A DNA stretch of 64,000 nucleotides from Corynebacterium poyangense (GTDB taxonomy: Bacteria > Actinomycetota > Actinomycetes > Mycobacteriales > Mycobacteriaceae). Made by a program: the position numbers and the translations under genes. Positions 1 through 64,000 of the stretch are shown here, piece by piece (positions within the stretch are counted from its first letter, which is position 1; each line of letters opens with the position of its first letter). The stretch covers positions 1,426,001 through 1,490,000 of the forward strand of contig NZ_CP046884.1 of assembly GCF_014522205.1 (NCBI RefSeq), given 5' to 3'. Below the pieces are notes generated by a model, which was not told the DNA's origin, did no database searches, and saw only the letters and a program-made list of their open reading frames with translations.

Positions 1-6
1 ATCAGA

Positions 7-44
7 AAAATCCCTCTGGCTCTTTCTTCGAGAGTCAGGGGGAT
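7..44 (-). terminator. Rho-independent terminator of the DUF418 gene
   Basis: An imperfect inverted repeat has arms at 11-23 and 31-43 with a 7-nt loop. On the minus strand the stem is followed by a run of T. It sits just past the stop codon of the DUF418 gene and probably ends that transcript. Confidence 0.7.
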
Positions 45-48
45 TGGT

Positions 49-1359
49 CTAGTTGGCAGAACCCGGGTACGTCAGTGGACGAGGCCCATGCTCAGAAGAT
101 GGAACTTCGGCAACGTCCGGAGCAGGCCATACTTCTATCAATCCCTTTCTGCCATAGGACAACCGCCGATGCACAAACTCGAAAGGTCCCGGCTTATCCC
201 ATTTTTCTAAGAACCAGGCGATAATCACCGTCAGAATCCAGATTCCTACAGAAATGATCGACGCCTCGCCGGCACCGCTATTCTGCCCCAGGCCAAAGCC
301 ATAATTGGACACCACAATGCCGAAGAGAATTGACTGGGAGACATAACCAGTCATTGATCGCTTTCCTAGTGCCACAATCGGCACCAGTGCAGCCGGTAAG
401 GAGGGTTTGCCCTGCGACTCCCGGGTACTGTCCATCCGATCCTGAAGCGGAGCACAGGCCAAAGCGATAGCCGCGATGATGCCTGGACCGGTGATAGGGC
501 CGAGTACTTGGTTCAACATGAACCAGAGGTCCGGAGATAAAGAAATCATCCCGCAACTACTTAGTCCCAGCGGAATTCCGACCCCCAACATCACGGCTAC
601 CGTGACTGCAACCAATATCCACAATAGTTTTCGGTAGTGGTTGATGCGATAGATCATTCCTCGTTTCGCCGCAAGATAACCAAGGATCATGGGTCCTCCC
701 AGCATCAGAAATTCCATCCAGAAGCTTGGAAGAGTGATCAGCACCATCGTGCCACCATGGATAAGCTGTTGAAAGTAGCTTGAGGGCGCACTGAAGTCTC
801 CACCGACTATTGCTTCACTTTGCTTTCCTTCTCCCATGATGAACCAGAAAAGCACCAAGCCTAGAATTAGCCAAAGGCCATATAATCCCGCAGCTATCCA
901 GCTAAGGTATTTATCTTTGAGGAGGATAAAGACTGCGAAAAGCATTCCGGCTAGACCATAGAAAAGCATGATGTCGCCGAAGAAAAGAAAGATTGCGTGG
1001 ATGGCACCGAATAGCGCTAAAAAGCCATAGCGGCGAACAATAACAAGTTGAGCCTTTTTACGCGGATAGCAACGTTTCATCAGGCTCATGACGATCATCC
1101 CGATCCCCATGCCAAGCATGGTGCTAAACATGGGTAGGCCACGGACATGGACAAAAATAGTGCCCACAATGATGGAGATTTTGTCGATGAGGCTGTCATG
1201 ATAAACCCCACCTAGTGTCTTTCTGGTTTCTGCCCCACTTGCCCCCATCCACGCTGTCGTTCCATTTGCGACAGCGATGCCTAAGAGGGTAAAACCTCGG
1301 GCGACGTCGGGAAAAAGAAGACGAACGGGATTTGCGGTGTACTGATGCTGTGTACCCAT
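49..1359 (-). CDS. DUF418 domain membrane protein
   Basis: A 436-residue polytopic membrane protein with about ten hydrophobic segments. The C-terminal part (about 330-410) has the DUF418 pattern: a TGYVSQS segment, a hydrophobic stretch, then WFLEKWDKPGPFEFVHRRLSYG. DUF418 proteins (YeiB family) sit in the cytoplasmic membrane and have no settled function. A terminator follows the gene. The DUF4190 gene lies 31 bp upstream on the same strand, so the two may be co-transcribed. The family call is good; no substrate can be read from the sequence. Confidence 0.8.
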   Translation of the reverse strand: MGTQHQYTANPVRLLFPDVARGFTLLGIAVANGTTAWMGASGAETRKTLGGVYHDSLIDKISIIVGTIFVHVRGLPMFSTMLGMGIGMIVMSLMKRCYPRKKAQLVIVRRYGFLALFGAIHAIFLFFGDIMLFYGLAGMLFAVFILLKDKYLSWIAAGLYGLWLILGLVLFWFIMGEGKQSEAIVGGDFSAPSSYFQQLIHGGTMVLITLPSFWMEFLMLGGPMILGYLAAKRGMIYRINHYRKLLWILVAVTVAVMLGVGIPLGLSSCGMISLSPDLWFMLNQVLGPITGPGIIAAIALACAPLQDRMDSTRESQGKPSLPAALVPIVALGKRSMTGYVSQSILFGIVVSNYGFGLGQNSGAGEASIISVGIWILTVIIAWFLEKWDKPGPFEFVHRRLSYGRKGLIEVWPAPDVAEVPSSEHGPRPLTYPGSAN

Positions 1360-1390
1360 GTCAAAAACCGGGGTATTACCCCCGCTGCTC

Positions 1391-1873
1391 CTATGAAGCT
1401 AGATAGTCCTCTAAGCATTTCTGGAATCCCGGATCATCGGTAGTAATGCCACGGGTCTCGCAGTAATCAGCGCCTTCTTTAGCGGCCTGGAGAGCAAAAA
1501 ACAGCACTGCCGCCATAACCGCACCCAGGATAATTCCGATAATGGATAAGATGAGTCCGGTCAGGCTCATGCCCCGGCGTTGATTGTGGGGAAGATAATT
1601 CTTGCCTTTCTTCATCGCTATGATAGCGACAATCAGTCCGACAATACCGACAATTATGCCGAGCGGTGCGATTAGAAAACCCAGGATTAGTGCCGCAATA
1701 CCAAGAATCAAGGCAACCAGAGCGGTTCCATTCTTCCCCTGATCCTGAACCCCTTGTCCCTGAGGATAACCGGGTTGATCCGGATAACCCTGCCCTGTGG
1801 GGTAAGCCGGCTGTGCAGGGCCTTGTGAAAAACCTTGTTGGGAAGAATCAGAGGGATATTGAGGTGAATTCAT
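1391..1873 (-). CDS. DUF4190-like membrane protein with Pro/Gln/Gly-rich N-terminus
   Basis: A 160-residue protein. Residues 1-45 are a disordered tract rich in Tyr, Pro, Gln and Gly with repeated YPxGQGY-like units. Two hydrophobic segments follow (about 50-85 and 100-130), separated by a short basic loop, in the DUF4190 style. The C-terminus has a Cys pair within ADYCETRG and QKCLEDY, which could form an extracytoplasmic disulfide (inference). Such proteins are common in Actinobacteria and unassigned. It may share a transcript with the DUF418 gene downstream. Confidence 0.7.
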   Translation of the reverse strand: MNSPQYPSDSSQQGFSQGPAQPAYPTGQGYPDQPGYPQGQGVQDQGKNGTALVALILGIAALILGFLIAPLGIIVGIVGLIVAIIAMKKGKNYLPHNQRRGMSLTGLILSIIGIILGAVMAAVLFFALQAAKEGADYCETRGITTDDPGFQKCLEDYLAS

Positions 1874-1968
1874 ACTTACCTTTCATGCGAAACTGATGTA
1901 ACTCTCAGTAGTTAAGCAGTCTACGCCAGTTCTTCCTCAATATCCATGCCACAACCAGCGACGTTGTC

Positions 1969-3687
1969 CTACCACTTCCGTAAGTAATTAATCCGATCCC
2001 GCAGCTCTTGAGCGGAGCATAAAGCAGTTGGCGGACCGCCGCATTGACGGCGTGCTTCATTGTGAATAGCTCCGTGCGGTCTACCGGTCCTGCTTGCCGT
2101 AATTGATACTAAAGCATTGAGTTCTTTTCTTAACTGCGGAATTTCTTGGCTCGCAATTCTGTCCTCATCGCCTGCCTCACTCTTCCTCGGGCTATCGCCA
2201 GGCTCAGGTGTAGTCGACGTCCGAGCCTTTGCTTCCATCTCGCGGGCGTCAAGTTGTTCTTCTTGTCGTTTTCGCAACAGTGCTTTCATCTGTTCGGCGT
2301 CAAGCAACCCTGGAAGGCCTAAATAATCAGCTTCTTCCTGAGATCCGGTAAAGGTGGCGGTGCCATACGTCGAACCTTCATAGATGAGAGAATCAAGCTC
2401 CGCATCTGCACCTATAGACTCATAGCGCTTGGTGTCATCGGGTTCGTTTTCTTCCCTATTGGCCTGCTCAACCAGCTCATCATCCCAGCCCTCTTTTTCT
2501 CGGTGCGGTTTACCTAAGACGTGGTCACGGCTGGTCTCCAGCTTGGCAGCCAAATCCAGGAGCACTGGAACCGAAGGCAAAAATACGCTAGCTGTTTCAC
2601 CGGGCATCCGCGAGCGGACGAACCGGCCAATGGCTTGAGCAAAAAATAAGGGGGTCGACGCCGAGGTGGCATAAACACCGACCGCGAGACGAGGAACATC
2701 GACTCCTTCAGAAACCATCCGAACAGCCACCATCCATTCATCGCGGCTCTCGGAAAACTCCTCAATTTTCTTACTCGCGCCCACCTCATCAGAAAGAACG
2801 ACGGTTACTGGGGTGCTCGATAGTTTCTCTAAAATGCGAGCATAAGCGCGGGCTGTGGTCTTATCGGTAGCAATCACCAACCCCCCGGCATCAGGCATAT
2901 TTTTTCGAAGCTGAAGAAGTCGGGTATGAGCTGCTTGAAGTACCGCTGGAATCCACTCCCCCTTCGGATCGAGAGCAGTTTTCCATGCCCTGGCCTGCTG
3001 TTCCGGGTTAAGGGGCTCACCAAGACGAGCGGCAAACTCTTCGCCAGCACTATCGCGCCAGCGAGCTTCACCGGAGTACGCCAAAAAAATGACGGGACGT
3101 ACTACTCCGTCTGCTAAAGCATCGCCATAGCCATAGGTGTGATCTGATTGGCTGACTAGGTGCCCTTCGCCATCTTCGACATAGCGAACAAACGGTATGT
3201 GAGAATCATCGGAACGAAAAGGAGTTCCGGTGAGAGCTAAGCGAAAATGCACATCCTGATAGGCCTCCCGGATCCCATCACCCCAACTTTTCGCATCACC
3301 AGCATGGTGAATCTCATCCAAAATCACCAAAGTACGTTTATGTGTCGCGATGGCTCGATGCTTAAAAGGGTGCATCCCCACCTGAGCGTAGGTGACAACA
3401 ACACCGTCATAGGCGGAATTAATGGCATCAGTATTCCGAAATTTAGGGTCTAAGGATAATCCCACTCGTGCTGCCGCCTGGGACCATTGCACCTTGAGAT
3501 GCTCCGTAGGAACAACTACGAAAATCCGATCAACCAATCGACTACGGTAAAGCTCCGTGGCCGCTCTAAGAGCAAAGGTAGTTTTCCCCGCCCCAGGGGT
3601 CGCCACCGCCAAGAAATCCTGCGGCTTCGTCGCTAGATATTTCTGAAGGGCCTCGCGCTGCCAAACTCGGAGATCCTCAAAACTCAC
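1969..3687 (-). CDS. Superfamily 2 DEAD/DEAH-type helicase
   Basis: A 572-residue SF2 helicase. Walker A is ATPGAGKTT (about 29-36) and motif II is DEIH (about 123-126), followed by a motif III-like LTGTPF. The C-terminal RecA-like lobe carries motif VI QAIGRFVRSR, and a charged C-terminal extension follows. It should act on nucleic acid with ATP; the substrate is unknown. The start overlaps the stop of the upstream DUF3039 gene by 4 bp, indicating translational coupling. This helicase, DUF3039 and DUF3099 cluster is conserved near sigB in corynebacteria (recalled, not checked). Confidence 0.85.
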   Translation of the reverse strand: MSFEDLRVWQREALQKYLATKPQDFLAVATPGAGKTTFALRAATELYRSRLVDRIFVVVPTEHLKVQWSQAAARVGLSLDPKFRNTDAINSAYDGVVVTYAQVGMHPFKHRAIATHKRTLVILDEIHHAGDAKSWGDGIREAYQDVHFRLALTGTPFRSDDSHIPFVRYVEDGEGHLVSQSDHTYGYGDALADGVVRPVIFLAYSGEARWRDSAGEEFAARLGEPLNPEQQARAWKTALDPKGEWIPAVLQAAHTRLLQLRKNMPDAGGLVIATDKTTARAYARILEKLSSTPVTVVLSDEVGASKKIEEFSESRDEWMVAVRMVSEGVDVPRLAVGVYATSASTPLFFAQAIGRFVRSRMPGETASVFLPSVPVLLDLAAKLETSRDHVLGKPHREKEGWDDELVEQANREENEPDDTKRYESIGADAELDSLIYEGSTYGTATFTGSQEEADYLGLPGLLDAEQMKALLRKRQEEQLDAREMEAKARTSTTPEPGDSPRKSEAGDEDRIASQEIPQLRKELNALVSITASRTGRPHGAIHNEARRQCGGPPTALCSAQELRDRINYLRKW

Positions 3688-3938
3688 TTTTTCCGCAGAC
3701 CTCGATAAATTCGTTCACAATCGGGGCACACCGGCGATCCCGGTTTAGCCTGTTTCCGGACGGGAAATGCTTCCCCACACAAGGCCACCACCATAGTCCC
3801 ATTCACGGCTGATTCCACGATGCTGTCCTTTTTGACGTAATGAAAGAACTTCGGGGTGTCATCACCGGTACTGGTGTTTTCCCTAGTGTCTGGATGTTCT
3901 ATCGTTTTTGTTGCCGTGCTACTACTCACAATATTCAT
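3684..3938 (-). CDS. DUF3039 small putative zinc-binding protein
   Basis: An 84-residue protein. The first 30 residues are low complexity. The rest has the DUF3039 core FFHYVKKDSIVESAVNG..VVALCGE, followed by VCPDCERIYRGL. The Cys residues of CGE and CPDC plus a His could bind a metal (inference). It is coupled to the helicase downstream through a 4-bp overlap. The DUF3099 gene starts divergently at 4014, leaving a 75-bp shared promoter region. Function unknown. Confidence 0.8.
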   Translation of the reverse strand: MNIVSSSTATKTIEHPDTRENTSTGDDTPKFFHYVKKDSIVESAVNGTMVVALCGEAFPVRKQAKPGSPVCPDCERIYRGLRKK

Positions 3939-4013
3939 CTTGCCCCACCTTTCTTTCGATCAAAGCGCCGGGGTCCGGCAGTGCCTTCCCCTCTCAGAGG
4001 TTACTCTGAGGAC

Positions 4014-4511
4014 ATGAATGAGGAGACTATCGACGACGTCCCCGAGGAACCCGATCATACTAACGCCACGTCTCGCCAACCTGATCGCCCGGCCTTCCGG
4101 TGGGGGATTAGTAAACGTCGGGCCCAACTCATTACCGATGCACGTCGATCACCTCAAGAAGATCTCAAACATCGAGAGCGACTATATGCCTGGATCCAGC
4201 TTTCCAGAATCCCCCTCATCATTCTGGCCTTATTAACCTACTGGTGGCTCGGAAATATGTGGCTCAGCGCCTCGCTTTTTCTGATTTCCATCCCCCTTCC
4301 ATGGATCGCGGTCGTTTTTGCCAACCTTCGAGGTGAACCCCGGGATAAACGCGCACCGAAGGTTTATAAACCGGCATTGGCAAGAGAGCAGCACAATCCA
4401 CAACTCTCACCTCCTCAACGCCCCTCCTTAGCACCACCGCCAGAGCATTCCGATAATCTTCCGATCATCATTGATCATTCAGAGCCCTCTGATCCGGAAG
4501 GACAATCCTAG
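4014..4511 (+). CDS. DUF3099-like membrane protein
   Basis: A 165-residue protein taken from the ATG at 4014. The frame stays open further upstream, but a longer start would run into the divergent DUF3039 gene. An acidic N-terminus is followed by a basic RRAQLITDAR stretch typical of DUF3099, two adjacent membrane segments (about 70-110), then a conserved FANLRGEPRDKRAP segment and a Pro-rich tail. The stop codon is followed directly by the methyltransferase ATG, so translation is probably coupled. Function unknown. Confidence 0.75.
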   Translation: MNEETIDDVPEEPDHTNATSRQPDRPAFRWGISKRRAQLITDARRSPQEDLKHRERLYAWIQLSRIPLIILALLTYWWLGNMWLSASLFLISIPLPWIAVVFANLRGEPRDKRAPKVYKPALAREQHNPQLSPPQRPSLAPPPEHSDNLPIIIDHSEPSDPEGQS

Positions 4512-6134
4512 ATGAGCGATCCCACTCAGGCGGATCTTCGTGACGTCGCTGCCCATCTCGCTCCGCTGTGGCAACAACACTCCTACACCTCCCAGGGGCT
4601 GGCGGACTATCTAGGGCCCTCGGCCACAGCGGCGTTGTATCGCGGTGAACCTGGAGCTGTGCGTTTTCGATTAGAGGAACGTGCTAACACAACAGGTTCT
4701 TCACCCAAGATTGATCCGCTTCATACCTGGATTCGGCTGTTAATTTTGGGTGATTCACTCCCCACCTCAACCCTGCATTCACTTATGTCTCCGGAGTTGT
4801 TTCAGCTCTGCACCATCACCGGACTCCTCGTCTATCAACCCGATCACCCGGAACAGTGGCAATGCCCCATCGATATTCGCCCCCACCACCTCTCCGGCCT
4901 TAATCACTGGGTTTTCTCTGATCGCGACGCCTCCATGCACCAGCACACCCCCAGCACAGATCATGTGTTAGGAGTCGGCGCTGCCAGTTTGTCACTGCTT
5001 AACGCCACCCCAACGACCCCAGTTTCTCGTCTCCTGGATCTAGGCTGCGGATCCGGCATCCAAGCGCTTGGGCAATGGTCCTGTGCCCAAGAAATCATCG
5101 CTACTGACATCCACGCCCCGGCACTACGCTATGCCGAAGCAACCTTTGCTTCCGCGCAGGCCCTCCATCCCCGGAGCAAAGAGGTTCAACTCCGACTAGG
5201 TCCGTGGTTTGAGCCGGTCCAAGGAGAAACTTTTGACCGCATTGTCGCCAATCCGCCTTTTGTGGTTGGCCCACCCGATATCGGACATGTGTATCGAGAC
5301 TCCGGGTTAGATCTCGACGGCGCAACTCAATTGGTGATCACCCAATCCTGTCAGCATTTAGCACCGGGCGGGCAAGCTTTCCTCCTCGGTGCTTGGGTTC
5401 ATCAAGAGAAGCTGCCCTGGCAGCATCGTGTCTCAGCCTGGCTGCCCGATCACGGCTTTAACGCCTGGGTTATTCAGCGCGACAACGTCGACCCCGAATT
5501 ATATGTAGGCACCTGGCTCAAAGACGAAGGCTTAGATCCTCGCTCTTCCCTCGCCCAATCCCGCTCAGCGCAATGGCTACAGCATTTTTCTCAAGCTGGG
5601 GTCAACAGCATTGGGTTCGGAATTATCGCCATCGAACGCCTAGCAGACCATCACCCCAGCGAAGTAGTTGCTGAAGAAATCCCACAACCCCTTCGTGACC
5701 CGCTAGGACCGGAAATCGCCGAATACTTCACCCGCACAACATGGTTGCGGGAACATAGCTCCGAGGAGCTTCGCCATAGCCTATTCCAGGTACGCCCCAA
5801 CGTGGCAAAAGAAGAAATTAGTGTCCGCGATAGGGACACCGGCATGGGCTTTCGGCCGGCAGTCACACGGCTTACTCGAACCGACGGGCCACAGTTTAGC
5901 CACGAAATTGATGATGCATTAGCCAGCATTATCTCCGGTCTCCAGCCCGAAGGCATGACCCTATACGAGGTCGCAGAGCTCTACGCGACGGTCCAGGGCT
6001 TGGATCTAGAAGAACCGGTAGATGGAAGCTGTTTGCTTGAGCAGGTGGAGACAGCTGTCGTCGATCTTATTCGTCACGGCTTAGTTTTACCGGCTGACCT
6101 GGTAAGTGATAGCGATGAAGGAAAGGATCTATGA
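4512..6134 (+). CDS. Class I SAM-dependent methyltransferase, HemK/RsmC-like
   Basis: A 540-residue protein with a substrate-binding N-terminal domain and a Rossmann core. SAM motif I is LLDLGCGSG (174-182), the acidic ribose-binding residue lies in ATDIHAPAL (about 197-205), and motif IV is NPPF (247-250). NPPF marks methyltransferases that modify amide or exocyclic amino groups, such as release-factor Gln or rRNA guanine enzymes. The C-terminal 200 residues form an extra domain. The true substrate is not evident. It lies head to tail with DUF3099 and overlaps dtd by 4 bp. Confidence 0.82.
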
Positions 6135-6568
6135 AAGCGGTATTGACTCGGGTCACCCAAGCCTCGGTGACCGTGGATGGAGAAGTTGTTGGTGCTATTG
6201 ATTGCCCTGATACGGGTGGGATTTTAGCGCTGGTCGGTGTAGGGCATCATGATTCCGATGACGCCTGGGAAACAATGGTCCGCAAAATTGCTGAGTTGCG
6301 AATCCTTGAGGGTGAAAAAAGTGTTGTTGAACTTGGTGCTCCGGTTCTTTTAGTTAGCCAATTTACGTTGATGGGGCGCACCAAGAAGGGGCGACGCCCA
6401 TCCTGGTCAGACGCCGCCTCTGGGGAGGAGGCCCGGCCGATCATGGTGAAGATCGCCGAGGGACTGCGCAGCCGCGGAATCCCCGTTGAGGAGGGGAAAT
6501 TTGGGGCGATGATGCAAGTTTCTTCAGTTAATGATGGGCCGTTTACTGTCCTTGTGGAATGCGATTAG
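6131..6568 (+). CDS. dtd: D-aminoacyl-tRNA deacylase
   Basis: At 145 residues it has full family length. It cleaves D-amino acids, and mischarged Gly, from tRNA in the cytoplasm. Both family signatures are present: [10 protein letters not shown] (SQF[TS]L, catalytic Thr, about 75-84) and the C-terminal pocket motif, here seen as the NDGPFTV segment (about 133-139) in place of the usual NxGPVT, so Val is replaced by Phe. The ATG overlaps the preceding methyltransferase stop in an ATGA-type junction. sigB follows after 82 bp. Confidence 0.93.
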
Positions 6569-6650
6569 CCCCAGTTGGGGGTAACGGAACTATTTACTTT
6601 AGACATGCGTTGTTAACGGTAGTTAACGGCGAAACCCTGAGGAGGCGTAC

Positions 6651-7649
6651 ATGACGCAAGCGTCCCTGCACGACCATGATGAGGAACTGGACCAGGACAA
6701 TGATCGCGGCAGTCGACGGGGGCAGACGAACGATAATCCCTCTCAGGATCTCGTTCGCGTTTATCTCAACGGGATCGGAAAAACCGCCCTACTTAGCGCT
6801 GAAGATGAGGTGGAGTTAGCGCAGCAAATTGAGGTTGGGCTCTATGCCGAACACCTTCTTAGTGATCCTGAGCGTAAACATACCCGCGCCATGAAGCGGG
6901 ATTTAAAGGTGCTTGCCCGGCAGGGGAAGAAGGCTCGATCTCATATCTTAGAAGCCAACCTCCGCCTGGTTGTTTCCTTAGCTAAGCGTTATACCGGTCG
7001 AGGAATGCCACTTCTGGATCTCATTCAGGAAGGGAACCTGGGGCTGATCCGCGCCATGGAAAAGTTTGACTACTCCAAGGGTTTTAAATTCTCTACCTAC
7101 GCAACCTGGTGGATTAGGCAGGCGATTACCCGCGGGATGGCGGATCAGTCACGCACGATCCGCCTCCCCGTCCATTTGGTGGAACAAGTTAACAAGCTAT
7201 CCCGGATCAAGCGGGAGATGTACCAAAATTTGGGTCGAGAAGCGACCAATGAAGAATTGGCGGAAGAATCTGGCATTGAGGAATCCAAAATCGAACTGTT
7301 ACTGCGGCAGTCTCGTGACCCGGTGAGCTTAGATATGCCGGTGGGTGCGGATGAAGAAGCCCCCTTGGGCGATTTTATTGAAGACGCTGAGGCTACCGAC
7401 GCTGAAACCGCAGTTGTTGCTTCTCTTCGTCACTCTGACATTCGCTCTGTTCTATCCACTCTGGAAGAAAGAGAACAAGATGTCATTCGCCTTCGCTACG
7501 GTTTAGATGACGGAGTTCCCCGAACGTTGGATCAGATTGGGCGTCGCTTCGGATTATCACGCGAACGGGTTCGGCAAATCGAACGCGAAGTGATGAGCAA
7601 ACTCCGTGATGGAGATCGTGCGGCTCGGCTGCGAGATTACGCACACTAA
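6651..7649 (+). CDS. sigB: RNA polymerase sigma factor SigB, group 2
   Basis: A 332-residue primary-like sigma factor. Region 1.2 is [21 protein letters not shown]. Region 2 has [23 protein letters not shown] and [15 protein letters not shown], which contact core enzyme and the -10 element. Region 3 is near [10 protein letters not shown]. Region 4 has RYGLDDG and [13 protein letters not shown], the -35 helix-turn-helix. There is no long region 1.1, as in the non-essential SigB. A strong GAGGAGG ribosome site lies 8 bp before the ATG. In corynebacteria SigB drives stress and stationary-phase genes, and sigB-dtxR-galE is conserved. Confidence 0.95.
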
Positions 7650-7808
7650 AATTTTGAGGCTGAGTTGTCGGAATGATGACCAAAATCGGTCAACATTTAA
7701 GACAGGTTTATCACCCTCTGGAGAACAAATAAGTGTAGTCTAGCTAATGTCGACTCCACCCATCCAGCCGTGCCTCGTTGCCGGAACTTCTTAAGAAAGG
7801 TCACAGAC

Positions 7809-8489
7809 GTGAAGGACTTGGTTGATACCACCGAGATGTATCTGCGCACCGTGTATGAGCTGGAAGAGGAGGGAATTGTTCCACTTCGCGCACGTATCGC
7901 AGAGCGGCTTGAACAATCTGGGCCCACTGTCTCGCAAACTGTCGCCCGGATGGAACGCGACGGACTTCTTATTGTCCGTCCGGACCGTAGCCTAGAAATG
8001 ACCGAGGCGGGCCGTGCTCGAGCCACCGCCGTGATGCGTAAACACCGTCTGGCAGAACGCCTCCTGACTGATATTCTTGGTATGGATATCCACCAGGTTC
8101 ATGACGAAGCCTGCCGCTGGGAACACGTCATGAGCGATGAAGTTGAGCGTCGACTTATCGAGAGGCTCGACGACCCTACCTACTCCCCTTTCGGAAACCC
8201 TATTCCTGGTCTCGAAGAGCTAGGTTACAAGGCTAAAAAAGCCACCAACCCGGGAACGCGTGCAGCGGATATCCCGATTGGCGAAACCTGGAAAGCTCGC
8301 CTTTTGCAGATCAACGAGATTCTTCAAAATGAACGGGATCAGTATTCGGAAATGACCGAGGCTGGTGCTGTGATCGGCGCCGAAGTGGAAGTCGCTAATA
8401 ATTATGGCCACATCGTGCTGTATAAAGGCGGCTCAGAAATTGCGTTGACCGATGACTTGGCTCACGCTATCCGGATCGAGAAGATATAA
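7809..8489 (+). CDS. dtxR: Iron-dependent repressor DtxR
   Basis: A 226-residue Fe(II)-activated repressor of siderophore, haem and iron-uptake genes. The start is GTG at 7809, because it gives the known DtxR N-terminus and has AAGAAAGG upstream. The helix-turn-helix covers about 27-50. All metal ligands are at diphtheria-toxin-repressor positions: Met10, Cys102, Glu105 and His106 for site 2, and His79, Glu83 and His98 for site 1. A C-terminal SH3-like domain follows. A TGACC/GGTCA palindrome lies upstream at 7677-7692. galE starts 17 bp downstream. Confidence 0.95.
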
Positions 8490-8506
8490 GAGGTTTCTTT
8501 TCTCTC

Positions 8507-9490
8507 ATGAAACTCCTGGTTACTGGCGCTGCCGGCTATGTCGGCAGCGTTTGTGCTGCAGTGCTTTGTGAACACGGCCACGAGGTAGTAGTTATCGACA
8601 ACCTCAGTACTGGAAACCGTGATGCCATCCCCTCTGGGGCGCGATTTATCCACGGGGATGTCAAAGATCTCGCCGCGTCAGTCCTTGGCGAGGGAGGCTT
8701 TGACGGGGTTGTTCACTTTGCCGCCCGATCTCTCGTGGGCGAATCAGTGGAAAAGCCCGAAGAATACTGGCATGGCAATATGGTCACTACCCTGGCTTTG
8801 CTCGACGCCATGGTCGCCAATAGAGTCAATAACCTAGTATTTTCTTCTACGGCAGCCACGTATGGGGAACCAGTAACCGTACCTATCACGGAGGATTTTC
8901 CTACCTCCCCTACTAATCCCTACGGTGCTACCAAGCTATCGATCGATTACGCCATTTCCTCCTATGCTCACGCCCATGGCATTGGCGCAACAAGTTTAAG
9001 ATACTTTAATGTTGCCGGCGCCTACGGGATGATTGGTGAAAACCGAGAAATAGAAACCCATCTTATTCCTCTCATCCTTCAGGTTGCCCTGGGGCATCGC
9101 GAAAAAATCTTCATTTTTGGCGATGATTGGCCAACCAAAGATGGCACTGCCGTGCGAGACTATATCCATATTCGAGACTTAGCCGACGCCCATCTACTAG
9201 CGCTCAACAGCAATATCCCCGGCACTCACCGAATCTTTAACCTAGGCTCCGGTGATGGATATTCCGTGAAAGAAGTCATCGAGATGTGCCGGGAGATCAC
9301 TGGGCATCCCATTCCCGCGGAAGTAGCACCTCGGCGCGCTGGCGACCCTGCAGTGTTAATAGCTTCCTCGGACAAGATCATCTCCGAACTCGGGTGGTCG
9401 CCCAGCCGGACCGATTTGCGAACCATTGTTTCTGATGCCTGGGAGTTCACTCGTCAGCTTCGGGACAAAGCACATTCCGCTCCTCGCTGA
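8507..9490 (+). CDS. galE: UDP-glucose 4-epimerase
   Basis: A 327-residue short-chain dehydrogenase-type epimerase interconverting UDP-glucose and UDP-galactose, which supplies galactan for the arabinogalactan cell wall. The NAD-binding motif TGAAGYVGS is at 6-14, the catalytic Ser/Thr lies in FSSTAATYG, and the YGATK Tyr-x-x-x-Lys motif is at about 143-147. Family length is normal. It follows dtxR by 17 bp and is probably co-transcribed. The DUF4192 gene is convergent, only 11 bp away, with no obvious terminator between them. Confidence 0.93.
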
Positions 9491-9501
9491 AGCGAAAACT
9501 C

Positions 9502-10584
9502 TTAGCCCTTGTTGCCAGCAGCTTCCAGAATATGCTGGTACTGCCCATAGCAGGCCGCTTCTAGTATCAACCGAGCGAGGTTGTGCTCAGGTTCTTCCAT
9601 CAGAGCTGCAGCAACTGCGGGTTGAATTCTCATACCTAATCCCACTGCAAGGGCTCCCACGGCATAACAGCACAGTGCATTTGCTCGAATGGTTCCTTCA
9701 AAGCTACGTGCAACAGCAATCATTATTTTCATGGCTTCTGATCCGCGTTCCACCGCAAAGTTTAAAAACGCGTCGCGCGACATCACGCTGCTCATGAAGC
9801 TGGCGCCGTCCACTAACAGGTCACGCCGGCTCATGATATCTTCAGCTGTGAATTGTTGAACGAAATCACCATACTTCCTGATCTGACGGCTATATTTTCG
9901 CTTGAGCGCTGAGGCTACTTCAACGTCGACTCCACTCTCAAGGATCTTGACCTTGTTGTAGTAGTGCTCACGAACCTCATTCTGGATTTCGACTAGGTCA
10001 CCATCATCCCAAAATGGGTTTCCATAATCGAAGAATTGATAGGCCGAGTCTCGATCTAATTCTGGGAGAGTTCCTTCTTTAATCAGAGCTGCCATCGATG
10101 GTGCTGCAACAACGCTGCTCATTCTGCCGCTTCCCCATTCGGATGGAGCAATAATCTCGGAAGCCGTCCAAGCTAGCCAAAATGGCTCCTCAGTACAGAT
10201 CTCCGTAGTCTCGAAACATGCCTCGATTTTGTGGCAGTTTGTTAGTTCCTGCCGCAGATCTGAAAGCTTCTTGCTCGTCTTATTCCGAAGTGCTGCATCT
10301 CGGGAAAGGACCAAAGCAATGACCATTTCTACGCTAATCTCATCCAGATGATCCATGATGGATTCACAAGTTTCTCGGCCGTGGTCACTATGAAGTAAGG
10401 CGCAGTCAATACGAAGCGTCGGACCTAAAATATAGCCGTCTGGTTTTCGGGGTGAAAAGGCAAGAAACACCACCGAATCATGGGGGTAGAAGCCGAGAAT
10501 CCCCGGTATGTTTGCGAATAGACCACCTGGAGTAGAAAATCGTGGAGAACTAGTCATGACTGGATAATCTCGAACCATTGACAT
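9502..10584 (-). CDS. DUF4192 domain protein
   Basis: A 360-residue cytoplasmic protein. The N-terminal ANIPGILGFYPHDSVVFLAF segment (about 24-43) is the DUF4192 hallmark: a PxxLGF.P..S pattern at the start of the domain. The rest is mixed alpha/beta and Ala-rich, with no catalytic motif I recognise. DUF4192 proteins are widespread in Actinobacteria and uncharacterised. The gene is transcribed away from the PAC2 gene, with a 214-bp divergent intergenic region. Confidence 0.8.
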   Translation of the reverse strand: MSMVRDYPVMTSSPRFSTPGGLFANIPGILGFYPHDSVVFLAFSPRKPDGYILGPTLRIDCALLHSDHGRETCESIMDHLDEISVEMVIALVLSRDAALRNKTSKKLSDLRQELTNCHKIEACFETTEICTEEPFWLAWTASEIIAPSEWGSGRMSSVVAAPSMAALIKEGTLPELDRDSAYQFFDYGNPFWDDGDLVEIQNEVREHYYNKVKILESGVDVEVASALKRKYSRQIRKYGDFVQQFTAEDIMSRRDLLVDGASFMSSVMSRDAFLNFAVERGSEAMKIMIAVARSFEGTIRANALCCYAVGALAVGLGMRIQPAVAAALMEEPEHNLARLILEAACYGQYQHILEAAGNKG

Positions 10585-10798
10585 TATTCACTATTCCTAT
10601 CAGGGAGATCTGTGGAAAACTTTTCAGCATCTAGAGTTTTCCCCAGATCCACTGACATAGTTTTCTCGAATTCTTCCAGTGCCCATCGTGAGTTAAGATA
10701 GTTCCTTACGCGGGAATGAACGTCACGGCTAATATGTTGCACTTGATGTGCTACAAATAGCCAACGGCAGTAATAGCAGAGATGGAGGAAGGTGACTC
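10585..10798. promoter_or_regulatory. Divergent promoter region, DUF4192 / PAC2 genes
   Basis: 214 bp between two divergent starts. A GGAGGAAGG ribosome site at 10783-10791 serves the PAC2 ATG. No convincing -35/-10 pair or operator stood out by eye. Confidence 0.4.
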
Positions 10799-11932
10799 AT
10801 GACGGAACCCAATCGCCGCATGTATGAACTGGAGTACCCTTCTCCTAGCGTAAAATCTGAAGGGAATGGGCAAACAACCCTCGTTGTGGCGCTGCAGGGT
10901 TATGCCGATGCTGGCCATGCCATCGAATTGGCCTCAGATCATCTCAAGGCTGCTCTCGACAGCCGGCCTCTCGCCCATTTCAACAATGATGAACTCATCG
11001 ATTACCGCTCTCGCCGTCCAGCCGTGACCATCGAACACAACAACATCACCAATAGCGAAGATTTGACCTTGGATATGCGTGTCCTTCGGGACCCCCAAGG
11101 TCATTCATTCCTTCTTCTCAGCGGCCCCGAACCAGATTTACGTTGGGAAGCTTTCACGCAGGCTGTAGCGGATTTAGTTGAGCAGTTCGACGTCACCAAC
11201 ACCATTAGCCTGTACTCAGCGCCGATGACTGTACCTCACACCCGCCCGTTGGTGGTATCTGGCCATGGTAATGCCCCGGAACTGCTACGTCGGATGTTCG
11301 GTTTTGATTCTCGATTAATCGTTCCCGGCTCAGCGTCCCTGTATTTGGAACGGGAATTGCACCGACGGGGCCGAAACGTCGCGGGATACACCGCGCAAGT
11401 GCCTCACTACCTCTCGGCATCTCCCTACCCGGAGGCTGCCTTAAAGTTGCTTCAAGCTGTTAGCGAGGCCAGCGGTCTGAAATTGCCTCTGGGAAGTTTA
11501 GAACGAGATGCCCAAAGAATTGCTGAGCAAGTAAGCGACGGCATTTCCGATAATCAAGAGATTCAGCAAATCGTTGCTGCCCTAGAACAGCAATATGATG
11601 AAGAGATCTCACAATATCGAGAAAGCCATCCCCAAGCGATGCTACCCGGAGAGCCTGAGGTCCCCTCCGGGGAACAAATTGGCGAGGAATTTGAACGCTT
11701 CCTGGCTGGGTTAGATCAACCTCATCAGGGGTCTGAGGACCATCACCCCCCGCTATTTGAGCTTCCGGAGGAGCCTCCGCATCCGCCAGAAAACCATCCT
11801 CACTATTTCCCTGAGGATCTTTTCAAGGCTGATCCTCAAGAAGGTAGGGATCCGAATAATACTACTTTCGAGGATGATCCCGATGGCTCACCCTCCCCTG
11901 AGGACGAGGGATATAACGAGGGTCCACACTAA
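10799..11932 (+). CDS. PAC2 family protein
   Basis: A 377-residue protein with a PAC2 (proteasome assembly chaperone 2-like) domain in about the first 260 residues: the VALQGYADAGHAIE turn near 28-41, a LLLSGPEPDLRWE segment near 102-114 and a VPHYL segment near 203. The last 110 residues are very acidic and Pro-rich, probably disordered. Corynebacterium lacks a 20S proteasome, so a role in assembling one is unlikely. The actinobacterial PAC2 proteins have no established function. The next helicase gene starts 19 bp downstream, suggesting an operon. Confidence 0.82.
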   Translation: MTEPNRRMYELEYPSPSVKSEGNGQTTLVVALQGYADAGHAIELASDHLKAALDSRPLAHFNNDELIDYRSRRPAVTIEHNNITNSEDLTLDMRVLRDPQGHSFLLLSGPEPDLRWEAFTQAVADLVEQFDVTNTISLYSAPMTVPHTRPLVVSGHGNAPELLRRMFGFDSRLIVPGSASLYLERELHRRGRNVAGYTAQVPHYLSASPYPEAALKLLQAVSEASGLKLPLGSLERDAQRIAEQVSDGISDNQEIQQIVAALEQQYDEEISQYRESHPQAMLPGEPEVPSGEQIGEEFERFLAGLDQPHQGSEDHHPPLFELPEEPPHPPENHPHYFPEDLFKADPQEGRDPNNTTFEDDPDGSPSPEDEGYNEGPH

Positions 11933-11950
11933 GCCAGTAGGCTAGTCGCT

Positions 11951-14509
11951 GTGAATCTTTCAGCGATGCTGCCCGACCTCCGTGACGTTCCCGAGTCCTT
12001 ACTCGACGAATCTATTTTTGATTCCTTTGTATCGTGGACTCGGGATCACGGAATCACCCTTTACCCGGCCCAAGAAGAAGCATCTCTGGGTATTCTCGCC
12101 GGCGACAACGTAATCCTAGCGACACCAACTGGTTCCGGGAAGTCGATGGTGGCTAATGCCGCCCATTTTATCGCCCTCGCTCGGGGACAGCGGAGTTTTT
12201 ATACCGCACCCATCAAAGCATTAGTGAGTGAAAAGTTCTTCTCCCTCTGCGAAACCTTCGGCCCCGAAAACGTGGGGATGATGACCGGCGATGCCACCGT
12301 CAATGGACGTGCCCCTATTATTGCGGCCACCGCGGAAGTAGTAGCAAATATCGCCCTTCGCCGAGGTACAGATTCCGGCATTGACCAGGTCATCATGGAT
12401 GAATTCCACTACTATTCCGATCCAGACCGCGGATGGGCCTGGCAGATTCCACTTCTGGAACTACCTCAAGCGCAATTCCTATTAATGTCAGCTACCTTAG
12501 GAGACACTGATGCTCTCTCTGAGGATTTAAGCAAGCGAACGGGTAGAACCACCACCTTAGTTGCCAATTCAGAAAGACCTGTTCCCCTCGAGTTTTCCTA
12601 CGTCTACACCCCCATCCACGAAACGATCGAAGAATTACTTAAGACGTCCAAAGCACCCATCTATGTCGTGCATTTTTCCCAACGAGAAGCCACCGAACGC
12701 GCCCAGGCGCTGACCTCAATGCGCATTATCGACTCCGAAACAAAAGAGAAGATTGCTGCTGAAATCGGTGATTTTCGGTTTAGTTCTACTTTTGGGAAAA
12801 CGCTTTCCAAGCTCCTTCGTCGCGGAATTGGAATTCATCACGCCGGAATGCTTCCCAAATATCGTCGCCTCGTAGAAAAGCTTTCCCAAACCGGTCTATT
12901 AAAAGTCATTTGCGGTACGGACACCCTGGGAGTGGGGATCAATGTCCCTATTCGAACAGTCCTTATGACCGGATTAACGAAGTTCGACGGGCATCGAGAT
13001 CGCATTCTCAAGTCTCGGGAGTTTCACCAAATCGCCGGACGAGCTGGACGAGCCGGTTTTGATACATGTGGGACTGTCGTGATTCAAGCACCCGAACATG
13101 AAATTGAAAACTGGCGTTTGCGGCAGCGAGCCGGCCAGGATCCGAAAAAACTGAAGAAACTCCGGAAAAAAGCAGCGCGGCCAGGTGAAGTTACGTGGAC
13201 GGAAAAGACCTACGAGCGGTTGACTCAACAAGAACCGGAACCGTTGACGTCGCAATTTAGGGTATCGAATTCGATGCTTCTCAACGTCATCGCTCGGCCT
13301 GGGGACGGCTATCAGCATCTTAAACACCTGTTGCGAGAAAACCATGATACTCGGACAAAACAAAATCAAGAGATTTTAACGGCGATTGATCTTTTTCAAG
13401 GCCTGGTCAACGCCGGTATTGTCGCTAAGGTCCCCGACGGTCGCGATGATGAGGGACGGATCTATCACCTCACCGAGGATCTCCCCTTGGATTTCGCCTT
13501 AAACCAGCCCCTTTCCCCCTTTGCCCTAGCGGCATTGAGTCTCTTAGATCCGGACTCCGATACTTTTACCTTAGACATCATTAGCACTTTTGAAGCTATT
13601 CTTGATGACCCTCGTCAAGTCCTTCACGCTCAACAGCGAGCTGAACGCAGTGAAGAATTAGCCGCTCTCAAAGCAGATGGGGTAGATTACACCGAACGCA
13701 TGTCCATTATCGAGGACGTCACCTACCCCATGCCACTTGCTGATGAGTTGGAGCAGGCCTTCGTGACCTTCGCCGAAGGTCACCCCTGGGTTAAGGAATT
13801 CGATATCTCCCCGAAATCAGTCGTCAGAGACATGATTGAGCACGGTATGACTTTCTCTGACCTGATTGCCACGTACGGATTAGGGCGTTCGGAAGGGGTA
13901 GTGCTTCGCTATCTCACGGATGCATGGCGCACGCTAAGCCGCTCAGTGCCCGATGAATACTACACCGATCAGCTAGATGATGTTGTTGAGTGGCTAGGTG
14001 AAATGATTCGTCAGGTTGACTCCTCACTCGTGGAGGAATGGGCGCAAATGTCTGATCCTGATACTCCGATTACTCCGGAAACCTTGGAGCGAGAACGCGC
14101 ATTTGGCATCAGTGATCCAGACGCGCTGACTGCTAATCGGCGAGCTTTTGGAATTATGGTGCGAAACTTCATGTTCCGCCTGGTCGAGCTTTTCGCCTTT
14201 GAAAAAGAGGAAAGACTCAGCGACATTCTTGATTACCTGGATACTGCTGATAAACCTGACTGGCCAGCAGCCCTCGATGACTATTTTGATAACTACGCTG
14301 ATCTAGATTTAGGGCCGGACGCCCGCGGTCCGGAATATTTCTCTATCGAAGACCAAACTCTCAGCGCTGGACGGGTCTGGAAGGTTCGTCAAATCATGAA
14401 AGACCCCGAAGGCGACAACGCTTTCCAGTTAGTTGCTTATGTTGATCTTGATGAGTCCGATGCTGCGGGTGAGGTTAGACTGTCTCGACTGGAATTAGTG
14501 AGCAATTAA
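11951..14509 (+). CDS. DEAD/DEAH-box helicase with DUF3516 C-terminal domain
   Basis: An 852-residue SF2 helicase of the Ski2-like type with a GTG start. Motif I is ATPTGSGKS (about 57-65), motif II is DEFH (about 151-154), motif III is LMSATLGD, and motif VI is HQIAGRAGRAG (about 357-367), as in Ski2/Mtr4/HelY proteins. The C-terminal 450 residues match the actinobacterial DUF3516 arrangement. It probably unwinds RNA or structured nucleic acid in processing or repair (family inference). A strong two-way terminator separates it from the convergent ahpD. Confidence 0.87.
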   Translation: MNLSAMLPDLRDVPESLLDESIFDSFVSWTRDHGITLYPAQEEASLGILAGDNVILATPTGSGKSMVANAAHFIALARGQRSFYTAPIKALVSEKFFSLCETFGPENVGMMTGDATVNGRAPIIAATAEVVANIALRRGTDSGIDQVIMDEFHYYSDPDRGWAWQIPLLELPQAQFLLMSATLGDTDALSEDLSKRTGRTTTLVANSERPVPLEFSYVYTPIHETIEELLKTSKAPIYVVHFSQREATERAQALTSMRIIDSETKEKIAAEIGDFRFSSTFGKTLSKLLRRGIGIHHAGMLPKYRRLVEKLSQTGLLKVICGTDTLGVGINVPIRTVLMTGLTKFDGHRDRILKSREFHQIAGRAGRAGFDTCGTVVIQAPEHEIENWRLRQRAGQDPKKLKKLRKKAARPGEVTWTEKTYERLTQQEPEPLTSQFRVSNSMLLNVIARPGDGYQHLKHLLRENHDTRTKQNQEILTAIDLFQGLVNAGIVAKVPDGRDDEGRIYHLTEDLPLDFALNQPLSPFALAALSLLDPDSDTFTLDIISTFEAILDDPRQVLHAQQRAERSEELAALKADGVDYTERMSIIEDVTYPMPLADELEQAFVTFAEGHPWVKEFDISPKSVVRDMIEHGMTFSDLIATYGLGRSEGVVLRYLTDAWRTLSRSVPDEYYTDQLDDVVEWLGEMIRQVDSSLVEEWAQMSDPDTPITPETLERERAFGISDPDALTANRRAFGIMVRNFMFRLVELFAFEKEERLSDILDYLDTADKPDWPAALDDYFDNYADLDLGPDARGPEYFSIEDQTLSAGRVWKVRQIMKDPEGDNAFQLVAYVDLDESDAAGEVRLSRLELVSN

Positions 14510-14511
14510 GA

Positions 14512-14556
14512 AAACACAACCGCCACCGGAGGAGTTTCCGGTGGCGGTGAGGTGTG
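14512..14556. terminator. Bidirectional terminator, helicase / ahpD
   Basis: A perfect 11-bp GC-rich stem (14520-14530 with 14537-14547, 6-nt loop) is extended by AACACA-type and TGTGTT-type flanks. It lies between the convergent helicase and ahpD genes, so it can serve both. Confidence 0.85.
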
Positions 14557-14588
14557 TTCGACGAGCTATGTTGACGTCGAGCTTCTAA

Positions 14589-15113
14589 CTAGCGGGCAGC
14601 CTCGATCTGAATGCTCTGAGCAACTGCTTGCACTACGGCAGCAATCTTAATAGCTTCCCAGACCTGTTCTTTGCTGAAACCTTCTTCACGAACAGTGTGA
14701 GCGTGGGCCACACAGCAGTGCTCGCAACCGTTGATGGACGACGCAGCCATGGACCACAGTTCGAAATCTGCCTTCTCCACACCGGGTTTAGCAATGATGT
14801 TCATCCGGAGACCAAATTTGACCTGGGCGTAATCATCTCCGAGCCAGTTCTTAGCCCGATAAGCCACATTATTCATGGCCATGATGCTGGCGGCACCTAA
14901 AGCAGCATTAACAGCTTCATCGGAAAGATGCTCGCTGGCTTCTTCCGAGATTTCCGAGAACACCGTATCATTTCGAGTAGCTGCTGCGGAGGCCAGCAAG
15001 CAGCCCCACAGTTGCTGTTCATTGAGCTCGCTGGAACGAATCAAGGATCCCAAGTTCAATTTGAGGTCCTTGGCGTATTCCGGCAGGCTGGAGCGCAAGT
15101 TATCAATGCTCAT
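14589..15113 (-). CDS. ahpD: Alkyl hydroperoxide reductase subunit D
   Basis: A 174-residue carboxymuconolactone decarboxylase-fold protein that reduces AhpC with electrons from a lipoamide carrier. The active-site C-x-x-C is Cys130-Glu-His-Cys133 with His137, the same positions as in mycobacterial AhpD, and a Glu proton relay lies upstream. The start codon overlaps the ahpC stop by one base (TAATG-type), so the two form an operon facing away from oxyR. Confidence 0.94.
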
Positions 15114-15709
15114 TACTTAAGAGCCCCCTGCACAACTTCCATCTTGTCGATGTTCTTCGTGGGGTCATTAGCCTGCCAGTTGCAAGCACAAACTTCTTCA
15201 GACTGCAACGCGTCGAGAACGCGCAGCACCTCATCGACATTGCGTCCCACAGCGTCGGGAGTAACCGAAACAAATTGAATAATGCCGTCGGGATCAATGA
15301 TGAAGGTAGCTCGATCAGCCACACCAGCGGAGTTTTCCACACCCAGGGCACGGATGAGATCGTGACGGATGTCGGAGAACATCGGGAACGGGATTTCCTT
15401 CAGCTCAGGGTGGGTTGCCCGCCAATTGAAGTGGGAGAACTCGTTGTCGGTGGAGCCACCCAAGATCTGGGTGTCGCGATCTTCAAATTCCTCGTTGAGC
15501 TTGCCGAAAGCTGCAATTTCCGTCGGGCACACGAAGGTGAAGTCCTTCGGGTAGAAGAACACAACCTTCCACTTACCTTCGTACTTGTCTAGCGAGACGT
15601 TCTCAAAATAGTCCTCCGGCTGCTGCGCATTGGCCTTGTGCAGGTCTCCACCTTTTAGTGCGGTGAGCTCGAACTCGGGGAACTTTTCGCCAACGGTCAA
15701 AATCGCCAT
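15113..15709 (-). CDS. ahpC: Alkyl hydroperoxide reductase C (2-Cys peroxiredoxin)
   Basis: A 198-residue peroxiredoxin that reduces H2O2, organic peroxides and peroxynitrite. The peroxidatic Cys61 is in FTFVCPTE. The resolving region EEVCACNW gives Cys174 and Cys176, the three-Cys layout of mycobacterial AhpC that works with AhpD. A strong GAGGAGGAG ribosome site precedes the ATG. The gene is divergent from oxyR across 151 bp, which is the classical arrangement for OxyR control (inferred here). Confidence 0.95.
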
Positions 15710-15860
15710 AACTTAACTCCTCCTCAGAGTGTTCTTTTCTAGGCCAGATCTAAGATTTCCTGGCCAAGGCAACCGAATGGCTGCCAACGACCCCCATTAT
15801 GCACACCGAATCCCGTCGCGTCAATAGGAAATTACAACCAAGTCCGTTATAGTTATAGGT
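15710..15860. promoter_or_regulatory. ahpC-oxyR divergent control region
   Basis: 151 bp between ahpC and oxyR. On the plus strand TATAGT at 15848-15853 lies 7 bp before the oxyR GTG, so oxyR mRNA is probably leaderless. OxyR is expected to bind in this region, but I could not fix a unique operator by eye. Confidence 0.55.
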
Positions 15861-16811
15861 GTGTTTAATAAAGACTACCGACCCACCCTCGCTCAGCTTC
15901 GAACATTCGTTACTGTTGCTGAAAACCGCCACTTTGGCATTGCGGCAGCAAAATTAGGCATCTCCCAACCTTCTCTTTCTCAGGCCCTCGTGTCATTAGA
16001 AACTGGGCTCGGCGTGCAATTGATTGAGCGCTCCACGCGCAAGGTGTTAGTCACCCCCACGGGATTAGAGCTTCTACCTCTTGCTAAAGCCACGCTTGAT
16101 GCCGCCGATGCATTTTTAGCCCGATCCAAAGGCGTTCAAGGCACTCTTACTGGGTCGCTGACGTTGGGGATTATTCCTACTATTGCCCCATATCTGCTTC
16201 CTGACTTATTGAAGCTTGTCCACGCGGACTACCCAGAACTGGAACTCAGCATTGTTGAAGACCAAACCCGCCACCTGGAAAATATGCTCCGGGACGGGCA
16301 AATTGATATGGCTCTTATGGCAGTACCTTCAGAATTACCGGGGATGCGTGAGATTCCGCTCTATTATGAAGACTTCGTTGTTGTGGTGCCCGAAGGCCAT
16401 AACTTAGCCGGTCGCCATGACCTTGATCTGGAATGTTTAGAAGATCTGGACTTACTGTTATTAGATGACGGGCATTGCCTCCATGACCAAATTGTTGAAC
16501 TGTGTCGTCAGGCAAATATCAAGCCTTCAGATGCCGCCCACGCTATTACCCGTGCGTCTAGCTTGACCACCGTCATGCAGCTTGTTGTTGGCCACATGGG
16601 TAGCACCTTGGTCCCCGTATCCGCGGTTGCAGCAGAATGCCAACGCCCCGGTTTAGCTACGGCTACGTTCGACGACAATGTCACCGCCCGACGCCGGGTG
16701 GGTCTGGTCTATCGCCATTCCAGTGCCCGTGAAGAAGAATTTATGGCTTTCGGAGCGATGATCACCCGAGCCTTTAATTCCGTTGCTCGCCAAAGTCGCG
16801 CGCTCCTCTGA
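15861..16811 (+). CDS. oxyR: LysR-type peroxide sensor OxyR
   Basis: A 316-residue LysR regulator. The winged helix-turn-helix is at about 10-65 (AAAKLGISQPSLSQALVSLE). The effector domain has the OxyR redox pair Cys206 (DDGHCLHDQ) and Cys215 (VELCRQ), which form a disulfide on H2O2 exposure. The GTG start at 15861 has no ribosome site, but a -10 box ends 7 bp upstream, so it is read as leaderless. It probably controls ahpC-ahpD, and in corynebacteria also katA and dps. Confidence 0.93.
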   Translation: MFNKDYRPTLAQLRTFVTVAENRHFGIAAAKLGISQPSLSQALVSLETGLGVQLIERSTRKVLVTPTGLELLPLAKATLDAADAFLARSKGVQGTLTGSLTLGIIPTIAPYLLPDLLKLVHADYPELELSIVEDQTRHLENMLRDGQIDMALMAVPSELPGMREIPLYYEDFVVVVPEGHNLAGRHDLDLECLEDLDLLLLDDGHCLHDQIVELCRQANIKPSDAAHAITRASSLTTVMQLVVGHMGSTLVPVSAVAAECQRPGLATATFDDNVTARRRVGLVYRHSSAREEEFMAFGAMITRAFNSVARQSRALL

Positions 16812-16847
16812 GTTTCCTCCGATACAGAGCTAGAATCTAGCTTCAGT

Positions 16848-19800
16848 ATGTCTCACTCTGCCTCTTCCCCCACCCGCGCTGATCTTTTTTCTCGACTCCC
16901 CCACGTTTCCCTCATCGAGGAACGTCGCTTCCGTCGGAGATTAAAAAAGGCCCGCTCCAGCTCCGCTCTCAACGCTATCGCACGAGATATTTCTGCCGCT
17001 GAACACCGCCTTCAACGTCGTCTCGACGTAATCCCTGAGTTGTCTTTCCCGGAACAACTGCCGGTGAGTGCGCGCAGATCTGACATCGCAAAGGCAATTG
17101 AAGAAAATCAGGTCGTTATTATTGCCGGCGAGACAGGTTCGGGTAAAACTACACAGATCCCCAAAATTTGTCTCGACATAGGCCGGGGGCGCCGGGGGCT
17201 GATCGGTCACACTCAACCTCGCCGCTTAGCCGCTCGCAGTGTTGCTGAAAGAATTGCCGAAGAACTGTCTCAACCAATTGGCTCGACAGTGGGCTACGCC
17301 ATCCGCTTTGATGATCACGTTTCACCAGACACCAGCATCAAGCTGATGACAGATGGAATCTTGCTGGCAGAAATGCAGCGAGATCGCTTCTTTAACGCCT
17401 ATGACACCATCATCATCGACGAAGCCCACGAACGCAGCTTAAATATTGACTTCCTCCTGGGTTATCTGAAACAGCTGCTGCCGAAAAGACCGGATCTCAA
17501 GGTAATCATCACCTCAGCTACTATTGACCCAGAGAGTTTTGCCCAGCATTTTTCCCAGCCCGATGGCACCCCAGCTCCCATTATTGAAGTTACTGGCCGA
17601 ACGTACCCAGTCGAGATACGGTATCGACCCTTAACCCAAGAAAAGGGCAAAAAACTTATCGATATTGATCCGCTAGATGGTGTAATCTCCGCCTGCGAAG
17701 AACTCATGGCTGAAGGGCCCGGGGATATTTTATGCTTTTTCCCTGGAGAAAGAGATATCCGCGATGCTTTAGAAGCCATTGAGGGACGTCGCTGGAAAGG
17801 AGTTGACGTCACTCCCCTCTTCGGCCGCTTATCTAACCAGGAACAGCACAGAGTCTTTGCTCCTCACTCGGGCCGACGCATTGTCTTGGCCACCAATATC
17901 GCGGAAACGTCACTCACCGTACCCGGAATTCGCTATGTGGTAGATACCGGAACCGCTCGAATTTCACGTTATTCCTCTCGCACTAAGGTTCAACGACTAC
18001 CCATCGAGGAAATCTCTCAGGCTAGCGCCAATCAGCGTGCTGGCCGGTGCGGACGAGTTGCTGAAGGTATTGCCATTCGTCTTTATTCTGAGCAAGATTT
18101 TCTGGCTCGGCCGGAATTTACCGATCCGGAGATTTTGAGAACAAATCTGGCAAGTGTCATTTTGCATATGGCTCATTTACATCTGGGAGACATTAGCCAA
18201 TTCCCCTTTGTTCAAGCTCCAGATACAAAAGCCATTCGAGACGGTATAGCACTTCTTCATGAATTAGGGGCTTTAGAGGGCAAAGAAAAACATCATGAAC
18301 CTGTGTTGACGAAAGTTGGAAAAACCTTGGCGCAAATTCCGGTTGATCCGCGGATGGCTAGGATGCTTATCGAGGCTGATCGACTGGGTTGTCTCAGAGA
18401 CACCATAGTGGTTGTGGCGGCTATGACGGTACAAGATGTCCGTGAACGTCCCTTAGAATTTCAGACCCAAGCAGCCCAAAAACATGCGCGCTTTAGAAAT
18501 AAGAAAAGTGACTTCCTGGGGATTTTAAATTTATGGGATTATATTGATGAACAGCGCAAAGAGCTATCAGGAAACCAATTCCGTAAAAGGATGAAAGCTG
18601 AATATCTCCATTATCTCCGAATCAGAGAATGGCGAGATTTAGTTTCCCAGCTTCATGATGTCACAAAAGATTTGGGCTGGACGGAGCCAGAATTCCGAGC
18701 CGAACAACGTGACCCTGAAGCAATTCACCGATCCCTCCTATCGGGTTTGCTATCTCATATCGGAGTCAAGGATTCCTCCACTCCTGATTTCCAGGGTGCG
18801 CGTAATACCCGTTTCCGTATTTTCCCTGGATCGGCGCTTTCCAAAAAGCCGCCACATTTTGTTATGGCGGCGGAGCTCGTCGAAACATCTCGGTTATGGG
18901 CTCGTGAAGTGGCTGAGATCAAGCCGGAATGGGCTGAGAATCTAGCGCCGCATTTGCTTAAGCATCACTATTCCGAGCCTGTGTGGTCTGCGAAGAAGGT
19001 TGCTGCGCAGGTACATCAACGCTCTACTCTTTTTGGTGTCCCGGTCGTCGATGACCGGCTTGTTCCCTATCACCGAATAGATCCACGTGCCGCCCGCGAT
19101 ATGTTTATTCGCCACGCACTAGTCGATGGGGAATGGAACACCCATCATGAGTTCTTTCATCGGAATCTCGCTGCATTGGATGAAGCCGGAGACGTCGAAG
19201 ATAGGCTACGGCGCCGTGGGATTGTCGCCGATGATGAGGCACTATTCCAGTTTTATGATGCTCGTCTGCCGGAGTACGTAACCCACGGCAAGTCTTTTGA
19301 CTCTTGGTGGAAGAAGAATCAACAACAACACCCTCACCTCTTAGATTTCGATAAAAAGGCTCTGTTGAGTGAAGAAGCCGAAGCAGCAACCGAGGTGGAT
19401 TTCCCAAATTCGTGGACTCATTCTCAACATCAATTTGACTTGTCTTATCGCTTTGAGCCCGGCCATCCTCAAGATGGGGTTACTTTGCATGTTCCCCTGC
19501 CCATGTTGGCTTCAATTGATGCCACGGAATTTGACTGGTTGGTTCCTGGGTTGCGCTATGAATTGCTAACCGAACTGATTAGAAGCCTGCCGAAGACTTT
19601 AAGGCGGAATATAGTTCCGGCACCTGAGTATGCTGAGAAAGCTCTTCAACGACTACGCCCCTACGCCTCATCCCTGACTGCTCAGTTAGCTGAGATTCTC
19701 AGTGATCTAGGGGGGCAACGTATCACGGCGGAAGATTTTCAGCTTGGCAAAGTCTCTCCGCATTTAAAGATGTCCTATGCGGCTATTGACCGTCATCAAA

Positions 19801-20753
19801 AAATAGTCGATGCGGATAAAGATTTAGCTGCCCTAGTCAAGCGCCGAAGCCAGCAAATTAGGTCATCAGTTAGTCGCGTGAGTCGCAATGTGGAAAGCAC
19901 GGTCGTTAAAACCTGGAATCAAGATACGCTAGGGACAATCCCTCGCAGCATCATGACGACAGTGGACGGACAAAACGTTGAGGCATATCCCGCGTTAGTA
20001 GTCAGCGCTCAAGGATTATCTATGAAGGTTCTCCCTACCCAGGCCGCAGCAGATACGGCGATGATGACCAGCATTCTCACCCTCCTGTTACGGGAAATCA
20101 CTGTTGGGGTGGCACCAATGATCAAAGGGCTTCCCTTGCAACAAAAAGTAGCTATTGATCGCTATCCTCACGGTGGCGCGGATGGTCTTATCAACGATGC
20201 TCGGATAGCGGCGACCAGGGATGCTCTGATAGCAAACGGTGGCCCAGTGCGTGACCCCGATGAATTCACCATATTGTTGGGGAAGGTGAAAGATGAAGTA
20301 CCAGGTCGGGTCAGGAAAAGTGTGGTGGCCTTGGCCCCCGCGCTGGTGAAATTTGAGAAAATTCAAGCCGAATTAGCCACCTGGACTGGCGAGGCAATCG
20401 TGGATATGCAGAGTCAGCTTGACTTCATGTTGCCTCAGAATGCACTCACGAAATATGGGATTTCCCGCCTTCAACACTTGCCACGTTATCTCCAAGCCAT
20501 TGAAATTCGTTTAGAGGAAATGAGCCGCGATCCGGATCGAGACGCTGATCGTCAGGACCAAGTGGAAGAAGCACAAGAGTATTTAGCGAAGAAGCTCACG
20601 AAACTTCCACCGAACAGAGCTCAGTCCACAGCTGTTCGCGATATTCAGTGGCTCATCGAGGAGTTCCGCGTTAGTCTCTTCGCTCAACGTCTAGGGACAG
20701 CTCAGTCCGTTTCTATGCGGCGTATTCAAAAAGCAGTAGATAAGCTGCGCTAG
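16848..20753 (+). CDS. hrpA: ATP-dependent RNA helicase HrpA
   Basis: A 1301-residue DEAH-box RNA helicase of normal HrpA length. Motif I is GETGSGKTTQ (about 94-103), motif II is DEAH (about 192-195), SAT is motif III, and motif VI is QRAGRCGR. Winged-helix, ratchet and OB-fold parts follow, then a long DUF3418 C-terminal region. HrpA rescues stalled or colliding ribosomes in E. coli; the corynebacterial role is untested. There is no ribosome site, but TAGAAT at 16831-16836 lies 11 bp before the ATG, so the leader is short or absent. Confidence 0.93.
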   Translation: MSHSASSPTRADLFSRLPHVSLIEERRFRRRLKKARSSSALNAIARDISAAEHRLQRRLDVIPELSFPEQLPVSARRSDIAKAIEENQVVIIAGETGSGKTTQIPKICLDIGRGRRGLIGHTQPRRLAARSVAERIAEELSQPIGSTVGYAIRFDDHVSPDTSIKLMTDGILLAEMQRDRFFNAYDTIIIDEAHERSLNIDFLLGYLKQLLPKRPDLKVIITSATIDPESFAQHFSQPDGTPAPIIEVTGRTYPVEIRYRPLTQEKGKKLIDIDPLDGVISACEELMAEGPGDILCFFPGERDIRDALEAIEGRRWKGVDVTPLFGRLSNQEQHRVFAPHSGRRIVLATNIAETSLTVPGIRYVVDTGTARISRYSSRTKVQRLPIEEISQASANQRAGRCGRVAEGIAIRLYSEQDFLARPEFTDPEILRTNLASVILHMAHLHLGDISQFPFVQAPDTKAIRDGIALLHELGALEGKEKHHEPVLTKVGKTLAQIPVDPRMARMLIEADRLGCLRDTIVVVAAMTVQDVRERPLEFQTQAAQKHARFRNKKSDFLGILNLWDYIDEQRKELSGNQFRKRMKAEYLHYLRIREWRDLVSQLHDVTKDLGWTEPEFRAEQRDPEAIHRSLLSGLLSHIGVKDSSTPDFQGARNTRFRIFPGSALSKKPPHFVMAAELVETSRLWAREVAEIKPEWAENLAPHLLKHHYSEPVWSAKKVAAQVHQRSTLFGVPVVDDRLVPYHRIDPRAARDMFIRHALVDGEWNTHHEFFHRNLAALDEAGDVEDRLRRRGIVADDEALFQFYDARLPEYVTHGKSFDSWWKKNQQQHPHLLDFDKKALLSEEAEAATEVDFPNSWTHSQHQFDLSYRFEPGHPQDGVTLHVPLPMLASIDATEFDWLVPGLRYELLTELIRSLPKTLRRNIVPAPEYAEKALQRLRPYASSLTAQLAEILSDLGGQRITAEDFQLGKVSPHLKMSYAAIDRHQKIVDADKDLAALVKRRSQQIRSSVSRVSRNVESTVVKTWNQDTLGTIPRSIMTTVDGQNVEAYPALVVSAQGLSMKVLPTQAAADTAMMTSILTLLLREITVGVAPMIKGLPLQQKVAIDRYPHGGADGLINDARIAATRDALIANGGPVRDPDEFTILLGKVKDEVPGRVRKSVVALAPALVKFEKIQAELATWTGEAIVDMQSQLDFMLPQNALTKYGISRLQHLPRYLQAIEIRLEEMSRDPDRDADRQDQVEEAQEYLAKKLTKLPPNRAQSTAVRDIQWLIEEFRVSLFAQRLGTAQSVSMRRIQKAVDKLR

Positions 20754-20782
20754 TTTCGCTAGGAGCACTTGACCACGAATAG

Positions 20783-21241
20783 CTACTCTTCGTGCCGAAA
20801 TTTCCGACGCATTAACCTGATCTCGCTCTCAAAGTCTTCTGCTGAATCGAAAGACTTATATACCGAAGCAAAACGCAGGTAGGCTACCTCATCCAACCGG
20901 CGTAAAGGTTCCAAAATTGCAAGACCAATGTCATTGGCCGCCACCTGCGAACTACCCTTTTTCCGAACAGCTTCCTCTACTTCCTGAGCAAGTAGTTTCA
21001 AAGCATCGTCGGAAACATCCCGGCCTTGACACGCCCGACGTACACCAATGATCAGTTTGTCGCGACTAAAAGGCTCAGTAATACCGTTTCTTTTGACAAC
21101 GAGAAGCACCGCCTTTTCCACAGTGGTAAATCTCCCACCGCAACTACTGCACTCTCGTCGCCGCCTAATCGTCATACCCGCGTCGATGACCCGTGAGTCG
21201 ATCACTCTCGAATGAGGAGTCTGACAAAAAGGACAGAGCAT
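20783..21241 (-). CDS. nrdR: Transcriptional repressor NrdR
   Basis: A 152-residue repressor of ribonucleotide reductase genes. The N-terminal zinc ribbon has Cys3 and Cys6 (MLCPFC) and a second pair in CSSCGGRF (about 31-38). An ATP-cone domain (about 48-138) senses ATP/dATP. The sequence is complete and canonical. It lies 41 bp downstream of divS on the same strand and may share its transcript. Confidence 0.95.
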
Positions 21242-21282
21242 GAAGCCAACCTCGCACTAGGAAGAATTCTCAGCTGTATATC

Positions 21283-21648
21283 CTAGTGATCTGCTGGTAC
21301 ATGAGAAACCGCCTGGGTCCCATAAGAATTACTGTGGAGGTCATCGACACTATCCAAAAAAAGAAAACCTCCCAGGAGGCTCAATCCGAACACACCTCCG
21401 AGAATAAAATTCAGTACGTTGGTGCGTCGAACCTGGTAATTTCGACTCCCGTTTCCTGAATTCCCCTGCGTTCCCGCAATGCCATAATCACGTTTATATG
21501 TTCGATTCATCACTGATAGTGTTCGCACATTATCTCCATGCTCCGAATCCTTGGACATAGTAGGAGGATCCCAGACCTGGCCTTTAAAAGAGGGCCGAGA
21601 AGCGTGAAAATTGCGCCCTAAAATGCATGGTTTCTGAGCAATAGTCAT
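21283..21648 (-). CDS. divS: DivS-like SOS cell-division suppressor
   Basis: A 121-residue protein with a basic cytoplasmic N-terminus, one membrane segment (about 82-102) and a short external tail. The gene between nrdR and lexA, divergent from lexA, is divS in C. glutamicum, where it is LexA-controlled and blocks division after DNA damage. Position, size and topology fit; residue identity was not checked. AAAGG lies 9 bp before the ATG. Two SOS boxes in the shared 210-bp upstream region can act on both genes. Confidence 0.75.
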   Translation of the reverse strand: MTIAQKPCILGRNFHASRPSFKGQVWDPPTMSKDSEHGDNVRTLSVMNRTYKRDYGIAGTQGNSGNGSRNYQVRRTNVLNFILGGVFGLSLLGGFLFLDSVDDLHSNSYGTQAVSHVPADH

Positions 21649-21762
21649 TTCCGAATACCTTTCATTTCAATGTCATTGAACGTTCTGCGCTAGAGATACT
21701 AGACCTTCCAATGGACCATCCCGTTCTCTTCTTCGCTTCTATGTTCGATTTATAGCAATAAT

Positions 21763-21778
21763 TCGAACATTTGTCCAG
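21763..21778. promoter_or_regulatory. SOS box 1, lexA-divS intergenic
   Basis: TCGAACATTTGTCCAG matches the left half of the corynebacterial LexA operator TCGAAMANNTGTTCGA perfectly; the right half is degenerate. Confidence 0.7.
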
Positions 21779-21795
21779 AGTTGTCGGTGTTTTAG

Positions 21796-21811
21796 TCGAA
21801 CAGCTGTACCA
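21796..21811. promoter_or_regulatory. SOS box 2, lexA-divS intergenic
   Basis: TCGAACAGCTGTACCA is a second LexA operator match, 33 bp from box 1 (about three helical turns). The two boxes lie on the same face of the DNA. Confidence 0.7.
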
Positions 21812-21879
21812 AGATGAGCTAAAGTAAGGTACAGTGAAGTGAAGTACCGCATCGAAGATTGATGAAGAAGGGGAAGTAT

Positions 21880-22581
21880 ATGCCGCGGAAAAAGGGGGTT
21901 CGGACCTCAGTTAATAAGAAGTTAGATCAGTCAGATTTATCTGAGCGTCAACGGCGGATCTTGCAAGTTATTAATGACGCCGTCGTGCTTCGCGGATACC
22001 CCCCGAGCATTAGAGAAATTGGTGACGCTACTGGTTTACAGTCAACCTCATCCGTCGCCTATCAGCTCAAGGTTCTGGAAGAAAAAGGGTATCTACGGCG
22101 GGATCCAAATAAACCGCGAACCGTGAATCTTCGACTGCCGGATCAGTACACCTCCCCACAGCAGCGTGCGAAACAACCTGAACCCGACATCGACGCTGAA
22201 CGCACCCCTCCTAGCTACATTCCTATCGTGGGGGAGATTGCAGCGGGAGCCCCTATCCTCGCTGAGGAAAATATTGCCGACTACTTCCCACTTCCCGAAG
22301 AAATTGTTGGAGATGGTGAATTATTCATGCTCAAAGTCGTCGGGCTTTCCATGAAAGACGCCGGCATTCTTGACGGGGATTGGGTAGTTGTTCGTTCACA
22401 ACCAGTTGCAGAAGTCGGTGAATTCGTCGCCGCCATGATCGATGGAGAAGCAACAGTCAAAGAATTCCACCGCGATCGCTCAGGAGTGTGGTTACTTCCC
22501 CACAACGAAAGTTTTGATCCCATAAAAGCCAACGACGCCATCATCATGGGGAAAGTAGTCAGCATACTCAGAAAACTCTAA
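21880..22581 (+). CDS. lexA: SOS repressor LexA
   Basis: A 233-residue repressor and self-cleaving protease. The start is ATG 21880 because AAGGGGAA lies 4-5 bp upstream; TTG 21859 or ATG 21862 would add 6-7 residues. The DNA-binding domain is at about 20-85. The cleavage site is Ala122-Gly123 and the catalytic dyad is Ser157/Lys194. Residues before the Ser read VVGLSM where most LexA proteins have GDSM or GESM; the catalytic Ser itself is intact. RecA-stimulated cleavage lifts repression of lexA, divS and recA. Confidence 0.94.
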
Positions 22582-22833
22582 TTCTGTTTCCACCACCTGC
22601 CCTCACCCCCATTTTTGGTTAGCTCTCTGACATATTTCTTCTCTCATCCGACCTCAACACGCACACTATAAGACCAGGTTATCGCCAGATTGTGCCCGAT
22701 TATCCGCAGTACTTTGGGTATAGTCGGGCATCTCTTATGCCCGATCCCACGCATAACAACATAAATAGTGGGAACATAGAAACGTGAATGCCCATTTTCG
22801 CTCACAATGGGGGCACAAAGTTTAAGGATGATG
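22582..22833. promoter_or_regulatory. lexA-sugR intergenic region with repeated TGCCCGAT
   Basis: TGCCCGAT occurs at 22693-22700 and 22738-22745, with an inverted copy GTCGGGCA at 22723-22730. The inverted pair can form a hairpin that ends lexA, or the set can be an operator for sugR. No T-run follows, so an operator is at least as likely. Confidence 0.45.
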
Positions 22834-23613
22834 ATGTACGCAGAGGAAAGACGGAGACAAATTGCCTCGCTGACCGCAGTGGAGGGAAGAGTCAACGTCA
22901 CAGAACTAGCAGGTCGCTTTGACGTGACCGCTGAAACCATCCGACGAGACCTCGCTGTTCTTGACCGAGAAGGGATTGTTCATCGAGTCCACGGCGGTGC
23001 GGTTGCTAGTCAGAATTTCCAAACCACTGAGCTTAGCCTTGACACTCGATTTCGTTCTGCACCCACGGCTAAATCAGCAATAGCTCGAGCAGCACTGAAG
23101 TATTTACCTGAACCTCATGGCGGAATGTTCCTGGATGCCGGAACCACGGTCACGGCTTTGGCTAATCTCATTGCCGAACAACCACATGCCCGCGACTGGT
23201 CAATCGTCACCAACTCTTTAGCGACTGCTCTTGACTTGGCTAATAAAGGGATGAGTGAAGTCCAACTCCTCGGTGGCAGCGTACGGGCTATCACTCAAGC
23301 AGTCATCGGTGATACAGCTTTGCGAACCCTAGCTCTCATGAGGGCTGATGTAGCGTTTATTGGCACCAATGCTTTGACTATTGATCATGGACTATCAACA
23401 GCGGACTCTCAAGAAGCTGCCATCAAATCTGCCATGGTCACAAATGCGCACAAAGTTGTAGTGCTATGTGATTCCACAAAGATGGGGAATGATTATTTGG
23501 TGAGTTTCGCTGGTATTGATGACATAGATGTCGTCATTACTGACACCGGAGCCGCAGACACCTTTGTTCGAGCTCTACGAGAGCGAGATATCGAAGTCGT
23601 GTTAGCAGAGTGA
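22834..23613 (+). CDS. sugR: DeoR-family sugar PTS repressor SugR
   Basis: A 259-residue DeoR regulator. The start is ATG 22834 (MYAEERRRQIA, with AAGG 6 bp upstream); the open frame begins earlier at 22807. The N-terminal DeoR helix-turn-helix has VNVTELAGRFDVTAETIRRD. The C-terminal sugar-phosphate sensor domain has FLDAGTT and IGTNALT motifs. In C. glutamicum SugR represses ptsG, ptsF, ptsS, ptsI and ptsH and is relieved by phosphorylated sugars. It sits between lexA and ptsI, as in that species. Confidence 0.93.
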   Translation: MYAEERRRQIASLTAVEGRVNVTELAGRFDVTAETIRRDLAVLDREGIVHRVHGGAVASQNFQTTELSLDTRFRSAPTAKSAIARAALKYLPEPHGGMFLDAGTTVTALANLIAEQPHARDWSIVTNSLATALDLANKGMSEVQLLGGSVRAITQAVIGDTALRTLALMRADVAFIGTNALTIDHGLSTADSQEAAIKSAMVTNAHKVVVLCDSTKMGNDYLVSFAGIDDIDVVITDTGAADTFVRALRERDIEVVLAE

Positions 23614-23636
23614 CCATACCCCGTCATTGAACACTT

Positions 23637-23668
23637 AAGGCCTAGGCTTCTCTGCGAGCCTAGGCCTT
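23637..23668. terminator. Bidirectional terminator, sugR / ptsI
   Basis: A perfect 12-bp stem (AAGGCCTAGGCT with its complement, 23637-23648 and 23657-23668) with an 8-nt loop lies between convergent sugR and ptsI. Confidence 0.8.
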
Positions 23669-23688
23669 AGGTTTAAGCAGATGCCAGG

Positions 23689-25380
23689 TTATCCCAGCAA
23701 AATAGCACGAACGGCTTCGCGAGCCTCTTGAGCGCCAGAAGAATCAAGCGCAGCTTCCGCAGCTTTTTGGCAGGTTTCAAGATCGACTTCAGCTAACTGA
23801 GCACCGACACCAGCAACAGCAGTTGAGGCGGCAGATAAGGAATCCACTCCCAAACCAGTAAGAACACAAGCCAAAAGTGGATCAGCTGCTGCCTCACCAC
23901 ACACCCCTACTGGGGTGCCGGTGCGTTTGCCTTCTAAACAGGTATGTTTAATGAGTCGAAGAACCGCAGGCTGCCAAGGATCCGTCAAATAAGCCAGCTG
24001 GGGAGACATACGGTCGGCGGCCATGGTGTATTGGGTGAGATCATTCGTCCCGATGGAAACAAAGTCCAGATAGGGCATGATCTTATCGGCCATAAGTGCC
24101 GCGGCTGGCACTTCAATCATGGCGCCGGCGGTCAAACCGCGCTCCTGGCACAGCCCAGCAAACCATTTTGCTTCCCTAGCGGTAGCCAACATTGGAGCCA
24201 TCACCCAGGTAGGGGCTTGTTCCCCGCGCCCAAGCTTCTGAGAAGCCAAGGCAATAGCGTCGAGCTGCCTGGTCAACAAGGCTTCGTTATCTCGAGCAAT
24301 ACGCAATCCTCGTACCCCAAGAGCGGGATTCTCCTCTTCTGACATATTTGCGTAGGCAATCGGCTTGTCAGACCCTGCGTCCAAGGATCGCACTACCACC
24401 TTCGATTCAGGATAAGCAGCTAAAACCTTTGAATATACCTCCGCTTGTTCTTCGACGCTTGGCTCTTCCGTCGCGTTTAGGAAGCACAATTCGGTACGGA
24501 ACAGGCCAATTCCTTCAGCCTGGGAACTCGCGGCAATTCGCGCCGCGTTGCCATCCTGAACGTTGGCAAGTAACTGGACTCTGTGCCCATCGCGAGTTGT
24601 AGCTGGCCCCACCCAGCGGGCGATAGCTTCAGCGCGGCTTCGTGACTCGGCAACCATCTGCCGGGCTTCTTCAGGGTCGGCATCAACAGTGACTGTACCC
24701 AGCGCCCCATCGACCAATACCACTTCACCGGCCGAAATATTACGCAGCGCGACGCCCGCCGCCACGATACACGGCAGATTAAGCTGACGAGCAATAATGG
24801 CCGTGTGGCTGGTCGGCCCGCCAAGCTCGGTGACTAACCCGATGATATGGGTTGTATCAAGGGCCGCAGTATCTGCTGGAGAAAGATCATCAGCGAACAG
24901 CACCGCTTCCTTGGAAACCTGCGGCAAGCCAGGTTCTGGTTCGCCGCGTAACTCAGCAACGACCCGGTCGCGAATATCCTTGAGGTCCATCGTCCGCTCT
25001 GCCATTACCCCACCGGCAGCCTCAAACATGTTGACGAACTTATCCGTCGCCGTCACCACGGAATATTCCGCCGAATGCCCACCCCGGACATTCTTCCGCA
25101 CTGCCTTTTGCCAGCCCCGGTCCCGAACCATCCCGGCTGTTGCCTTAAGAACTTCAGCAGCAGGACCTTCAGCTTGTTCTGAACGGTTTTCTAGCCGCTG
25201 AGCTACAGTCTCAGCGGCTGATTGAAACCTTTCATATTCAGCCTCACGATGTTCTTCAGGGACTGCCTCACCCCCTTTAGGAAGCTCAGGTCGTGGTCTA
25301 ATCCATACCACCGGAGCATAAGCGATTCCAGGAACTACACCCGTGCCGGAAACAGGCACAGAAGGAGAGGACGCAGACAT
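23689..25380 (-). CDS. ptsI: PTS enzyme I
   Basis: A 563-residue phosphoenolpyruvate-protein phosphotransferase that starts the sugar PTS phosphate chain. The phospho-acceptor is His192 in GGPTSHTAIIARQL. The PEP-binding TIM barrel holds FRTEL and the GTNDLTQYTMAADR signature, and the active-site Cys is in GVCGEAA (about residue 500). An AGGTGG ribosome site precedes the ATG. It is divergent from fruK and convergent with sugR, so one control region can set EI with fructose uptake. HPr is encoded at 28.8 kb. Confidence 0.95.
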   Translation of the reverse strand: MSASSPSVPVSGTGVVPGIAYAPVVWIRPRPELPKGGEAVPEEHREAEYERFQSAAETVAQRLENRSEQAEGPAAEVLKATAGMVRDRGWQKAVRKNVRGGHSAEYSVVTATDKFVNMFEAAGGVMAERTMDLKDIRDRVVAELRGEPEPGLPQVSKEAVLFADDLSPADTAALDTTHIIGLVTELGGPTSHTAIIARQLNLPCIVAAGVALRNISAGEVVLVDGALGTVTVDADPEEARQMVAESRSRAEAIARWVGPATTRDGHRVQLLANVQDGNAARIAASSQAEGIGLFRTELCFLNATEEPSVEEQAEVYSKVLAAYPESKVVVRSLDAGSDKPIAYANMSEEENPALGVRGLRIARDNEALLTRQLDAIALASQKLGRGEQAPTWVMAPMLATAREAKWFAGLCQERGLTAGAMIEVPAAALMADKIMPYLDFVSIGTNDLTQYTMAADRMSPQLAYLTDPWQPAVLRLIKHTCLEGKRTGTPVGVCGEAAADPLLACVLTGLGVDSLSAASTAVAGVGAQLAEVDLETCQKAAEAALDSSGAQEAREAVRAILLG

Positions 25381-25469
25381 AACGCCACCTATCTACATAA
25401 GGGGATCATTCTTAATTACAAGCACACCATAAATTCAGGAATACCGCAAAGACTCAAAAAGCAAAGCCT

Positions 25470-25498
25470 TGACTTTCGGACACATTCGGACATACAAT
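25470..25498 (+). promoter_or_regulatory. fruK promoter with embedded direct-repeat operator
   Basis: TTGACT (25470-25475) and TACAAT (25493-25498) are separated by exactly 17 bp. TTCGGACA occurs twice inside the promoter with a 10-bp period (25475-25482 and 25485-25492). GGACACATTC at 25478-25487 also pairs 9 of 10 with GAACGTGTCC at 25515-25524. This layout fits a repressor site, possibly for SugR or another fructose regulator. Confidence 0.7.
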
Positions 25499-25600
25499 AC
25501 ACACAAACAAAAATGAACGTGTCCAAGACCTCATCTGGTTCCGGAAGTGTTGTGTGCTATACGGAACCACGAATTGTTCACATCCCAAAAGGTAAGTGCT

Positions 25601-26575
25601 GTGATTGTTACCCTGACGCTTAATCCGAGCATCGATGCTACCCTCGCTCTCGCCGAACCGCTGGAACGAGGCAGCGTCCATCGCCTTGACTCAGCGACTC
25701 GGGTTGCTGGAGGGAAAGGCATCAACGTCTCAAATGCCATCCATCGTGCCCAATCTCAGACGTTAGCTATCTTCCCCAGCAGCATAGATGATTTATTTAT
25801 CTCCCTACTCAAAGAAACCCAGATCCCTTATCGCTCTTTCCCTATTAACGAAGCAATTCGAACAAACACCACGGTAACTGAACCTGATGGTAAGACAACT
25901 AAACTTAACGGTCCTGGCCCTAGATTGACGCCGGAAGAAATCGATGGATTGGTTGAATTAACCCTCGCTGAAGCACAACAGGCGCAGTGGATAATTCTTG
26001 CTGGATCTTTACCTCCCGGCTGCCCCGAAGACCTATATTCCCACGTGATCAGGAAACTGAGAAGTCAGCAACCAGACTTGAAGATAGCTGTTGACACATC
26101 AGATGCTGCGATGGTGGCGTTGGGACAGAATCTTAGCGACGCTTGTCCGGACCTCATTAAACCCAATGGCCTCGAACTTGCTCAGCTCAGTGGAAATCAC
26201 GGGGAATCCTTTGAAGAAGCGGCTGCACGTCGAGAATTTTCAGGAATTCTTGCTGCCGCTCAAGAACTACAACAACGCGGCATCCCGGAAATCCTCGTAA
26301 CCTTAGGTGCATCCGGAGCCGTGCTGGTCACCCAGGACGGTGCCTGGCATGCTTCTCCACCCCCCATCACTGTGGTATCCACTGTCGGGGCTGGGGATTG
26401 TTCCCTAGCCGGATACGTTTTGTCCCGTAGCCGTGGAGCTGATTATCCACAATGTCTAAAGAATGCGGTGGCCTATGGATCCGCAGCTACAGCCTTACCA
26501 GGAACCACTATTCCTAGTCCTGAGCTGATTCACCCAGAGGCTGTTCAACTAACCCACTTGAAAACTCATCCCTAA
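25601..26575 (+). CDS. fruK: 1-phosphofructokinase
   Basis: A 324-residue PfkB-type kinase converting fructose 1-phosphate to fructose 1,6-bisphosphate. The start is GTG 25601 (VIVTLTLNPSIDAT) with AAAAGGT about 7 bp upstream; the frame is open from 25547. The N-terminal RVAGGKGINVS substrate motif and the C-terminal VGAGDCSLAGYV anion hole with catalytic Asp are both present. fruA starts 39 bp downstream. In C. glutamicum a DeoR gene, fruR, precedes fruK; no such gene is here. Confidence 0.93.
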   Translation: MIVTLTLNPSIDATLALAEPLERGSVHRLDSATRVAGGKGINVSNAIHRAQSQTLAIFPSSIDDLFISLLKETQIPYRSFPINEAIRTNTTVTEPDGKTTKLNGPGPRLTPEEIDGLVELTLAEAQQAQWIILAGSLPPGCPEDLYSHVIRKLRSQQPDLKIAVDTSDAAMVALGQNLSDACPDLIKPNGLELAQLSGNHGESFEEAAARREFSGILAAAQELQQRGIPEILVTLGASGAVLVTQDGAWHASPPPITVVSTVGAGDCSLAGYVLSRSRGADYPQCLKNAVAYGSAATALPGTTIPSPELIHPEAVQLTHLKTHP

Positions 26576-26614
26576 ATTCCCCATATCCCTATCAACTCAA
26601 GGAAGTTGCATCCA

Positions 26615-28681
26615 ATGAATGCCGACCTCATCACCCCGGAGCTGGTGGTTCTGGATCAATCACTGGGAGATACCCCCGCCGATGTCATCACCGCCTTAGC
26701 CGCTCTAGTGACCCGAGCTGGCCGCAGCACCAGCACCGAACAGTTAGCCCAAGACGCTCAAGCACGGGAAAACAAATCACCCACCGGAGTCCCCGGCGGT
26801 GTGGCCATCCCCCACTGTCGATCTCGTGCAGTAACCCAAGCGACACTAGCGTGCGCCCGACTCTCCCACAAAGTTGATTTTTCAGGGCCGGACGGACCAG
26901 CAAACCTAGTTTTTCTTATCGCTGCACCGGAAGGAGCGGGAAAAGACCACTTACGTATTCTTTCCTCCCTAGCCCGAGCCCTCGTGCGAAAAGATTTCCT
27001 CGCTACTCTCAACCAAGCCCCGACCTCTGAAGAGTTTGTGCAGTCAATAAAGGAGGTGCTGAACCGCCCCAAGAAAACTGCCGACGCTACGAAAGCAAGC
27101 AGCGCGCAGGCGTCGGAGCTAAACACCAAGAATGAAGCCATTACCCGAATTGTGGCAGTTACCGCCTGCCCCACCGGAATTGCGCACACCTATATGGCGG
27201 CGGATTCATTAACCCAAACCGCCCAAGGCCGAAACGACGTAGAACTCCACGTAGAAACTCAGGGTTCTTCTGCCGTCACCCCCCTTGAGCCAGCAGTAAT
27301 CAGCGCCGCAGACGCCGTTATTTTTGCCACCGACGTGGGGGTGAAAGACCGAGCACGCTTTGCCGGAAAACCCGTGATTAGCTCGGGGGTGAAACGAGCT
27401 ATTAACGAGCCAGACCGGATGATCGACGAAGCGATTCACGCAGCTCGTACTCCTGGTGCACCTATAGTGCAAGCACAAGGAGACGGACACCAAAGCGAAA
27501 CTAGCGACACCGAATCCGCAGTGGCGGAAAAACAAAGTTGGGGTCGACGCATACAGCAAGCTGTCATGACCGGCGTGAGCTACATGATTCCTTTCGTAGC
27601 TGCTGGCGGTCTACTTCTAGCACTGGGGTTCCTCGTCGGCGGATCAGATATGGCCAATGCTTGGAAAGCGCTCGCCACCGGCTTCTCCCCCACCAATTTA
27701 CCCAGTCACACCATAGTTTCCGACGGAGAAACCTTCACCTTTGAGCGCTCCGGTTGGTTGCTTTACCTCGGTGCTTTGCTTTTTGCCAGCGGCCAAATGG
27801 CTATGCAATTCATCGTTCCAGCTCTCTCTGGATATATCGCCTACGCCTTAGCTGGCCGTCCTGGAATTGCGCCTGGTTTTGTCGGCGGAGCTCTTTCCGT
27901 TCTCCTTGGTGCCGGTTTTATTGGTGGCCTCGTCACCGGAATAATCGCCGGCTTAATAGCCATGTGGATCGGGTCATGGAAAGTACCTCGGGTGATTAGC
28001 TCCCTCATGCCAGTTGTCATCATCCCCCTTCTGTCTTCTCTATCAGTAGGGCTGCTAATGTTCTTGCTCCTAGGCCGACCACTCAGTATGGCCATGGACG
28101 GAATGCAAAATTGGCTCACCAGTATGTCTGGATCTTCAGCAGCCATCTTGGGAATTATCCTTGGCATGATGATGTGCTTTGACCTCGGTGGGCCCGTCAA
28201 CAAAGCCGCTTACCTCTTTGCTACCGCGGGACTATCTACCGGCGATGAAGCAAGTCTCAAAATTATGGCAGCGGTCATGACCGCGGGTATGGTTCCGCCC
28301 ATCGCCCTGAGCATTGCCACCTTCGTGCGGAAATCTCTCTTTACTCCAGCCGAACAAGAAAACGGTAAATCTGCATGGCTGCTAGGACTGAGCTTTGTCT
28401 CTGAAGGCGCCATTCCTTTTGCAGCCGCGGACCCCCTCCGGGTCATACCCGCCATGATGACGGGCGGAGCTGTCACCGGCGCCCTCAGCATGATGCTTGG
28501 GGTAGGAACTCAATCTCCCCACGGCGGAATCTTCGTCATTCTAGTGATTCAACCACAATGGGCATTTTTAGTGGCCTTAGCTGCCGGAATTCTAGTATCC
28601 ACGCTCACGGTCATAGCACTCAAGCAATTCTGGCCTAGCAAGGCTAACCGCCTTGGAGCCAGCAACCATGAAACTGCATGA
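26615..28681 (+). CDS. fruA: PTS fructose-specific EIIABC
   Basis: A 688-residue permease that imports and phosphorylates fructose to fructose 1-phosphate. IIA holds phospho-His67 in GVAIPHCRS. IIB (about 165-265) has the phospho-Cys in VAVTACPTGIAHTYMAAD. IIC (about 300-675) is a multi-spanning membrane domain with GGPVNKAAY. The start is ATG 26615, where AAGGAAG lies about 9 bp upstream. An Ala/Lys/Thr-rich linker joins IIA to IIB. It lies in one operon with fruK. Confidence 0.95.
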   Translation: MNADLITPELVVLDQSLGDTPADVITALAALVTRAGRSTSTEQLAQDAQARENKSPTGVPGGVAIPHCRSRAVTQATLACARLSHKVDFSGPDGPANLVFLIAAPEGAGKDHLRILSSLARALVRKDFLATLNQAPTSEEFVQSIKEVLNRPKKTADATKASSAQASELNTKNEAITRIVAVTACPTGIAHTYMAADSLTQTAQGRNDVELHVETQGSSAVTPLEPAVISAADAVIFATDVGVKDRARFAGKPVISSGVKRAINEPDRMIDEAIHAARTPGAPIVQAQGDGHQSETSDTESAVAEKQSWGRRIQQAVMTGVSYMIPFVAAGGLLLALGFLVGGSDMANAWKALATGFSPTNLPSHTIVSDGETFTFERSGWLLYLGALLFASGQMAMQFIVPALSGYIAYALAGRPGIAPGFVGGALSVLLGAGFIGGLVTGIIAGLIAMWIGSWKVPRVISSLMPVVIIPLLSSLSVGLLMFLLLGRPLSMAMDGMQNWLTSMSGSSAAILGIILGMMMCFDLGGPVNKAAYLFATAGLSTGDEASLKIMAAVMTAGMVPPIALSIATFVRKSLFTPAEQENGKSAWLLGLSFVSEGAIPFAAADPLRVIPAMMTGGAVTGALSMMLGVGTQSPHGGIFVILVIQPQWAFLVALAAGILVSTLTVIALKQFWPSKANRLGASNHETA

Positions 28682-28824
28682 GATTTTCTATCCCATTGCA
28701 GATATAAAAATGCTGTACTTCCTGGCAGGTTGAGGAAATAACACCTAAAATATATAAAGAACCGAACTTGGTACGAAGGGTGACCATACCAGCCAAGTTC
28801 ACACTCAAGAGGAAAGGAAAACCC
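28682..28824 (+). promoter_or_regulatory. fruA-ptsH intergenic, likely ptsH promoter
   Basis: 143 bp, AT-rich around 28738-28762 (TAAAATATATAAAG), which may hold a -10 element. A GAGGAAAGG ribosome site at 28809-28817 serves ptsH. ptsH can therefore be transcribed apart from fruA. Confidence 0.45.
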
Positions 28825-29094
28825 ATGGCCTCCAAGACCGTTACTGTCGGATCTTCCGTTGGGCTCCATGCCCGTCCAGCATCCATCATCGCTGATGCCG
28901 CTGGAGAGTACGATGACGATATCTTCCTCACCCTAGTGGGGTCAGAAGATGATGAAGAAACCGACGCCGCCTCCTCTTTGATGATCATGGCTCTTGGCGC
29001 GGAACAAGGGGATCAAGTTACTGTCACCTCAGATAATGAAGAGGCAGTGGAAAAGATTGCCGCGCTCATTGAAAAGGATCTCGATAACGCTTAA
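28825..29094 (+). CDS. ptsH: PTS phosphocarrier protein HPr
   Basis: An 89-residue HPr that relays phosphate from EI to all EII proteins. Phospho-His15 is in VGLHARPAS. The region around residue 46 reads DAASSLMIMALGA rather than the aKSimgv of Firmicutes, so the HPr-kinase Ser46 system is not expected. ATG 28825 follows a strong ribosome site; the frame is open further upstream, but that part is not HPr-like. A strong terminator follows. Confidence 0.95.
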   Translation: MASKTVTVGSSVGLHARPASIIADAAGEYDDDIFLTLVGSEDDEETDAASSLMIMALGAEQGDQVTVTSDNEEAVEKIAALIEKDLDNA

Positions 29095-29107
29095 GAGGCT
29101 TGAGACC

Positions 29108-29155
29108 ACACCAGAACCGGGGTTAGTTTACAACGACCAACCCCGGTTCTGGTGT
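29108..29155 (+). terminator. Terminator after ptsH
   Basis: A perfect 17-bp inverted repeat (29108-29124 and 29139-29155) with a 14-nt loop lies 13 bp after the ptsH stop. It can also serve the convergent uracil permease gene. Confidence 0.9.
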
Positions 29156-29186
29156 ATCTTCGGCTGGAGGAATTATTGAGGAAGTG

Positions 29187-30491
29187 TTAATAGCGCGCGG
29201 ATTGTCCTTCTCCCACGTGACTATAGAGCCATTTAAGGACCGGGTAGGCCACAATAATTCCACCTGATCCCCAGGCAATGCCTTCTAAGTTAAGAGGTCC
29301 GACGGCCAAGGTGAGGTTGCCGATACCTGCGATTAACGCTATAGCTGCGGTGGTTAAATTAACTGGATTATTGAAATTGACCTTATTGTCCTGCCAAATT
29401 CGGATACCGAGCATTCCGATTAAACCGTAGAGAACAATAGTGGCACCGCCTAAAACCCCGGTGGGGATGGTAAAAATAAGCGCCCCGAATTTAGGAATAA
29501 AAGCCAAAGCTATGGCGGTGAAACCGGCCACCCAATAAGCCGCCGTTGAATACACCCGGGTGGCTGCCATAACACCAATATTTTCGGCATAGGTGGTAGT
29601 TCCGGAACCACCGAATCCACCGGCTAAGGTTGTGGCTAAACCATCACCAAAAAGCGCCGTGCCAGCGAGGTCATCGAGATCGCGGCGAGTCATTTCACTA
29701 ACGGCTTTTACGTGGCCGACATTTTCTGCAATTAAGACAATGACCACAGGTAACGCCACTAAGATGGCAGACGCGGAGAATTGCGGAGCGTGGAACGTAG
29801 GAAACCCGATCCATGGAGCATGTGCAATAGCTTGGCGCGAGCCCTCAGCAAGATTGCCAGTGACGGCGGCGAAAATCCAACCCACCACGACGCCAATAAG
29901 AATTCCTAGGCGTGAAATCATGCCGCGGCCAGCAACAGTCGCCACAATGATCACCACCATTGTTACCGTGGCTACCAGTGGTTGAGCCTGAAAATTTCCG
30001 GTTGCTGCTGGCGCTAGATTCAGCCCGATGAGTGCCACGATGGCACCTGTGACCGCTGGCGGCATGACCGCGTCGATAACTCGTCGGCCTGCGATTTTCA
30101 CCAGAATACCGACGCCCATTAACACGAGACCGACAAAAAGCACCGCTCCAGTCTGAGCGCTAGGACCTTCTGCCTGGCTAGCTGTAAGCGGAGCTATGAA
30201 CGCAAACGATGATCCCAAATATGAGGGAAGTCGATTCCGGGTGAGGAGAAGAAAAATGAGCGTCCCCAGGCCGGAAAACAGCAAGGTGGTATTGACGGGG
30301 AATCCAGTGAGGGTAGGCACCAGGAGAGTTGCCCCAAACATGGCAATGACATGTTGCATACCAATGCCAATAGTGCGGGACCAGTTCAATCGTTCCTCTG
30401 GGGCTACGACCCCACCTGGTTCAATATGTTGTCCGTCGCCGTGAAGCGACCAGCCAAATAGTCGACCCGGAGATTCAGGTTGCTTAATCAC
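29187..30491 (-). CDS. uraA: Uracil permease, NCS2 family
   Basis: A 434-residue transporter with 12-14 membrane segments. NCS2 signatures are the QHVIAMFGATLLVPTL opening helix and the AENVGHVKAVSEM segment, whose Glu-Asn-x-Gly-H motif is typical of uracil/UraA members; SGTTTYAENIGV is the second conserved loop. I place the start at GTG 30491 because TATAAT (30498-30503 on the minus strand) ends 6 bp upstream, giving a leaderless message; a start at 30536 has no ribosome site. Uracil versus other nucleobase specificity rests on family likeness. Confidence 0.88.
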   Translation of the reverse strand: MIKQPESPGRLFGWSLHGDGQHIEPGGVVAPEERLNWSRTIGIGMQHVIAMFGATLLVPTLTGFPVNTTLLFSGLGTLIFLLLTRNRLPSYLGSSFAFIAPLTASQAEGPSAQTGAVLFVGLVLMGVGILVKIAGRRVIDAVMPPAVTGAIVALIGLNLAPAATGNFQAQPLVATVTMVVIIVATVAGRGMISRLGILIGVVVGWIFAAVTGNLAEGSRQAIAHAPWIGFPTFHAPQFSASAILVALPVVIVLIAENVGHVKAVSEMTRRDLDDLAGTALFGDGLATTLAGGFGGSGTTTYAENIGVMAATRVYSTAAYWVAGFTAIALAFIPKFGALIFTIPTGVLGGATIVLYGLIGMLGIRIWQDNKVNFNNPVNLTTAAIALIAGIGNLTLAVGPLNLEGIAWGSGGIIVAYPVLKWLYSHVGEGQSARY

Positions 30492-30503
30492 GACCTGATT
30501 ATA
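30492..30503 (-). promoter_or_regulatory. -10 element for leaderless uraA
   Basis: A perfect TATAAT at 30498-30503 (minus strand) with six bases to the GTG start. The -35 region is weak, which is common in corynebacteria. Confidence 0.65.
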
Positions 30504-30642
30504 GGAGGAAAAATGACGTGGTGCTTTGTGGGGCAATCAGAAGGATGAGGCGGCTATTTATCTCGTAGCGAGATTCCTCGCCGATACCGCGGTTGTAGAG
30601 AAGGTGACAGCTGTACTCAATGGGAGGGCAACAGCAAAGGAA

Positions 30643-30717
30643 CTATGATTCACTAGTTTCTAGTTTCAGGATTCCAGTTTTTAGTAAGGGGGCTGCACTC
30701 AACACCATCCCGGCTAC
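30643..30717 (-). pseudogene. 3' relic of an MFS transporter gene
   Basis: Reads VAGMVLSAAPLLKTGIL plus a distinct tail, then stop. It matches the C-terminus of the intact transporter at 42.4 kb (IAGMVLSAAPLLKTGIL). Homology stops abruptly at 30716. The relic marks the left edge of the accessory island. Confidence 0.8.
30664..30716. repeat. Left copy of 53-bp direct repeat
   Basis: Identical at 50 of 53 positions to 42391-42443, in the same orientation. The two copies bracket the accessory island. Confidence 0.9.
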
Positions 30718-30733
30718 AAAAGAGGTTTACCTG

Positions 30734-31084
30734 CTAATCCTGGGGACTTTCATAAAGTGACCATCCAAAGTCAGGTTCGTCATTAACTTCATAGAAGTCT
30801 ATATATTCACCGTGTAGTACATGTAAATCCCAGTAGCCATCTTTTTGCAAACAGGCCAGCATTACTGCGTAATCTCTACCCTCAGCAACATCATTTGACC
30901 ACGTGATTACCTCTTGCACGGATGAAGCATGCAGAATTCTATACGAGGAACGCAGAAACGTTTTACCCTCGATGGGATCCGGAGAGGTTTCCTTCCAAAA
31001 GAAAACCCAATACTCTGGATGATCTAGAAAACGATTTGAATATCTTAGTGAAGTATTATCCGGCTTAAATTTCTCAATCTCCAT
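30734..31084 (-). CDS. Hypothetical protein, small acidic aromatic-rich
   Basis: A 116-residue soluble protein, rich in Trp, Tyr, Asp and Glu, with no signal peptide or membrane segment. I do not recognise the family. The size and composition (WDLHVLHGEYIDFYEVND near the C-terminus) resemble immunity proteins of polymorphic toxins, but no toxin gene is adjacent. The upstream neighbour is the recombinase, 72 bp away on the same strand. The ribosome site is weak. Confidence 0.55.
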   Translation of the reverse strand: MEIEKFKPDNTSLRYSNRFLDHPEYWVFFWKETSPDPIEGKTFLRSSYRILHASSVQEVITWSNDVAEGRDYAVMLACLQKDGYWDLHVLHGEYIDFYEVNDEPDFGWSLYESPQD

Positions 31085-31156
31085 AAAATCCGTCCTTATC
31101 TATCCTGCAATTTACTAAATGAATTCATAATATTTGACTACCTAAGAATACTTTTG

Positions 31157-31723
31157 CTATTTAGTATCAGCCAGGTACTTATACAAAGTAGTACGTCCAA
31201 TGCCTAGACGTCTAGCGACCACGGCTTTAGGCACCCCTTGGTCTACCCATTGTTTCGCTTGAGAGACTTGGGCAGGGGTTAATACTTTCGCTCTGCCTTT
31301 ATACACCCCCCGAGCTTTCGCTTTCGCAATCCCTTCTGCCTGACGCTCACGAATAATTGCTCGCTCAAACTCAGCAACCGAACCTAACAACCCCAACATC
31401 AACCGGGATACAGGAGACGATGTTGCTGAATACACCTGTCCTTCTTTTAAAAACTTCACCGACACACCCCGACCGGTGAGCTCATCAATAAGGCCATACA
31501 AATCCACCAAAGATCTCGCAAGCCGATCCATCGAGACCACCACAAGCTGATCCCCCGCCCGGAGATAACGCAACGCCTCATCCAACTTCGGGCGTTTCCG
31601 TACCGACCCGCTCACGGTGTCTTCAAAGATCGTAAACACCTGTTCTTGATCTAAAAGATCACGCTGCCTATCAAGGTTTTGATCTTTCGAACTTACCCGC
31701 GCATTAGAGGAGTTCTTGCCCAC
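31157..31723 (-). CDS. Serine recombinase (resolvase/invertase family), altered N-terminus
   Basis: A 188-residue small serine recombinase. The catalytic Ser is in ARVSSKDQNLDRQ (about 8-20). The Arg-rich active-site segment VVVSMDRLARSLVDL (about 61-75) and the long E-helix are present, and the C-terminal helix-turn-helix ends SKAVVARRLGIGRTTLYKYL-like. Before ARVS, family members have about five residues ending GY; here it reads GKNSSN, as if the first strand was replaced. It lies inside the left end of the island and is the only recombinase seen. Activity is uncertain. Confidence 0.82.
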   Translation of the reverse strand: MGKNSSNARVSSKDQNLDRQRDLLDQEQVFTIFEDTVSGSVRKRPKLDEALRYLRAGDQLVVVSMDRLARSLVDLYGLIDELTGRGVSVKFLKEGQVYSATSSPVSRLMLGLLGSVAEFERAIIRERQAEGIAKAKARGVYKGRAKVLTPAQVSQAKQWVDQGVPKAVVARRLGIGRTTLYKYLADTK

Positions 31724-32021
31724 TGGGCTACTTCAACTCCTTGGTCTGTCTTGGTTATTACCTGAGAAACCATGACATGTGAAATGTTTTTGACATTTGG
31801 TATAATTGGTCCCCGTTGAGCAAAACGTATTACTATACCCACGCCTATTCTATTACATTCATCGTTTGCTGTTTTTATCGGAATCCCTTATTTCGCTATC
31901 GCAATGGAGGGAATTGCGGTCTATTGTAAGATTCCCACTTCTATGGTAGGTGACGAATTAAGTAGAATCATCAAAACAATTTTTGGGGAAAGAATTAGTG
32001 CTTTTACTATAAGGAGATCGC
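31724..32021. other. AT-rich intergenic region, recombinase / membrane protein
   Basis: 298 bp between divergent genes. TATAAT occurs at 31801-31806 on the plus strand without a well-placed -35. An AAGGAG ribosome site at 32011-32016 serves the downstream gene. No other feature seen. Confidence 0.4.
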
Positions 32022-32591
32022 GTGACTAAGAATTTAAAACCGCGTGGACGAAATAAGTTTGAGGCAACGGTCTTCGCCTATGGACCGACGAGACTGATAA
32101 TGAGTATGTTTTTTTCAGTAGGATTCATTCTAATTGTTTCGGTTGCTGATGGTGTTTATTCTGTAGTGTGGGGCGTGATTTTTTTACTCACTGCAACGGC
32201 GGCTTCACTGTTTAATGTCACTGTTCGTGTGACCGTATCGGGTGATGTGAGGGTTTCAGTGTTAGGGATTCGAATTTTCCGCGATTCGGCAACGGATATT
32301 GTGGCTATTACTCGGCTTACTGATGCTGATAAGTCGTGGTCGACGAAAGTGTCTTTTGGCCTGTACTTCGCGGGCATCCGTACGTTATGGGCGGCTGCTG
32401 GTATTCCCGTTGTTCGTATACAAGGGGAGCGGAAATCGGTGATAGTTACGGTAACGAAAATAGATGAGTTTGTTGACTGCGTGGCAAAGTGTCAAGGGAA
32501 AGATCCCAGCGAAATCTATCGGGAGTCTACTTTCATGCGACAAAGCGCCAAATCCGAAGGGCGAATCGGTAACAAGAGCCGTCTGATGTAG
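32022..32591 (+). CDS. Hypothetical membrane protein, PH-like C-terminal part
   Basis: A 189-residue protein with a GTG start and an ideal AAGGAG 5 bp upstream. Two hydrophobic segments (about 28-45 and 48-68) are followed by a beta-rich part with alternating hydrophobics (FNVTVRVTVSGDVRVSVLG), like membrane-associated PH-type or DUF1648 neighbours. The C-terminus is basic. I do not recognise a named family. Codon frame and ribosome site look genuine, so it may be one of the few intact island genes. Confidence 0.6.
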   Translation: MTKNLKPRGRNKFEATVFAYGPTRLIMSMFFSVGFILIVSVADGVYSVVWGVIFLLTATAASLFNVTVRVTVSGDVRVSVLGIRIFRDSATDIVAITRLTDADKSWSTKVSFGLYFAGIRTLWAAAGIPVVRIQGERKSVIVTVTKIDEFVDCVAKCQGKDPSEIYRESTFMRQSAKSEGRIGNKSRLM

Positions 32592-32819
32592 ATCCGGTTG
32601 ACTTTCTAAATGTGCAGTGATGGGTTTTCAGGGGAATTATCGCATTGAGTCCCGTTGAACTCATCTGAGTAGTGCTTCGGTATGATCTGGTCCTCTCACG
32701 AATATGTTGGCATAGTTACGGAGAATCAATACACCGCCACCAGATCTCTTTAATCGTAGGCTGCTTTCCCTCAACAAAATACCTGGTTCGCAAAGCAATA
32801 CGGCGTAGCTATCTGGTCA

Positions 32820-33146
32820 TTATTTACGCAATCCTAGAGTCATGTAGCGCAACGTGAGCGGCGTGATAACCACACATTCCGTGAGCTCCACCCCCGGAGA
32901 GGGTGAGTCCGAGCAGAGGAAAATACCGTTATGCTCTGTGGAGTAGGGATTGACAGAGATACGAGGTAGAAAGATGAGCTGTTTGAGTGAATTAGCGCCG
33001 CCTATTATGTTGCCACCGATATAAAAGGCAGTTCCCCGAACATCCAAGAAGCAACTATGGGCCCCCCAAGGCTCTAAAACGATTTGAGCTTTTACATGTA
33101 CAGGGCGCGAAAAATGAAACCTGTGTTCATAAACCGATCCCCGCAC
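32820..33146 (-). CDS. Possible small hypothetical protein
   Basis: 108 residues from GTG 33146. A GGGAGG sequence is only 1-2 bp from the start, too close for a good ribosome site. The product is hydrophobic in places with three Cys and no family likeness I know. It may be a relic or chance frame. Confidence 0.25.
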   Translation of the reverse strand: MRGSVYEHRFHFSRPVHVKAQIVLEPWGAHSCFLDVRGTAFYIGGNIIGGANSLKQLIFLPRISVNPYSTEHNGIFLCSDSPSPGVELTECVVITPLTLRYMTLGLRK

Positions 33147-33269
33147 CCCTCCCTTAAGGGATCTAGTCTCGATACACTATATGTTCTTTTAGACAATCAC
33201 AGAGAACCCCTGCCCAGAGAGTGAGTGTGGGAAGGGGGCTTTTAGGGCTTGTTGCTAACAGGAAGAGAC

Positions 33270-33321
33270 AAAGACCTAATCACTGCAATTGGCCACCCTG
33301 AGAGGGAGTGATGAGGTCTTT
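33270..33321. repeat. 15-bp inverted repeat, possible structured RNA
   Basis: AAAGACCTAATCACT (33270-33284) pairs with AGTGATGAGGTCTTT (33307-33321) with one mismatch, around a 22-nt loop. The outer flanks GTTGCT and AGCAAC also pair. It lies downstream of the ParB-like gene. Confidence 0.6.
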
Positions 33322-33373
33322 GAGGTACAAGCAACAGACTTTTTGCTGTCTACCGAACCACCCACTCACAATA

Positions 33374-33395
33374 TGTTCGTGCCATAGCATGAACA
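33374..33395. repeat. Palindrome next to partition genes
   Basis: TGTTCGTGC and GCATGAACA pair 8 of 9 around CATA. It could be a partition-site or operator element of the neighbouring par genes. Confidence 0.4.
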
Positions 33396-33426
33396 TGCTT
33401 ACGGACGATCATGTTTTATGCCGGTG

Positions 33427-33648
33427 TTACCGGATCGGATCTCCTGCTTCATTGATTCCGTATCGTTCTTGAAGGATCGATGACAGCATGGCTGAAGTAT
33501 TCGTCTGCTTGTCGAAGGCTTCATTTTTTAATTCTTTTAACAACGGGGCTGGCACATAAAAAGTTGTTCTTTTCTGGGGATTCTTTCGTGCCGGAAGAGT
33601 TTCAATAACCTTTTTTGCTTGGTTTGCTCGCGGATTTTTAAAGCTCAT
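33427..33648 (-). CDS. ParB-like ribbon-helix-helix partition protein
   Basis: A 73-residue small basic protein. I take ATG 33648, since GGAG lies 6-7 bp upstream; the frame is open to 33666. The C-terminal half (KRTTFYVPAPLLKELKNEAF...SAMLSSILQERYG) has a beta strand and two helices, the layout of ribbon-helix-helix DNA-binding proteins that act as centromere binders in plasmid ParA systems. The start overlaps the 3' end of the parA relic, which is the normal parAB arrangement. It may still be intact although its partner is broken. Confidence 0.6.
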   Translation of the reverse strand: MSFKNPRANQAKKVIETLPARKNPQKRTTFYVPAPLLKELKNEAFDKQTNTSAMLSSILQERYGINEAGDPIR

Positions 33649-34231
33649 CTTCATCTCCAAATGCATTAACTATTTCAGATAAAACATCGTCGTATCCATA
33701 CAGCTTCTGTAGAACTCTCCCATATTCTCGTGCAATATCCACCTTTTCAGGAATACAGGAACGGAACGTTTCCACTCCCCAATTTTCAATAGTTTCTCTT
33801 GCTTCAATATAAAGCTTCGAATTGAAACCCACGTGAGTAAGAAGAACACCAACAGGCTTATCTCCTATCGCATCCAGAGTAGGAATAATACGAGCTACAT
33901 CTTACGGTTTCGGAGAGGTGGGGATGATTATAAAATCAGCTACGTCTAAAGCTGACTGGATTTCTCGCGGCGATCCTGGTGGAGTATCCATAATAGATAT
34001 TACTCCTTCAGGAAAACGCAGTCTCTCTATATCAGTCGCCGTCGCAGAGATGACTGCAAAGGGAAACCCCTTCTCCCGATCAGTAGCTTCCCGCGCCCAA
34101 GAGAAGCAACTTCCCTGTCGATCCAGGTCAGAGATTCGCGCACTAAAGCCGCGCCATTTGGCTGCCAGACCAAGAAAAACGCTGAGTTGTTTTCCCACCC
34201 CGGCTTTAGTGTTCACTATCGCGATAATCAT
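33638..34231 (-). pseudogene. parA: parA plasmid-partition ATPase, inactivated
   Basis: A ParA/Soj-type ATPase. The N-terminus MIIAIVNTKAGVGK starts like a deviant Walker A, but the essential Thr/Ser pair after Lys is replaced by Gln-Leu. Walker B-like ISIMDTPPG follows. An in-frame TAA at 33902-33904 cuts the protein after about 109 residues. The same frame continues as DVARIIPTLDAIGDKPVGVL... to 33638, giving a full length near 197, typical for small plasmid ParA proteins. Two independent lesions make function very unlikely. Confidence 0.8.
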
Positions 34232-34663
34232 ACCCTCAAAAATGCTCTCACCAGCAGTAATTCCTACATGTTAAAACCTGCACATGCTAAAACTTGAAAA
34301 GGCTATAACATGATAGTGTTCTTCTAACCCAGAACTACACCTGAACTAACGAGAACTTCACTCGAGTTCACGGAGAAAAAGACCAAACTTGCCAGAGGTG
34401 TGCTTATCTCAAACAGATCACCTACACTCATGCCTATGCTTTCTCCCAGATGGTGACTGGGAGTTAAGCGAAGCCTGGAGCAGATGTCGACTGCCCCGGG
34501 CTTCAACTATTCATCAGTATCGGACTCAGAATAACACCAATGATATTCCAGAGAGATCCTCAACATGAGACTCTTCCCAGAAGAAGAACATATGGATGTA
34601 TGTGCATATGAACATACAGTTGAATCTGTTCTAGTTAAATAGAACTTACTTGCATGAACAGAG
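34232..34663. other. Intergenic region upstream of parA
   Basis: 432 bp. It holds the 16-bp-spaced direct repeats at 34266-34296, a hairpin (CTCCCAG/CTGGGAG, 34443-34463) and a CATATG-rich stretch near 34588-34616. No gene seen. Confidence 0.4.
34266..34296. repeat. Direct repeats upstream of parA
   Basis: ACATGTTAAAACCTG (34266-34280) and ACATGCTAAAACTTG (34282-34296) match at 13 of 15 positions with a 16-bp period. They lie about 35 bp upstream of the parA start, where an autoregulatory or centromere site is expected. Confidence 0.6.
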
Positions 34664-34843
34664 TTATTCGAGTGCCCACTCTTCCCATAATTGGCAAAGG
34701 CTCGTGTCGTCTTCAAGAGCGGCAAGCTTCGCTTGTTTTAGAAGATCTTTATCCTTGACGTATAGACGTAAGGTTGCCGTTCGCTCCTGAAATCCAGCAA
34801 GAGGAGCCGATTTTATAGCTTTTCTCGCCTTATTGATTTCCAC
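34664..34843 (-). CDS. Small DNA-binding-like protein, plasmid-type
   Basis: 59 residues from GTG 34843. It contains a basic helix (NKARKAIKSAPLAGF), then ATLRLYVKDKDLLKQAKLAA and SLCQLWEEWALE. A beta strand followed by two helices resembles ribbon-helix-helix partition or copy-control proteins. The frame stays open upstream to a stop near 34900 without a better start, so the gene may be truncated. It lies directly downstream of the methyltransferase relic. Confidence 0.4.
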   Translation of the reverse strand: MEINKARKAIKSAPLAGFQERTATLRLYVKDKDLLKQAKLAALEDDTSLCQLWEEWALE

Positions 34844-34871
34844 GGAATTTGCCGACTTTAAGGTTAAAATA

Positions 34872-35334
34872 TCAGTTGAGCAAAACTCTCGCCTTTAAAT
34901 ATAAGCCATATAGGATTAAAGCCTCAATTATGAATACTCTGTCTTGTGAGAGAGTTTGATACGCATTCAAGAAAGTCTTGATTTGTGCATCATAATCTAA
35001 AGCTGAATAGATTGTATTGCAGACAAGTATACAAGCATCGTTTTCATCCTCACCTATTAATTCAATTGCAAAATCACACAGGCGGGCTTTCTGACCTAGC
35101 GTCCGATTTTTCATTCAGTCTGTCTAGCATTTCTCTCGAATTGTCTACCCCTTTCACAGAATAGCCCTGATTGCTCAGCGGTCTTGCTATTCGCCCGGTT
35201 CCGATTCCAAACTCGAAAATATTTGATTCTGGACTTCAACGGAATAAACAGTACGCAACATTGACTGAATCACTATAATCTGGATATAAAAGATCATATA
35301 TTTCCGCAAGTTCACGGTGATAAAACTGGGTCAT
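34872..35334 (-). pseudogene. Class I SAM methyltransferase relic
   Basis: From ATG 35334 the frame reads MTQFYHRELAEIYDLLYPDY, then meets TGA at 35236-35238, then continues FEFGIGTGRIARPLS (SAM motif I) and GYSVKGVDNSREML (motif II). A frameshift near 35115 moves to a frame giving ACILVCNTIYSALDYDAQIK and FLNAYQTLSQDRVFIIEA, the post-I and beta5 segments. The gene is truncated after that. It resembles small-molecule or RiPP-tailoring methyltransferases of the methyltransf_25 type. It lies downstream of the peptide operon on the same strand. Confidence 0.75.
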
Positions 35335-35399
35335 GACTTCATCCTAAGTGAACAGTCATATTCGTAGTATCCGATTTAGCTCCCTGATGTTGCATCCCG

Positions 35400-35633
35400 T
35401 CACTGGGAAAGCAAAGTAAAGATATACGTCGCCGTTTTAAGGCTGAGTGCTGGCTCCCTACTTCTTAGCTCCTTGATTGCGGTTACAGGCGACTTGCGTG
35501 GATCAATATTTTTGTCCTCAAGGACGGACCGCGCCCAGGCTACGCTTGCCTTTTTAGGGTCGTGTTCTTTTCCGAATATAAGGTTTATTTCTCCAATAGG
35601 ATTCGTGGAGTCGCCGAAGATTCGAGATCTCAT
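35400..35633 (-). CDS. Third gene of small-peptide operon, unknown
   Basis: A 77-residue soluble protein whose ATG directly follows the stop of the upstream 46-residue gene. The C-terminal half SPVTAIKELRSREPALSLK resembles the helix-loop-helix of ribosomal L7/L12 C-terminal-like domains (VIKxLRExTGLxLKEAK), though this likeness is by eye. No signal peptide. It is possibly an immunity or accessory protein for the two peptides upstream (inference from position). Confidence 0.5.
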   Translation of the reverse strand: MRSRIFGDSTNPIGEINLIFGKEHDPKKASVAWARSVLEDKNIDPRKSPVTAIKELRSREPALSLKTATYIFTLLSQ

Positions 35634-35774
35634 TTAAACTGTCTCCCCTCTAGCGGACGATGCCATGACAGATGTTATCGGTAAGATTGCGGGTGCCTCA
35701 TCCTCACTTACGGTGTTGAGTTCAATCACCGTGCTATAGGAGGAATATCCTTTGATTGGTTCTACACTATTCAC
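35634..35774 (-). CDS. Putative 46-residue precursor peptide
   Basis: GTG start with AAAGGA 9 bp upstream. A leader-like first part (VEPIKGYSSYSTVIELNTV) is followed by an acidic SEDEAP stretch and a small, hydroxyl-rich end (AILPITSVMASSARGETV). The size, acidic hinge and Ser/Thr-rich C-terminus fit a RiPP precursor. TSVMASSA recalls the SVMA start of thioviridamide-type cores, but the C-terminal Cys of those is missing. It is tightly packed between the interrupted peptide gene and the 77-residue gene. Confidence 0.45.
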   Translation of the reverse strand: MNSVEPIKGYSSYSTVIELNTVSEDEAPAILPITSVMASSARGETV

Positions 35775-35777
35775 TCC

Positions 35778-35990
35778 TTAACATCCTTTCATTAGTGGTC
35801 CAATAGCACTTCCGCCGACCATTGAAATGCCCCCGCCGCATGCGAAGGAAGATTCTCCAATGAAACTTAAGATTCCTGGCGTTGCTGGAGCAACTCCAAC
35901 ATGAATTATTACTAGTTCTTATTCCGACGCATAGGCAGCATAACCAGTTACAAGATCTTGAGTCCGACTTGAGGCAGTTGTCCGGTTCAC
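35778..35990 (-). pseudogene. Bacteriocin/RiPP-like precursor peptide gene with internal stop
   Basis: From GTG 35990, with AAGGAG 8 bp upstream, the frame codes 23 residues ending YAAYASE, meets TAA at 35919-35921, and continues in the same frame for 46 residues to a stop at 35778. The second part is rich in Gly, Ser and Ile with two Cys (PGILSFIGESSFACGGG and a C-terminal LMKGC). A 70-residue precursor with a short leader and Gly/Cys-rich core is the simplest reading. If the stop is real it is inactive. Confidence 0.5.
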
Positions 35991-36468
35991 GACTAGATCT
36001 CCTTAAGATTAAGTTGGTTATTCCTGGTCCATGCGGAGCCGGAGTGGGATCTCATATGACACTGATCATTGTGCATGACGCTTGGAACTTAGAACTGCAA
36101 CCGATAATACCCCGTTTCTCGAATTGAGAGATGGATCATGTATACCCCCCCGGAGAAAGCTCCTACTTGGGAAGACACCTAATAAAGGTATGGGAAACAA
36201 TAATATAAAGGAAACCTTTAGGATTCATACTTAATCAGAATGTCACGGCAGCCTGAGAGGGGTTATCAACGTGAGCTTGGATTGTTCTATTTAGACAGTA
36301 CATCAATGAGATCTTGTGGAAGACTAGATTTTAAATAGTTCACATTGGGTTATAAATAAGGAAAAATGACAGATACACAATAGCAAATTTCGCAACCTAT
36401 AGTAACGTTTGGTACTATTCATAATTTTATCAAGGCGGTAAAGCGTAACACTATAAATATCTCCTAGT
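35991..36468. other. Upstream region of peptide operon
   Basis: About 480 bp. AAGGAG at 35999-36004 (minus) serves the first peptide gene. The rest is AT-rich with no convincing gene on either strand; promoters for the operon should lie here. Confidence 0.4.
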
Positions 36469-36735
36469 TTAATACCCCTTCCCCAAGATAAAGTATTGCT
36501 CGTTGGGAGGTGTAGTGGGTTTTTTCATGATTCTTCTCATATAGCCAATATCCCCTCCGAGAATGTCGCATAAGCCGGTTTCGATGCGGCAGAGCAGGTT
36601 CACGGGGCATCGAGCAGCAGCATTAGTCACACAGACGGGGTTACTAAGCCGTAGACAATATGCCCGGTAACTACCGGCCTGGGTGAGCGACAGCCCAGGT
36701 TGGTGCTGGTAAACCACTTGATAATGCGAGGTCAC
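36469..36735 (-). CDS. Possible degenerate WhiB-like protein
   Basis: 88 residues. The central part AAARCPVNLLCRIETG followed by LCDILGGDIGYMRR recalls the WhiB core (CxxCPVxxxCLxYAxETG..GVWGG..R), but the Cys two residues before CPV is absent and the GVWGG turn reads DILGGD. The N-terminus overlaps the next gene in another frame. It may be a relic of a phage or plasmid WhiB-like regulator, or a chance frame. Confidence 0.3.
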   Translation of the reverse strand: MTSHYQVVYQHQPGLSLTQAGSYRAYCLRLSNPVCVTNAAARCPVNLLCRIETGLCDILGGDIGYMRRIMKKPTTPPNEQYFILGKGY

Positions 36736-36949
36736 GGATGTCGGTGTTATCGACGTCGGTGACGGTCAAGGACTTTAAGCAGGCGGGGTTTGACTCAATC
36801 ATCGGCATGCCCACGGCCTTAGTCCGGCTGGTGCGCCTATAGGGTCCGGCTTTCTCCAACATGGCTAGCGGGACATATAGCCGCCACAGATCATCGAACA
36901 AAGCGAGCTGTTCGGCCTCATCGAGGTGTGCGATCTCGTCTGGTGTCAC
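36671..36949 (-). CDS. Hypothetical small protein
   Basis: 92 residues beginning MTPDEIAHLDEAEQLALFDD, an acidic amphipathic helix of a kind common at the N-terminus of plasmid and phage proteins. The rest has no motif I recognise. The 3' part overlaps the possible WhiB-like frame, and one of the two is probably frameshifted or spurious. Confidence 0.35.
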   Translation of the reverse strand: MTPDEIAHLDEAEQLALFDDLWRLYVPLAMLEKAGPYRRTSRTKAVGMPMIESNPACLKSLTVTDVDNTDIRDLALSSGLPAPTWAVAHPGR

Positions 36950-37140
36950 TGGGGCCTATAGAGTCATGTCCAAAGCATGACACAAAGCGTGAGGGACAGA
37001 TTCTGAGAAGACAGCAGTCACTAAACCTTAACTTCAGCATTCTTAAAACTGCCCGGTACTGTTTCCAGTCAGATACAAAATAGCTTGAAACAAATCTACT
37101 TCCTAAAGGAAGGAACACCGTTTATTGCTTACGGTATAGC

Positions 37141-37609
37141 TCAATTCTTACGCGGAGCGCTCCTACGTCCTCTAGGAAGGGAGACTCCAGCAGTTCGAAG
37201 AGCTCTATTTACTGTCTGCCTAGACACATTGAACTCATTCATCGCATCAGCGATAGAAGGATATTGTCCGGTCTGTCCGTAAGTATCGAGGAAGTACCCA
37301 GCTATCTTGGAACCCTTGCCCTTTGCTAACAGCTCCACGTCGATTATTGGCTTGTCGAAGTTTGGTTCGTTGTCTTTGTGCGTGTTCTCCTTGAGGTTCG
37401 TTCTTCCACCTCTGCGCTGCTTTCTGCCCACCTCTACGGCCCATCGTGGCGAGCGCTTTACGATCACGAGTGTTGCCGCGGAAATAGGCGCAGAAGACTT
37501 GCCGGTTCTCTGTGCTGAACTTGTCTTTCTGCTTAACACGTAGCCACGTACACGGCGTGCCATCGTCTGGCGATCTCGCATCGGGGCATCTCTGGGGATC
37601 TACCATCAC
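37141..37609 (-). pseudogene. repB-like plasmid replication gene, frameshifted
   Basis: Two overlapping frames make one protein. The first (from 37609) gives MMVDPQRCPDARSPDDGTPC and FCAYFRGNTRDRKALATMGRRGGQKAAQRW. After a shift near 37380 the second gives FDKPIIDVELLAKGKGSK, then SIADAMNEFNVSRQTVNRALRTAGV, a clear helix-turn-helix. Corynebacterial theta plasmids carry a small DNA-binding Rep gene directly after repA, overlapping it, as here. It is inactivated by the frameshift. Confidence 0.7.
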
Positions 37610-38523
37610 TACCTACTTGTTGCGCAACGTTATACCCGTGTTCATAGGCATCAATAAGCAAGTTATCTTTCATCCGCTGACCAGAAGATCTAAGTCGGTG
37701 ACCAGTTTTCAGTGCGTGTCGAAACGCGGTTTCATCCCGCGCTGCACGCCTCTTACTGATCCACAACACCCTCACTCCATCAATCAGATCAGGGTCATAT
37801 TGGTCAAGTTTGTCGCCTAACTCGCTGACCACCTCGCGAGCCAACTTGTAAATTGCTTCAGCTTGTTCACGACGGGCTTTCACTGCTTCGATCAATTCCC
37901 GTCCGCCACTAAACCGCTGATATCTTTTCTTCGGCTCAGGGGTACCAGTGATCTCTTGAAGCTGTGCCATCAAATCACCCACCGGGTTCACGCATTTATG
38001 CTGACAGTACCAACGATAAACCGTTGGATCTTTCCCCTCATAAAACGGGGAACGGCTAAAACCATGAAAAATGCGGGTCATACCCGAGATACTCACCCAA
38101 GGCCTGAGTTGTTGCAGCAAGCAACCGCATATGCCGCGAATCCCCTACTGCAGGATTCGCATATGCTGGGTCAATCAACCACAATGCTTGAGCTTTGCCT
38201 GACAAGGGGTTAATTCCTACCCATGCTGGACCTATATTACGTTCTACTAGCCCTGCAAGCTGCCACCCCACATCTATAGCTAGATGCACCGGATGTCCAC
38301 CGCTTTCCCCGGATATGTCAATATCAACCACAATCACTGAAGCATGCTTTTTCGAGGTCAGACTCACGTACAGGCACTTACTAAACGCTCTTGTTCCTAC
38401 CCGGTACACACGAGGTTTTGTTTCCCCGTGTTGGTCTTGGTAAAACGCCTTAGAAAAGTTCCGTTCTGCGCATCCTTGCAGCACCTCGCATCCAAGATGA
38501 GCAAGCAGATGCTCCCGATCCAA
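37533..38523 (-). pseudogene. repA plasmid replicase gene, frameshifted
   Basis: The first part (38523 to about 38065) gives LDREHLLAHLG, IVVDIDISGESGGHP and GPAWVGINPLSGKAQALWLID; the second frame continues GFSRSPFYEGKDPTVYRWYC to 37533. Together they match replicase (RepA/pAL5000-type) proteins of actinobacterial theta plasmids. The shift lies near 38060-38080. The first frame stays open upstream to a TGA at 38611-38613 with a protein-like reading, so the true N-terminus may be longer and also interrupted. The only in-frame start seen is TTG 38523. Confidence 0.75.
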
Positions 38524-38645
38524 GATACTTCCAGGGGTATCATCTAAACCTCCTGTAAAAAGGGAAGACGCTAACCCCGGAACAGAATATGGCCGTGCCG
38601 GTGTACCCGTTCAAGACATGGGACCACCCAAGGAACCGAGTACCG

Positions 38646-38674
38646 GTATTCGGAGTGTGCGCATTTGTATTCGG
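38646..38674. repeat. GTATTCGG direct repeats between repA and YfbU gene
   Basis: GTATTCGG at 38646-38653 and 38667-38674 has a 21-bp period, two helical turns. The pair lies between the repA relic and the YfbU-type gene and could be part of a plasmid origin or the operator of the YfbU gene. Confidence 0.4.
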
Positions 38675-38700
38675 TGATTCACCTTGGTCAGGTTAGGTTC

Positions 38701-39304
38701 ATGCAGACAACTACTCTCCGCGTTCCCGATGATCTCCGAACCCTCATTGCCGAAGCAGCAGAAGCAAATAGGCAGTCCCAAATCCAGCCGCCCAAGGGCA
38801 TCTTCCTAAAGAATCCTATGACGCGACATGGCACGAACGTGCTATTGAAGTGTTGGAACATGTTTATGAAGGGGAATACCCCCAACTATTTCCCAACCAC
38901 ACTGACACTCTCAATGCATATGAGTGCGAGCTGGTCTGGGATATCCTCGACATGTTTAGGGTAATCCACTTCAGCGTGGAAGCGCTCGGTGAAAACGGGT
39001 GGGATGCTATCGGCGTCGAAAATGCCGAATGGTTCGGCAGAACGCGAGAGTCAGATGGCTGTCTACACGGAATACCTAGTTAAGAACGGCCGGTGGACTG
39101 AACAAGAAGAACTCATAAGAGAAGGAACAAACTCCCACAGACAAATGCTTCCGACTTATCAAGTCATGCTCGGAGCTTTCAAACCAATATGGCGCGAAGC
39201 AGTACGCGGAAGCAGTACGCGGAGGAGGGCGCTCCTATCTCAGCGCTCAAGATCTACGAAAAATCCTGCTCGCCGCCCCAGGCACACGGTGTGATGAAAC
39301 CTAG
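38701..39304 (+). pseudogene. Ribbon-helix-helix/YfbU-domain protein gene, frameshifted
   Basis: It starts MQTTTLRVPDDLRTLIAEAA, a ribbon-helix-helix antitoxin-like N-terminus. After a shift near 38785 the frame gives EVLEHVYEGEYPQLF and LNAYECELVWDILDMFRVIHFS (YfbU domain). A second shift near 39045 gives ESQMAVYTEYLVKNGRWTEQ and YQVMLGAFKPIWREAVRG. A 13-bp tandem duplication (39198-39223) then breaks the end; removing one copy restores GGGRSYLSAQDLRKILLAAPG to TAG at 39302-39304. At least three lesions. It lies just upstream of an Abi gene. Confidence 0.8.
39198..39223. repeat. 13-bp tandem duplication causing frameshift
   Basis: AGCAGTACGCGGA occurs twice in a row. Deleting one unit restores the YfbU reading frame to a natural stop, so the duplication is a recent inactivating mutation. 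Confidence 0.85.
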
Positions 39305-39418
39305 AGACATGCAAGCAATTTATTGCCCGAAAATATCAATAACCCCGGCGATGTACTCCTACTTTCGTAGTGCAGGGATCGCTCCGGGGCTTTCAATACG
39401 AAGGCTAGCATATCCATC

Positions 39419-40054
39419 ATGACTAGTCCAAGTCCGAACCCCGTACCACTATCTCAGTGGTTTTCACCTGCACGAATGAGCCGGTACGTCGGACACCCAG
39501 AACCAGAAAAGCTATATCTTTGGAATACTCGCCTCACAAAGACCTATCTCGCAGACATCGAACACCTTGAAGTGCTCCTCCGAAACTGCATCCACGATGC
39601 TCTAACCAGCAGATACGGCGACCGGTGGTTTGACAACCGTCGAATATCTTTCAGAGAAATAGCAGAAAGGAACATCAGAAAAGCGAAAAGTCGGGCCAGA
39701 GGGAGACAAGCGCCACCAGGAAAAATCATTGCTGAGCTCAGTTTTGACTTCTGACGCTACCTCCTAACTAACTATTATCAGGCGAGCGTCTGGCCTCAGG
39801 TAGAGAAGGCCTTGAAGAAAAGACCCGACAGCAGACAGCAGTTCGAAGGTTATGTAGACATTGTCTACAAGATGAGAAACAGGTGTTCTCACCACGAATC
39901 AATCGTCCAACAACACGATATAGCCAGTGAAAACACATATCTCGACTTCGTCGACAACGCCATCCACATGGTGACGGATTTCATTGATCCTGCTGCCGCG
40001 ACATGGATCAAGAAGAATTCCCAAGTCCGCACCATACGAGCACAACGACCTTAG
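39419..40054 (+). pseudogene. Abi-family (HEPN) protein gene with nonsense codon
   Basis: ATG 39419. The first 111 residues (RMSRYVGHPEPEKLYLWNTRL, LADIEHLEVLLRNCIHDAL) match Abi/AbiD-F-type abortive infection proteins. TGA at 39752-39754 interrupts FDF-stop-RYLLTNYY, exactly where family members have a conserved Trp (FGFWR.L), so TGG to TGA is the likely change. The frame continues to KMRNRCSHHESI, the HEPN RNase R-x-x-x-x-H motif, and ends at 40054. Without the stop the protein would be 210 residues long. Confidence 0.8.
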
Positions 40055-40315
40055 TCGTATACTTAACTGGCCAAGTTATGAATTCCTTTATCAAGGCCTT
40101 CACCGTTTTCATAAAAATCGTCACCTTAAAAACTAGCAGCTAGTACAAAAACATCAACGATTAGCCGCGGCGGACGGCGGGAGGTAAAAGTATATGACTT
40201 GGATAAACTCTGATTTAACCTTCCTGGCGGAGAACAGCCTCTTATTAAGACTATGTGCAGCCCAAATTGTGCTGCACATAGCTGAAGCTTTCCAGTGTAT
40301 CCGTGCGCTCATATG
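40055..40315. other. Intergenic, Abi relic / secreted protein
   Basis: 261 bp between convergent genes with an 11-bp perfect hairpin (CTATGTGCAGC at 40251-40261 with its complement at 40271-40281, 9-nt loop). It may terminate transcription from either side, although no strong T-run follows. Confidence 0.5.
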
Positions 40316-41509
40316 TTAACTGCACGAGAAAGAGAAATCTTTGTCGATCGGAAGAACAGTAGTTGCCACTTTAAACGTATCCCCCATACGAGAGAACCAC
40401 GAGTTCTGTGTCATGTCATCATAGCCAATAAGAGGGGTAAATTCTCCCTGACAGACAGGCTCCAGCAATTTGATAGGCATTACCGCCTGCTTATTTTCTA
40501 TATCATCAGGGCGAACTACTATATACGCAAGGGATCCTTCATATGTTATAGATATTGGGGAGGGGCCACTGATGTTTAAATGAACTCTATATTCCTCAGC
40601 CCCCGTAGTTAAATTGATTGATGATAAATCATTGTTTCTATCTAAGGAAAATAGCCTATTGTGCGAAATGCTCGAAAAACGAGCCAAAGCTGGTGGAGTG
40701 TAATTTGATAGAGTCGCTTGTTTACTAGCTTCTGTAACTCCATCCTTATCGGTCAACAGAAGAGATATAGCGTCACCATCTTTATCTTCAGTAACTATAA
40801 TACTCTGATCAGAATTACATGATAATCGGTTTTCAGGTCCAGGTTCATACTGAAAATCCCAAGATATCGGAGATATTTTCACACTATCATCTAAATTCCA
40901 GGTGACAATATTAGCTGTTCCCCGATCCTCATTCAGATCTCCATCGTCAGGAATAAACTCAATCCATTTTAATGTTCCGTCATTACAAACAGTCGGGCTG
41001 CTAATATGATCTTTTCTGTCAATGGACCTAATTCCGTTGGAATTAACTGAAACTACTTTTACGGAGTGAGGAGACGTGGTACTGCCTGTATTAAATAAAA
41101 ATGCTCCACTCTGATGATTATCGGAAACTGAAGAAGTACTCTGCGTTCCAATACCCAATCCAGTCACCGGGAATGTTTTCTGGAGATTAAGGTTCTCATC
41201 TACCAGATGAATCGAATTTTCGTCAGGAACGGCAAAACTTTTTCCTATCCGGATAATTGAAGGAAAATATGTCGGCGCCAGTGAAAAAGCAATACCACCG
41301 TCTCCGTTTTTTGAAGACCAAAATACATTATTTCTATCACTATCAGTTAGAGGCCCGATGGTTTCAGTCGAAATACCTATATAGATTGAATCTTTCATTC
41401 CACCATTAGGAATTTGCTGATCTTTTGAACCTCGTAACCACAAAATAGAAATAATACTTAATATAGCCACCAAAGCAACAACCGCAAATCCAATCTTTTT
41501 CTTTATCAA
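40316..41509 (-). CDS. Membrane-anchored or secreted protein of unknown function
   Basis: A 397-residue protein. The N-terminus IKKKIGFAVVALVAILSIIS is a signal anchor or uncleaved signal peptide without lipobox. The remainder is beta-rich and repetitive in style (repeated hydrophobic strands split by Asp/Asn/Ser turns), as in beta-propeller-like extracytoplasmic proteins; this is a judgement by eye. The TTG start at 41509 overlaps the TGA of the upstream amidase-like frame, so it was coupled to it. It appears intact although its partner is broken. Confidence 0.55.
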   Translation of the reverse strand: MIKKKIGFAVVALVAILSIISILWLRGSKDQQIPNGGMKDSIYIGISTETIGPLTDSDRNNVFWSSKNGDGGIAFSLAPTYFPSIIRIGKSFAVPDENSIHLVDENLNLQKTFPVTGLGIGTQSTSSVSDNHQSGAFLFNTGSTTSPHSVKVVSVNSNGIRSIDRKDHISSPTVCNDGTLKWIEFIPDDGDLNEDRGTANIVTWNLDDSVKISPISWDFQYEPGPENRLSCNSDQSIIVTEDKDGDAISLLLTDKDGVTEASKQATLSNYTPPALARFSSISHNRLFSLDRNNDLSSINLTTGAEEYRVHLNISGPSPISITYEGSLAYIVVRPDDIENKQAVMPIKLLEPVCQGEFTPLIGYDDMTQNSWFSRMGDTFKVATTVLPIDKDFSFSCS

Positions 41510-41510
41510 T

Positions 41511-42025
41511 TAATTACCCTTGTATTGTGGGAACGAAGAATATCGAGCGGATACACTGCAGGCTGATAAGGCTCATATGGATACCTCTCGCCAATGTCCA
41601 ACCCACCTCCGGATGCATGTTTATATGCCGCCCACACAAGTTGAGAACAGTTGTATGAATCCCTATCAATTTTACCGATTCGGGTAGCAGCAAAGTTACT
41701 TTCGTATCCTTTCCCTACCTTACTTTCCGCCCAACTTGCAGCCCTATCTCATGTGTGTCCGTATTAACAGACAGGTAAGTAGGCTGACACACGCCAATTC
41801 GTTCGCTTCCCTTTAATCTCTGAACTACAGAATCGAAACCTATCGCCTCAACCGTAGTTATCTTCGATGGATCTTTATTACCCTGACTAATAACGATACC
41901 ATTGTGCTGGTAATTAATTCCCCTTAAACACACAGCTTTTGAAAAGCCTAAATCACGTCGGCCAGTGCATTGACTACCTGGCAGTACAACAACAGCCCCG
42001 CCACAACCAGTTCCAGGAGTGTGAA
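41511..42025 (-). pseudogene. NlpC/P60-type (YycO-like) amidase gene, frameshifted
   Basis: Read on the minus strand, one frame gives AVVVLPGSQCTGRRDLGFSK, then LRGINYQHNGIVIS (conserved His). A shift near 41735 leads to SWAESKVGKGYESNF and DSYNCSQLVWAAYKHASG, the catalytic Cys block of YycO/YiiX-type permuted papain-like amidases. The end AVYPLDILRS is also typical. The 5' end meets TAG near 42027 after another shift. These enzymes cut peptidoglycan peptides or lipids; this copy is inactive. Confidence 0.7.
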
Positions 42026-42372
42026 GAAAATTCTATTGTCACGCTCTCACCCTCACAGACAAGAACCAATTCTTCCTCTAGTCGTAAACTAAAAAATCCC
42101 TCATCTCGCAATCATCATGTGATCTCCCCCAAAAAACCATCTTTCCAGTAGTTACTTATCGTGCCGAATAAGAACAATCATCACACGACGTGATTAAGAC
42201 ACTCCTTCAACGCCTCCTGGTCCACTTCACTAGGCGTTAACCCGGATTAGTGGCCAGATTATATATCTGGGTATTAAGTTCATCACTCTGGAGATAAACG
42301 GTAGTGGTATGTTTCTGGCTTCAGACTGAATTATATCGACCATCTGAGTCGTAATTAATGACTCATAAATCA
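42026..42372. other. Region between amidase relic and MFS transporter
   Basis: About 350 bp. The part to roughly 42120 may hold the degraded 5' end of the amidase gene (minus strand EEELVLVCEGESVTIEF). The rest shows nothing I can assign. Confidence 0.4.
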
Positions 42373-43632
42373 CTATTCATTAATGTCGAATTTCAGGATT
42401 CCGGTTTTTAATAACGGGGCTGCACTCAACACCATCCCGGCTATGGCACTAATAAGAAGCACGTCAGATGGTTCGATAATCTTTAGCACTATGCCGGATA
42501 GAGCCATGCCCACGGGTGCGAGAACAGAACTAACACCGGTTTGAAGAGCAAACACTTTCCCCTGATCCGTTTTGTCAAACTGTTTCGAGACAAAATGAGT
42601 AAAAAACGGAGAGGAATAAGCACTAGCAAAAGAAGAAGCACATTTAGCGCTTATCGGCCATAGCCCAGGACATCCCAGCGCTATCAACCCACTGGCTAGG
42701 TAATCACCCAATGACCCAAACACAACACCGAAGCCTGGAAACCTCGGAGACCGATATATCTTGGCACCTAACGCACCGAGCACCAACGCACAGACACCTA
42801 AAGACTGATACGCCCCTACAACCGTGGAATCGTATTTATCTACCAAGACTAGAGGCAACGCCACGCTCATTACTCCCCCGCATATCGAACCAATCATGGA
42901 GGTGACTGCCCACAGCGGAAGCCACGAGGATCGGCGAGACACGCTCATCAGCTGCGACCATTGCGCATACACATTCAACTTACTTAAGACATCACCATAT
43001 TTTCTAGCACCCACCCCATCTTTTTGTTCCATAACTCGGGGCTCAACCACACATCTCACAATCAACGCCGTCACAAGAAAAGACACAGCGTCAATCACTA
43101 GTCCCCACCGGGAAAGACCAACAGCAATCATGATGCCGCCCGTAGCAGCACCTAGGGACAAGGAAATCCTATTAACAAGAGAATTAGTAGCAAGCACGTC
43201 TTTTAACCTGGACGCCGGAACCAATTCCGCCCACAATGACGCTAGCGCCGGACGAAAGTACCCAGCACACATCCCATTAGTAAAACACCCCAGCAAAATT
43301 AATGGTAACGAGGCATAGTTATCTACCAGAATGCCGGCGAGCACTAAGAGATTGGCTATGCCTCGCAACAGATCACTTTTAACCAGAATGCCTACCCGAG
43401 ATCCATGATCGGCATGAACCCCTCCCGCAGCAAAGGATAACAACATTCCCACCGCTAACGACGTCAAAGCAACGCTAGTTCCGGTTCCTCCCAAAGAAGA
43501 CGCAACAGCGATTGTCAGGACCACCCCAGTCAATCCGTTACCGAAAGATCCTATTATCGACGCCCATCGCAGACGATACAAATCACGAGAATGAACAGAA
43601 TCAATTTTCTGCAAATCAGAAATAAACAGCAT
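42373..43632 (-). CDS. MFS transporter
   Basis: A 419-residue major facilitator with 12 predicted segments, a GxxxDxxxR-like loop after TM2 (GGVHADHGSRVG) and the MFS_3/enterobactin-exporter-type layout. It is probably a drug or small-molecule exporter; the substrate is unknown. The last 20 codons contain the right copy of the 53-bp repeat. The gene is intact and transcribed toward the island. It could belong to the island or be the host gene at its edge. Confidence 0.82.
   Translation of the reverse strand: MLFISDLQKIDSVHSRDLYRLRWASIIGSFGNGLTGVVLTIAVASSLGGTGTSVALTSLAVGMLLSFAAGGVHADHGSRVGILVKSDLLRGIANLLVLAGILVDNYASLPLILLGCFTNGMCAGYFRPALASLWAELVPASRLKDVLATNSLVNRISLSLGAATGGIMIAVGLSRWGLVIDAVSFLVTALIVRCVVEPRVMEQKDGVGARKYGDVLSKLNVYAQWSQLMSVSRRSSWLPLWAVTSMIGSICGGVMSVALPLVLVDKYDSTVVGAYQSLGVCALVLGALGAKIYRSPRFPGFGVVFGSLGDYLASGLIALGCPGLWPISAKCASSFASAYSSPFFTHFVSKQFDKTDQGKVFALQTGVSSVLAPVGMALSGIVLKIIEPSDVLLISAIAGMVLSAAPLLKTGILKFDINE
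42391..42443. repeat. Right copy of 53-bp direct repeat
   Basis: 50 of 53 identical to 30664-30716. It lies within the 3' end of the intact MFS gene. Confidence 0.9.
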
Positions 43633-44023
43633 AATTTACCCGTTAGTCGCAGCTAGGGCGGTGACTATCTCATTACTAATGAGAAATCGTTGATTAACCC
43701 AATCACAAGCTACTCCCTCATTCAACGCCAGGAAAATTTCAACAGCACCTCAACAAAGACGTACCAGAATTTTTCCCGATAATAGTTCGCACATTACGCT
43801 ATTTCCACTCCCTCAGTAGTCCCAACACTAACTCCTAATCTAAAAACCTGACTAACGTCCTTTTAGCGCCTACTGTCACAACCATTAGTGTGAGGAGAAT
43901 CCTCTCCTACCTTCGACTTTTGATCATCTTTCCGAGCAATCTCGCCCTGATAGCTTTTAGTGTCTCCCTATCGATTTTTGGTTATCCTCAGGAAGGTAGC
44001 CCCAGTCGAGAAGGAAATGAACC
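43633..44023. promoter_or_regulatory. MFS / PTS divergent intergenic region
   Basis: 391 bp, AT-rich. It holds the promoters of the divergent MFS gene and the PTS operon. A GGAGA/TCTCC mini-palindrome lies near 43888-43904, and a GAAGGA ribosome site precedes the EIIA ATG. No gene seen. Confidence 0.4.
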
Positions 44024-44467
44024 ATGGCCGAGTTAGCTCTCCCCTTACACCGCATCGTCGTCGGCTCTCATACCGAGTGGAGCCACGCTGTCCGTTCGTG
44101 TTTATCTCTTCTAGAAAAAGACGGCCTGATCACCTCCACCTATTCCAATGCTGTGATCACTAGCATCAAATCAGGAGAGGGCTTATACATGGATCTAGGA
44201 TATGAAGTCCTCTTGGCACATACACGGCCTGAGCAGGGCTCACTCGGTGTGGGGCTAGCCCTAACGGTGCTTGATTCCCCGGTCCTCCTTAACGGGGATC
44301 AGCGACACCCCATTCGACAAATCTGGGGACTGTGCGCTCTCGACTCTCATTCTCATCAAGAGCTCATGGCAAATTTCGCCAAGGTGCTGATGAATGAGGC
44401 TATTCGTCAGAAAATCTCGCAGGCGACTTCGGCTACGGAGATCCACGACCTCATATCTCAGGCCTAG
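44024..44467 (+). CDS. ulaC: PTS EIIA component, ascorbate/mannitol type
   Basis: A 147-residue EIIA-2 domain. The phospho-His is His66 in VLLAHTRPEQGS, the counterpart of the PHARP motif. It is expected to pass phosphate from HPr to the EIIB encoded next. Genes for EIIA, EIIB and EIIC follow in order, 44 and 22 bp apart, as a three-gene operon. ulaC is used for its resemblance to L-ascorbate systems; the real substrate is untested. Confidence 0.8.
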   Translation: MAELALPLHRIVVGSHTEWSHAVRSCLSLLEKDGLITSTYSNAVITSIKSGEGLYMDLGYEVLLAHTRPEQGSLGVGLALTVLDSPVLLNGDQRHPIRQIWGLCALDSHSHQELMANFAKVLMNEAIRQKISQATSATEIHDLISQA

Positions 44468-44511
44468 CAACAGACCCCTGAGTTGAACTTGTCCACGAAA
44501 GGAAACCGAAG

Positions 44512-44793
44512 ATGAAATTCATGGCAATGTGTAGTTCCGGTCTAGGTTCTAGTTTTATGGTGGAGCTAAATATCAAAAACGCCCTCCAAGAATTGGGAGT
44601 TAACGACGCTGAGGTAACGCATTCTGATCTTGGTGGCGCCTCTCCGAATGATGCCGATGTTTTTGTCATCGGCAGAGATTTAGCTGATGCCACTGATCAT
44701 TTCCCCAATCGGGTCATCCTTGACAGCATCATTGATAAAGCCGAACTGAAAAAGAAACTCGCTGCGGTATGCCAAGAAAAAGGACTTCTCTAA
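44512..44793 (+). CDS. ulaB: PTS EIIB component, ascorbate type
   Basis: A 93-residue EIIB. The phospho-Cys is Cys7 in FMAMCSSGLGSS, the P-loop-like motif of ascorbate/galactitol EIIB proteins, followed by the typical Rossmann-like beta-alpha pattern. A GAAAGG ribosome site lies upstream. It partners the EIIC encoded 22 bp downstream. Confidence 0.85.
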   Translation: MKFMAMCSSGLGSSFMVELNIKNALQELGVNDAEVTHSDLGGASPNDADVFVIGRDLADATDHFPNRVILDSIIDKAELKKKLAAVCQEKGLL

Positions 44794-44815
44794 TTAACTT
44801 CAGTGGGAAACAATT

Positions 44816-46186
44816 ATGAACTCTATTCTCAAGTTCTTTGTTGATGTTTTTAGTCAACCAGCGGTCATTATCGGTCTTATCGCTCTTTTGGGGTTGGTTC
44901 TTCAGCGAAAGAGCTTTTCAGACACCATGAAAGGAACCATTAAATCCTTCGTAGGCTTTTTGGTTCTCGCAGCTGGCGCCGGACTTGTATCTGATTCCCT
45001 TGAGCCGTTTGGAAACATGTTCTCCAGCGTATTCGGGGTGCAAGGTGTCGTCCCCAACAATGAAGCCATTGTTGGCCCCGTGTTGCTGCAATATGGCAGC
45101 ACCGCCGCCTTGATTTTCTTCTTCGGAATGATCGTTAATGTTATTTTTGCCCGGCTGACGAACTTCAAATACATCTATCTATCCGGTCACGTAGCCTTAT
45201 ACCAATCTGCCATGCTGGCCGTGATTTTAATTGTGGCCGGATTCAGCCCCTGGCAAGCCATCATCATCGGCGCCCTAGCAGAAGGCGTTATCACAACTAT
45301 TTCGCCCGCTGTAGTCCAGCCGTTCTTACATCGCGCCACAGGAACCAACGACGTCGCTCTCGGCCACACCGGAGGTTTTGGCATAGCTTTTTCTGGCTGG
45401 CTCGCCTCAATCACCAAAGGGAACCCAGAGCATTCAACCGAAACCATGAATGTCCCCAAGAATCTATCCTTTGTCCGAGACACCAATGTCGTCATCATGC
45501 TATCGATGGGCATAATTTTTCTGGTGGTAGCACTCATCGCCGGCCCTAGCTATGTTCACACCCAGATTTCTGACGGGCAAAACTACCTAGTCTGGGCGGT
45601 CATGCAGGCAGGTCGATTCACCGCCGGAGTATTTATTATTCTGGCTGGTGTCCGCGCAGTCCTCAATGAAATCGTCCCTGCATTTCAAGGGATTTCTCAA
45701 AAGCTCGTGCCGAATTCCAAGCCGGCCCTGGATGTTCCCATTACGTTCACCTTTGCCCCCAATGCGGTGATGATCGGCTTTTTGTCCTCACTGGTTGCCG
45801 GGATTCTTGGAATGATCGTTATGGGGATAAGCGGATTAACCGTCATCATTCCAGGAATTGTTGCTCACTTTATGACTGGTGGCGCCTCCGGAGTAATCGG
45901 CAATGCCGTCGGTGGCCGCCGCGGCGCTATCATTGGTGCGTTTGGAAATGGGGTGTTTATCACCCTGGTTCCGTTTCTTTTGCTCCCCGTCCTCGGCGAA
46001 ATCGGCAACGCTTCGTCCACTTTCGGTGACTCCGACTACGGAGTCATTGGCCTCTACGTAGGTTGGCTGAATATGGGGCTAGGACAGCTCGGTATCCTCG
46101 CTGGCGTGCTTGTCGCCGTCGCAGGGGTGTTTCTTTCTTCCTGGTGGATAGGCCGGAAAGAAGCTGCGACGTCCACGACCGAATAG
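44816..46186 (+). CDS. ulaA: PTS EIIC, ascorbate-type permease
   Basis: A 456-residue membrane permease with about 11 segments, full length for UlaA. The QYGSTAALIFFFGMIVNVIFARLT and YLSGHVALYQSAMLAVIL segments are characteristic of the AAT-type (UlaA) EIIC. No ascorbate catabolic genes (lactonase, UlaDEF) lie in the window, so import would feed a pathway elsewhere, or the substrate is a related sugar acid. The operon sits between the island edge and hflX. Confidence 0.85.
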   Translation: MNSILKFFVDVFSQPAVIIGLIALLGLVLQRKSFSDTMKGTIKSFVGFLVLAAGAGLVSDSLEPFGNMFSSVFGVQGVVPNNEAIVGPVLLQYGSTAALIFFFGMIVNVIFARLTNFKYIYLSGHVALYQSAMLAVILIVAGFSPWQAIIIGALAEGVITTISPAVVQPFLHRATGTNDVALGHTGGFGIAFSGWLASITKGNPEHSTETMNVPKNLSFVRDTNVVIMLSMGIIFLVVALIAGPSYVHTQISDGQNYLVWAVMQAGRFTAGVFIILAGVRAVLNEIVPAFQGISQKLVPNSKPALDVPITFTFAPNAVMIGFLSSLVAGILGMIVMGISGLTVIIPGIVAHFMTGGASGVIGNAVGGRRGAIIGAFGNGVFITLVPFLLLPVLGEIGNASSTFGDSDYGVIGLYVGWLNMGLGQLGILAGVLVAVAGVFLSSWWIGRKEAATSTTE

Positions 46187-46215
46187 ATAGTTCGACGCCC
46201 AGGTCTCGATGTTGA

Positions 46216-47688
46216 TTACTCGGCCACCTGGGTAGCGTGTTCAACCTGATACTGCGCTAATTCTTGCGCCATCTCTTGGGGTAAACGCACCTCCATGAGA
46301 GTTCCGTCGGACTGATACTCTTCGCGGAGGACGGTACCTAGCTCATGGATCCGAGATACAATCTCTCCTTTAGTAAAGGGAATGAGCAGAGTTACGTGGG
46401 CGTCGAGTTCATTAAGAAGTAGTTCTATCCGAGCTTCTAATTCTGGAATTCCTTGGCCTGTTTTCGCTGAAACAAATACTGCCTCGTCCAGATGATGTCG
46501 CAATTCTGCCAGGGTCAAGGAATCAGCCTGGTCTATTTTGTTCACGACGATAATCTCCGGGGGCATATCCACGCCAGAGTCTCGAATAACTTCCGCTAGC
46601 ACCCCATTGACCGCCTGAATTTGTTTTAGCGGGAAAGGGTCCGACCCATCAACGACATGCAATACAACATCTGCCTGGGTTACTTCTTCCAGAGTAGATT
46701 TAAAAGCCTCAACTAATTGAGTAGGCAGGTGACGGACAAACCCGACGGTATCGGTCATTACCACTGCCCTACCATCAGCTAGTTCTGCGCGTCGGGTGGT
46801 AGGGTCCAAGGTCGCGAAAAGCGCATTTTCTACCAATACGCCGGCTCCTGTTAGGGCGTTAATGAGTGATGATTTTCCCGCATTGGTGTATCCGGCAATC
46901 GCAATTTTCGGGATTGCTGAGGCCTGCCGTCGAGCGCGTTTCACTTCCCGAGCTGTTTTCATCCCGGCAAGTTCTCGTCGGAGTTTCGCCATGTCAGCAC
47001 GAAGCCTGCGTCGATCAGCCTCAATTTTGGTTTCTCCGGGACCACGTAATCCAACACCGCCATTGCTTCCAGCCCGGCCACCAGCTTGCCGCGAAAGGCT
47101 CCCGCCCCATCCACGCACCCTGGTAATGAGGTATTCCATCTGAGCTAAAGAAACCTGCGCCTTGCCTTCACGTGATTTCGCATGTTGAGCAAATATGTCC
47201 AAAATCAACATTGTTCGATCAATGACTTTGGTGTTCAAGGAATTTTCCAAGGCCACCAATTGACCAGGCGCAAGTTCACCATCGCACACCACGGTGTCAG
47301 CTGAGGTGGCATTGATAATGTCTTTGAGTTCGTTAACTTTCCCAGACCCAATGTAGGTGCCGGGGTCGGGTTTGTCTCGACGCTGATAAAGCATGTCAAT
47401 GACTTCCGCACCGGCGGTTTCAGCAAGAGCAGCTAACTCATCCATTCTCGCTTCTACTTCAGCGACGCTCCCCTCTGTCCACACTCCCACTAAGATGACG
47501 CGCTCCAGGCGAAGTTTTCGGTACTCCACCTCGTAGCCGTCATCTTGTTCCTCGGCGTGAATAGTTGTATCGCGATGCACCCGGCGAAAAGCGTTTCTTT
47601 CGGCAAGATCAAACTCACCGACCGTTGGGCTCATACCATCATCATCAAAGACCTGCTCTAAAAGGTCTTCATGCTCAACGTTGGTCAT
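46216..47688 (-). CDS. hflX: GTPase HflX
   Basis: A 490-residue ribosome-associated GTPase that splits stalled ribosomes. The HflX N-terminal domain has YIGSGKVNEL and a Gly-rich linker (SLSRQAGGRAGSNGGVGLRG-like). The G domain has GYTNAGKSSL (G1), DTVGFVRHLP (G3) and NKID (G4). The start is ATG 47688, because AAGGAG lies 4-5 bp upstream; GTG 47700 would add four residues. It converges with the PTS operon 29 bp away. Confidence 0.92.
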   Translation of the reverse strand: MTNVEHEDLLEQVFDDDGMSPTVGEFDLAERNAFRRVHRDTTIHAEEQDDGYEVEYRKLRLERVILVGVWTEGSVAEVEARMDELAALAETAGAEVIDMLYQRRDKPDPGTYIGSGKVNELKDIINATSADTVVCDGELAPGQLVALENSLNTKVIDRTMLILDIFAQHAKSREGKAQVSLAQMEYLITRVRGWGGSLSRQAGGRAGSNGGVGLRGPGETKIEADRRRLRADMAKLRRELAGMKTAREVKRARRQASAIPKIAIAGYTNAGKSSLINALTGAGVLVENALFATLDPTTRRAELADGRAVVMTDTVGFVRHLPTQLVEAFKSTLEEVTQADVVLHVVDGSDPFPLKQIQAVNGVLAEVIRDSGVDMPPEIIVVNKIDQADSLTLAELRHHLDEAVFVSAKTGQGIPELEARIELLLNELDAHVTLLIPFTKGEIVSRIHELGTVLREEYQSDGTLMEVRLPQEMAQELAQYQVEHATQVAE

Positions 47689-47756
47689 TATCTCCTTCAC
47701 ATAGGATCACTTGGTTCTTGGACATTAGCACATAGTCACGGAGTACAATCAGCCTC

Positions 47757-48509
47757 ATGACTACAGACCTTAAGAGCATTGGACTGGATTTCCCCCGGTG
47801 GCAAGACGCCGTGGAAGCCGCAATTGCTACTGATAAATTGGCTGTCACGGGCGAAGTTCGTGACGGTCAACTCATCCAATATTCCGATGCTTCTGGGGCT
47901 CGTATCATCATCCTCGCGGTAGAGCCATTTGCGACTTTCGCCGGTTTTGAGTCCACAGCCCAGGTTTTTGGTCACCTCTCCATGATTAACGATGTGCTCG
48001 CTCTTGTCGAGATCGTCGACGCTTTTGGCCATAAACTCACCGAAGTCACGCTAAATTTAGCCCAAGGGCCATTATTGGCGGACGCCCCGGCACAACAATG
48101 GCAGCAACTGCATATCGCCGCTCTCGCTGTGGACTATCAACTATATAACTCAGCGGCTGATTACACCTCCGCAACGGGAGAAATATCCACCGCTAAGATT
48201 CACAGCCCCGGCGCTGACATTATTGCTGCTGGTTCCGGCGCAGAAGTCCCTGACGCGTCAGTTGATTTTCTTGGGCGAGTGATCCAATCGGATTACCGAG
48301 TCAATGAGTTAACCGGCCAGCGCTTTATCCACGTGGTCCTCGATAGCGTAGTCAGTCTCGATGTGTGCCTCCCTGATGCTGAATCTTTACCTGCTAAGGA
48401 TTCAATTCTCAGCGGCCGAGGAGTCTTAACTGGTTCAGTAATCATTGCCTCCGGATGTGGTGGCTCAGGTGGCTGCGGATGTGGCCACGGCGGGTGCGGT
48501 GGTCACTAA
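47757..48509 (+). CDS. Conserved corynebacterial protein with Cys/Gly/His-rich tail
   Basis: A 250-residue cytoplasmic-looking protein. The main body is alpha/beta without a motif I know. The last 20 residues hold five Cys and two His in a Gly-rich setting, giving CGCGH and GGCGGH, ending at the C-terminus. Such tails usually bind Zn, Ni or Cu (inference). The gene is divergent from hflX and precedes a small membrane protein by 23 bp. A homologue between hflX and dapF is recalled in C. glutamicum. Confidence 0.75.
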   Translation: MTTDLKSIGLDFPRWQDAVEAAIATDKLAVTGEVRDGQLIQYSDASGARIIILAVEPFATFAGFESTAQVFGHLSMINDVLALVEIVDAFGHKLTEVTLNLAQGPLLADAPAQQWQQLHIAALAVDYQLYNSAADYTSATGEISTAKIHSPGADIIAAGSGAEVPDASVDFLGRVIQSDYRVNELTGQRFIHVVLDSVVSLDVCLPDAESLPAKDSILSGRGVLTGSVIIASGCGGSGGCGCGHGGCGGH

Positions 48510-48532
48510 CCAGGCGAGCGTACTGATATATC

Positions 48533-49051
48533 ATGGGAAACCTCATGCGAATTTCGAAGCTACTAGTTGTCGGGGCACTGATTTTCTGCTGCCTTGTTAT
48601 CGGTAGCTTCCTGCAGATTTCCCTAGTCGCTCTCTTTGTTATCGTACCTGTGGCCTGTCTTGGCTGGCTTGTCTTCCGACAAGACCCAGATACCGCCGAA
48701 AGCGAGTCATTACGGCAATCTATCGCCGCCAGCTCCCAAGATATTCGAGATATTCTCGACGCCTACGACCGATTCTGTTATTCCCCAGACGCTGATAGCC
48801 TGACGGAACGAACCCTCCACTATCCCGCTCTAGCGGATAAAAAATGCCGGATTAAAGAAATCCGGATTTTCCATCAACAAGCAGAACGCTCCCGGCGCTT
48901 TTTGCGTCGCCTAGAAAATCAACTGTCCACCAAATGCACCCTATCTCATCTGGAGCGTCTTTTAGCTTTAACTGACCACCGTTGTCAGGAGCTATCCCAA
49001 GCCTGGCACAAAGCCAAGCAGGTCGCCAAAACTTACGGTGTCAACTATTAA
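48533..49051 (+). CDS. Membrane protein of unknown function
   Basis: A 172-residue protein with two adjoining membrane segments (about 6-25 and 28-46), then a soluble helical region with clusters of charged residues (KKCRIKEIRIFHQQAERSRRF) and several Cys. No known family. It is probably co-transcribed with the Cys-rich-tail gene. Its stop overlaps the convergent dapF stop by 3-4 bp, so the two genes meet end to end. Confidence 0.65.
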   Translation: MGNLMRISKLLVVGALIFCCLVIGSFLQISLVALFVIVPVACLGWLVFRQDPDTAESESLRQSIAASSQDIRDILDAYDRFCYSPDADSLTERTLHYPALADKKCRIKEIRIFHQQAERSRRFLRRLENQLSTKCTLSHLERLLALTDHRCQELSQAWHKAKQVAKTYGVNY

Positions 49052-49941
49052 GACCTCGCCACAATAGGCGCTATTTTTCCCTCGGCAAGAATCACCGACG
49101 GCCCTCTTAATGTAGCGTCATGGGCAGAAATGCTCACTTCCACTCGACCACCAGGGATATGGACCAATATGGTGCCGTGTTGACGCCCGGAGTCCAATAA
49201 CGCAGCTTGTGCTGCAGCTACTGTCCCGGTGCCGCAGGAGAGAGTTTCTCCTACTCCGCGCTCATACACTCTCATATTTACTTCTCCGGACCCGGTTAAG
49301 GGCGTAAGTATCTCCACGTTGACTCCGTGCGGAAAAAACTGCTTGTCCCACTCCGGCGCAGTGCGAAAATCCAGCTGTGAGAGCTGATCCGACGTCAAGT
49401 CCGAGACCACACAAGCAAGGTGCGGGTTCCCCATATCTATTCCCCACCCGGAGTAATGCTGATTATCGAAAATGCAAGAACTTTCCCCCATGATGGCAGG
49501 GGTTCCCATGCTCACGGTGACATCGGCTAAGTAGAGGTCAGCGCTATGCACGTGCACGTTTTTGACACCGGCTCTTGTGCCCACCGGAAAACATGAATTG
49601 AGAGTGAGTTCTCGGCTATATAGCCAGTGAGCAAAAACCCGGACTCCGTTGCCACACATTTCCGCTAGTGAACCATCGGCGTTGCGGTAGTCCATAAACC
49701 AGGTGTCTCGCTCAATACCTTCATCTAGATGTGAGATTTCACCTCGATCAAGCAGAGCGCCAGCACGAATTACCCGAAGTATCCCATCTGCACCGAGCCC
49801 TCGGTGTCGATCGCACAGCCAGGCAACGTGCTGTGCTGTCAACGGATGTTCTCCTTCCGGGTCCGGAATAATAATAAAGTCATTCCCAGTACCGTGCCCT
49901 TTGGCAAAAGTTAACTCGGGTAACTGAAATTCTTCCATCAT
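49048..49941 (-). CDS. dapF: Diaminopimelate epimerase
   Basis: A 297-residue enzyme converting LL- to meso-diaminopimelate for lysine and peptidoglycan. The two catalytic Cys are in MCGNGVRVFAHW and SCGTGTVAAAQA. The N-terminal KGHGTGNDFI and GADGIL substrate loops are present. It starts 8 bp after miaA on the same strand and forms an operon miaA-dapF with the LigB-like gene upstream. Confidence 0.95.
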   Translation of the reverse strand: MMEEFQLPELTFAKGHGTGNDFIIIPDPEGEHPLTAQHVAWLCDRHRGLGADGILRVIRAGALLDRGEISHLDEGIERDTWFMDYRNADGSLAEMCGNGVRVFAHWLYSRELTLNSCFPVGTRAGVKNVHVHSADLYLADVTVSMGTPAIMGESSCIFDNQHYSGWGIDMGNPHLACVVSDLTSDQLSQLDFRTAPEWDKQFFPHGVNVEILTPLTGSGEVNMRVYERGVGETLSCGTGTVAAAQAALLDSGRQHGTILVHIPGGRVEVSISAHDATLRGPSVILAEGKIAPIVARS

Positions 49942-49949
49942 GATTGAAC

Positions 49950-50891
49950 CTAGCTGTCTTCCTGTTCCAATAACTGTTGCACGCCAACCAGCGGATCATT
50001 CTTCGCCTCAACCCAGTGAATCCGTGGATCTCGTTTAAACCACGCGCGCTGGCGTCGGACGTAACGACGGGTTCCACTGATCGTTTTCTCCCGCGCTTCC
50101 TCTTCGCTTAGCTGCCCGTCGAACATATCTAAAACCTGGGCATAACCAATAGCTTGCCCGGCGGTGGAGTCACGAACCAACCCCTTAGTTTGTAAGTGAC
50201 GGACTTCCTCGATCAACCCCCGATCAAACATCCGGTGAGTTCTTGTCTCAATCCGAGGATTAAGCCACTCTGACTCGGCAAACAACCCCACCAATAGAGC
50301 ATTCCACCGTGGTACCGCCCGGCGGTTGGGCTGACTCGCTTTAAAAGGTTTACCTGTTAATTCAATAACCTCAAGTGCCCGTACCGTTCGCCGCGGATCT
50401 TGATCTTCAATGGTGGCGGCAGCCTCAGGATCTCGCTTAGCCAACTCCGCATGAAGTTGGTGAATTCCTACGTCAGCAAGCCTGGATTCCCACTTGGCTC
50501 GAACCTGCGCGTCAGTAGGCGGGAAATCCCACTGATCAATTAAAGATTGCACATAGAGCATGGAACCACCCACAATGATAGGAACTCTCCCCCGTGCTTG
50601 GATAGCTTCCACATCTGCGGCGGCGTCGTGCTGGTAGCGAGCTACTGAGGCGGTGCACGTTACCGGAATAACATCCAATTGGTGATGAGGAATTCCCGCT
50701 CGCTCCTCTACGGTGAGTTTGGCTGTTCCAATATCCATTCCTTGATATAGCTGCATCGAATCAGCATTTACAATTTCCCCATCTAAGAGGTGGGCCAAAG
50801 CAATGGAGAGAGCAGATTTACCCACAGCGGTGGGACCTATTATGGCAATGGGCCGCGGCGGTGGAGAGATCCTTGACATGCTGTTACACAT
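49950..50891 (-). CDS. miaA: tRNA dimethylallyltransferase
   Basis: A 313-residue enzyme that adds dimethylallyl to A37 of tRNAs reading UNN codons. The P-loop [11 protein letters not shown] is at about 19-29; [15 protein letters not shown] and DFPPT-type segments are conserved, as is the zinc-knuckle-less C-terminus ending in [14 protein letters not shown]. The start overlaps the upstream gene by 8 bp. MiaB, which thiolates the same base, is encoded at 55-56 kb. Confidence 0.95.
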
Positions 50892-51519
50892 TACCTTCTG
50901 GGATTTCCCACGCTCCTAGATATCGCCCAACTCCAGTAGATGTATCTGCCGCTAGGAGTTGAGATTTTGTGGGGCGAATATCCGCTAATTCCAGCCACAG
51001 ATCCGGTTCAATCACCCCCGCAGCTTTAAGCTCTTGCGCCGTGGTTGTGGGCACCTGGGTGGGATCAGACACCACCATTTGGCACCAGCGGTCTGCCCAT
51101 GAGGACTCAGAAAGCATCGCCAAGGGAGCCCGAGGCGTTAAACCCGCAGAACCGTCCACTGCCACCAAGGTAAGAGCGTTAGGGTCCAGTGGCCGAAGAT
51201 GGGAACGAGAAGCAGAAACCCGTTGTTCGGCTAGGGGACCCAAAAATATTCTCTGGATAATTTCAGCCAGATAATGCCCATCTTCTGCCTCTGGTGTTCC
51301 TGGCATCGCACCCCAGGCCCGTAGGCTACCCTTATGTCGGGTGTACCAACGCGAATCTCGGGATCCCACCAGATGGATTAGACGTTTAGGGAAAGCTCGA
51401 TGCTCTTCTCTAAGACAGTCCTCTAATGCTCGTGCAAGTTGTTGACCAGCGGCATCTGCCGGAGCGAGCTGAGCTATAAGTGCTGGACTTCCGGGCATAA
51501 TTATCAGATTTCGATGCAC
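50884..51519 (-). CDS. LigB-like conserved protein (class III extradiol dioxygenase fold)
   Basis: About 211 residues. The conserved part begins at [18 protein letters not shown], like the actinobacterial PGAP/PGSP proteins with a LigB-like fold encoded next to miaA/dapF (Rv2728c type, recalled). The frame is open far upstream (to 51933), but that stretch overlaps the divergent DUF349 gene and is not protein-like. GTG 51519 is my choice; GTG 51606 and ATG 51498 are alternatives. No metal-ligand set is clear. Function unknown. Confidence 0.65.
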
Positions 51520-51648
51520 GTTTACCAGACTACTGGTCAATTCAGGCACCACTTCGCTGACATAAGGATTGAAAGGCGGTATGTTGAATCTGACGACGTT
51601 AGGCACCGTAATGCACGGTACGCATCCCCAATGAGCGAGGAGAAGATT

Positions 51649-53031
51649 ATGACTGAGAACCCTACCCCTACCCCTGGTTCCCCCGCTGGAGATTCCTCGC
51701 TGAGTACCCCTACGCCTAAACCCGGTCCCCGTCCCGGCGCCCCGAAACCGGGTTCTCGTCCCTCTGCCCCAGCGGCGATGCGGACCCCGGCACCTCTTCC
51801 TCATCAGCCCCAGAATGACCCGCGGAAATGGGGGCGGATTGATGAAGATGGGACAGTCTATCTCAAAACTGCTCAGGGGGAACGCGTTATCGGCTCGTGG
51901 CAAGCCGGTACCCCTGAAGAAGGAATTGCCCACTATGGTAAGCGTTTCGATGACTTAGCCACGGAAGTGGAGTTGTTGGAATCTCGCTTACATGCTCATC
52001 CAGAAGAAGCCCTCAGTATCCAGCACACCGCGGCAGAACTCCAGGAAACCTTGGATGACCAGGCTGTTTTAGGCGACGTCGAAGGGCTGCGACAACGCTT
52101 GAGCGATATCAAAGATCACTCAGATCAGGCCAATGAACAAGTCCAGAAGAATCGCGAAGAGCGCCGCCTTAATGCGATAGCTCGTAAGGAAAAACTGGCG
52201 GCCGAAGCAGAGCAGCTGGCTGCGGATTCAACGGATTGGAAGGCTGCCGGTGACCGGATCCGCGCAATTTTAGAGGAGTGGCGTTCTATCCGGGGAATTG
52301 ATCGGAAGACCGATGACGCCTTGTGGAAGCGTTACTCTAAAGCACGTGATTCTTTTAATCGGCGACGTGGTTCCCACTTTGCCGAGTTGGATCGGAACCG
52401 GGCACAAGCACGTCGCACTAAAGAAGAATTAGTGGAACGAGCACGCGCCTTGCAAGATTCCCAAGACTGGAATGCCACTGCTAAGGCATATCGAGATCTC
52501 ATGGATGAGTGGAAAGCTGCCGGACGAGCACCACGCGAGATCGATGATAAATTGTGGGCTGAATTCCGTGCCGCCCAAGACCACTTTTTTGGTGCGCGCA
52601 ACGCCGTAAATCAACAACGTGACCGAGAATTTGCTCATAATGCCGAGTTGAAAGAAGCGCTGTTAGCGGAGTACGAGCCTCAGATCCAGCCAGATCACGA
52701 TCTTGAAGGTGCGCGAGCTAAGTTGCGTGAGCTTCAAGAAAAGTGGGAAGAGATTGGCTACGTGCCACGACATCGAATCCGTGAATTTGAGAACCGAATT
52801 CGTGATATTGAGCACCGTGTTTCTGATGCTGCCGCAGCGCAATGGCGACGCACTGATCCTGAGGCTCAAGCTCGCGCCGCCCAATTTAGCGCACGAGTCA
52901 CTGAGCTCCAGCACCAAGCAGAAGCAGCCGAGGCTAAGGGCGATGTGCGAAAAGCAGCACAACTTCGGGAACAAGCGGAACAGTGGGCCCAGTGGGCAAA
53001 AACTGCGGAACAAGCCGTTGAGGATCGTTAA
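51649..53031 (+). CDS. DUF349 domain protein
   Basis: A 460-residue protein. A Pro-rich disordered N-terminus (about 1-50) is followed by repeated DUF349 units, each with a W-K-x-A-G-x-x-P/R pattern (DWKAAGDRIRAILEEW, EWKAAGRAPREIDDKLW, KWEEIGYVPRHRI), with long coiled-coil helices. DUF349 proteins are widespread and not well understood. The start is ATG 51649 with GAGGAGAAG upstream; the frame is open further. The next gene overlaps its stop by one base. Confidence 0.82.
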   Translation: MTENPTPTPGSPAGDSSLSTPTPKPGPRPGAPKPGSRPSAPAAMRTPAPLPHQPQNDPRKWGRIDEDGTVYLKTAQGERVIGSWQAGTPEEGIAHYGKRFDDLATEVELLESRLHAHPEEALSIQHTAAELQETLDDQAVLGDVEGLRQRLSDIKDHSDQANEQVQKNREERRLNAIARKEKLAAEAEQLAADSTDWKAAGDRIRAILEEWRSIRGIDRKTDDALWKRYSKARDSFNRRRGSHFAELDRNRAQARRTKEELVERARALQDSQDWNATAKAYRDLMDEWKAAGRAPREIDDKLWAEFRAAQDHFFGARNAVNQQRDREFAHNAELKEALLAEYEPQIQPDHDLEGARAKLRELQEKWEEIGYVPRHRIREFENRIRDIEHRVSDAAAAQWRRTDPEAQARAAQFSARVTELQHQAEAAEAKGDVRKAAQLREQAEQWAQWAKTAEQAVEDR

Positions 53032-54191
53032 TGGTCTGGTGTCAAGTGAGTCCGCCACAGGACTACACCTCACCCACCACGGTCGTTATCAACAGAGTCT
53101 TAATGGCTAATCTGGAAATCCAGGAAACTACTGGGCACACCGAGCAATGCACCACTGTGGAAGCATTCTTAGCGGCCCTTCAACCCAGTCCAGAGCACCG
53201 CAATTATTTCTTCGCCGACGTCCACCCCGATCCAGAGTCTCCCATTAACTTTTCGCAACTTCCCCAGGGAGAATTTGGTCTACCTCTCATTCCGGCAACA
53301 GGACCAGAAAGCGACAATCTTCTTACTGCGGATTATCATGCCTTCCTTCTCTGTGGAGTCTCAGTACAGGCGTACCCAGATCAACTCAGCGCCAGCCTCG
53401 TCGTGGACGCCAATTATCTTCCGGCACCTGCAACCTTGGCAGAAGACGTCCCAGGCGCTACCTATGATCTGGTTCATTCCATGATCGATCTGGCCGAGAC
53501 AATAGCTCGAAATCTAGGCCGTTCACAGGTCACTAGCTGGTGTTACTTGGGAAATGGTGATAATCCTTTTGCTAATTTTTGGTCTCGAGCATGGTCAGAC
53601 CACGGCTATATCGTCGCCCACCGTGAAGACCAGTATCTAGTGGAGATGTCAGAAAATAGCAGCGAACTTGTTAGTCCAGCCGACCTAGCCGGTATCAAGG
53701 TTCATTGCTATGACGAAGCCGGATGCCCGGATTATCTCCTGCCGGCACTATGCCAACTCTTGGATATCGCCGAGCGGGATATTCCGGCCGGGGATCTGGG
53801 ACTTTCAGACACCGCGTGGACGTCTGATCGGGTTCGCTCGGAAGAAAAAAGCGCTCAGGATGGCAATTATCGAAGCATTAACGTGTTACTTACTAATGAG
53901 CAGAACCAGCCCGTAGCTCTGAGTCAGATTTCCCAACACCACTCGGATATGCCAGAGGTAGCGAGTCAAGTCTTGACGGTGGTGATGCCTGAATGGCGTC
54001 GTAACGGGATAGGCACCGCGGTGAAAAGAATCGCCTGGCATCAGGTGCGGGAACTGTGGCCGCAGGTAAGGAGTATCGGCACCTCAATGGCGCCAGATAA
54101 TTCCGGAATGCTGGCGATTAATAACGGCCTTGGTATGACCAGGGTTTCCCGATCCTGCTGCTGGATGAAAGATCTTAAGGCCGTCTCATAA
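53031..54191 (+). CDS. GNAT-family N-acetyltransferase
   Basis: A 386-residue protein with two GNAT-like halves. The C-terminal acetyl-CoA site has VVMPEWRRNGIGTAVKRIAW (Arg-x-x-Gly-x-Gly) at about 327-346. ATG 53031 overlaps the preceding stop and has GAGG 7 bp upstream; ATG 53103 would remove a poorly conserved 24-residue start. The N-terminal half holds no clear second CoA motif. The substrate is unknown. It resembles mycothiol-synthase-like double GNAT proteins only in overall layout. Confidence 0.75.
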   Translation: MVWCQVSPPQDYTSPTTVVINRVLMANLEIQETTGHTEQCTTVEAFLAALQPSPEHRNYFFADVHPDPESPINFSQLPQGEFGLPLIPATGPESDNLLTADYHAFLLCGVSVQAYPDQLSASLVVDANYLPAPATLAEDVPGATYDLVHSMIDLAETIARNLGRSQVTSWCYLGNGDNPFANFWSRAWSDHGYIVAHREDQYLVEMSENSSELVSPADLAGIKVHCYDEAGCPDYLLPALCQLLDIAERDIPAGDLGLSDTAWTSDRVRSEEKSAQDGNYRSINVLLTNEQNQPVALSQISQHHSDMPEVASQVLTVVMPEWRRNGIGTAVKRIAWHQVRELWPQVRSIGTSMAPDNSGMLAINNGLGMTRVSRSCCWMKDLKAVS

Positions 54192-54246
54192 TCCTAAGAA
54201 CTCCAGGCCCAGAGGAGAGATTAGGAGCTCACCTCGATACTAGATA

Positions 54247-54909
54247 CTAGTGATGTTGATGTCTCCGGTGTGCCTGGGCGCGACGATCATCCACTAAGAG
54301 CGGATTAGTTTCCCACTCCTGTTGAGCGCGGCTTTTTAGCTCTTCTCGTTGATTCAGTGCAACATAATCCGGGACATCATGATCGCGGCGCTGCTGAGCC
54401 AGCTTCAACTGTTCAGGATCACGCTTAAGGATAATCATGCTGAAAACGACGGTGGCTGCAATAACCGGGAGAATACTGAGATACATTCCCCACGACGCAT
54501 GTCCAGATGGACTTCCCTCTGTGGTCTGACGAAGCCATAAAGCCAAAACGACATAGAATGTTCCGACGCAGCTAAACATCCATGCGATCCAGGAAAAAAT
54601 CGTTTTTCGGAACAGCAACAGCAAGCCGTTAAACACACCGGGGCCTAGGGTGATGAGGTAGATATAGACGTATTCGGTGATTCGGATTTCACCGCTTCGG
54701 GCTTTGTCGGTGAGCAATAAGACATCTATCCCTTTGATGCCAGTGGAGGTGAAAGGGAGAAAGAGACTGATTAGCCAGAGCAGAAAAATCGCGCCAAGAA
54801 TCCATATTTTGGGGCCAAGATTCATTGACTGAGCAGCTTTATATTCTTTGGCTTTGAGGTCTTCTTTCAGTTGAAAAGCCTCTTCGGCTTTGTCCCACTG
54901 ATCGCTCAT
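54247..54909 (-). CDS. Membrane protein with charged C-terminus, miaB neighbour
   Basis: A 220-residue protein with a charged N-terminal helix (about 1-30), four membrane segments (about 33-52, 73-100, 105-125 and 140-160) and a soluble tail ending in a His/Arg-rich HRRHQHH. Homologues next to miaB are common in Corynebacteriales (Rv2732c type, recalled). Function unknown. It lies 25 bp downstream of miaB on the same strand. The His-rich tail could bind metal, but it is short. Confidence 0.68.
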   Translation of the reverse strand: MSDQWDKAEEAFQLKEDLKAKEYKAAQSMNLGPKIWILGAIFLLWLISLFLPFTSTGIKGIDVLLLTDKARSGEIRITEYVYIYLITLGPGVFNGLLLLFRKTIFSWIAWMFSCVGTFYVVLALWLRQTTEGSPSGHASWGMYLSILPVIAATVVFSMIILKRDPEQLKLAQQRRDHDVPDYVALNQREELKSRAQQEWETNPLLVDDRRAQAHRRHQHH

Positions 54910-54934
54910 CGAAAATCCTTTATTTATTTGGGTA

Positions 54935-56461
54935 TTACAGTCCGCGTATCTGCGGCAAACCCAACCCTACGCCCACTGGAGCTGTTGTGGGAACTTTGCC
55001 GGCTTCGCTCATATCGCCAGCTTTTGTTCGACGATGAGACAGCACACCGGCGTCTGCGATAAGGAAGTGCGGAGCCGAGCCGGTTACCTCTACGTCAACC
55101 ACGTCACCTGGGCGAATGTCTCCATCCACGGCGTTCGGTGTAGCTGCATGAGGCTGAAAGTGCACCAGTCGTCCGTCACGAGCCCGGCCAGTCATACGGT
55201 GCGTCTTATTGTTCTTGCGCCCCCCTCCTGCTTGGACAAGAAGCTCGACACGTCGCCCAATAAATGCCCGATTTTCCTCGGCGCAAATTCGCTCCTGGAC
55301 AGCTATTAAACGCTCATAGCGGTCCTGAACGACGTCCTTAGGGATTTGGTTATCCATCTCCCCCGCCGGGGTGCCCGGACGAATAGAATATTGGAACGTA
55401 TAAGCAGAACTAAATCTCGCTTCTTCGAGCACATTTAGGGTAGCTTGAAAATCTTCCTCAGTCTCCCCTGGAAAACCAACAATAATGTCGGTGGTTATTG
55501 CTGCCTCGGGAATCTTTTCCCGGACCTCTTCCACAATTCTCAAGAATTTCTTGGTGCGATAGCTGCGTCGCATATCTTTTAAGACACGGTCAGAACCAGA
55601 TTGCAAAGGCATATGCAACTGGGGACACACATTAGGGGTTTCTGCCATGGCGTCAATAACATCGGAGGTGAATTCCGCCGGATGAGGACTAGTGAATCGC
55701 ACGCGCTCTAGTCCTTCAATGTCACCGCATGCTCGTAGTAAACGGGAAAAAGCAGAACGATCGCGTGGTAGATCAGGGTCTGCGAAGTTGACGCCATAGG
55801 CATTGACGTTTTGCCCCAGGAGAGTTACTTCGCTGACACCTTGGTCAACCAGGGCCTGAACCTCCGCCAGGATATCTCCAGGGCGCCGGTCTACTTCTTT
55901 ACCCCGGAGGGAAGGGACAATACAAAAAGTGCAGGTGTTATTGCAGCCGACGGAAATGGACACCCAGCCCGAATATGCGGAATCACGTTTTGCCGGGAGG
56001 ACTGAAGGAAATTGTTCAAGAGATTCGACGATTTCCACTTCAGCCTTGTGGTTGTGCCGGGCTCGTTCCAGCAAAGCAGGTAGGGAACCAAGATTGTGGG
56101 TCCCGAATACTACATCCACCCAAGGAGCTTTTTTGATGACGACGTCTCGATCCTTTTGCGCTAGGCAGCCGCCCACCGCGATTTGCATCCCTGGATGATT
56201 ATCTTTGGTGGCTTTCAACAGGCCCAACGTACCGTACAGCCGAGAATCCGCGTTTTCGCGCACCGCGCAGGTATTAAACACAACGAGGTCTGGTTCATCC
56301 CCCTCACGCACGGGGGAATAACCGGCATCTTCCAACAGCCCGGACAAACGCTCCGAGTCATGAACATTCATCTGACAGCCAAAAGTGCGTACTTCATAGG
56401 TCCGTCCGGCGTTGTTAAGAACAGCAGAATTTTCTTTTTCTGGGCTGAATTGAGTTGTCAC
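54935..56461 (-). CDS. miaB: tRNA-2-methylthio-N6-dimethylallyladenosine synthase
   Basis: A 508-residue radical-SAM methylthiotransferase acting on i6A37 tRNA made by MiaA. The N-terminal UPF0004 domain has [13 protein letters not shown]; the auxiliary cluster Cys residues are in FGCQM, NTCAVRE and GGCLAQ. The radical-SAM cluster is in [12 protein letters not shown] (Cys-x3-Cys-x2-Cys). The C-terminal TRAM domain starts near VELLVQ. Full family length. Confidence 0.95.
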
Positions 56462-56634
56462 GAAGCAATATTGTAGCTAGCTACCGGCACGCGACAAACT
56501 TCCTTCTCCACCCCCTTTAGGGAGAGGGTTTTGCCACTACATCACAGCTACACCCACGTGATTCACCCCACAAAAGGGGTAGATCAGATAGCTGAAGCAC
56601 TAGAAGTTGTCACATTTACTTTATGCTGTGTCCT
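56462..56634 (+). promoter_or_regulatory. miaB-gluA divergent control region
   Basis: 173 bp. TATGCT at 56622-56627 ends 7 bp before ATG 56635, so gluA is probably leaderless or nearly so. CACCCCC.. and ..GGGGT stretches around 56510-56580 can pair weakly. No clear operator. Confidence 0.5.
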
Positions 56635-57381
56635 ATGGCACAGAACAAACCGATGATCCGCATGGCGGGCGTCGAAAAATATTTTGATGATTATCACGCC
56701 CTTCGGGACATTAATTTAGAGATTCCCCGTGGCCAAGTGGTGGTAGTTTTAGGCCCGTCAGGTTCAGGTAAATCCACTCTGTGCCGCACCATTAACCGCC
56801 TGGAAACAATTGATTCTGGGGTTATTGAAATTGATGGTGTAGCTCTTCCCGAGGAAGGCAAAGCTCTTGCCAAATTGAGGGCTGAGGTTGGGATGGTGTT
56901 CCAGTCTTTCAATCTTTTCCCTCATTTAAGGATTCGGGATAATGTCACTCTGGGGCCGATCAAAGTCCGTCAGCTCAATAAAGCCGAAGCTGCGAAAAGG
57001 GCCGATGTCCTGCTCGAAAGAGTGGGTATAGCTACGCAGGCAGAAAAGTATCCAGCCCAGCTATCGGGTGGTCAGCAGCAACGTGTCGCTATAGCTCGAG
57101 CCCTGGCGATGGATCCCAAGGTGATGCTCTTTGATGAGCCTACGTCAGCTCTGGATCCAGAAATGGTCAATGAGGTGTTAGAGGTCATGGCTGACCTCGC
57201 TCGCGAAGGCATGACCATGGTGGTGGTAACTCATGAAATGGGATTTGCCCGACGCGTAGCTGACCGCGTCTTATTCATGGCCGACGGCGCCATTGTGGAA
57301 GATTCCACTCCCGAGGATTTTTTCACCAACCCCCAAAGCGATCGCGCCAAGGATTTCCTTAACAAGATTCTTGCCCACTAA
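56635..57381 (+). CDS. gluA: Glutamate ABC transporter ATP-binding protein
   Basis: A 248-residue ABC ATPase energising glutamate uptake. Walker A is GPSGSGKST, the Q-loop [10 protein letters not shown], the signature LSGGQQQR, Walker [13 protein letters not shown] and the H-loop [12 protein letters not shown] 56635 follows a -10 box at leaderless distance; ATG 56653 (MIRMAGV) matches the C. glutamicum start but has no ribosome site. gluB, gluC and gluD follow closely, so this is the gluABCD operon. Confidence 0.92.
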
Positions 57382-57405
57382 TCCCCTTATCTGAAGGAGA
57401 CAATC

Positions 57406-58275
57406 ATGAAATCTTCCCTTTCCCGGGTCCTAGCATTGTGCGCTGCAGCCGGAGTAGCACTCAGTACCCTAACTGCCTGTGGTGGAGGATCAGAAGGACT
57501 ATTAGCCCAAATCGAATCAGGCAAAGTCACAGCTGGTGCTAAATATGACCAGCCAGGCTTAGGGCTTCGCGGTTCCGATGAATCCATGAGCGGATTAGAT
57601 GTAGAAGTCAGTAAATACGTCATTAACCACATTGCTAAGGAGAAAGGCTGGAAAGAACCCGAAATCACGTTCCGGGAAACTCCGACTGCTCAGCGAGAAA
57701 CGTTGATTCAAAACGGTGAGGTTGGGATGATTGCGGCTACCTACTCCATTAATGAAGGCCGTGCTCAAAGTGTTAACTTTGCTGGACCCTACCTGGTTAC
57801 TCATCAAGCTTTGTTGGTGCGGGAAAATGATAATTCCATCAAGGGTCTTAATGATCTCAATGGAAAGATTCTGTGCACCACCTCTGGATCTACTCCCGCC
57901 CAAAAGGTTAAGGAGGCACTGCCAGGAGTCCAGCTCCAGGAATTTGATGTGTATTCTTCCTGCGTTGAGGCACTGCGCAATGGCACGGTCGATGCTCTCA
58001 CAACTGACGCCACTATTTTGAACGGCTACTCTGCACAGTCTCCGAACACTTTCCGGGTGGTTCCGCTGCTGAAGCCTGACGGCTCCCAGTTTACCGACGA
58101 GTATTACGGAGTCGGCTTGGCTAAAGATGATCAGGAAGCTACCGATGCTGTCAATGAGGCGCTCACAGCCATGATCAAAGACGGTACTTTTGACCGTTTA
58201 GTGAGCGAAAACCTAGGCAAAGCGGAAGGCGTTTCTCCAGGTACACCTGGGGATCTCTCCTTCCTGAAGAAGTAA
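57406..58275 (+). CDS. gluB: Glutamate-binding lipoprotein
   Basis: A 289-residue periplasmic-type binding lipoprotein. A signal peptide ends in the lipobox LTAC (Cys about 25), followed by GGGSEG. The SBP_bac_3 fold has MSGLDVEVSKYV, TAQRETLIQNGEVGMIAAT and TTDATILNGY segments typical of glutamate binders. It is anchored outside the membrane and hands glutamate to GluCD. A GAAGGAG ribosome site lies upstream. Confidence 0.93.
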   Translation: MKSSLSRVLALCAAAGVALSTLTACGGGSEGLLAQIESGKVTAGAKYDQPGLGLRGSDESMSGLDVEVSKYVINHIAKEKGWKEPEITFRETPTAQRETLIQNGEVGMIAATYSINEGRAQSVNFAGPYLVTHQALLVRENDNSIKGLNDLNGKILCTTSGSTPAQKVKEALPGVQLQEFDVYSSCVEALRNGTVDALTTDATILNGYSAQSPNTFRVVPLLKPDGSQFTDEYYGVGLAKDDQEATDAVNEALTAMIKDGTFDRLVSENLGKAEGVSPGTPGDLSFLKK

Positions 58276-58312
58276 CCGGACAAAGCGACAAAGCACAAGG
58301 GAGTTCTAGCGG

Positions 58313-58999
58313 ATGTCCTCATTCTTATCTGACCTTGGACCCGCACTCATTCCAGCTTTTTGGATGACCATAAAGTTGTCTATTATCTCTGGAATTGGCG
58401 CGCTGCTTCTTGGCACCGTTCTAACCGCCATGCGGGTATCACCAGTGGGGATCATCCGCTTTCTCTCCGCGTTTTATATCAACACCATCAGAAACACTCC
58501 TCTGACATTAGTGGTGCTGTTTTGCTCTTTCGGGTTATACCAAAACCTCGGCCTGACGTTGGCTAACCCCACATCCCCTACGTTTTTGGTAGACAATAAT
58601 GTCCGTCTCGCCATTCTTGGATTCATTCTCTACACGTCGGCCTTTGTCGCAGAGTCTTTAAGATCAGGAATCAACACCGTTGATTTCGGCCAGGCGGAAG
58701 CCGCCAGGTCACTTGGTCTGAACTTTAGTCAAACATTCCGATTTATTGTCTTCCCTCAAGCCCTACGCTCCGCCATCGTCCCGTTGGGCAATACATTCAT
58801 CGCATTGATCAAGAACACCACAATAGCTTCGGCTATTGGGGTAGCTGAGGCTTCCTTGCTGATGAAAGGAACAATCGAAATGAACGCTAACTACTTGTTC
58901 CTGATCTTCGGGATATTCGCACTGGGATTTATGGTCCTCACCCTACCCACCGGAATGGTATTCACTAGCTTATCTCGGCGACTGGCGGTGAAGAAATAA
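58313..58999 (+). CDS. gluC: Glutamate ABC transporter permease GluC
   Basis: A 228-residue amino-acid permease of the HisM type, with five membrane segments and the EAA loop [25 protein letters not shown] (about 135-160) that docks GluA. It pairs with GluD as a heterodimer. It starts 37 bp after gluB. Confidence 0.92.
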
Positions 59000-59001
59000 A
59001 A

Positions 59002-59940
59002 ATGAGTGTTCGCGCTACAGTTCTCTATGACACCCCCGGACCACGAGGACGTCGATTAAATCTTCTGCTCAGCGGAGTTTCTTTCCTCATCATCGCGGGT
59101 ATCTTGTGGTGGGTACTATCAACGCTCCACCACAATGGTCAATTAGCAGCGTCCCGTTGGCTTCCCTTCCTTAATTCACGCACCTGGTCCACCTATATCT
59201 TGCCGGGTCTATGGGGCACTCTTCGCGCCGCGTTTTTGTCCATTATTTTCGCTCTGATCCTGGGTACTGTTCTTGGTCTAGGCCGCCTGTCTCGAAACCG
59301 AGGTGTCGCAGCTCTCTGTGGCGTAATCGTGGAATTTTTTCGCGCTATCCCGGTCCTACTACTCATGATCTTTGCGTATCAGCTGTTTGCCCACTACCAC
59401 CTGGTTGCTTCCAAACAGCTGGCCCTATCAGCAGTCGTCACGGGTTTAACTCTCTACAACGGTTCAGTCATTGCTGAGATTCTTCGTGCTGGCATTCACT
59501 CCCTTCCCCGAGGTCAAACTGAAGCTGCCGAGGCTCTGGGACTCAGTCACTCCCAAACAATGAAACTGGTTCTGTTGCCTCAAGCTGTGGCCGCCATGCT
59601 GCCTGCCTTGATTGCCCAAATGGTCATTGCCCTCAAAGATTCGGCCCTGGGTTATCAAATTGGCTACGTGGAAGTGGTACGCTCTGGTATCCAATCGGCC
59701 TCAGCCAATCGTAATTTCATTGCATCCTTGGTGGTGGTCGCCATCATCATGATTCTGATTAATTATGGCTTAACCTGGGTAGCTAACCGCGTCGAACGCC
59801 AACTGAGAGCTGGTCGGGCTCGTCGTAATATTGTTGCGAAGGTTCCCGAACATGCGCATCAGGGATTAGAGACCAAAGATAATGTCAATGCGGACTGGCA
59901 TAATCCTGGTTATCACGAAGTGCGAAACCCAGGCGAGTAG
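59002..59940 (+). CDS. gluD: Glutamate ABC transporter permease GluD
   Basis: A 312-residue permease with an N-terminal membrane segment (about 20-37), five core segments and the EAA loop [25 protein letters not shown] charged C-terminal tail of about 45 residues lies in the cytoplasm. It starts 2 bp after the gluC stop, so translation is coupled. Confidence 0.92.
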
Positions 59941-59964
59941 CTCTCCGTTTCGCGACGGGTAACT

Positions 59965-60576
59965 CTATCCCCCTTGCCTTAGTTGAGCTATTCGTTCTTC
60001 CAGTGCGTGGCGGGCTAACCGCACGCACAATCCCTGCCTAAAACCTCGCCTGGTTAGCATCCCCACCAGACGTCGCACTTCTTTGTCCCGTTCTTTCTTA
60101 TCTGACGGAATAGCCTTGATGGACCGGGCTTTCTTTTCTAGCAATTTTTGCGCGATAGCTTCATCCTCGGCATGAGTAATCTGTGCCAAAGCTTTTTGCC
60201 GATCCGCGACAGACACTCCCTTATGTTGTAATTCCCAGTCCAAAGCCTGTGCCGATTTCGCTCGCCGTTTCCTCCGCTGTTCTACCCATTGGTGGGCAAA
60301 TTGCTCATCATCGATGAGTCCAGCATTCTCCAAATCAGCGATGACGGACTCTACGATCAGCTCTGGGAAATCTAGCGCTAAGAGCCTACCCCTTAATTCT
60401 TCTCTAGAGCGCGATCGCTGATCCAACAGTTTTAAGGCACGACGTCGCACTGGTTCCTTATTCAGTTCCTCCTGATGATCAAATAGCTCACTCTTGATCT
60501 CACCAGCTGCATGTTTCTTCAATAATTCATGCACAGCGATGAGGCGCTTTTCCTGGGACTCAGAGTGGTGGACCAT
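59965..60576 (-). CDS. recX: Regulatory protein RecX
   Basis: A 203-residue RecA modulator. Three-helix RecX repeats are visible: RRALKLLDQRSRSREELRGRL, then IVESVIADLENAGLIDDEQFAHQWVEQR and RKRRAKSAQALDWELQHKGV. It starts 8 bp downstream of recA and is co-transcribed with it, which ties it to the SOS response. Confidence 0.92.
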   Translation of the reverse strand: MVHHSESQEKRLIAVHELLKKHAAGEIKSELFDHQEELNKEPVRRRALKLLDQRSRSREELRGRLLALDFPELIVESVIADLENAGLIDDEQFAHQWVEQRRKRRAKSAQALDWELQHKGVSVADRQKALAQITHAEDEAIAQKLLEKKARSIKAIPSDKKERDKEVRRLVGMLTRRGFRQGLCVRLARHALEERIAQLRQGG

Positions 60577-60584
60577 GGTTGTGT

Positions 60585-61709
60585 TTAGGCTTCCTCAGCG
60601 TCCTCATCATCAAAATCGACGTTCGGAATCATGTCCACCGGATCGTCACTGAGCTCGTCATGTTCTTCCTCTTTGGCATAGGGGCCCACCCCGAGTTTGG
60701 TGAGAATTTTCTTTTCAATTTCATCGGAAAGTTCCGGGGTAGATCTCAGATACTGGCGTACCTTTTCTTTCCCTTGTCCTAATTGGTCCCCCTCATAGGT
60801 AAACCAACTTCCCGATTTCTTAATAATTCCGTTCTCTACGCCTAAATCAATGAGCGAAGATTCACGGGAAATTCCTTCTCCATAAAGAATGTCAAATTCC
60901 GCAGTTTTAAATGGTGGGGATACTTTATTCTTGACTACTTTGAGACGAGTCCGGCTACCAATGGCGTCCTGCCCGTCTTTCAGAGTTTGAATGCGACGCA
61001 CATCACATCGAACAGAGGAATAGAATTTCAGCGCTTTTCCACCGGTAGTAGTCTCGGGGGACCCGAACATCACCCCAATTTTTTCGCGCAGCTGATTGAT
61101 AAAAATAGCTGTAGTTCCAGCATTGTAGAGCGCTCCAGTCATTTTCCGGAGTGCTTGGCTCATCAATCGCGCCTGGAGGCCAACATGACTGTCCCCCATC
61201 TCACCTTCAATCTCTGCTTTGGGAGTCAACGCAGCTACGGAGTCCACCACGATGATGTCGATAGCCCCGGAACGGACAAGCATATCCGCTATTTCTAGGG
61301 CTTGTTCACCGGTGTCAGGCTGAGAAACAAGTAACGCATCGGTATCAACACCGAGTTTCCGCGCATACTCTGGATCCAAAGCATGTTCAGCATCGATAAA
61401 AGCAGCTATTCCCCCAGCTTTTTGGGCTGATGCGATGGCATGCAGAGCTACTGTGGTTTTACCGGACGACTCCGGACCATAAATCTCAACGATTCTTCCC
61501 CGCGGGAACCCTCCTACTCCGAGCGCAATATCAATAGCGGTATTTCCGGAAGAAATTGCTTGCACTGGTGGCCTATTTTCGTCCCCCAAGCGCATCACGG
61601 CACCCTTACCGAAGTCTTTTTCTATCATCGCCAAGGCGGACTCTAAGGCCTTGGTCCGGTCATCCCCACTCACCGGACCGGAAGCGCTCTTCTTTTTCTT
61701 TGCGGCCAT
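60585..61709 (-). CDS. recA: Recombinase RecA
   Basis: A 374-residue strand-exchange ATPase and SOS co-protease. Walker A is GPESSGKTT, the MAW-like [10 protein letters not shown] loop follows, Walker B is [12 protein letters not shown], and loops L1/L2 contain GDSHVGLQ and [12 protein letters not shown]. The C-terminus is acidic ([10 protein letters not shown]). The start is ATG 61709 with AAAGGA about 11 bp upstream; ATG 61721 would add four residues. No intein. An SOS box lies 155 bp upstream. Confidence 0.96.
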
Positions 61710-61965
61710 AACTGAACCCATCCTTTACTCGATTACTTTGTCCTCAACTGTTTTGACTCCCGGAACCCGTCAAAGGATCCCTCCCCCTGATAAAAGCGGT
61801 ACCGGGTGGTTTATGTACACGCCATACCTTAAGCCAAGGGCCGGACATCAACCCCAAACCTACACAAACAATTGTTCGAATACAACCAGACACGCCGCTC
61901 TCTTCCGCACACCCAAAAGTGCCTGAAATTCCCCCTCTCACCAACCCCCGGTAGGTTATTAAGGC
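61710..61965. promoter_or_regulatory. recA-bioY divergent control region
   Basis: 256 bp. It includes the SOS box, a TTTGAC/GTCAAA inverted repeat (61752-61774), and TAGGTT at 61952-61957, 8 bp before the bioY ATG, a probable -10 of a near-leaderless message. A BioQ operator is expected near bioY, but I could not pin it down. Confidence 0.45.
61864..61879. promoter_or_regulatory. SOS box upstream of recA
   Basis: ACAAACAATTGTTCGA has a perfect right half (TGTTCGA) and a good left half of the LexA operator. It is the third LexA site in the window. Confidence 0.7.
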
Positions 61966-62541
61966 ATGACTAACTCTCGGCCTTCATATACCACCGCCGA
62001 CCTAGCGTACATCACTGTTTTCGCCGCACTCATTTGTGTCCTTGGTTTCTTTAGCATCCCCATCGGAGGCCTCGGAGTCCCTATTGTTTTACAAAACGCC
62101 GGTATTATCCTCGCTGGATTAGTCCTAGGGGGGCGGCGTGGCACCCTCACCACTTGCCTTTTCCTTATCATCGGCATCGTTTTGCCGGTACTCGCCGGAG
62201 GACGCACCACCTTGGCCGCTCTTGCCGGCCCCACCGCTGGATATCTCCTCGGATATATACTGTCTGCTTTCGTGGCCGGGATCATCGCCTACCAGGCTCC
62301 GGAAAAGAAGCTAGGTCGAATTCTTGTTTTCGCCCTCGCTAGTATCGCCGCAGTAGCAACGCAATACCTCTTCGGCATCCTTGGCCTCATGTGGCGCAGC
62401 AGTCTCGATTTCACCGCCGCTCTTATCGCCCAGGGACCATATATTCTCGGCGATATATACAAGTTAATTTTTGTCATCATTATTGCACTCGGCGTTCATA
62501 TGGCCTTCCCTGATCTCATTCGACACCGTTCACGCCCCTAA
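61966..62541 (+). CDS. bioY: Biotin transporter S component BioY
   Basis: A 191-residue substrate-binding membrane protein of the ECF biotin importer, with six membrane segments. The BioY pattern is present: TTADLAYITVFAALICVLG at the N-terminus, VPIVLQNAGIILAGLVLG near 40-57 and GPTAGYLLGYI near 85-95. bioM follows after 3 bp. It forms the energy-coupled importer with BioM and BioN. Confidence 0.93.
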   Translation: MTNSRPSYTTADLAYITVFAALICVLGFFSIPIGGLGVPIVLQNAGIILAGLVLGGRRGTLTTCLFLIIGIVLPVLAGGRTTLAALAGPTAGYLLGYILSAFVAGIIAYQAPEKKLGRILVFALASIAAVATQYLFGILGLMWRSSLDFTAALIAQGPYILGDIYKLIFVIIIALGVHMAFPDLIRHRSRP

Positions 62542-62544
62542 ACC

Positions 62545-63237
62545 ATGCCTGAAGTTTCTTTTCACTCTGTTTCACTCCAATTCGACGACCAACTCATCCT
62601 CGATAACCTCTCCTTTCGCCTGAGCGAACATAGAATCGGCATTATCGGAGAAAATGGAAGTGGTAAGTCATCCCTCGTCCGGCTGATTAATGGTCTTAGT
62701 GTTGCCACTTCTGGTGAGGTAAAAGTTAATGGGTTAAACCCCGCCCGCCAAGCCAAAGAAGTTCGACGTCTTGTTGGCTTCATCTTTTCCGACGCAGACA
62801 ATCAGATCATCATGCCGAGAGTTCGCGATGACGTCGATTTTTCCCTTCGTCGACGTGGACTTTCTCGAGATGAACGCCAAAATCGGGTCGATGCGGTTCT
62901 AGAGCAATTTGGGTTGACTGAGATAGCTGAGCAGACTCCACATTCGCTATCTAGTGGGCAAAAGCAATTACTAGCTCTAGCGTCAGTTATTGTCATCAAC
63001 CCCGATATTATTATCGCCGATGAACCCACGACCCTGTTGGATTTACGCAATAGAATCAAAATCTCTCGAATATTCTCGCAACTACAGCAACAATTAATCG
63101 TGGTTAGCCACGATCTTGATATTTTAGAGAATTTCGACCGCATCCTTTGCGTCGATCACCACAGAATTATTGCCGATGGTTCTCCACACGAGGTTCTTCC
63201 TTTTTATCGCACTCTGATGACGGAGCGAGCGTCGTGA
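62545..63237 (+). CDS. bioM: Biotin ECF transporter ATPase BioM
   Basis: A 230-residue ABC ATPase. Walker A is GENGSGKSSL, the Q-loop GFIFSDADNQI, the signature LSSGQKQLL, Walker B DIIIADEPT and the H-loop VVSHD. It is shorter than general EcfA proteins but complete. The stop overlaps the bioN GTG (GTGA), so the two are coupled. Confidence 0.93.
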   Translation: MPEVSFHSVSLQFDDQLILDNLSFRLSEHRIGIIGENGSGKSSLVRLINGLSVATSGEVKVNGLNPARQAKEVRRLVGFIFSDADNQIIMPRVRDDVDFSLRRRGLSRDERQNRVDAVLEQFGLTEIAEQTPHSLSSGQKQLLALASVIVINPDIIIADEPTTLLDLRNRIKISRIFSQLQQQLIVVSHDLDILENFDRILCVDHHRIIADGSPHEVLPFYRTLMTERAS

Positions 63238-63854
63238 ATAATCCCCCCTTAGGCGTCTATTTTCCTGGGAATTCGATTATTCATCGACTCACTCCGGGTC
63301 CTAAATTCCTCGGGCTTATTATTTATATTCTGGTGGTCACGTTCGCTATTTCTCAGCTGCGGTGGGCGTTGGTAGCGGCAACGATCCCTCTGGCCGGGTT
63401 TATCATTGCAAAAATTCCGCTGCGGTTGGCCTTGCAACAACTGTGGCCTCCTGTGCCTCTTCTGCTCACGTTGGGGGCGTTTCGTTGGTGGTCAAGCGAT
63501 ATGTTCTCAGCGGCGTTGATGGTCACCGTGCTGTTCTTATCAATTATGGCTGCAGCTTTGGTGACGTTGACTACTCCGCTAACTCAATTGATGGATTCTC
63601 TGGATCACACTGGAGCGCCATTAGCACGGCTCGGTGTTCCCGTCGAAGCGATTTCTTTGGCCATCACGTTGACAATTCGCTTAATTCCAGTCTTGTTCCT
63701 TATGATGAGTGAGGTGCTCGACGCAAGAAAAGCTCGTGGCGCGGGATGGTCCTTAACAGCTTTTGGTGTTCCTCTGATGGTTCGTTGCATGAAAAAAGCC
63801 CGGGCGCTCGGGGAGGCGCTCCAGGCTCGTGGCGTCGATGAGGACGACTTTTAG
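63234..63854 (+). CDS. bioN: Biotin ECF transporter transmembrane protein BioN
   Basis: A 206-residue ECF T component with about five membrane segments and the coupling motif LDARKARGAGWS (Ala-Arg-Gly box) plus a second ALQARGVDED near the C-terminus, which bind BioM. GTG 63234 overlaps the bioM stop; the frame is open further upstream inside bioM. Confidence 0.92.
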   Translation: MNNPPLGVYFPGNSIIHRLTPGPKFLGLIIYILVVTFAISQLRWALVAATIPLAGFIIAKIPLRLALQQLWPPVPLLLTLGAFRWWSSDMFSAALMVTVLFLSIMAAALVTLTTPLTQLMDSLDHTGAPLARLGVPVEAISLAITLTIRLIPVLFLMMSEVLDARKARGAGWSLTAFGVPLMVRCMKKARALGEALQARGVDEDDF

Positions 63855-63857
63855 TTA

Positions 63858-64000
63858 TTAGTTCTCGCCACGTAGTTCTCTGAGCCGCTGGGCAACTGCA
63901 TCATTGCTATTGTGATCCTCAGCGGGGCTAGATCCTATCTGGTGCTGGGAATCAGCCTGATGAGTCTCTACCGCAGGAGAGTTCTTCTTATTCATTTCAG
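63858..64000 (-). CDS. Partial gene at window edge, possibly PspA C-terminus
   Basis: The minus-strand frame reads to the window end without a stop; an ATG lies at 63995 but may be internal. It gives a disordered acidic stretch ending AVAQRLRELRGEN. The hydrophilic linker plus a charged helix, and the recalled location of a PspA (phage-shock/35-kDa antigen) gene near recA in corynebacteria, suggest the C-terminus of PspA; this is a guess. Confidence 0.35.
   Translation of the reverse strand, partial: EMNKKNSPAVETHQADSQHQIGSSPAEDHNSNDAVAQRLRELRGEN

Follow-up and report, generated by a model that had tools for sequence, protein, structure and literature searches.

Two homologous transporter gene ends bracket remains of pGA1-type plasmids in the chromosome of Corynebacterium poyangense

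Near the middle of the window, the 64-kb stretch of the Corynebacterium poyangense chromosome analysed here, two short segments of DNA (30664-30716 and 42391-42443) form a direct repeat. They lie in the same orientation and are identical at 50 of 53 positions; BLASTN lengthens the pair to 30648-30716 and 42375-42443, with 61 of 69 bases identical (E 8.9e-19). Both copies are the 3' ends of genes for transporters of the MFS type, read from the minus strand. The features at and between them are as follows.

30517..30648, plus strand: 43-codon open tail of a gene with its stop; no family match
30643..30716, minus strand: second MFS gene, 3' end only; contains the left copy (30664-30716, extended 30648-30716) and encodes AGMVLSAAPLLKTGILKLETSES followed by a stop
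30734..31084, minus strand: ORF of 116 aa that adjoins the repeat at its sharp edge; one plasmid record and 17 of 241 other Corynebacterium genomes contain relatives
31157..31723, minus strand: small serine recombinase (resolvase) of plasmid type with an altered N-terminus; PF00239, E 2e-37
32022..32591, plus strand: ORF of 189 aa that by eye resembles a membrane protein; another contig has a 120-aa version at 98% identity
33427..33666, minus strand: Arc-like small DNA-binding protein, likely the ParA partner; phrog_2639, E 3e-6
33647..34237, minus strand: parA pseudogene with an internal stop
34423-34476, minus strand: short piece of a rep start under ctRNA_pGA1; Rep residues 7-24, E 7e-4
34438-34518, plus strand: ctRNA_pGA1 antisense RNA (plasmid copy control); Rfam RF00236, 57.9 bits, E 2e-9, gathering threshold 45
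34667..34894, minus strand: relic of a second ParA-partner gene; 55% to the pCdoos1 gene between parA and rep
35077..35235, minus strand: methyltransferase fragment; PF13649, E 6e-7
36469..36949, minus strand: possible second Rep relic, in pieces; PF03090, E 2.8e-4 and 0.16, neither of which reaches the cut-off
37153..38601, minus strand: rep pseudogene spread over three frames; PF03090, E 5.5e-22
38701..39283, plus strand: YfbU-family pseudogene; PF03887, with a relative on pCdoos1
39419..40051, plus strand: Abi-family pseudogene with an internal stop; 46% to the Abi protein of pLEW279b
40316..41509, minus strand: lipoprotein-like ORF (by eye) of 397 aa, open
41509..42017, minus strand: 3' part (last third) of a gene whose end is C92-amidase-like, frameshifted; PF05708, E 9.5e-5, below cut-off
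42373..43632, minus strand: MFS transporter gene, open; contains the right copy (42391-42443) and ends in GILKFDINE followed by a stop

Apart from this pair, the window has no family of direct repeats 30 bp or longer (repeat search with an exact seed of 14), and the same search reveals no further repeats of that length flanking the island. In the whole 2.62-Mb, one-contig genome, the left copy matches at the two repeat places only. Searched against 242 Corynebacterium genomes, this one included, the DNA of the MFS gene has matches in two: its own genome and G032, where the match covers 33 bp inside the gene (E 2e-4). Both repeat copies occur together in one of the 242 genomes, namely their own. 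The two edges of the repeat differ in character, being abrupt on the gene-5' side (30716) and gradual on the 3' side. Outward from the 30716/42443 edge, the identical bases in consecutive 9-base blocks number 9, 9, 9, 7, 8, 8, 6, 6, 3, 3, 2, 1 and 2; the longest perfect run, of 28 bp, lies at the sharp edge. The coordinates, orientation and 50-of-53 match reported in the first-pass annotation are exact, and the homology does end sharply at the left copy, as stated there.

The right-hand MFS gene encodes 419 aa with a PF07690 domain (E 8e-21); its product also matches TIGR00900, with a score under the cut-off for that family. Of the left-hand gene, the last 74 bases are all that remains. The description of the left copy as a bare 3' relic and of the right copy as the end of an intact gene thus holds. 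Across the 17 shared codons, all three mismatches within the 53 bp are synonymous. The chance of this is about 0.02 (0.018-0.025), given that 26-29% of random changes there are synonymous. The likeness continues in frame beyond the core: the C-terminal tails GILKLETSES (left) and GILKFDINE (right), each closed by a stop, align with 11 of 16 bases identical, and their residues pair as L/F, E/D, T/I, S/N and E/E.

At its other end, the left MFS frame overlaps the plus-strand tail at 30517-30648 by six bases in convergent arrangement, like tightly packed genes. This tail has no Pfam match and no plasmid match at E 1. Of the 241 other Corynebacterium genomes, 23 have a match to it at E 1 (best E 0.02), and the best matches fall inside apparently unrelated frames of 515 aa. 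A guess by eye that 30517-30645 is a PTS-EIIA-like C-terminus finds no support from Pfam, plasmids or the genus.

Judged by its gene content, the middle is the wreck of one or two corynebacterial plasmids of the pGA1 type, now in the chromosome. The earlier phrase 'decayed island' is borne out by the broken genes, and the island can now be named as the remains of pGA1-type plasmid replicons by its ctRNA_pGA1, which was found in an Rfam search spanning 28000-47000. Its companions are a broken Rep of the PF03090-containing type and a broken ParA with its small partner. The two main pieces of the rep pseudogene are about 50-60% identical to plasmid Rep proteins (53-56% among 15 listed of 51 plasmid records); the possible relic at 36469-36949 failed to match either of the two plasmid RepA proteins compared. 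The resolvase is at most 77% identical to corynebacterial plasmid resolvases; in the alignment there is an upstream stop, and SNARVS stands in place of GYARVS. The recombinase, plasmid genes and relics noted in the first reading between the copies are identifiable as resolvase, Rep, ParA, YfbU and Abi genes or their remnants.

Plasmids of the pGA1/pCE2/pCdoos1 type share with the island ctRNA_pGA1, Rep, ParA, partner genes, resolvase, and YfbU and Abi cargo. Unlike them, the island is chromosomal, many of its genes are broken, their order is rearranged, and there are two partner genes. These plasmids also carry MobF, whereas the island has no match to it; the ORFs of six plasmids, MobF included, give no relaxase match there. 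Since a parA pseudogene with its adjoining small gene is present alongside a second partner relic, more than one par set has likely left traces in the island. A precedent for such doubling is pCE2, which carries two par-rep sets on one plasmid. Because rep and parA are both broken, the island is unlikely to replicate autonomously. No donor emerges at the DNA level, as a megablast search with 30500-42600 against plasmids and phages returns no match.

Towards the right, the plasmid genes are followed by a cassette of chromosomal type, itself broken. The pieces at 41509-42017 are 52-80% identical to genes of two single-contig genomes (G033 and G066), in both of which the gene for the 397-aa protein also adjoins the C92-amidase-like gene. 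Relatives of the latter carry LGFP-type repeats, recognised by eye; its first two thirds were not found here. The 397-aa protein has relatives at E 0.001 in 22 of 242 genomes, its own included.

The island lies at a variable spot between uraA and hflX. In all 47 Corynebacterium loci compared, the hflX match is at most 862 bases from the uraA match; these are what remains of 60 loci after setting aside nine from Rhodococcus and Rhodococcoides, which are different, two from G132 and two MFS loci, and some of the 47 may be one species counted twice. G132 is the nearest syntenic relative, albeit a distant one. It alone matches the DNA of the ula operon strongly (72% over 1.8 kb); any match to this DNA is found in 19 of 201 genomes, the present one included. 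Its gene order is uraA followed by gntR, ulaC, ulaB, ulaA and hflX, with neither an MFS gene nor an island at the uraA-ula place. Elsewhere, on a different contig, G132 has its sole MFS match, a relative at 26%. A gntR gene of the G132 type has no tblastn match at E 1 in the window, and elsewhere in the genome there are partial relatives only (26-48%).

DNA similarity to G132 ends at 30467 and returns at 44306. As these points lie outside the repeats, and as G132 has gntR and no island or MFS gene, the foreign DNA seems to extend beyond the part that the repeats bracket. The check suggested in the first-pass annotation was whether an empty site holds a single MFS 3' end. Such a site gains no support from G132, distant as it is, which has no MFS gene at this place; for that reason, the repeats are not established as the borders of an insertion. 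The comparison limits the earlier model without refuting it, given the distance of G132.

A second assembly probably contains part of the island together with the right-hand MFS gene, with shorter gene calls, because two relevant proteins are both encoded on contigs of 525,244 bases. One (P0001; 262 aa) is 99% identical to the right-hand MFS protein and has the FDINE tail; the other (P0035) is the 120-aa version of the ORF at 32022. The corresponding search with the 397-aa protein yields nothing above 52%, copies shorter than 55% of its length being outside the candidate range. No literature on this locus was found among openly licensed papers with a few search terms.

Relatives of the MFS protein are sparse. 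Matches below E 1e-30 occur in four of the 201 genomes covered by the protein search, the other 41 of the genus having been compared by DNA alone; the four are the present genome, G100, G196 and G106 (the last at 29%). At E 0.001 the number rises to 12 of 201. Full-length relatives are found in G100 and G196 (45-47% identity), where the neighbours, judged by eye from the ORFs, are ribosomal-protein genes and an rpoC-like gene, respectively; a further relative comes from Corynebacterium felinum (P0003, 47%). Among known systems, the right-hand gene comes closest to TIGR00900-like proteins of the MFS efflux type; its closest full-length relatives stand at 47%. As the family is this rare, two MFS copies at one locus are unusual in themselves.

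What is established is the homology of the two copies, its coding pattern, and the plasmid nature and decay of the middle. As to how this arrangement arose, the explanation that seems somewhat better placed than not is that the two copies are what a pair of homologous MFS genes, having diverged as genes, still have in common at their 3' coding ends, and that the island is a captured plasmid wreck. Two related MFS genes would once have stood in the region in the same direction. Plasmid DNA would then have entered between or into them, the spot between uraA and hflX being the presumed site of capture, and the left gene may have lost its 5' part through a deletion that ended at 30716 on one side, as the sharp edge suggests. 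That this gene was once complete is deduced from its 74 bases, since the pair is absent from other genomes.

The first-pass annotation had left the choice between attachment-site copies and recombination between paralogous transporter genes. The paralogous genes fare better, as the changes within the core are exclusively synonymous, the tails continue in frame and the likeness is lost gradually towards the 3' side; attachment-site copies lose ground in that no PF00589 match lies inside. Derivation from two genes also has points against it, the rarity of the family among them: the sharp edge with its adjoining 28-bp perfect run also fits a site-specific crossover at a gene 3' end, and the surroundings of the nearest syntenic ula operon yielded no MFS relative.

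An unlikely alternative, still the best placed of the rivals, is that a circular plasmid carrying an MFS 3' fragment integrated by one homologous crossover within the 53 bp that the copies share. In that case, the right copy would combine the body of the chromosomal gene with the plasmid's tail, and the left copy would be the displaced chromosomal tail. The topology, the synonymous differences and the plasmid genes between the copies are all in keeping with such an event. It is opposed by the plasmid records, in that 72,556 of them contain no MFS protein relative at E 1e-10 and, in a distant DNA search, no match to 40100-43660, and by the right-hand part of the island, since relatives have this cassette in their single-contig genomes. 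Moreover, 53 bp at 94% identity is short for homologous recombination.

Somewhat less probable again is the proposal that the repeats are attL and attR of an integrative element which targets the MFS 3' end and swaps in its own copy. In its favour are the sharp edge on the gene-5' side, such as integration at a 3' end would leave, the 28-bp perfect run at that edge, and a gene that stays open on one side while the opposite side has just a tail. Against this, the genome has four PF00589 tyrosine-integrase matches, none of them between the repeats, and the island recombinase, 0.4 kb from the left copy, is of the plasmid-resolvase type with its altered N-terminus; it is one of three PF00239 matches in the whole genome. 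Dyads are short or confined to the right copy (one 7-base pair with its halves 62 bases apart on the left, four on the right, none in common), none of the other genomes among the 242 has the repeat, and homology of the tails past the core is not needed by an attachment site. The window contains no tRNA genes.

Actinomycete integrative and conjugative elements (AICEs) offer the nearest comparison for attachment sites. AICEs and the island alike have replication genes in a chromosome and direct repeats at a gene 3' end; the island differs in that no tyrosine integrase (PF00589) was found and no transfer gene was recognised. One account of AICEs gives their layout as att-tra-rep-int-att (PMC3218068). 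According to the same account, most use tyrosine recombinases and the 3' ends of tRNA genes, and some use serine recombinases and protein genes (PMC3218068).

It is improbable, more so than the preceding proposals, that the copies are the attachment sites of an undescribed plasmid-derived element that replaced the MFS 3' end by means of a resolvase-like or lost recombinase. Chance or low-complexity similarity is refuted by the E value of the extended pair, its uniqueness, the common reading frame and the stop at a nearly equal position.

Descent from two homologous genes, like each of the other models weighed, predicts that an open MFS gene would remain after excision. As the copies share frame and orientation, recombination between them would remove the island, with one such gene left over; excision by this route is topologically possible, with 28 bp as the longest perfect run available. 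Overall, the island looks like ordinary genome debris and not like an element of established mobility, and nothing at this locus is categorically new. Its value is as a clear case of plasmid replicons dying in the chromosome at a spot, uraA-hflX, that varies within the genus, and as a caution against taking every direct repeat that brackets an island for an att pair. Beyond replicon decay and this caution, the wider consequence is small.

Other genomes, too, have plasmid debris in their chromosomes, in the form of ctRNA_pGA1 and Rep remains. Across the genus, ctRNA_pGA1 is found above the cut-off in 35 of 242 genomes and at E 0.001 in 44 of 242 (the present one included in both counts). The five other places compared lie on contigs of 2.43 Mb (G093), 2.45 Mb (G068), 2.00 Mb (G158), 577 kb (G062) and 174 kb (G071); the contigs of G093, G068 and G158 are chromosome-sized and carry an above-cut-off ctRNA of the pGA1 type. 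Rep remains or genes are nearby in four of the five, none being seen in G068. Direct repeats are present at all five places; in G093, G158 and G071 the Rep match is not bracketed by them. In G062, one Rep match and a resolvase match lie between the copies of a 249-bp pair with 69% identity (7867-8108 and 13438-13679 of locus L207). Both copies are open and in the same frame, so that here too plasmid genes appear to be flanked by a homologous pair of coding genes. The arrangement can be read in terms of either a gene pair or recombination.

Remains of pGA1-type plasmids are also found in other Corynebacterium genomes. In two other species, an antisense RNA of the pGA1 type lies with remains of Rep on a chromosome-sized contig (G093:C1:267872-267949 and G158:C1:1697003-1697080). 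In a further genome, G062, a direct repeat of 249 bp (69%; 7867-8108 and 13438-13679 of the fetched locus, L207) encloses one match to Rep and one to a resolvase, and both of its copies are open in one frame. This repeat may parallel the MFS pair of the window.

Within the decayed plasmid part, the YfbU pseudogene contains a 13-base unit in 2.2 tandem copies (39196-39223), which is likely a slippage scar of decay. A self-complementary stretch of 31 bases (40251-40281), situated between the Abi relic and the gene for a 397-residue protein, is terminator-like.

Three further features were compared with other genomes:
40316-42017, 397-aa lipoprotein-like gene and adjoining broken gene with a C92-amidase-like end
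44024-46186, ulaCBA-like PTS operon, between uraA and hflX
30734-31084, 116-aa ORF

The pairing of the lipoprotein-like gene with a gene that has a C92-amidase-like end recurs in two genomes (G033 and G066). At the uraA-hflX position, the PTS operon is common to the window and G132, the nearest syntenic relative, and is absent from the other 47 Corynebacterium loci compared; a gntR of the G132 type was not found in the window. Other Corynebacterium genomes contain distant relatives of the 116-aa ORF (17 of 241), and the one in G132 sits within an open frame of 1057 codons.
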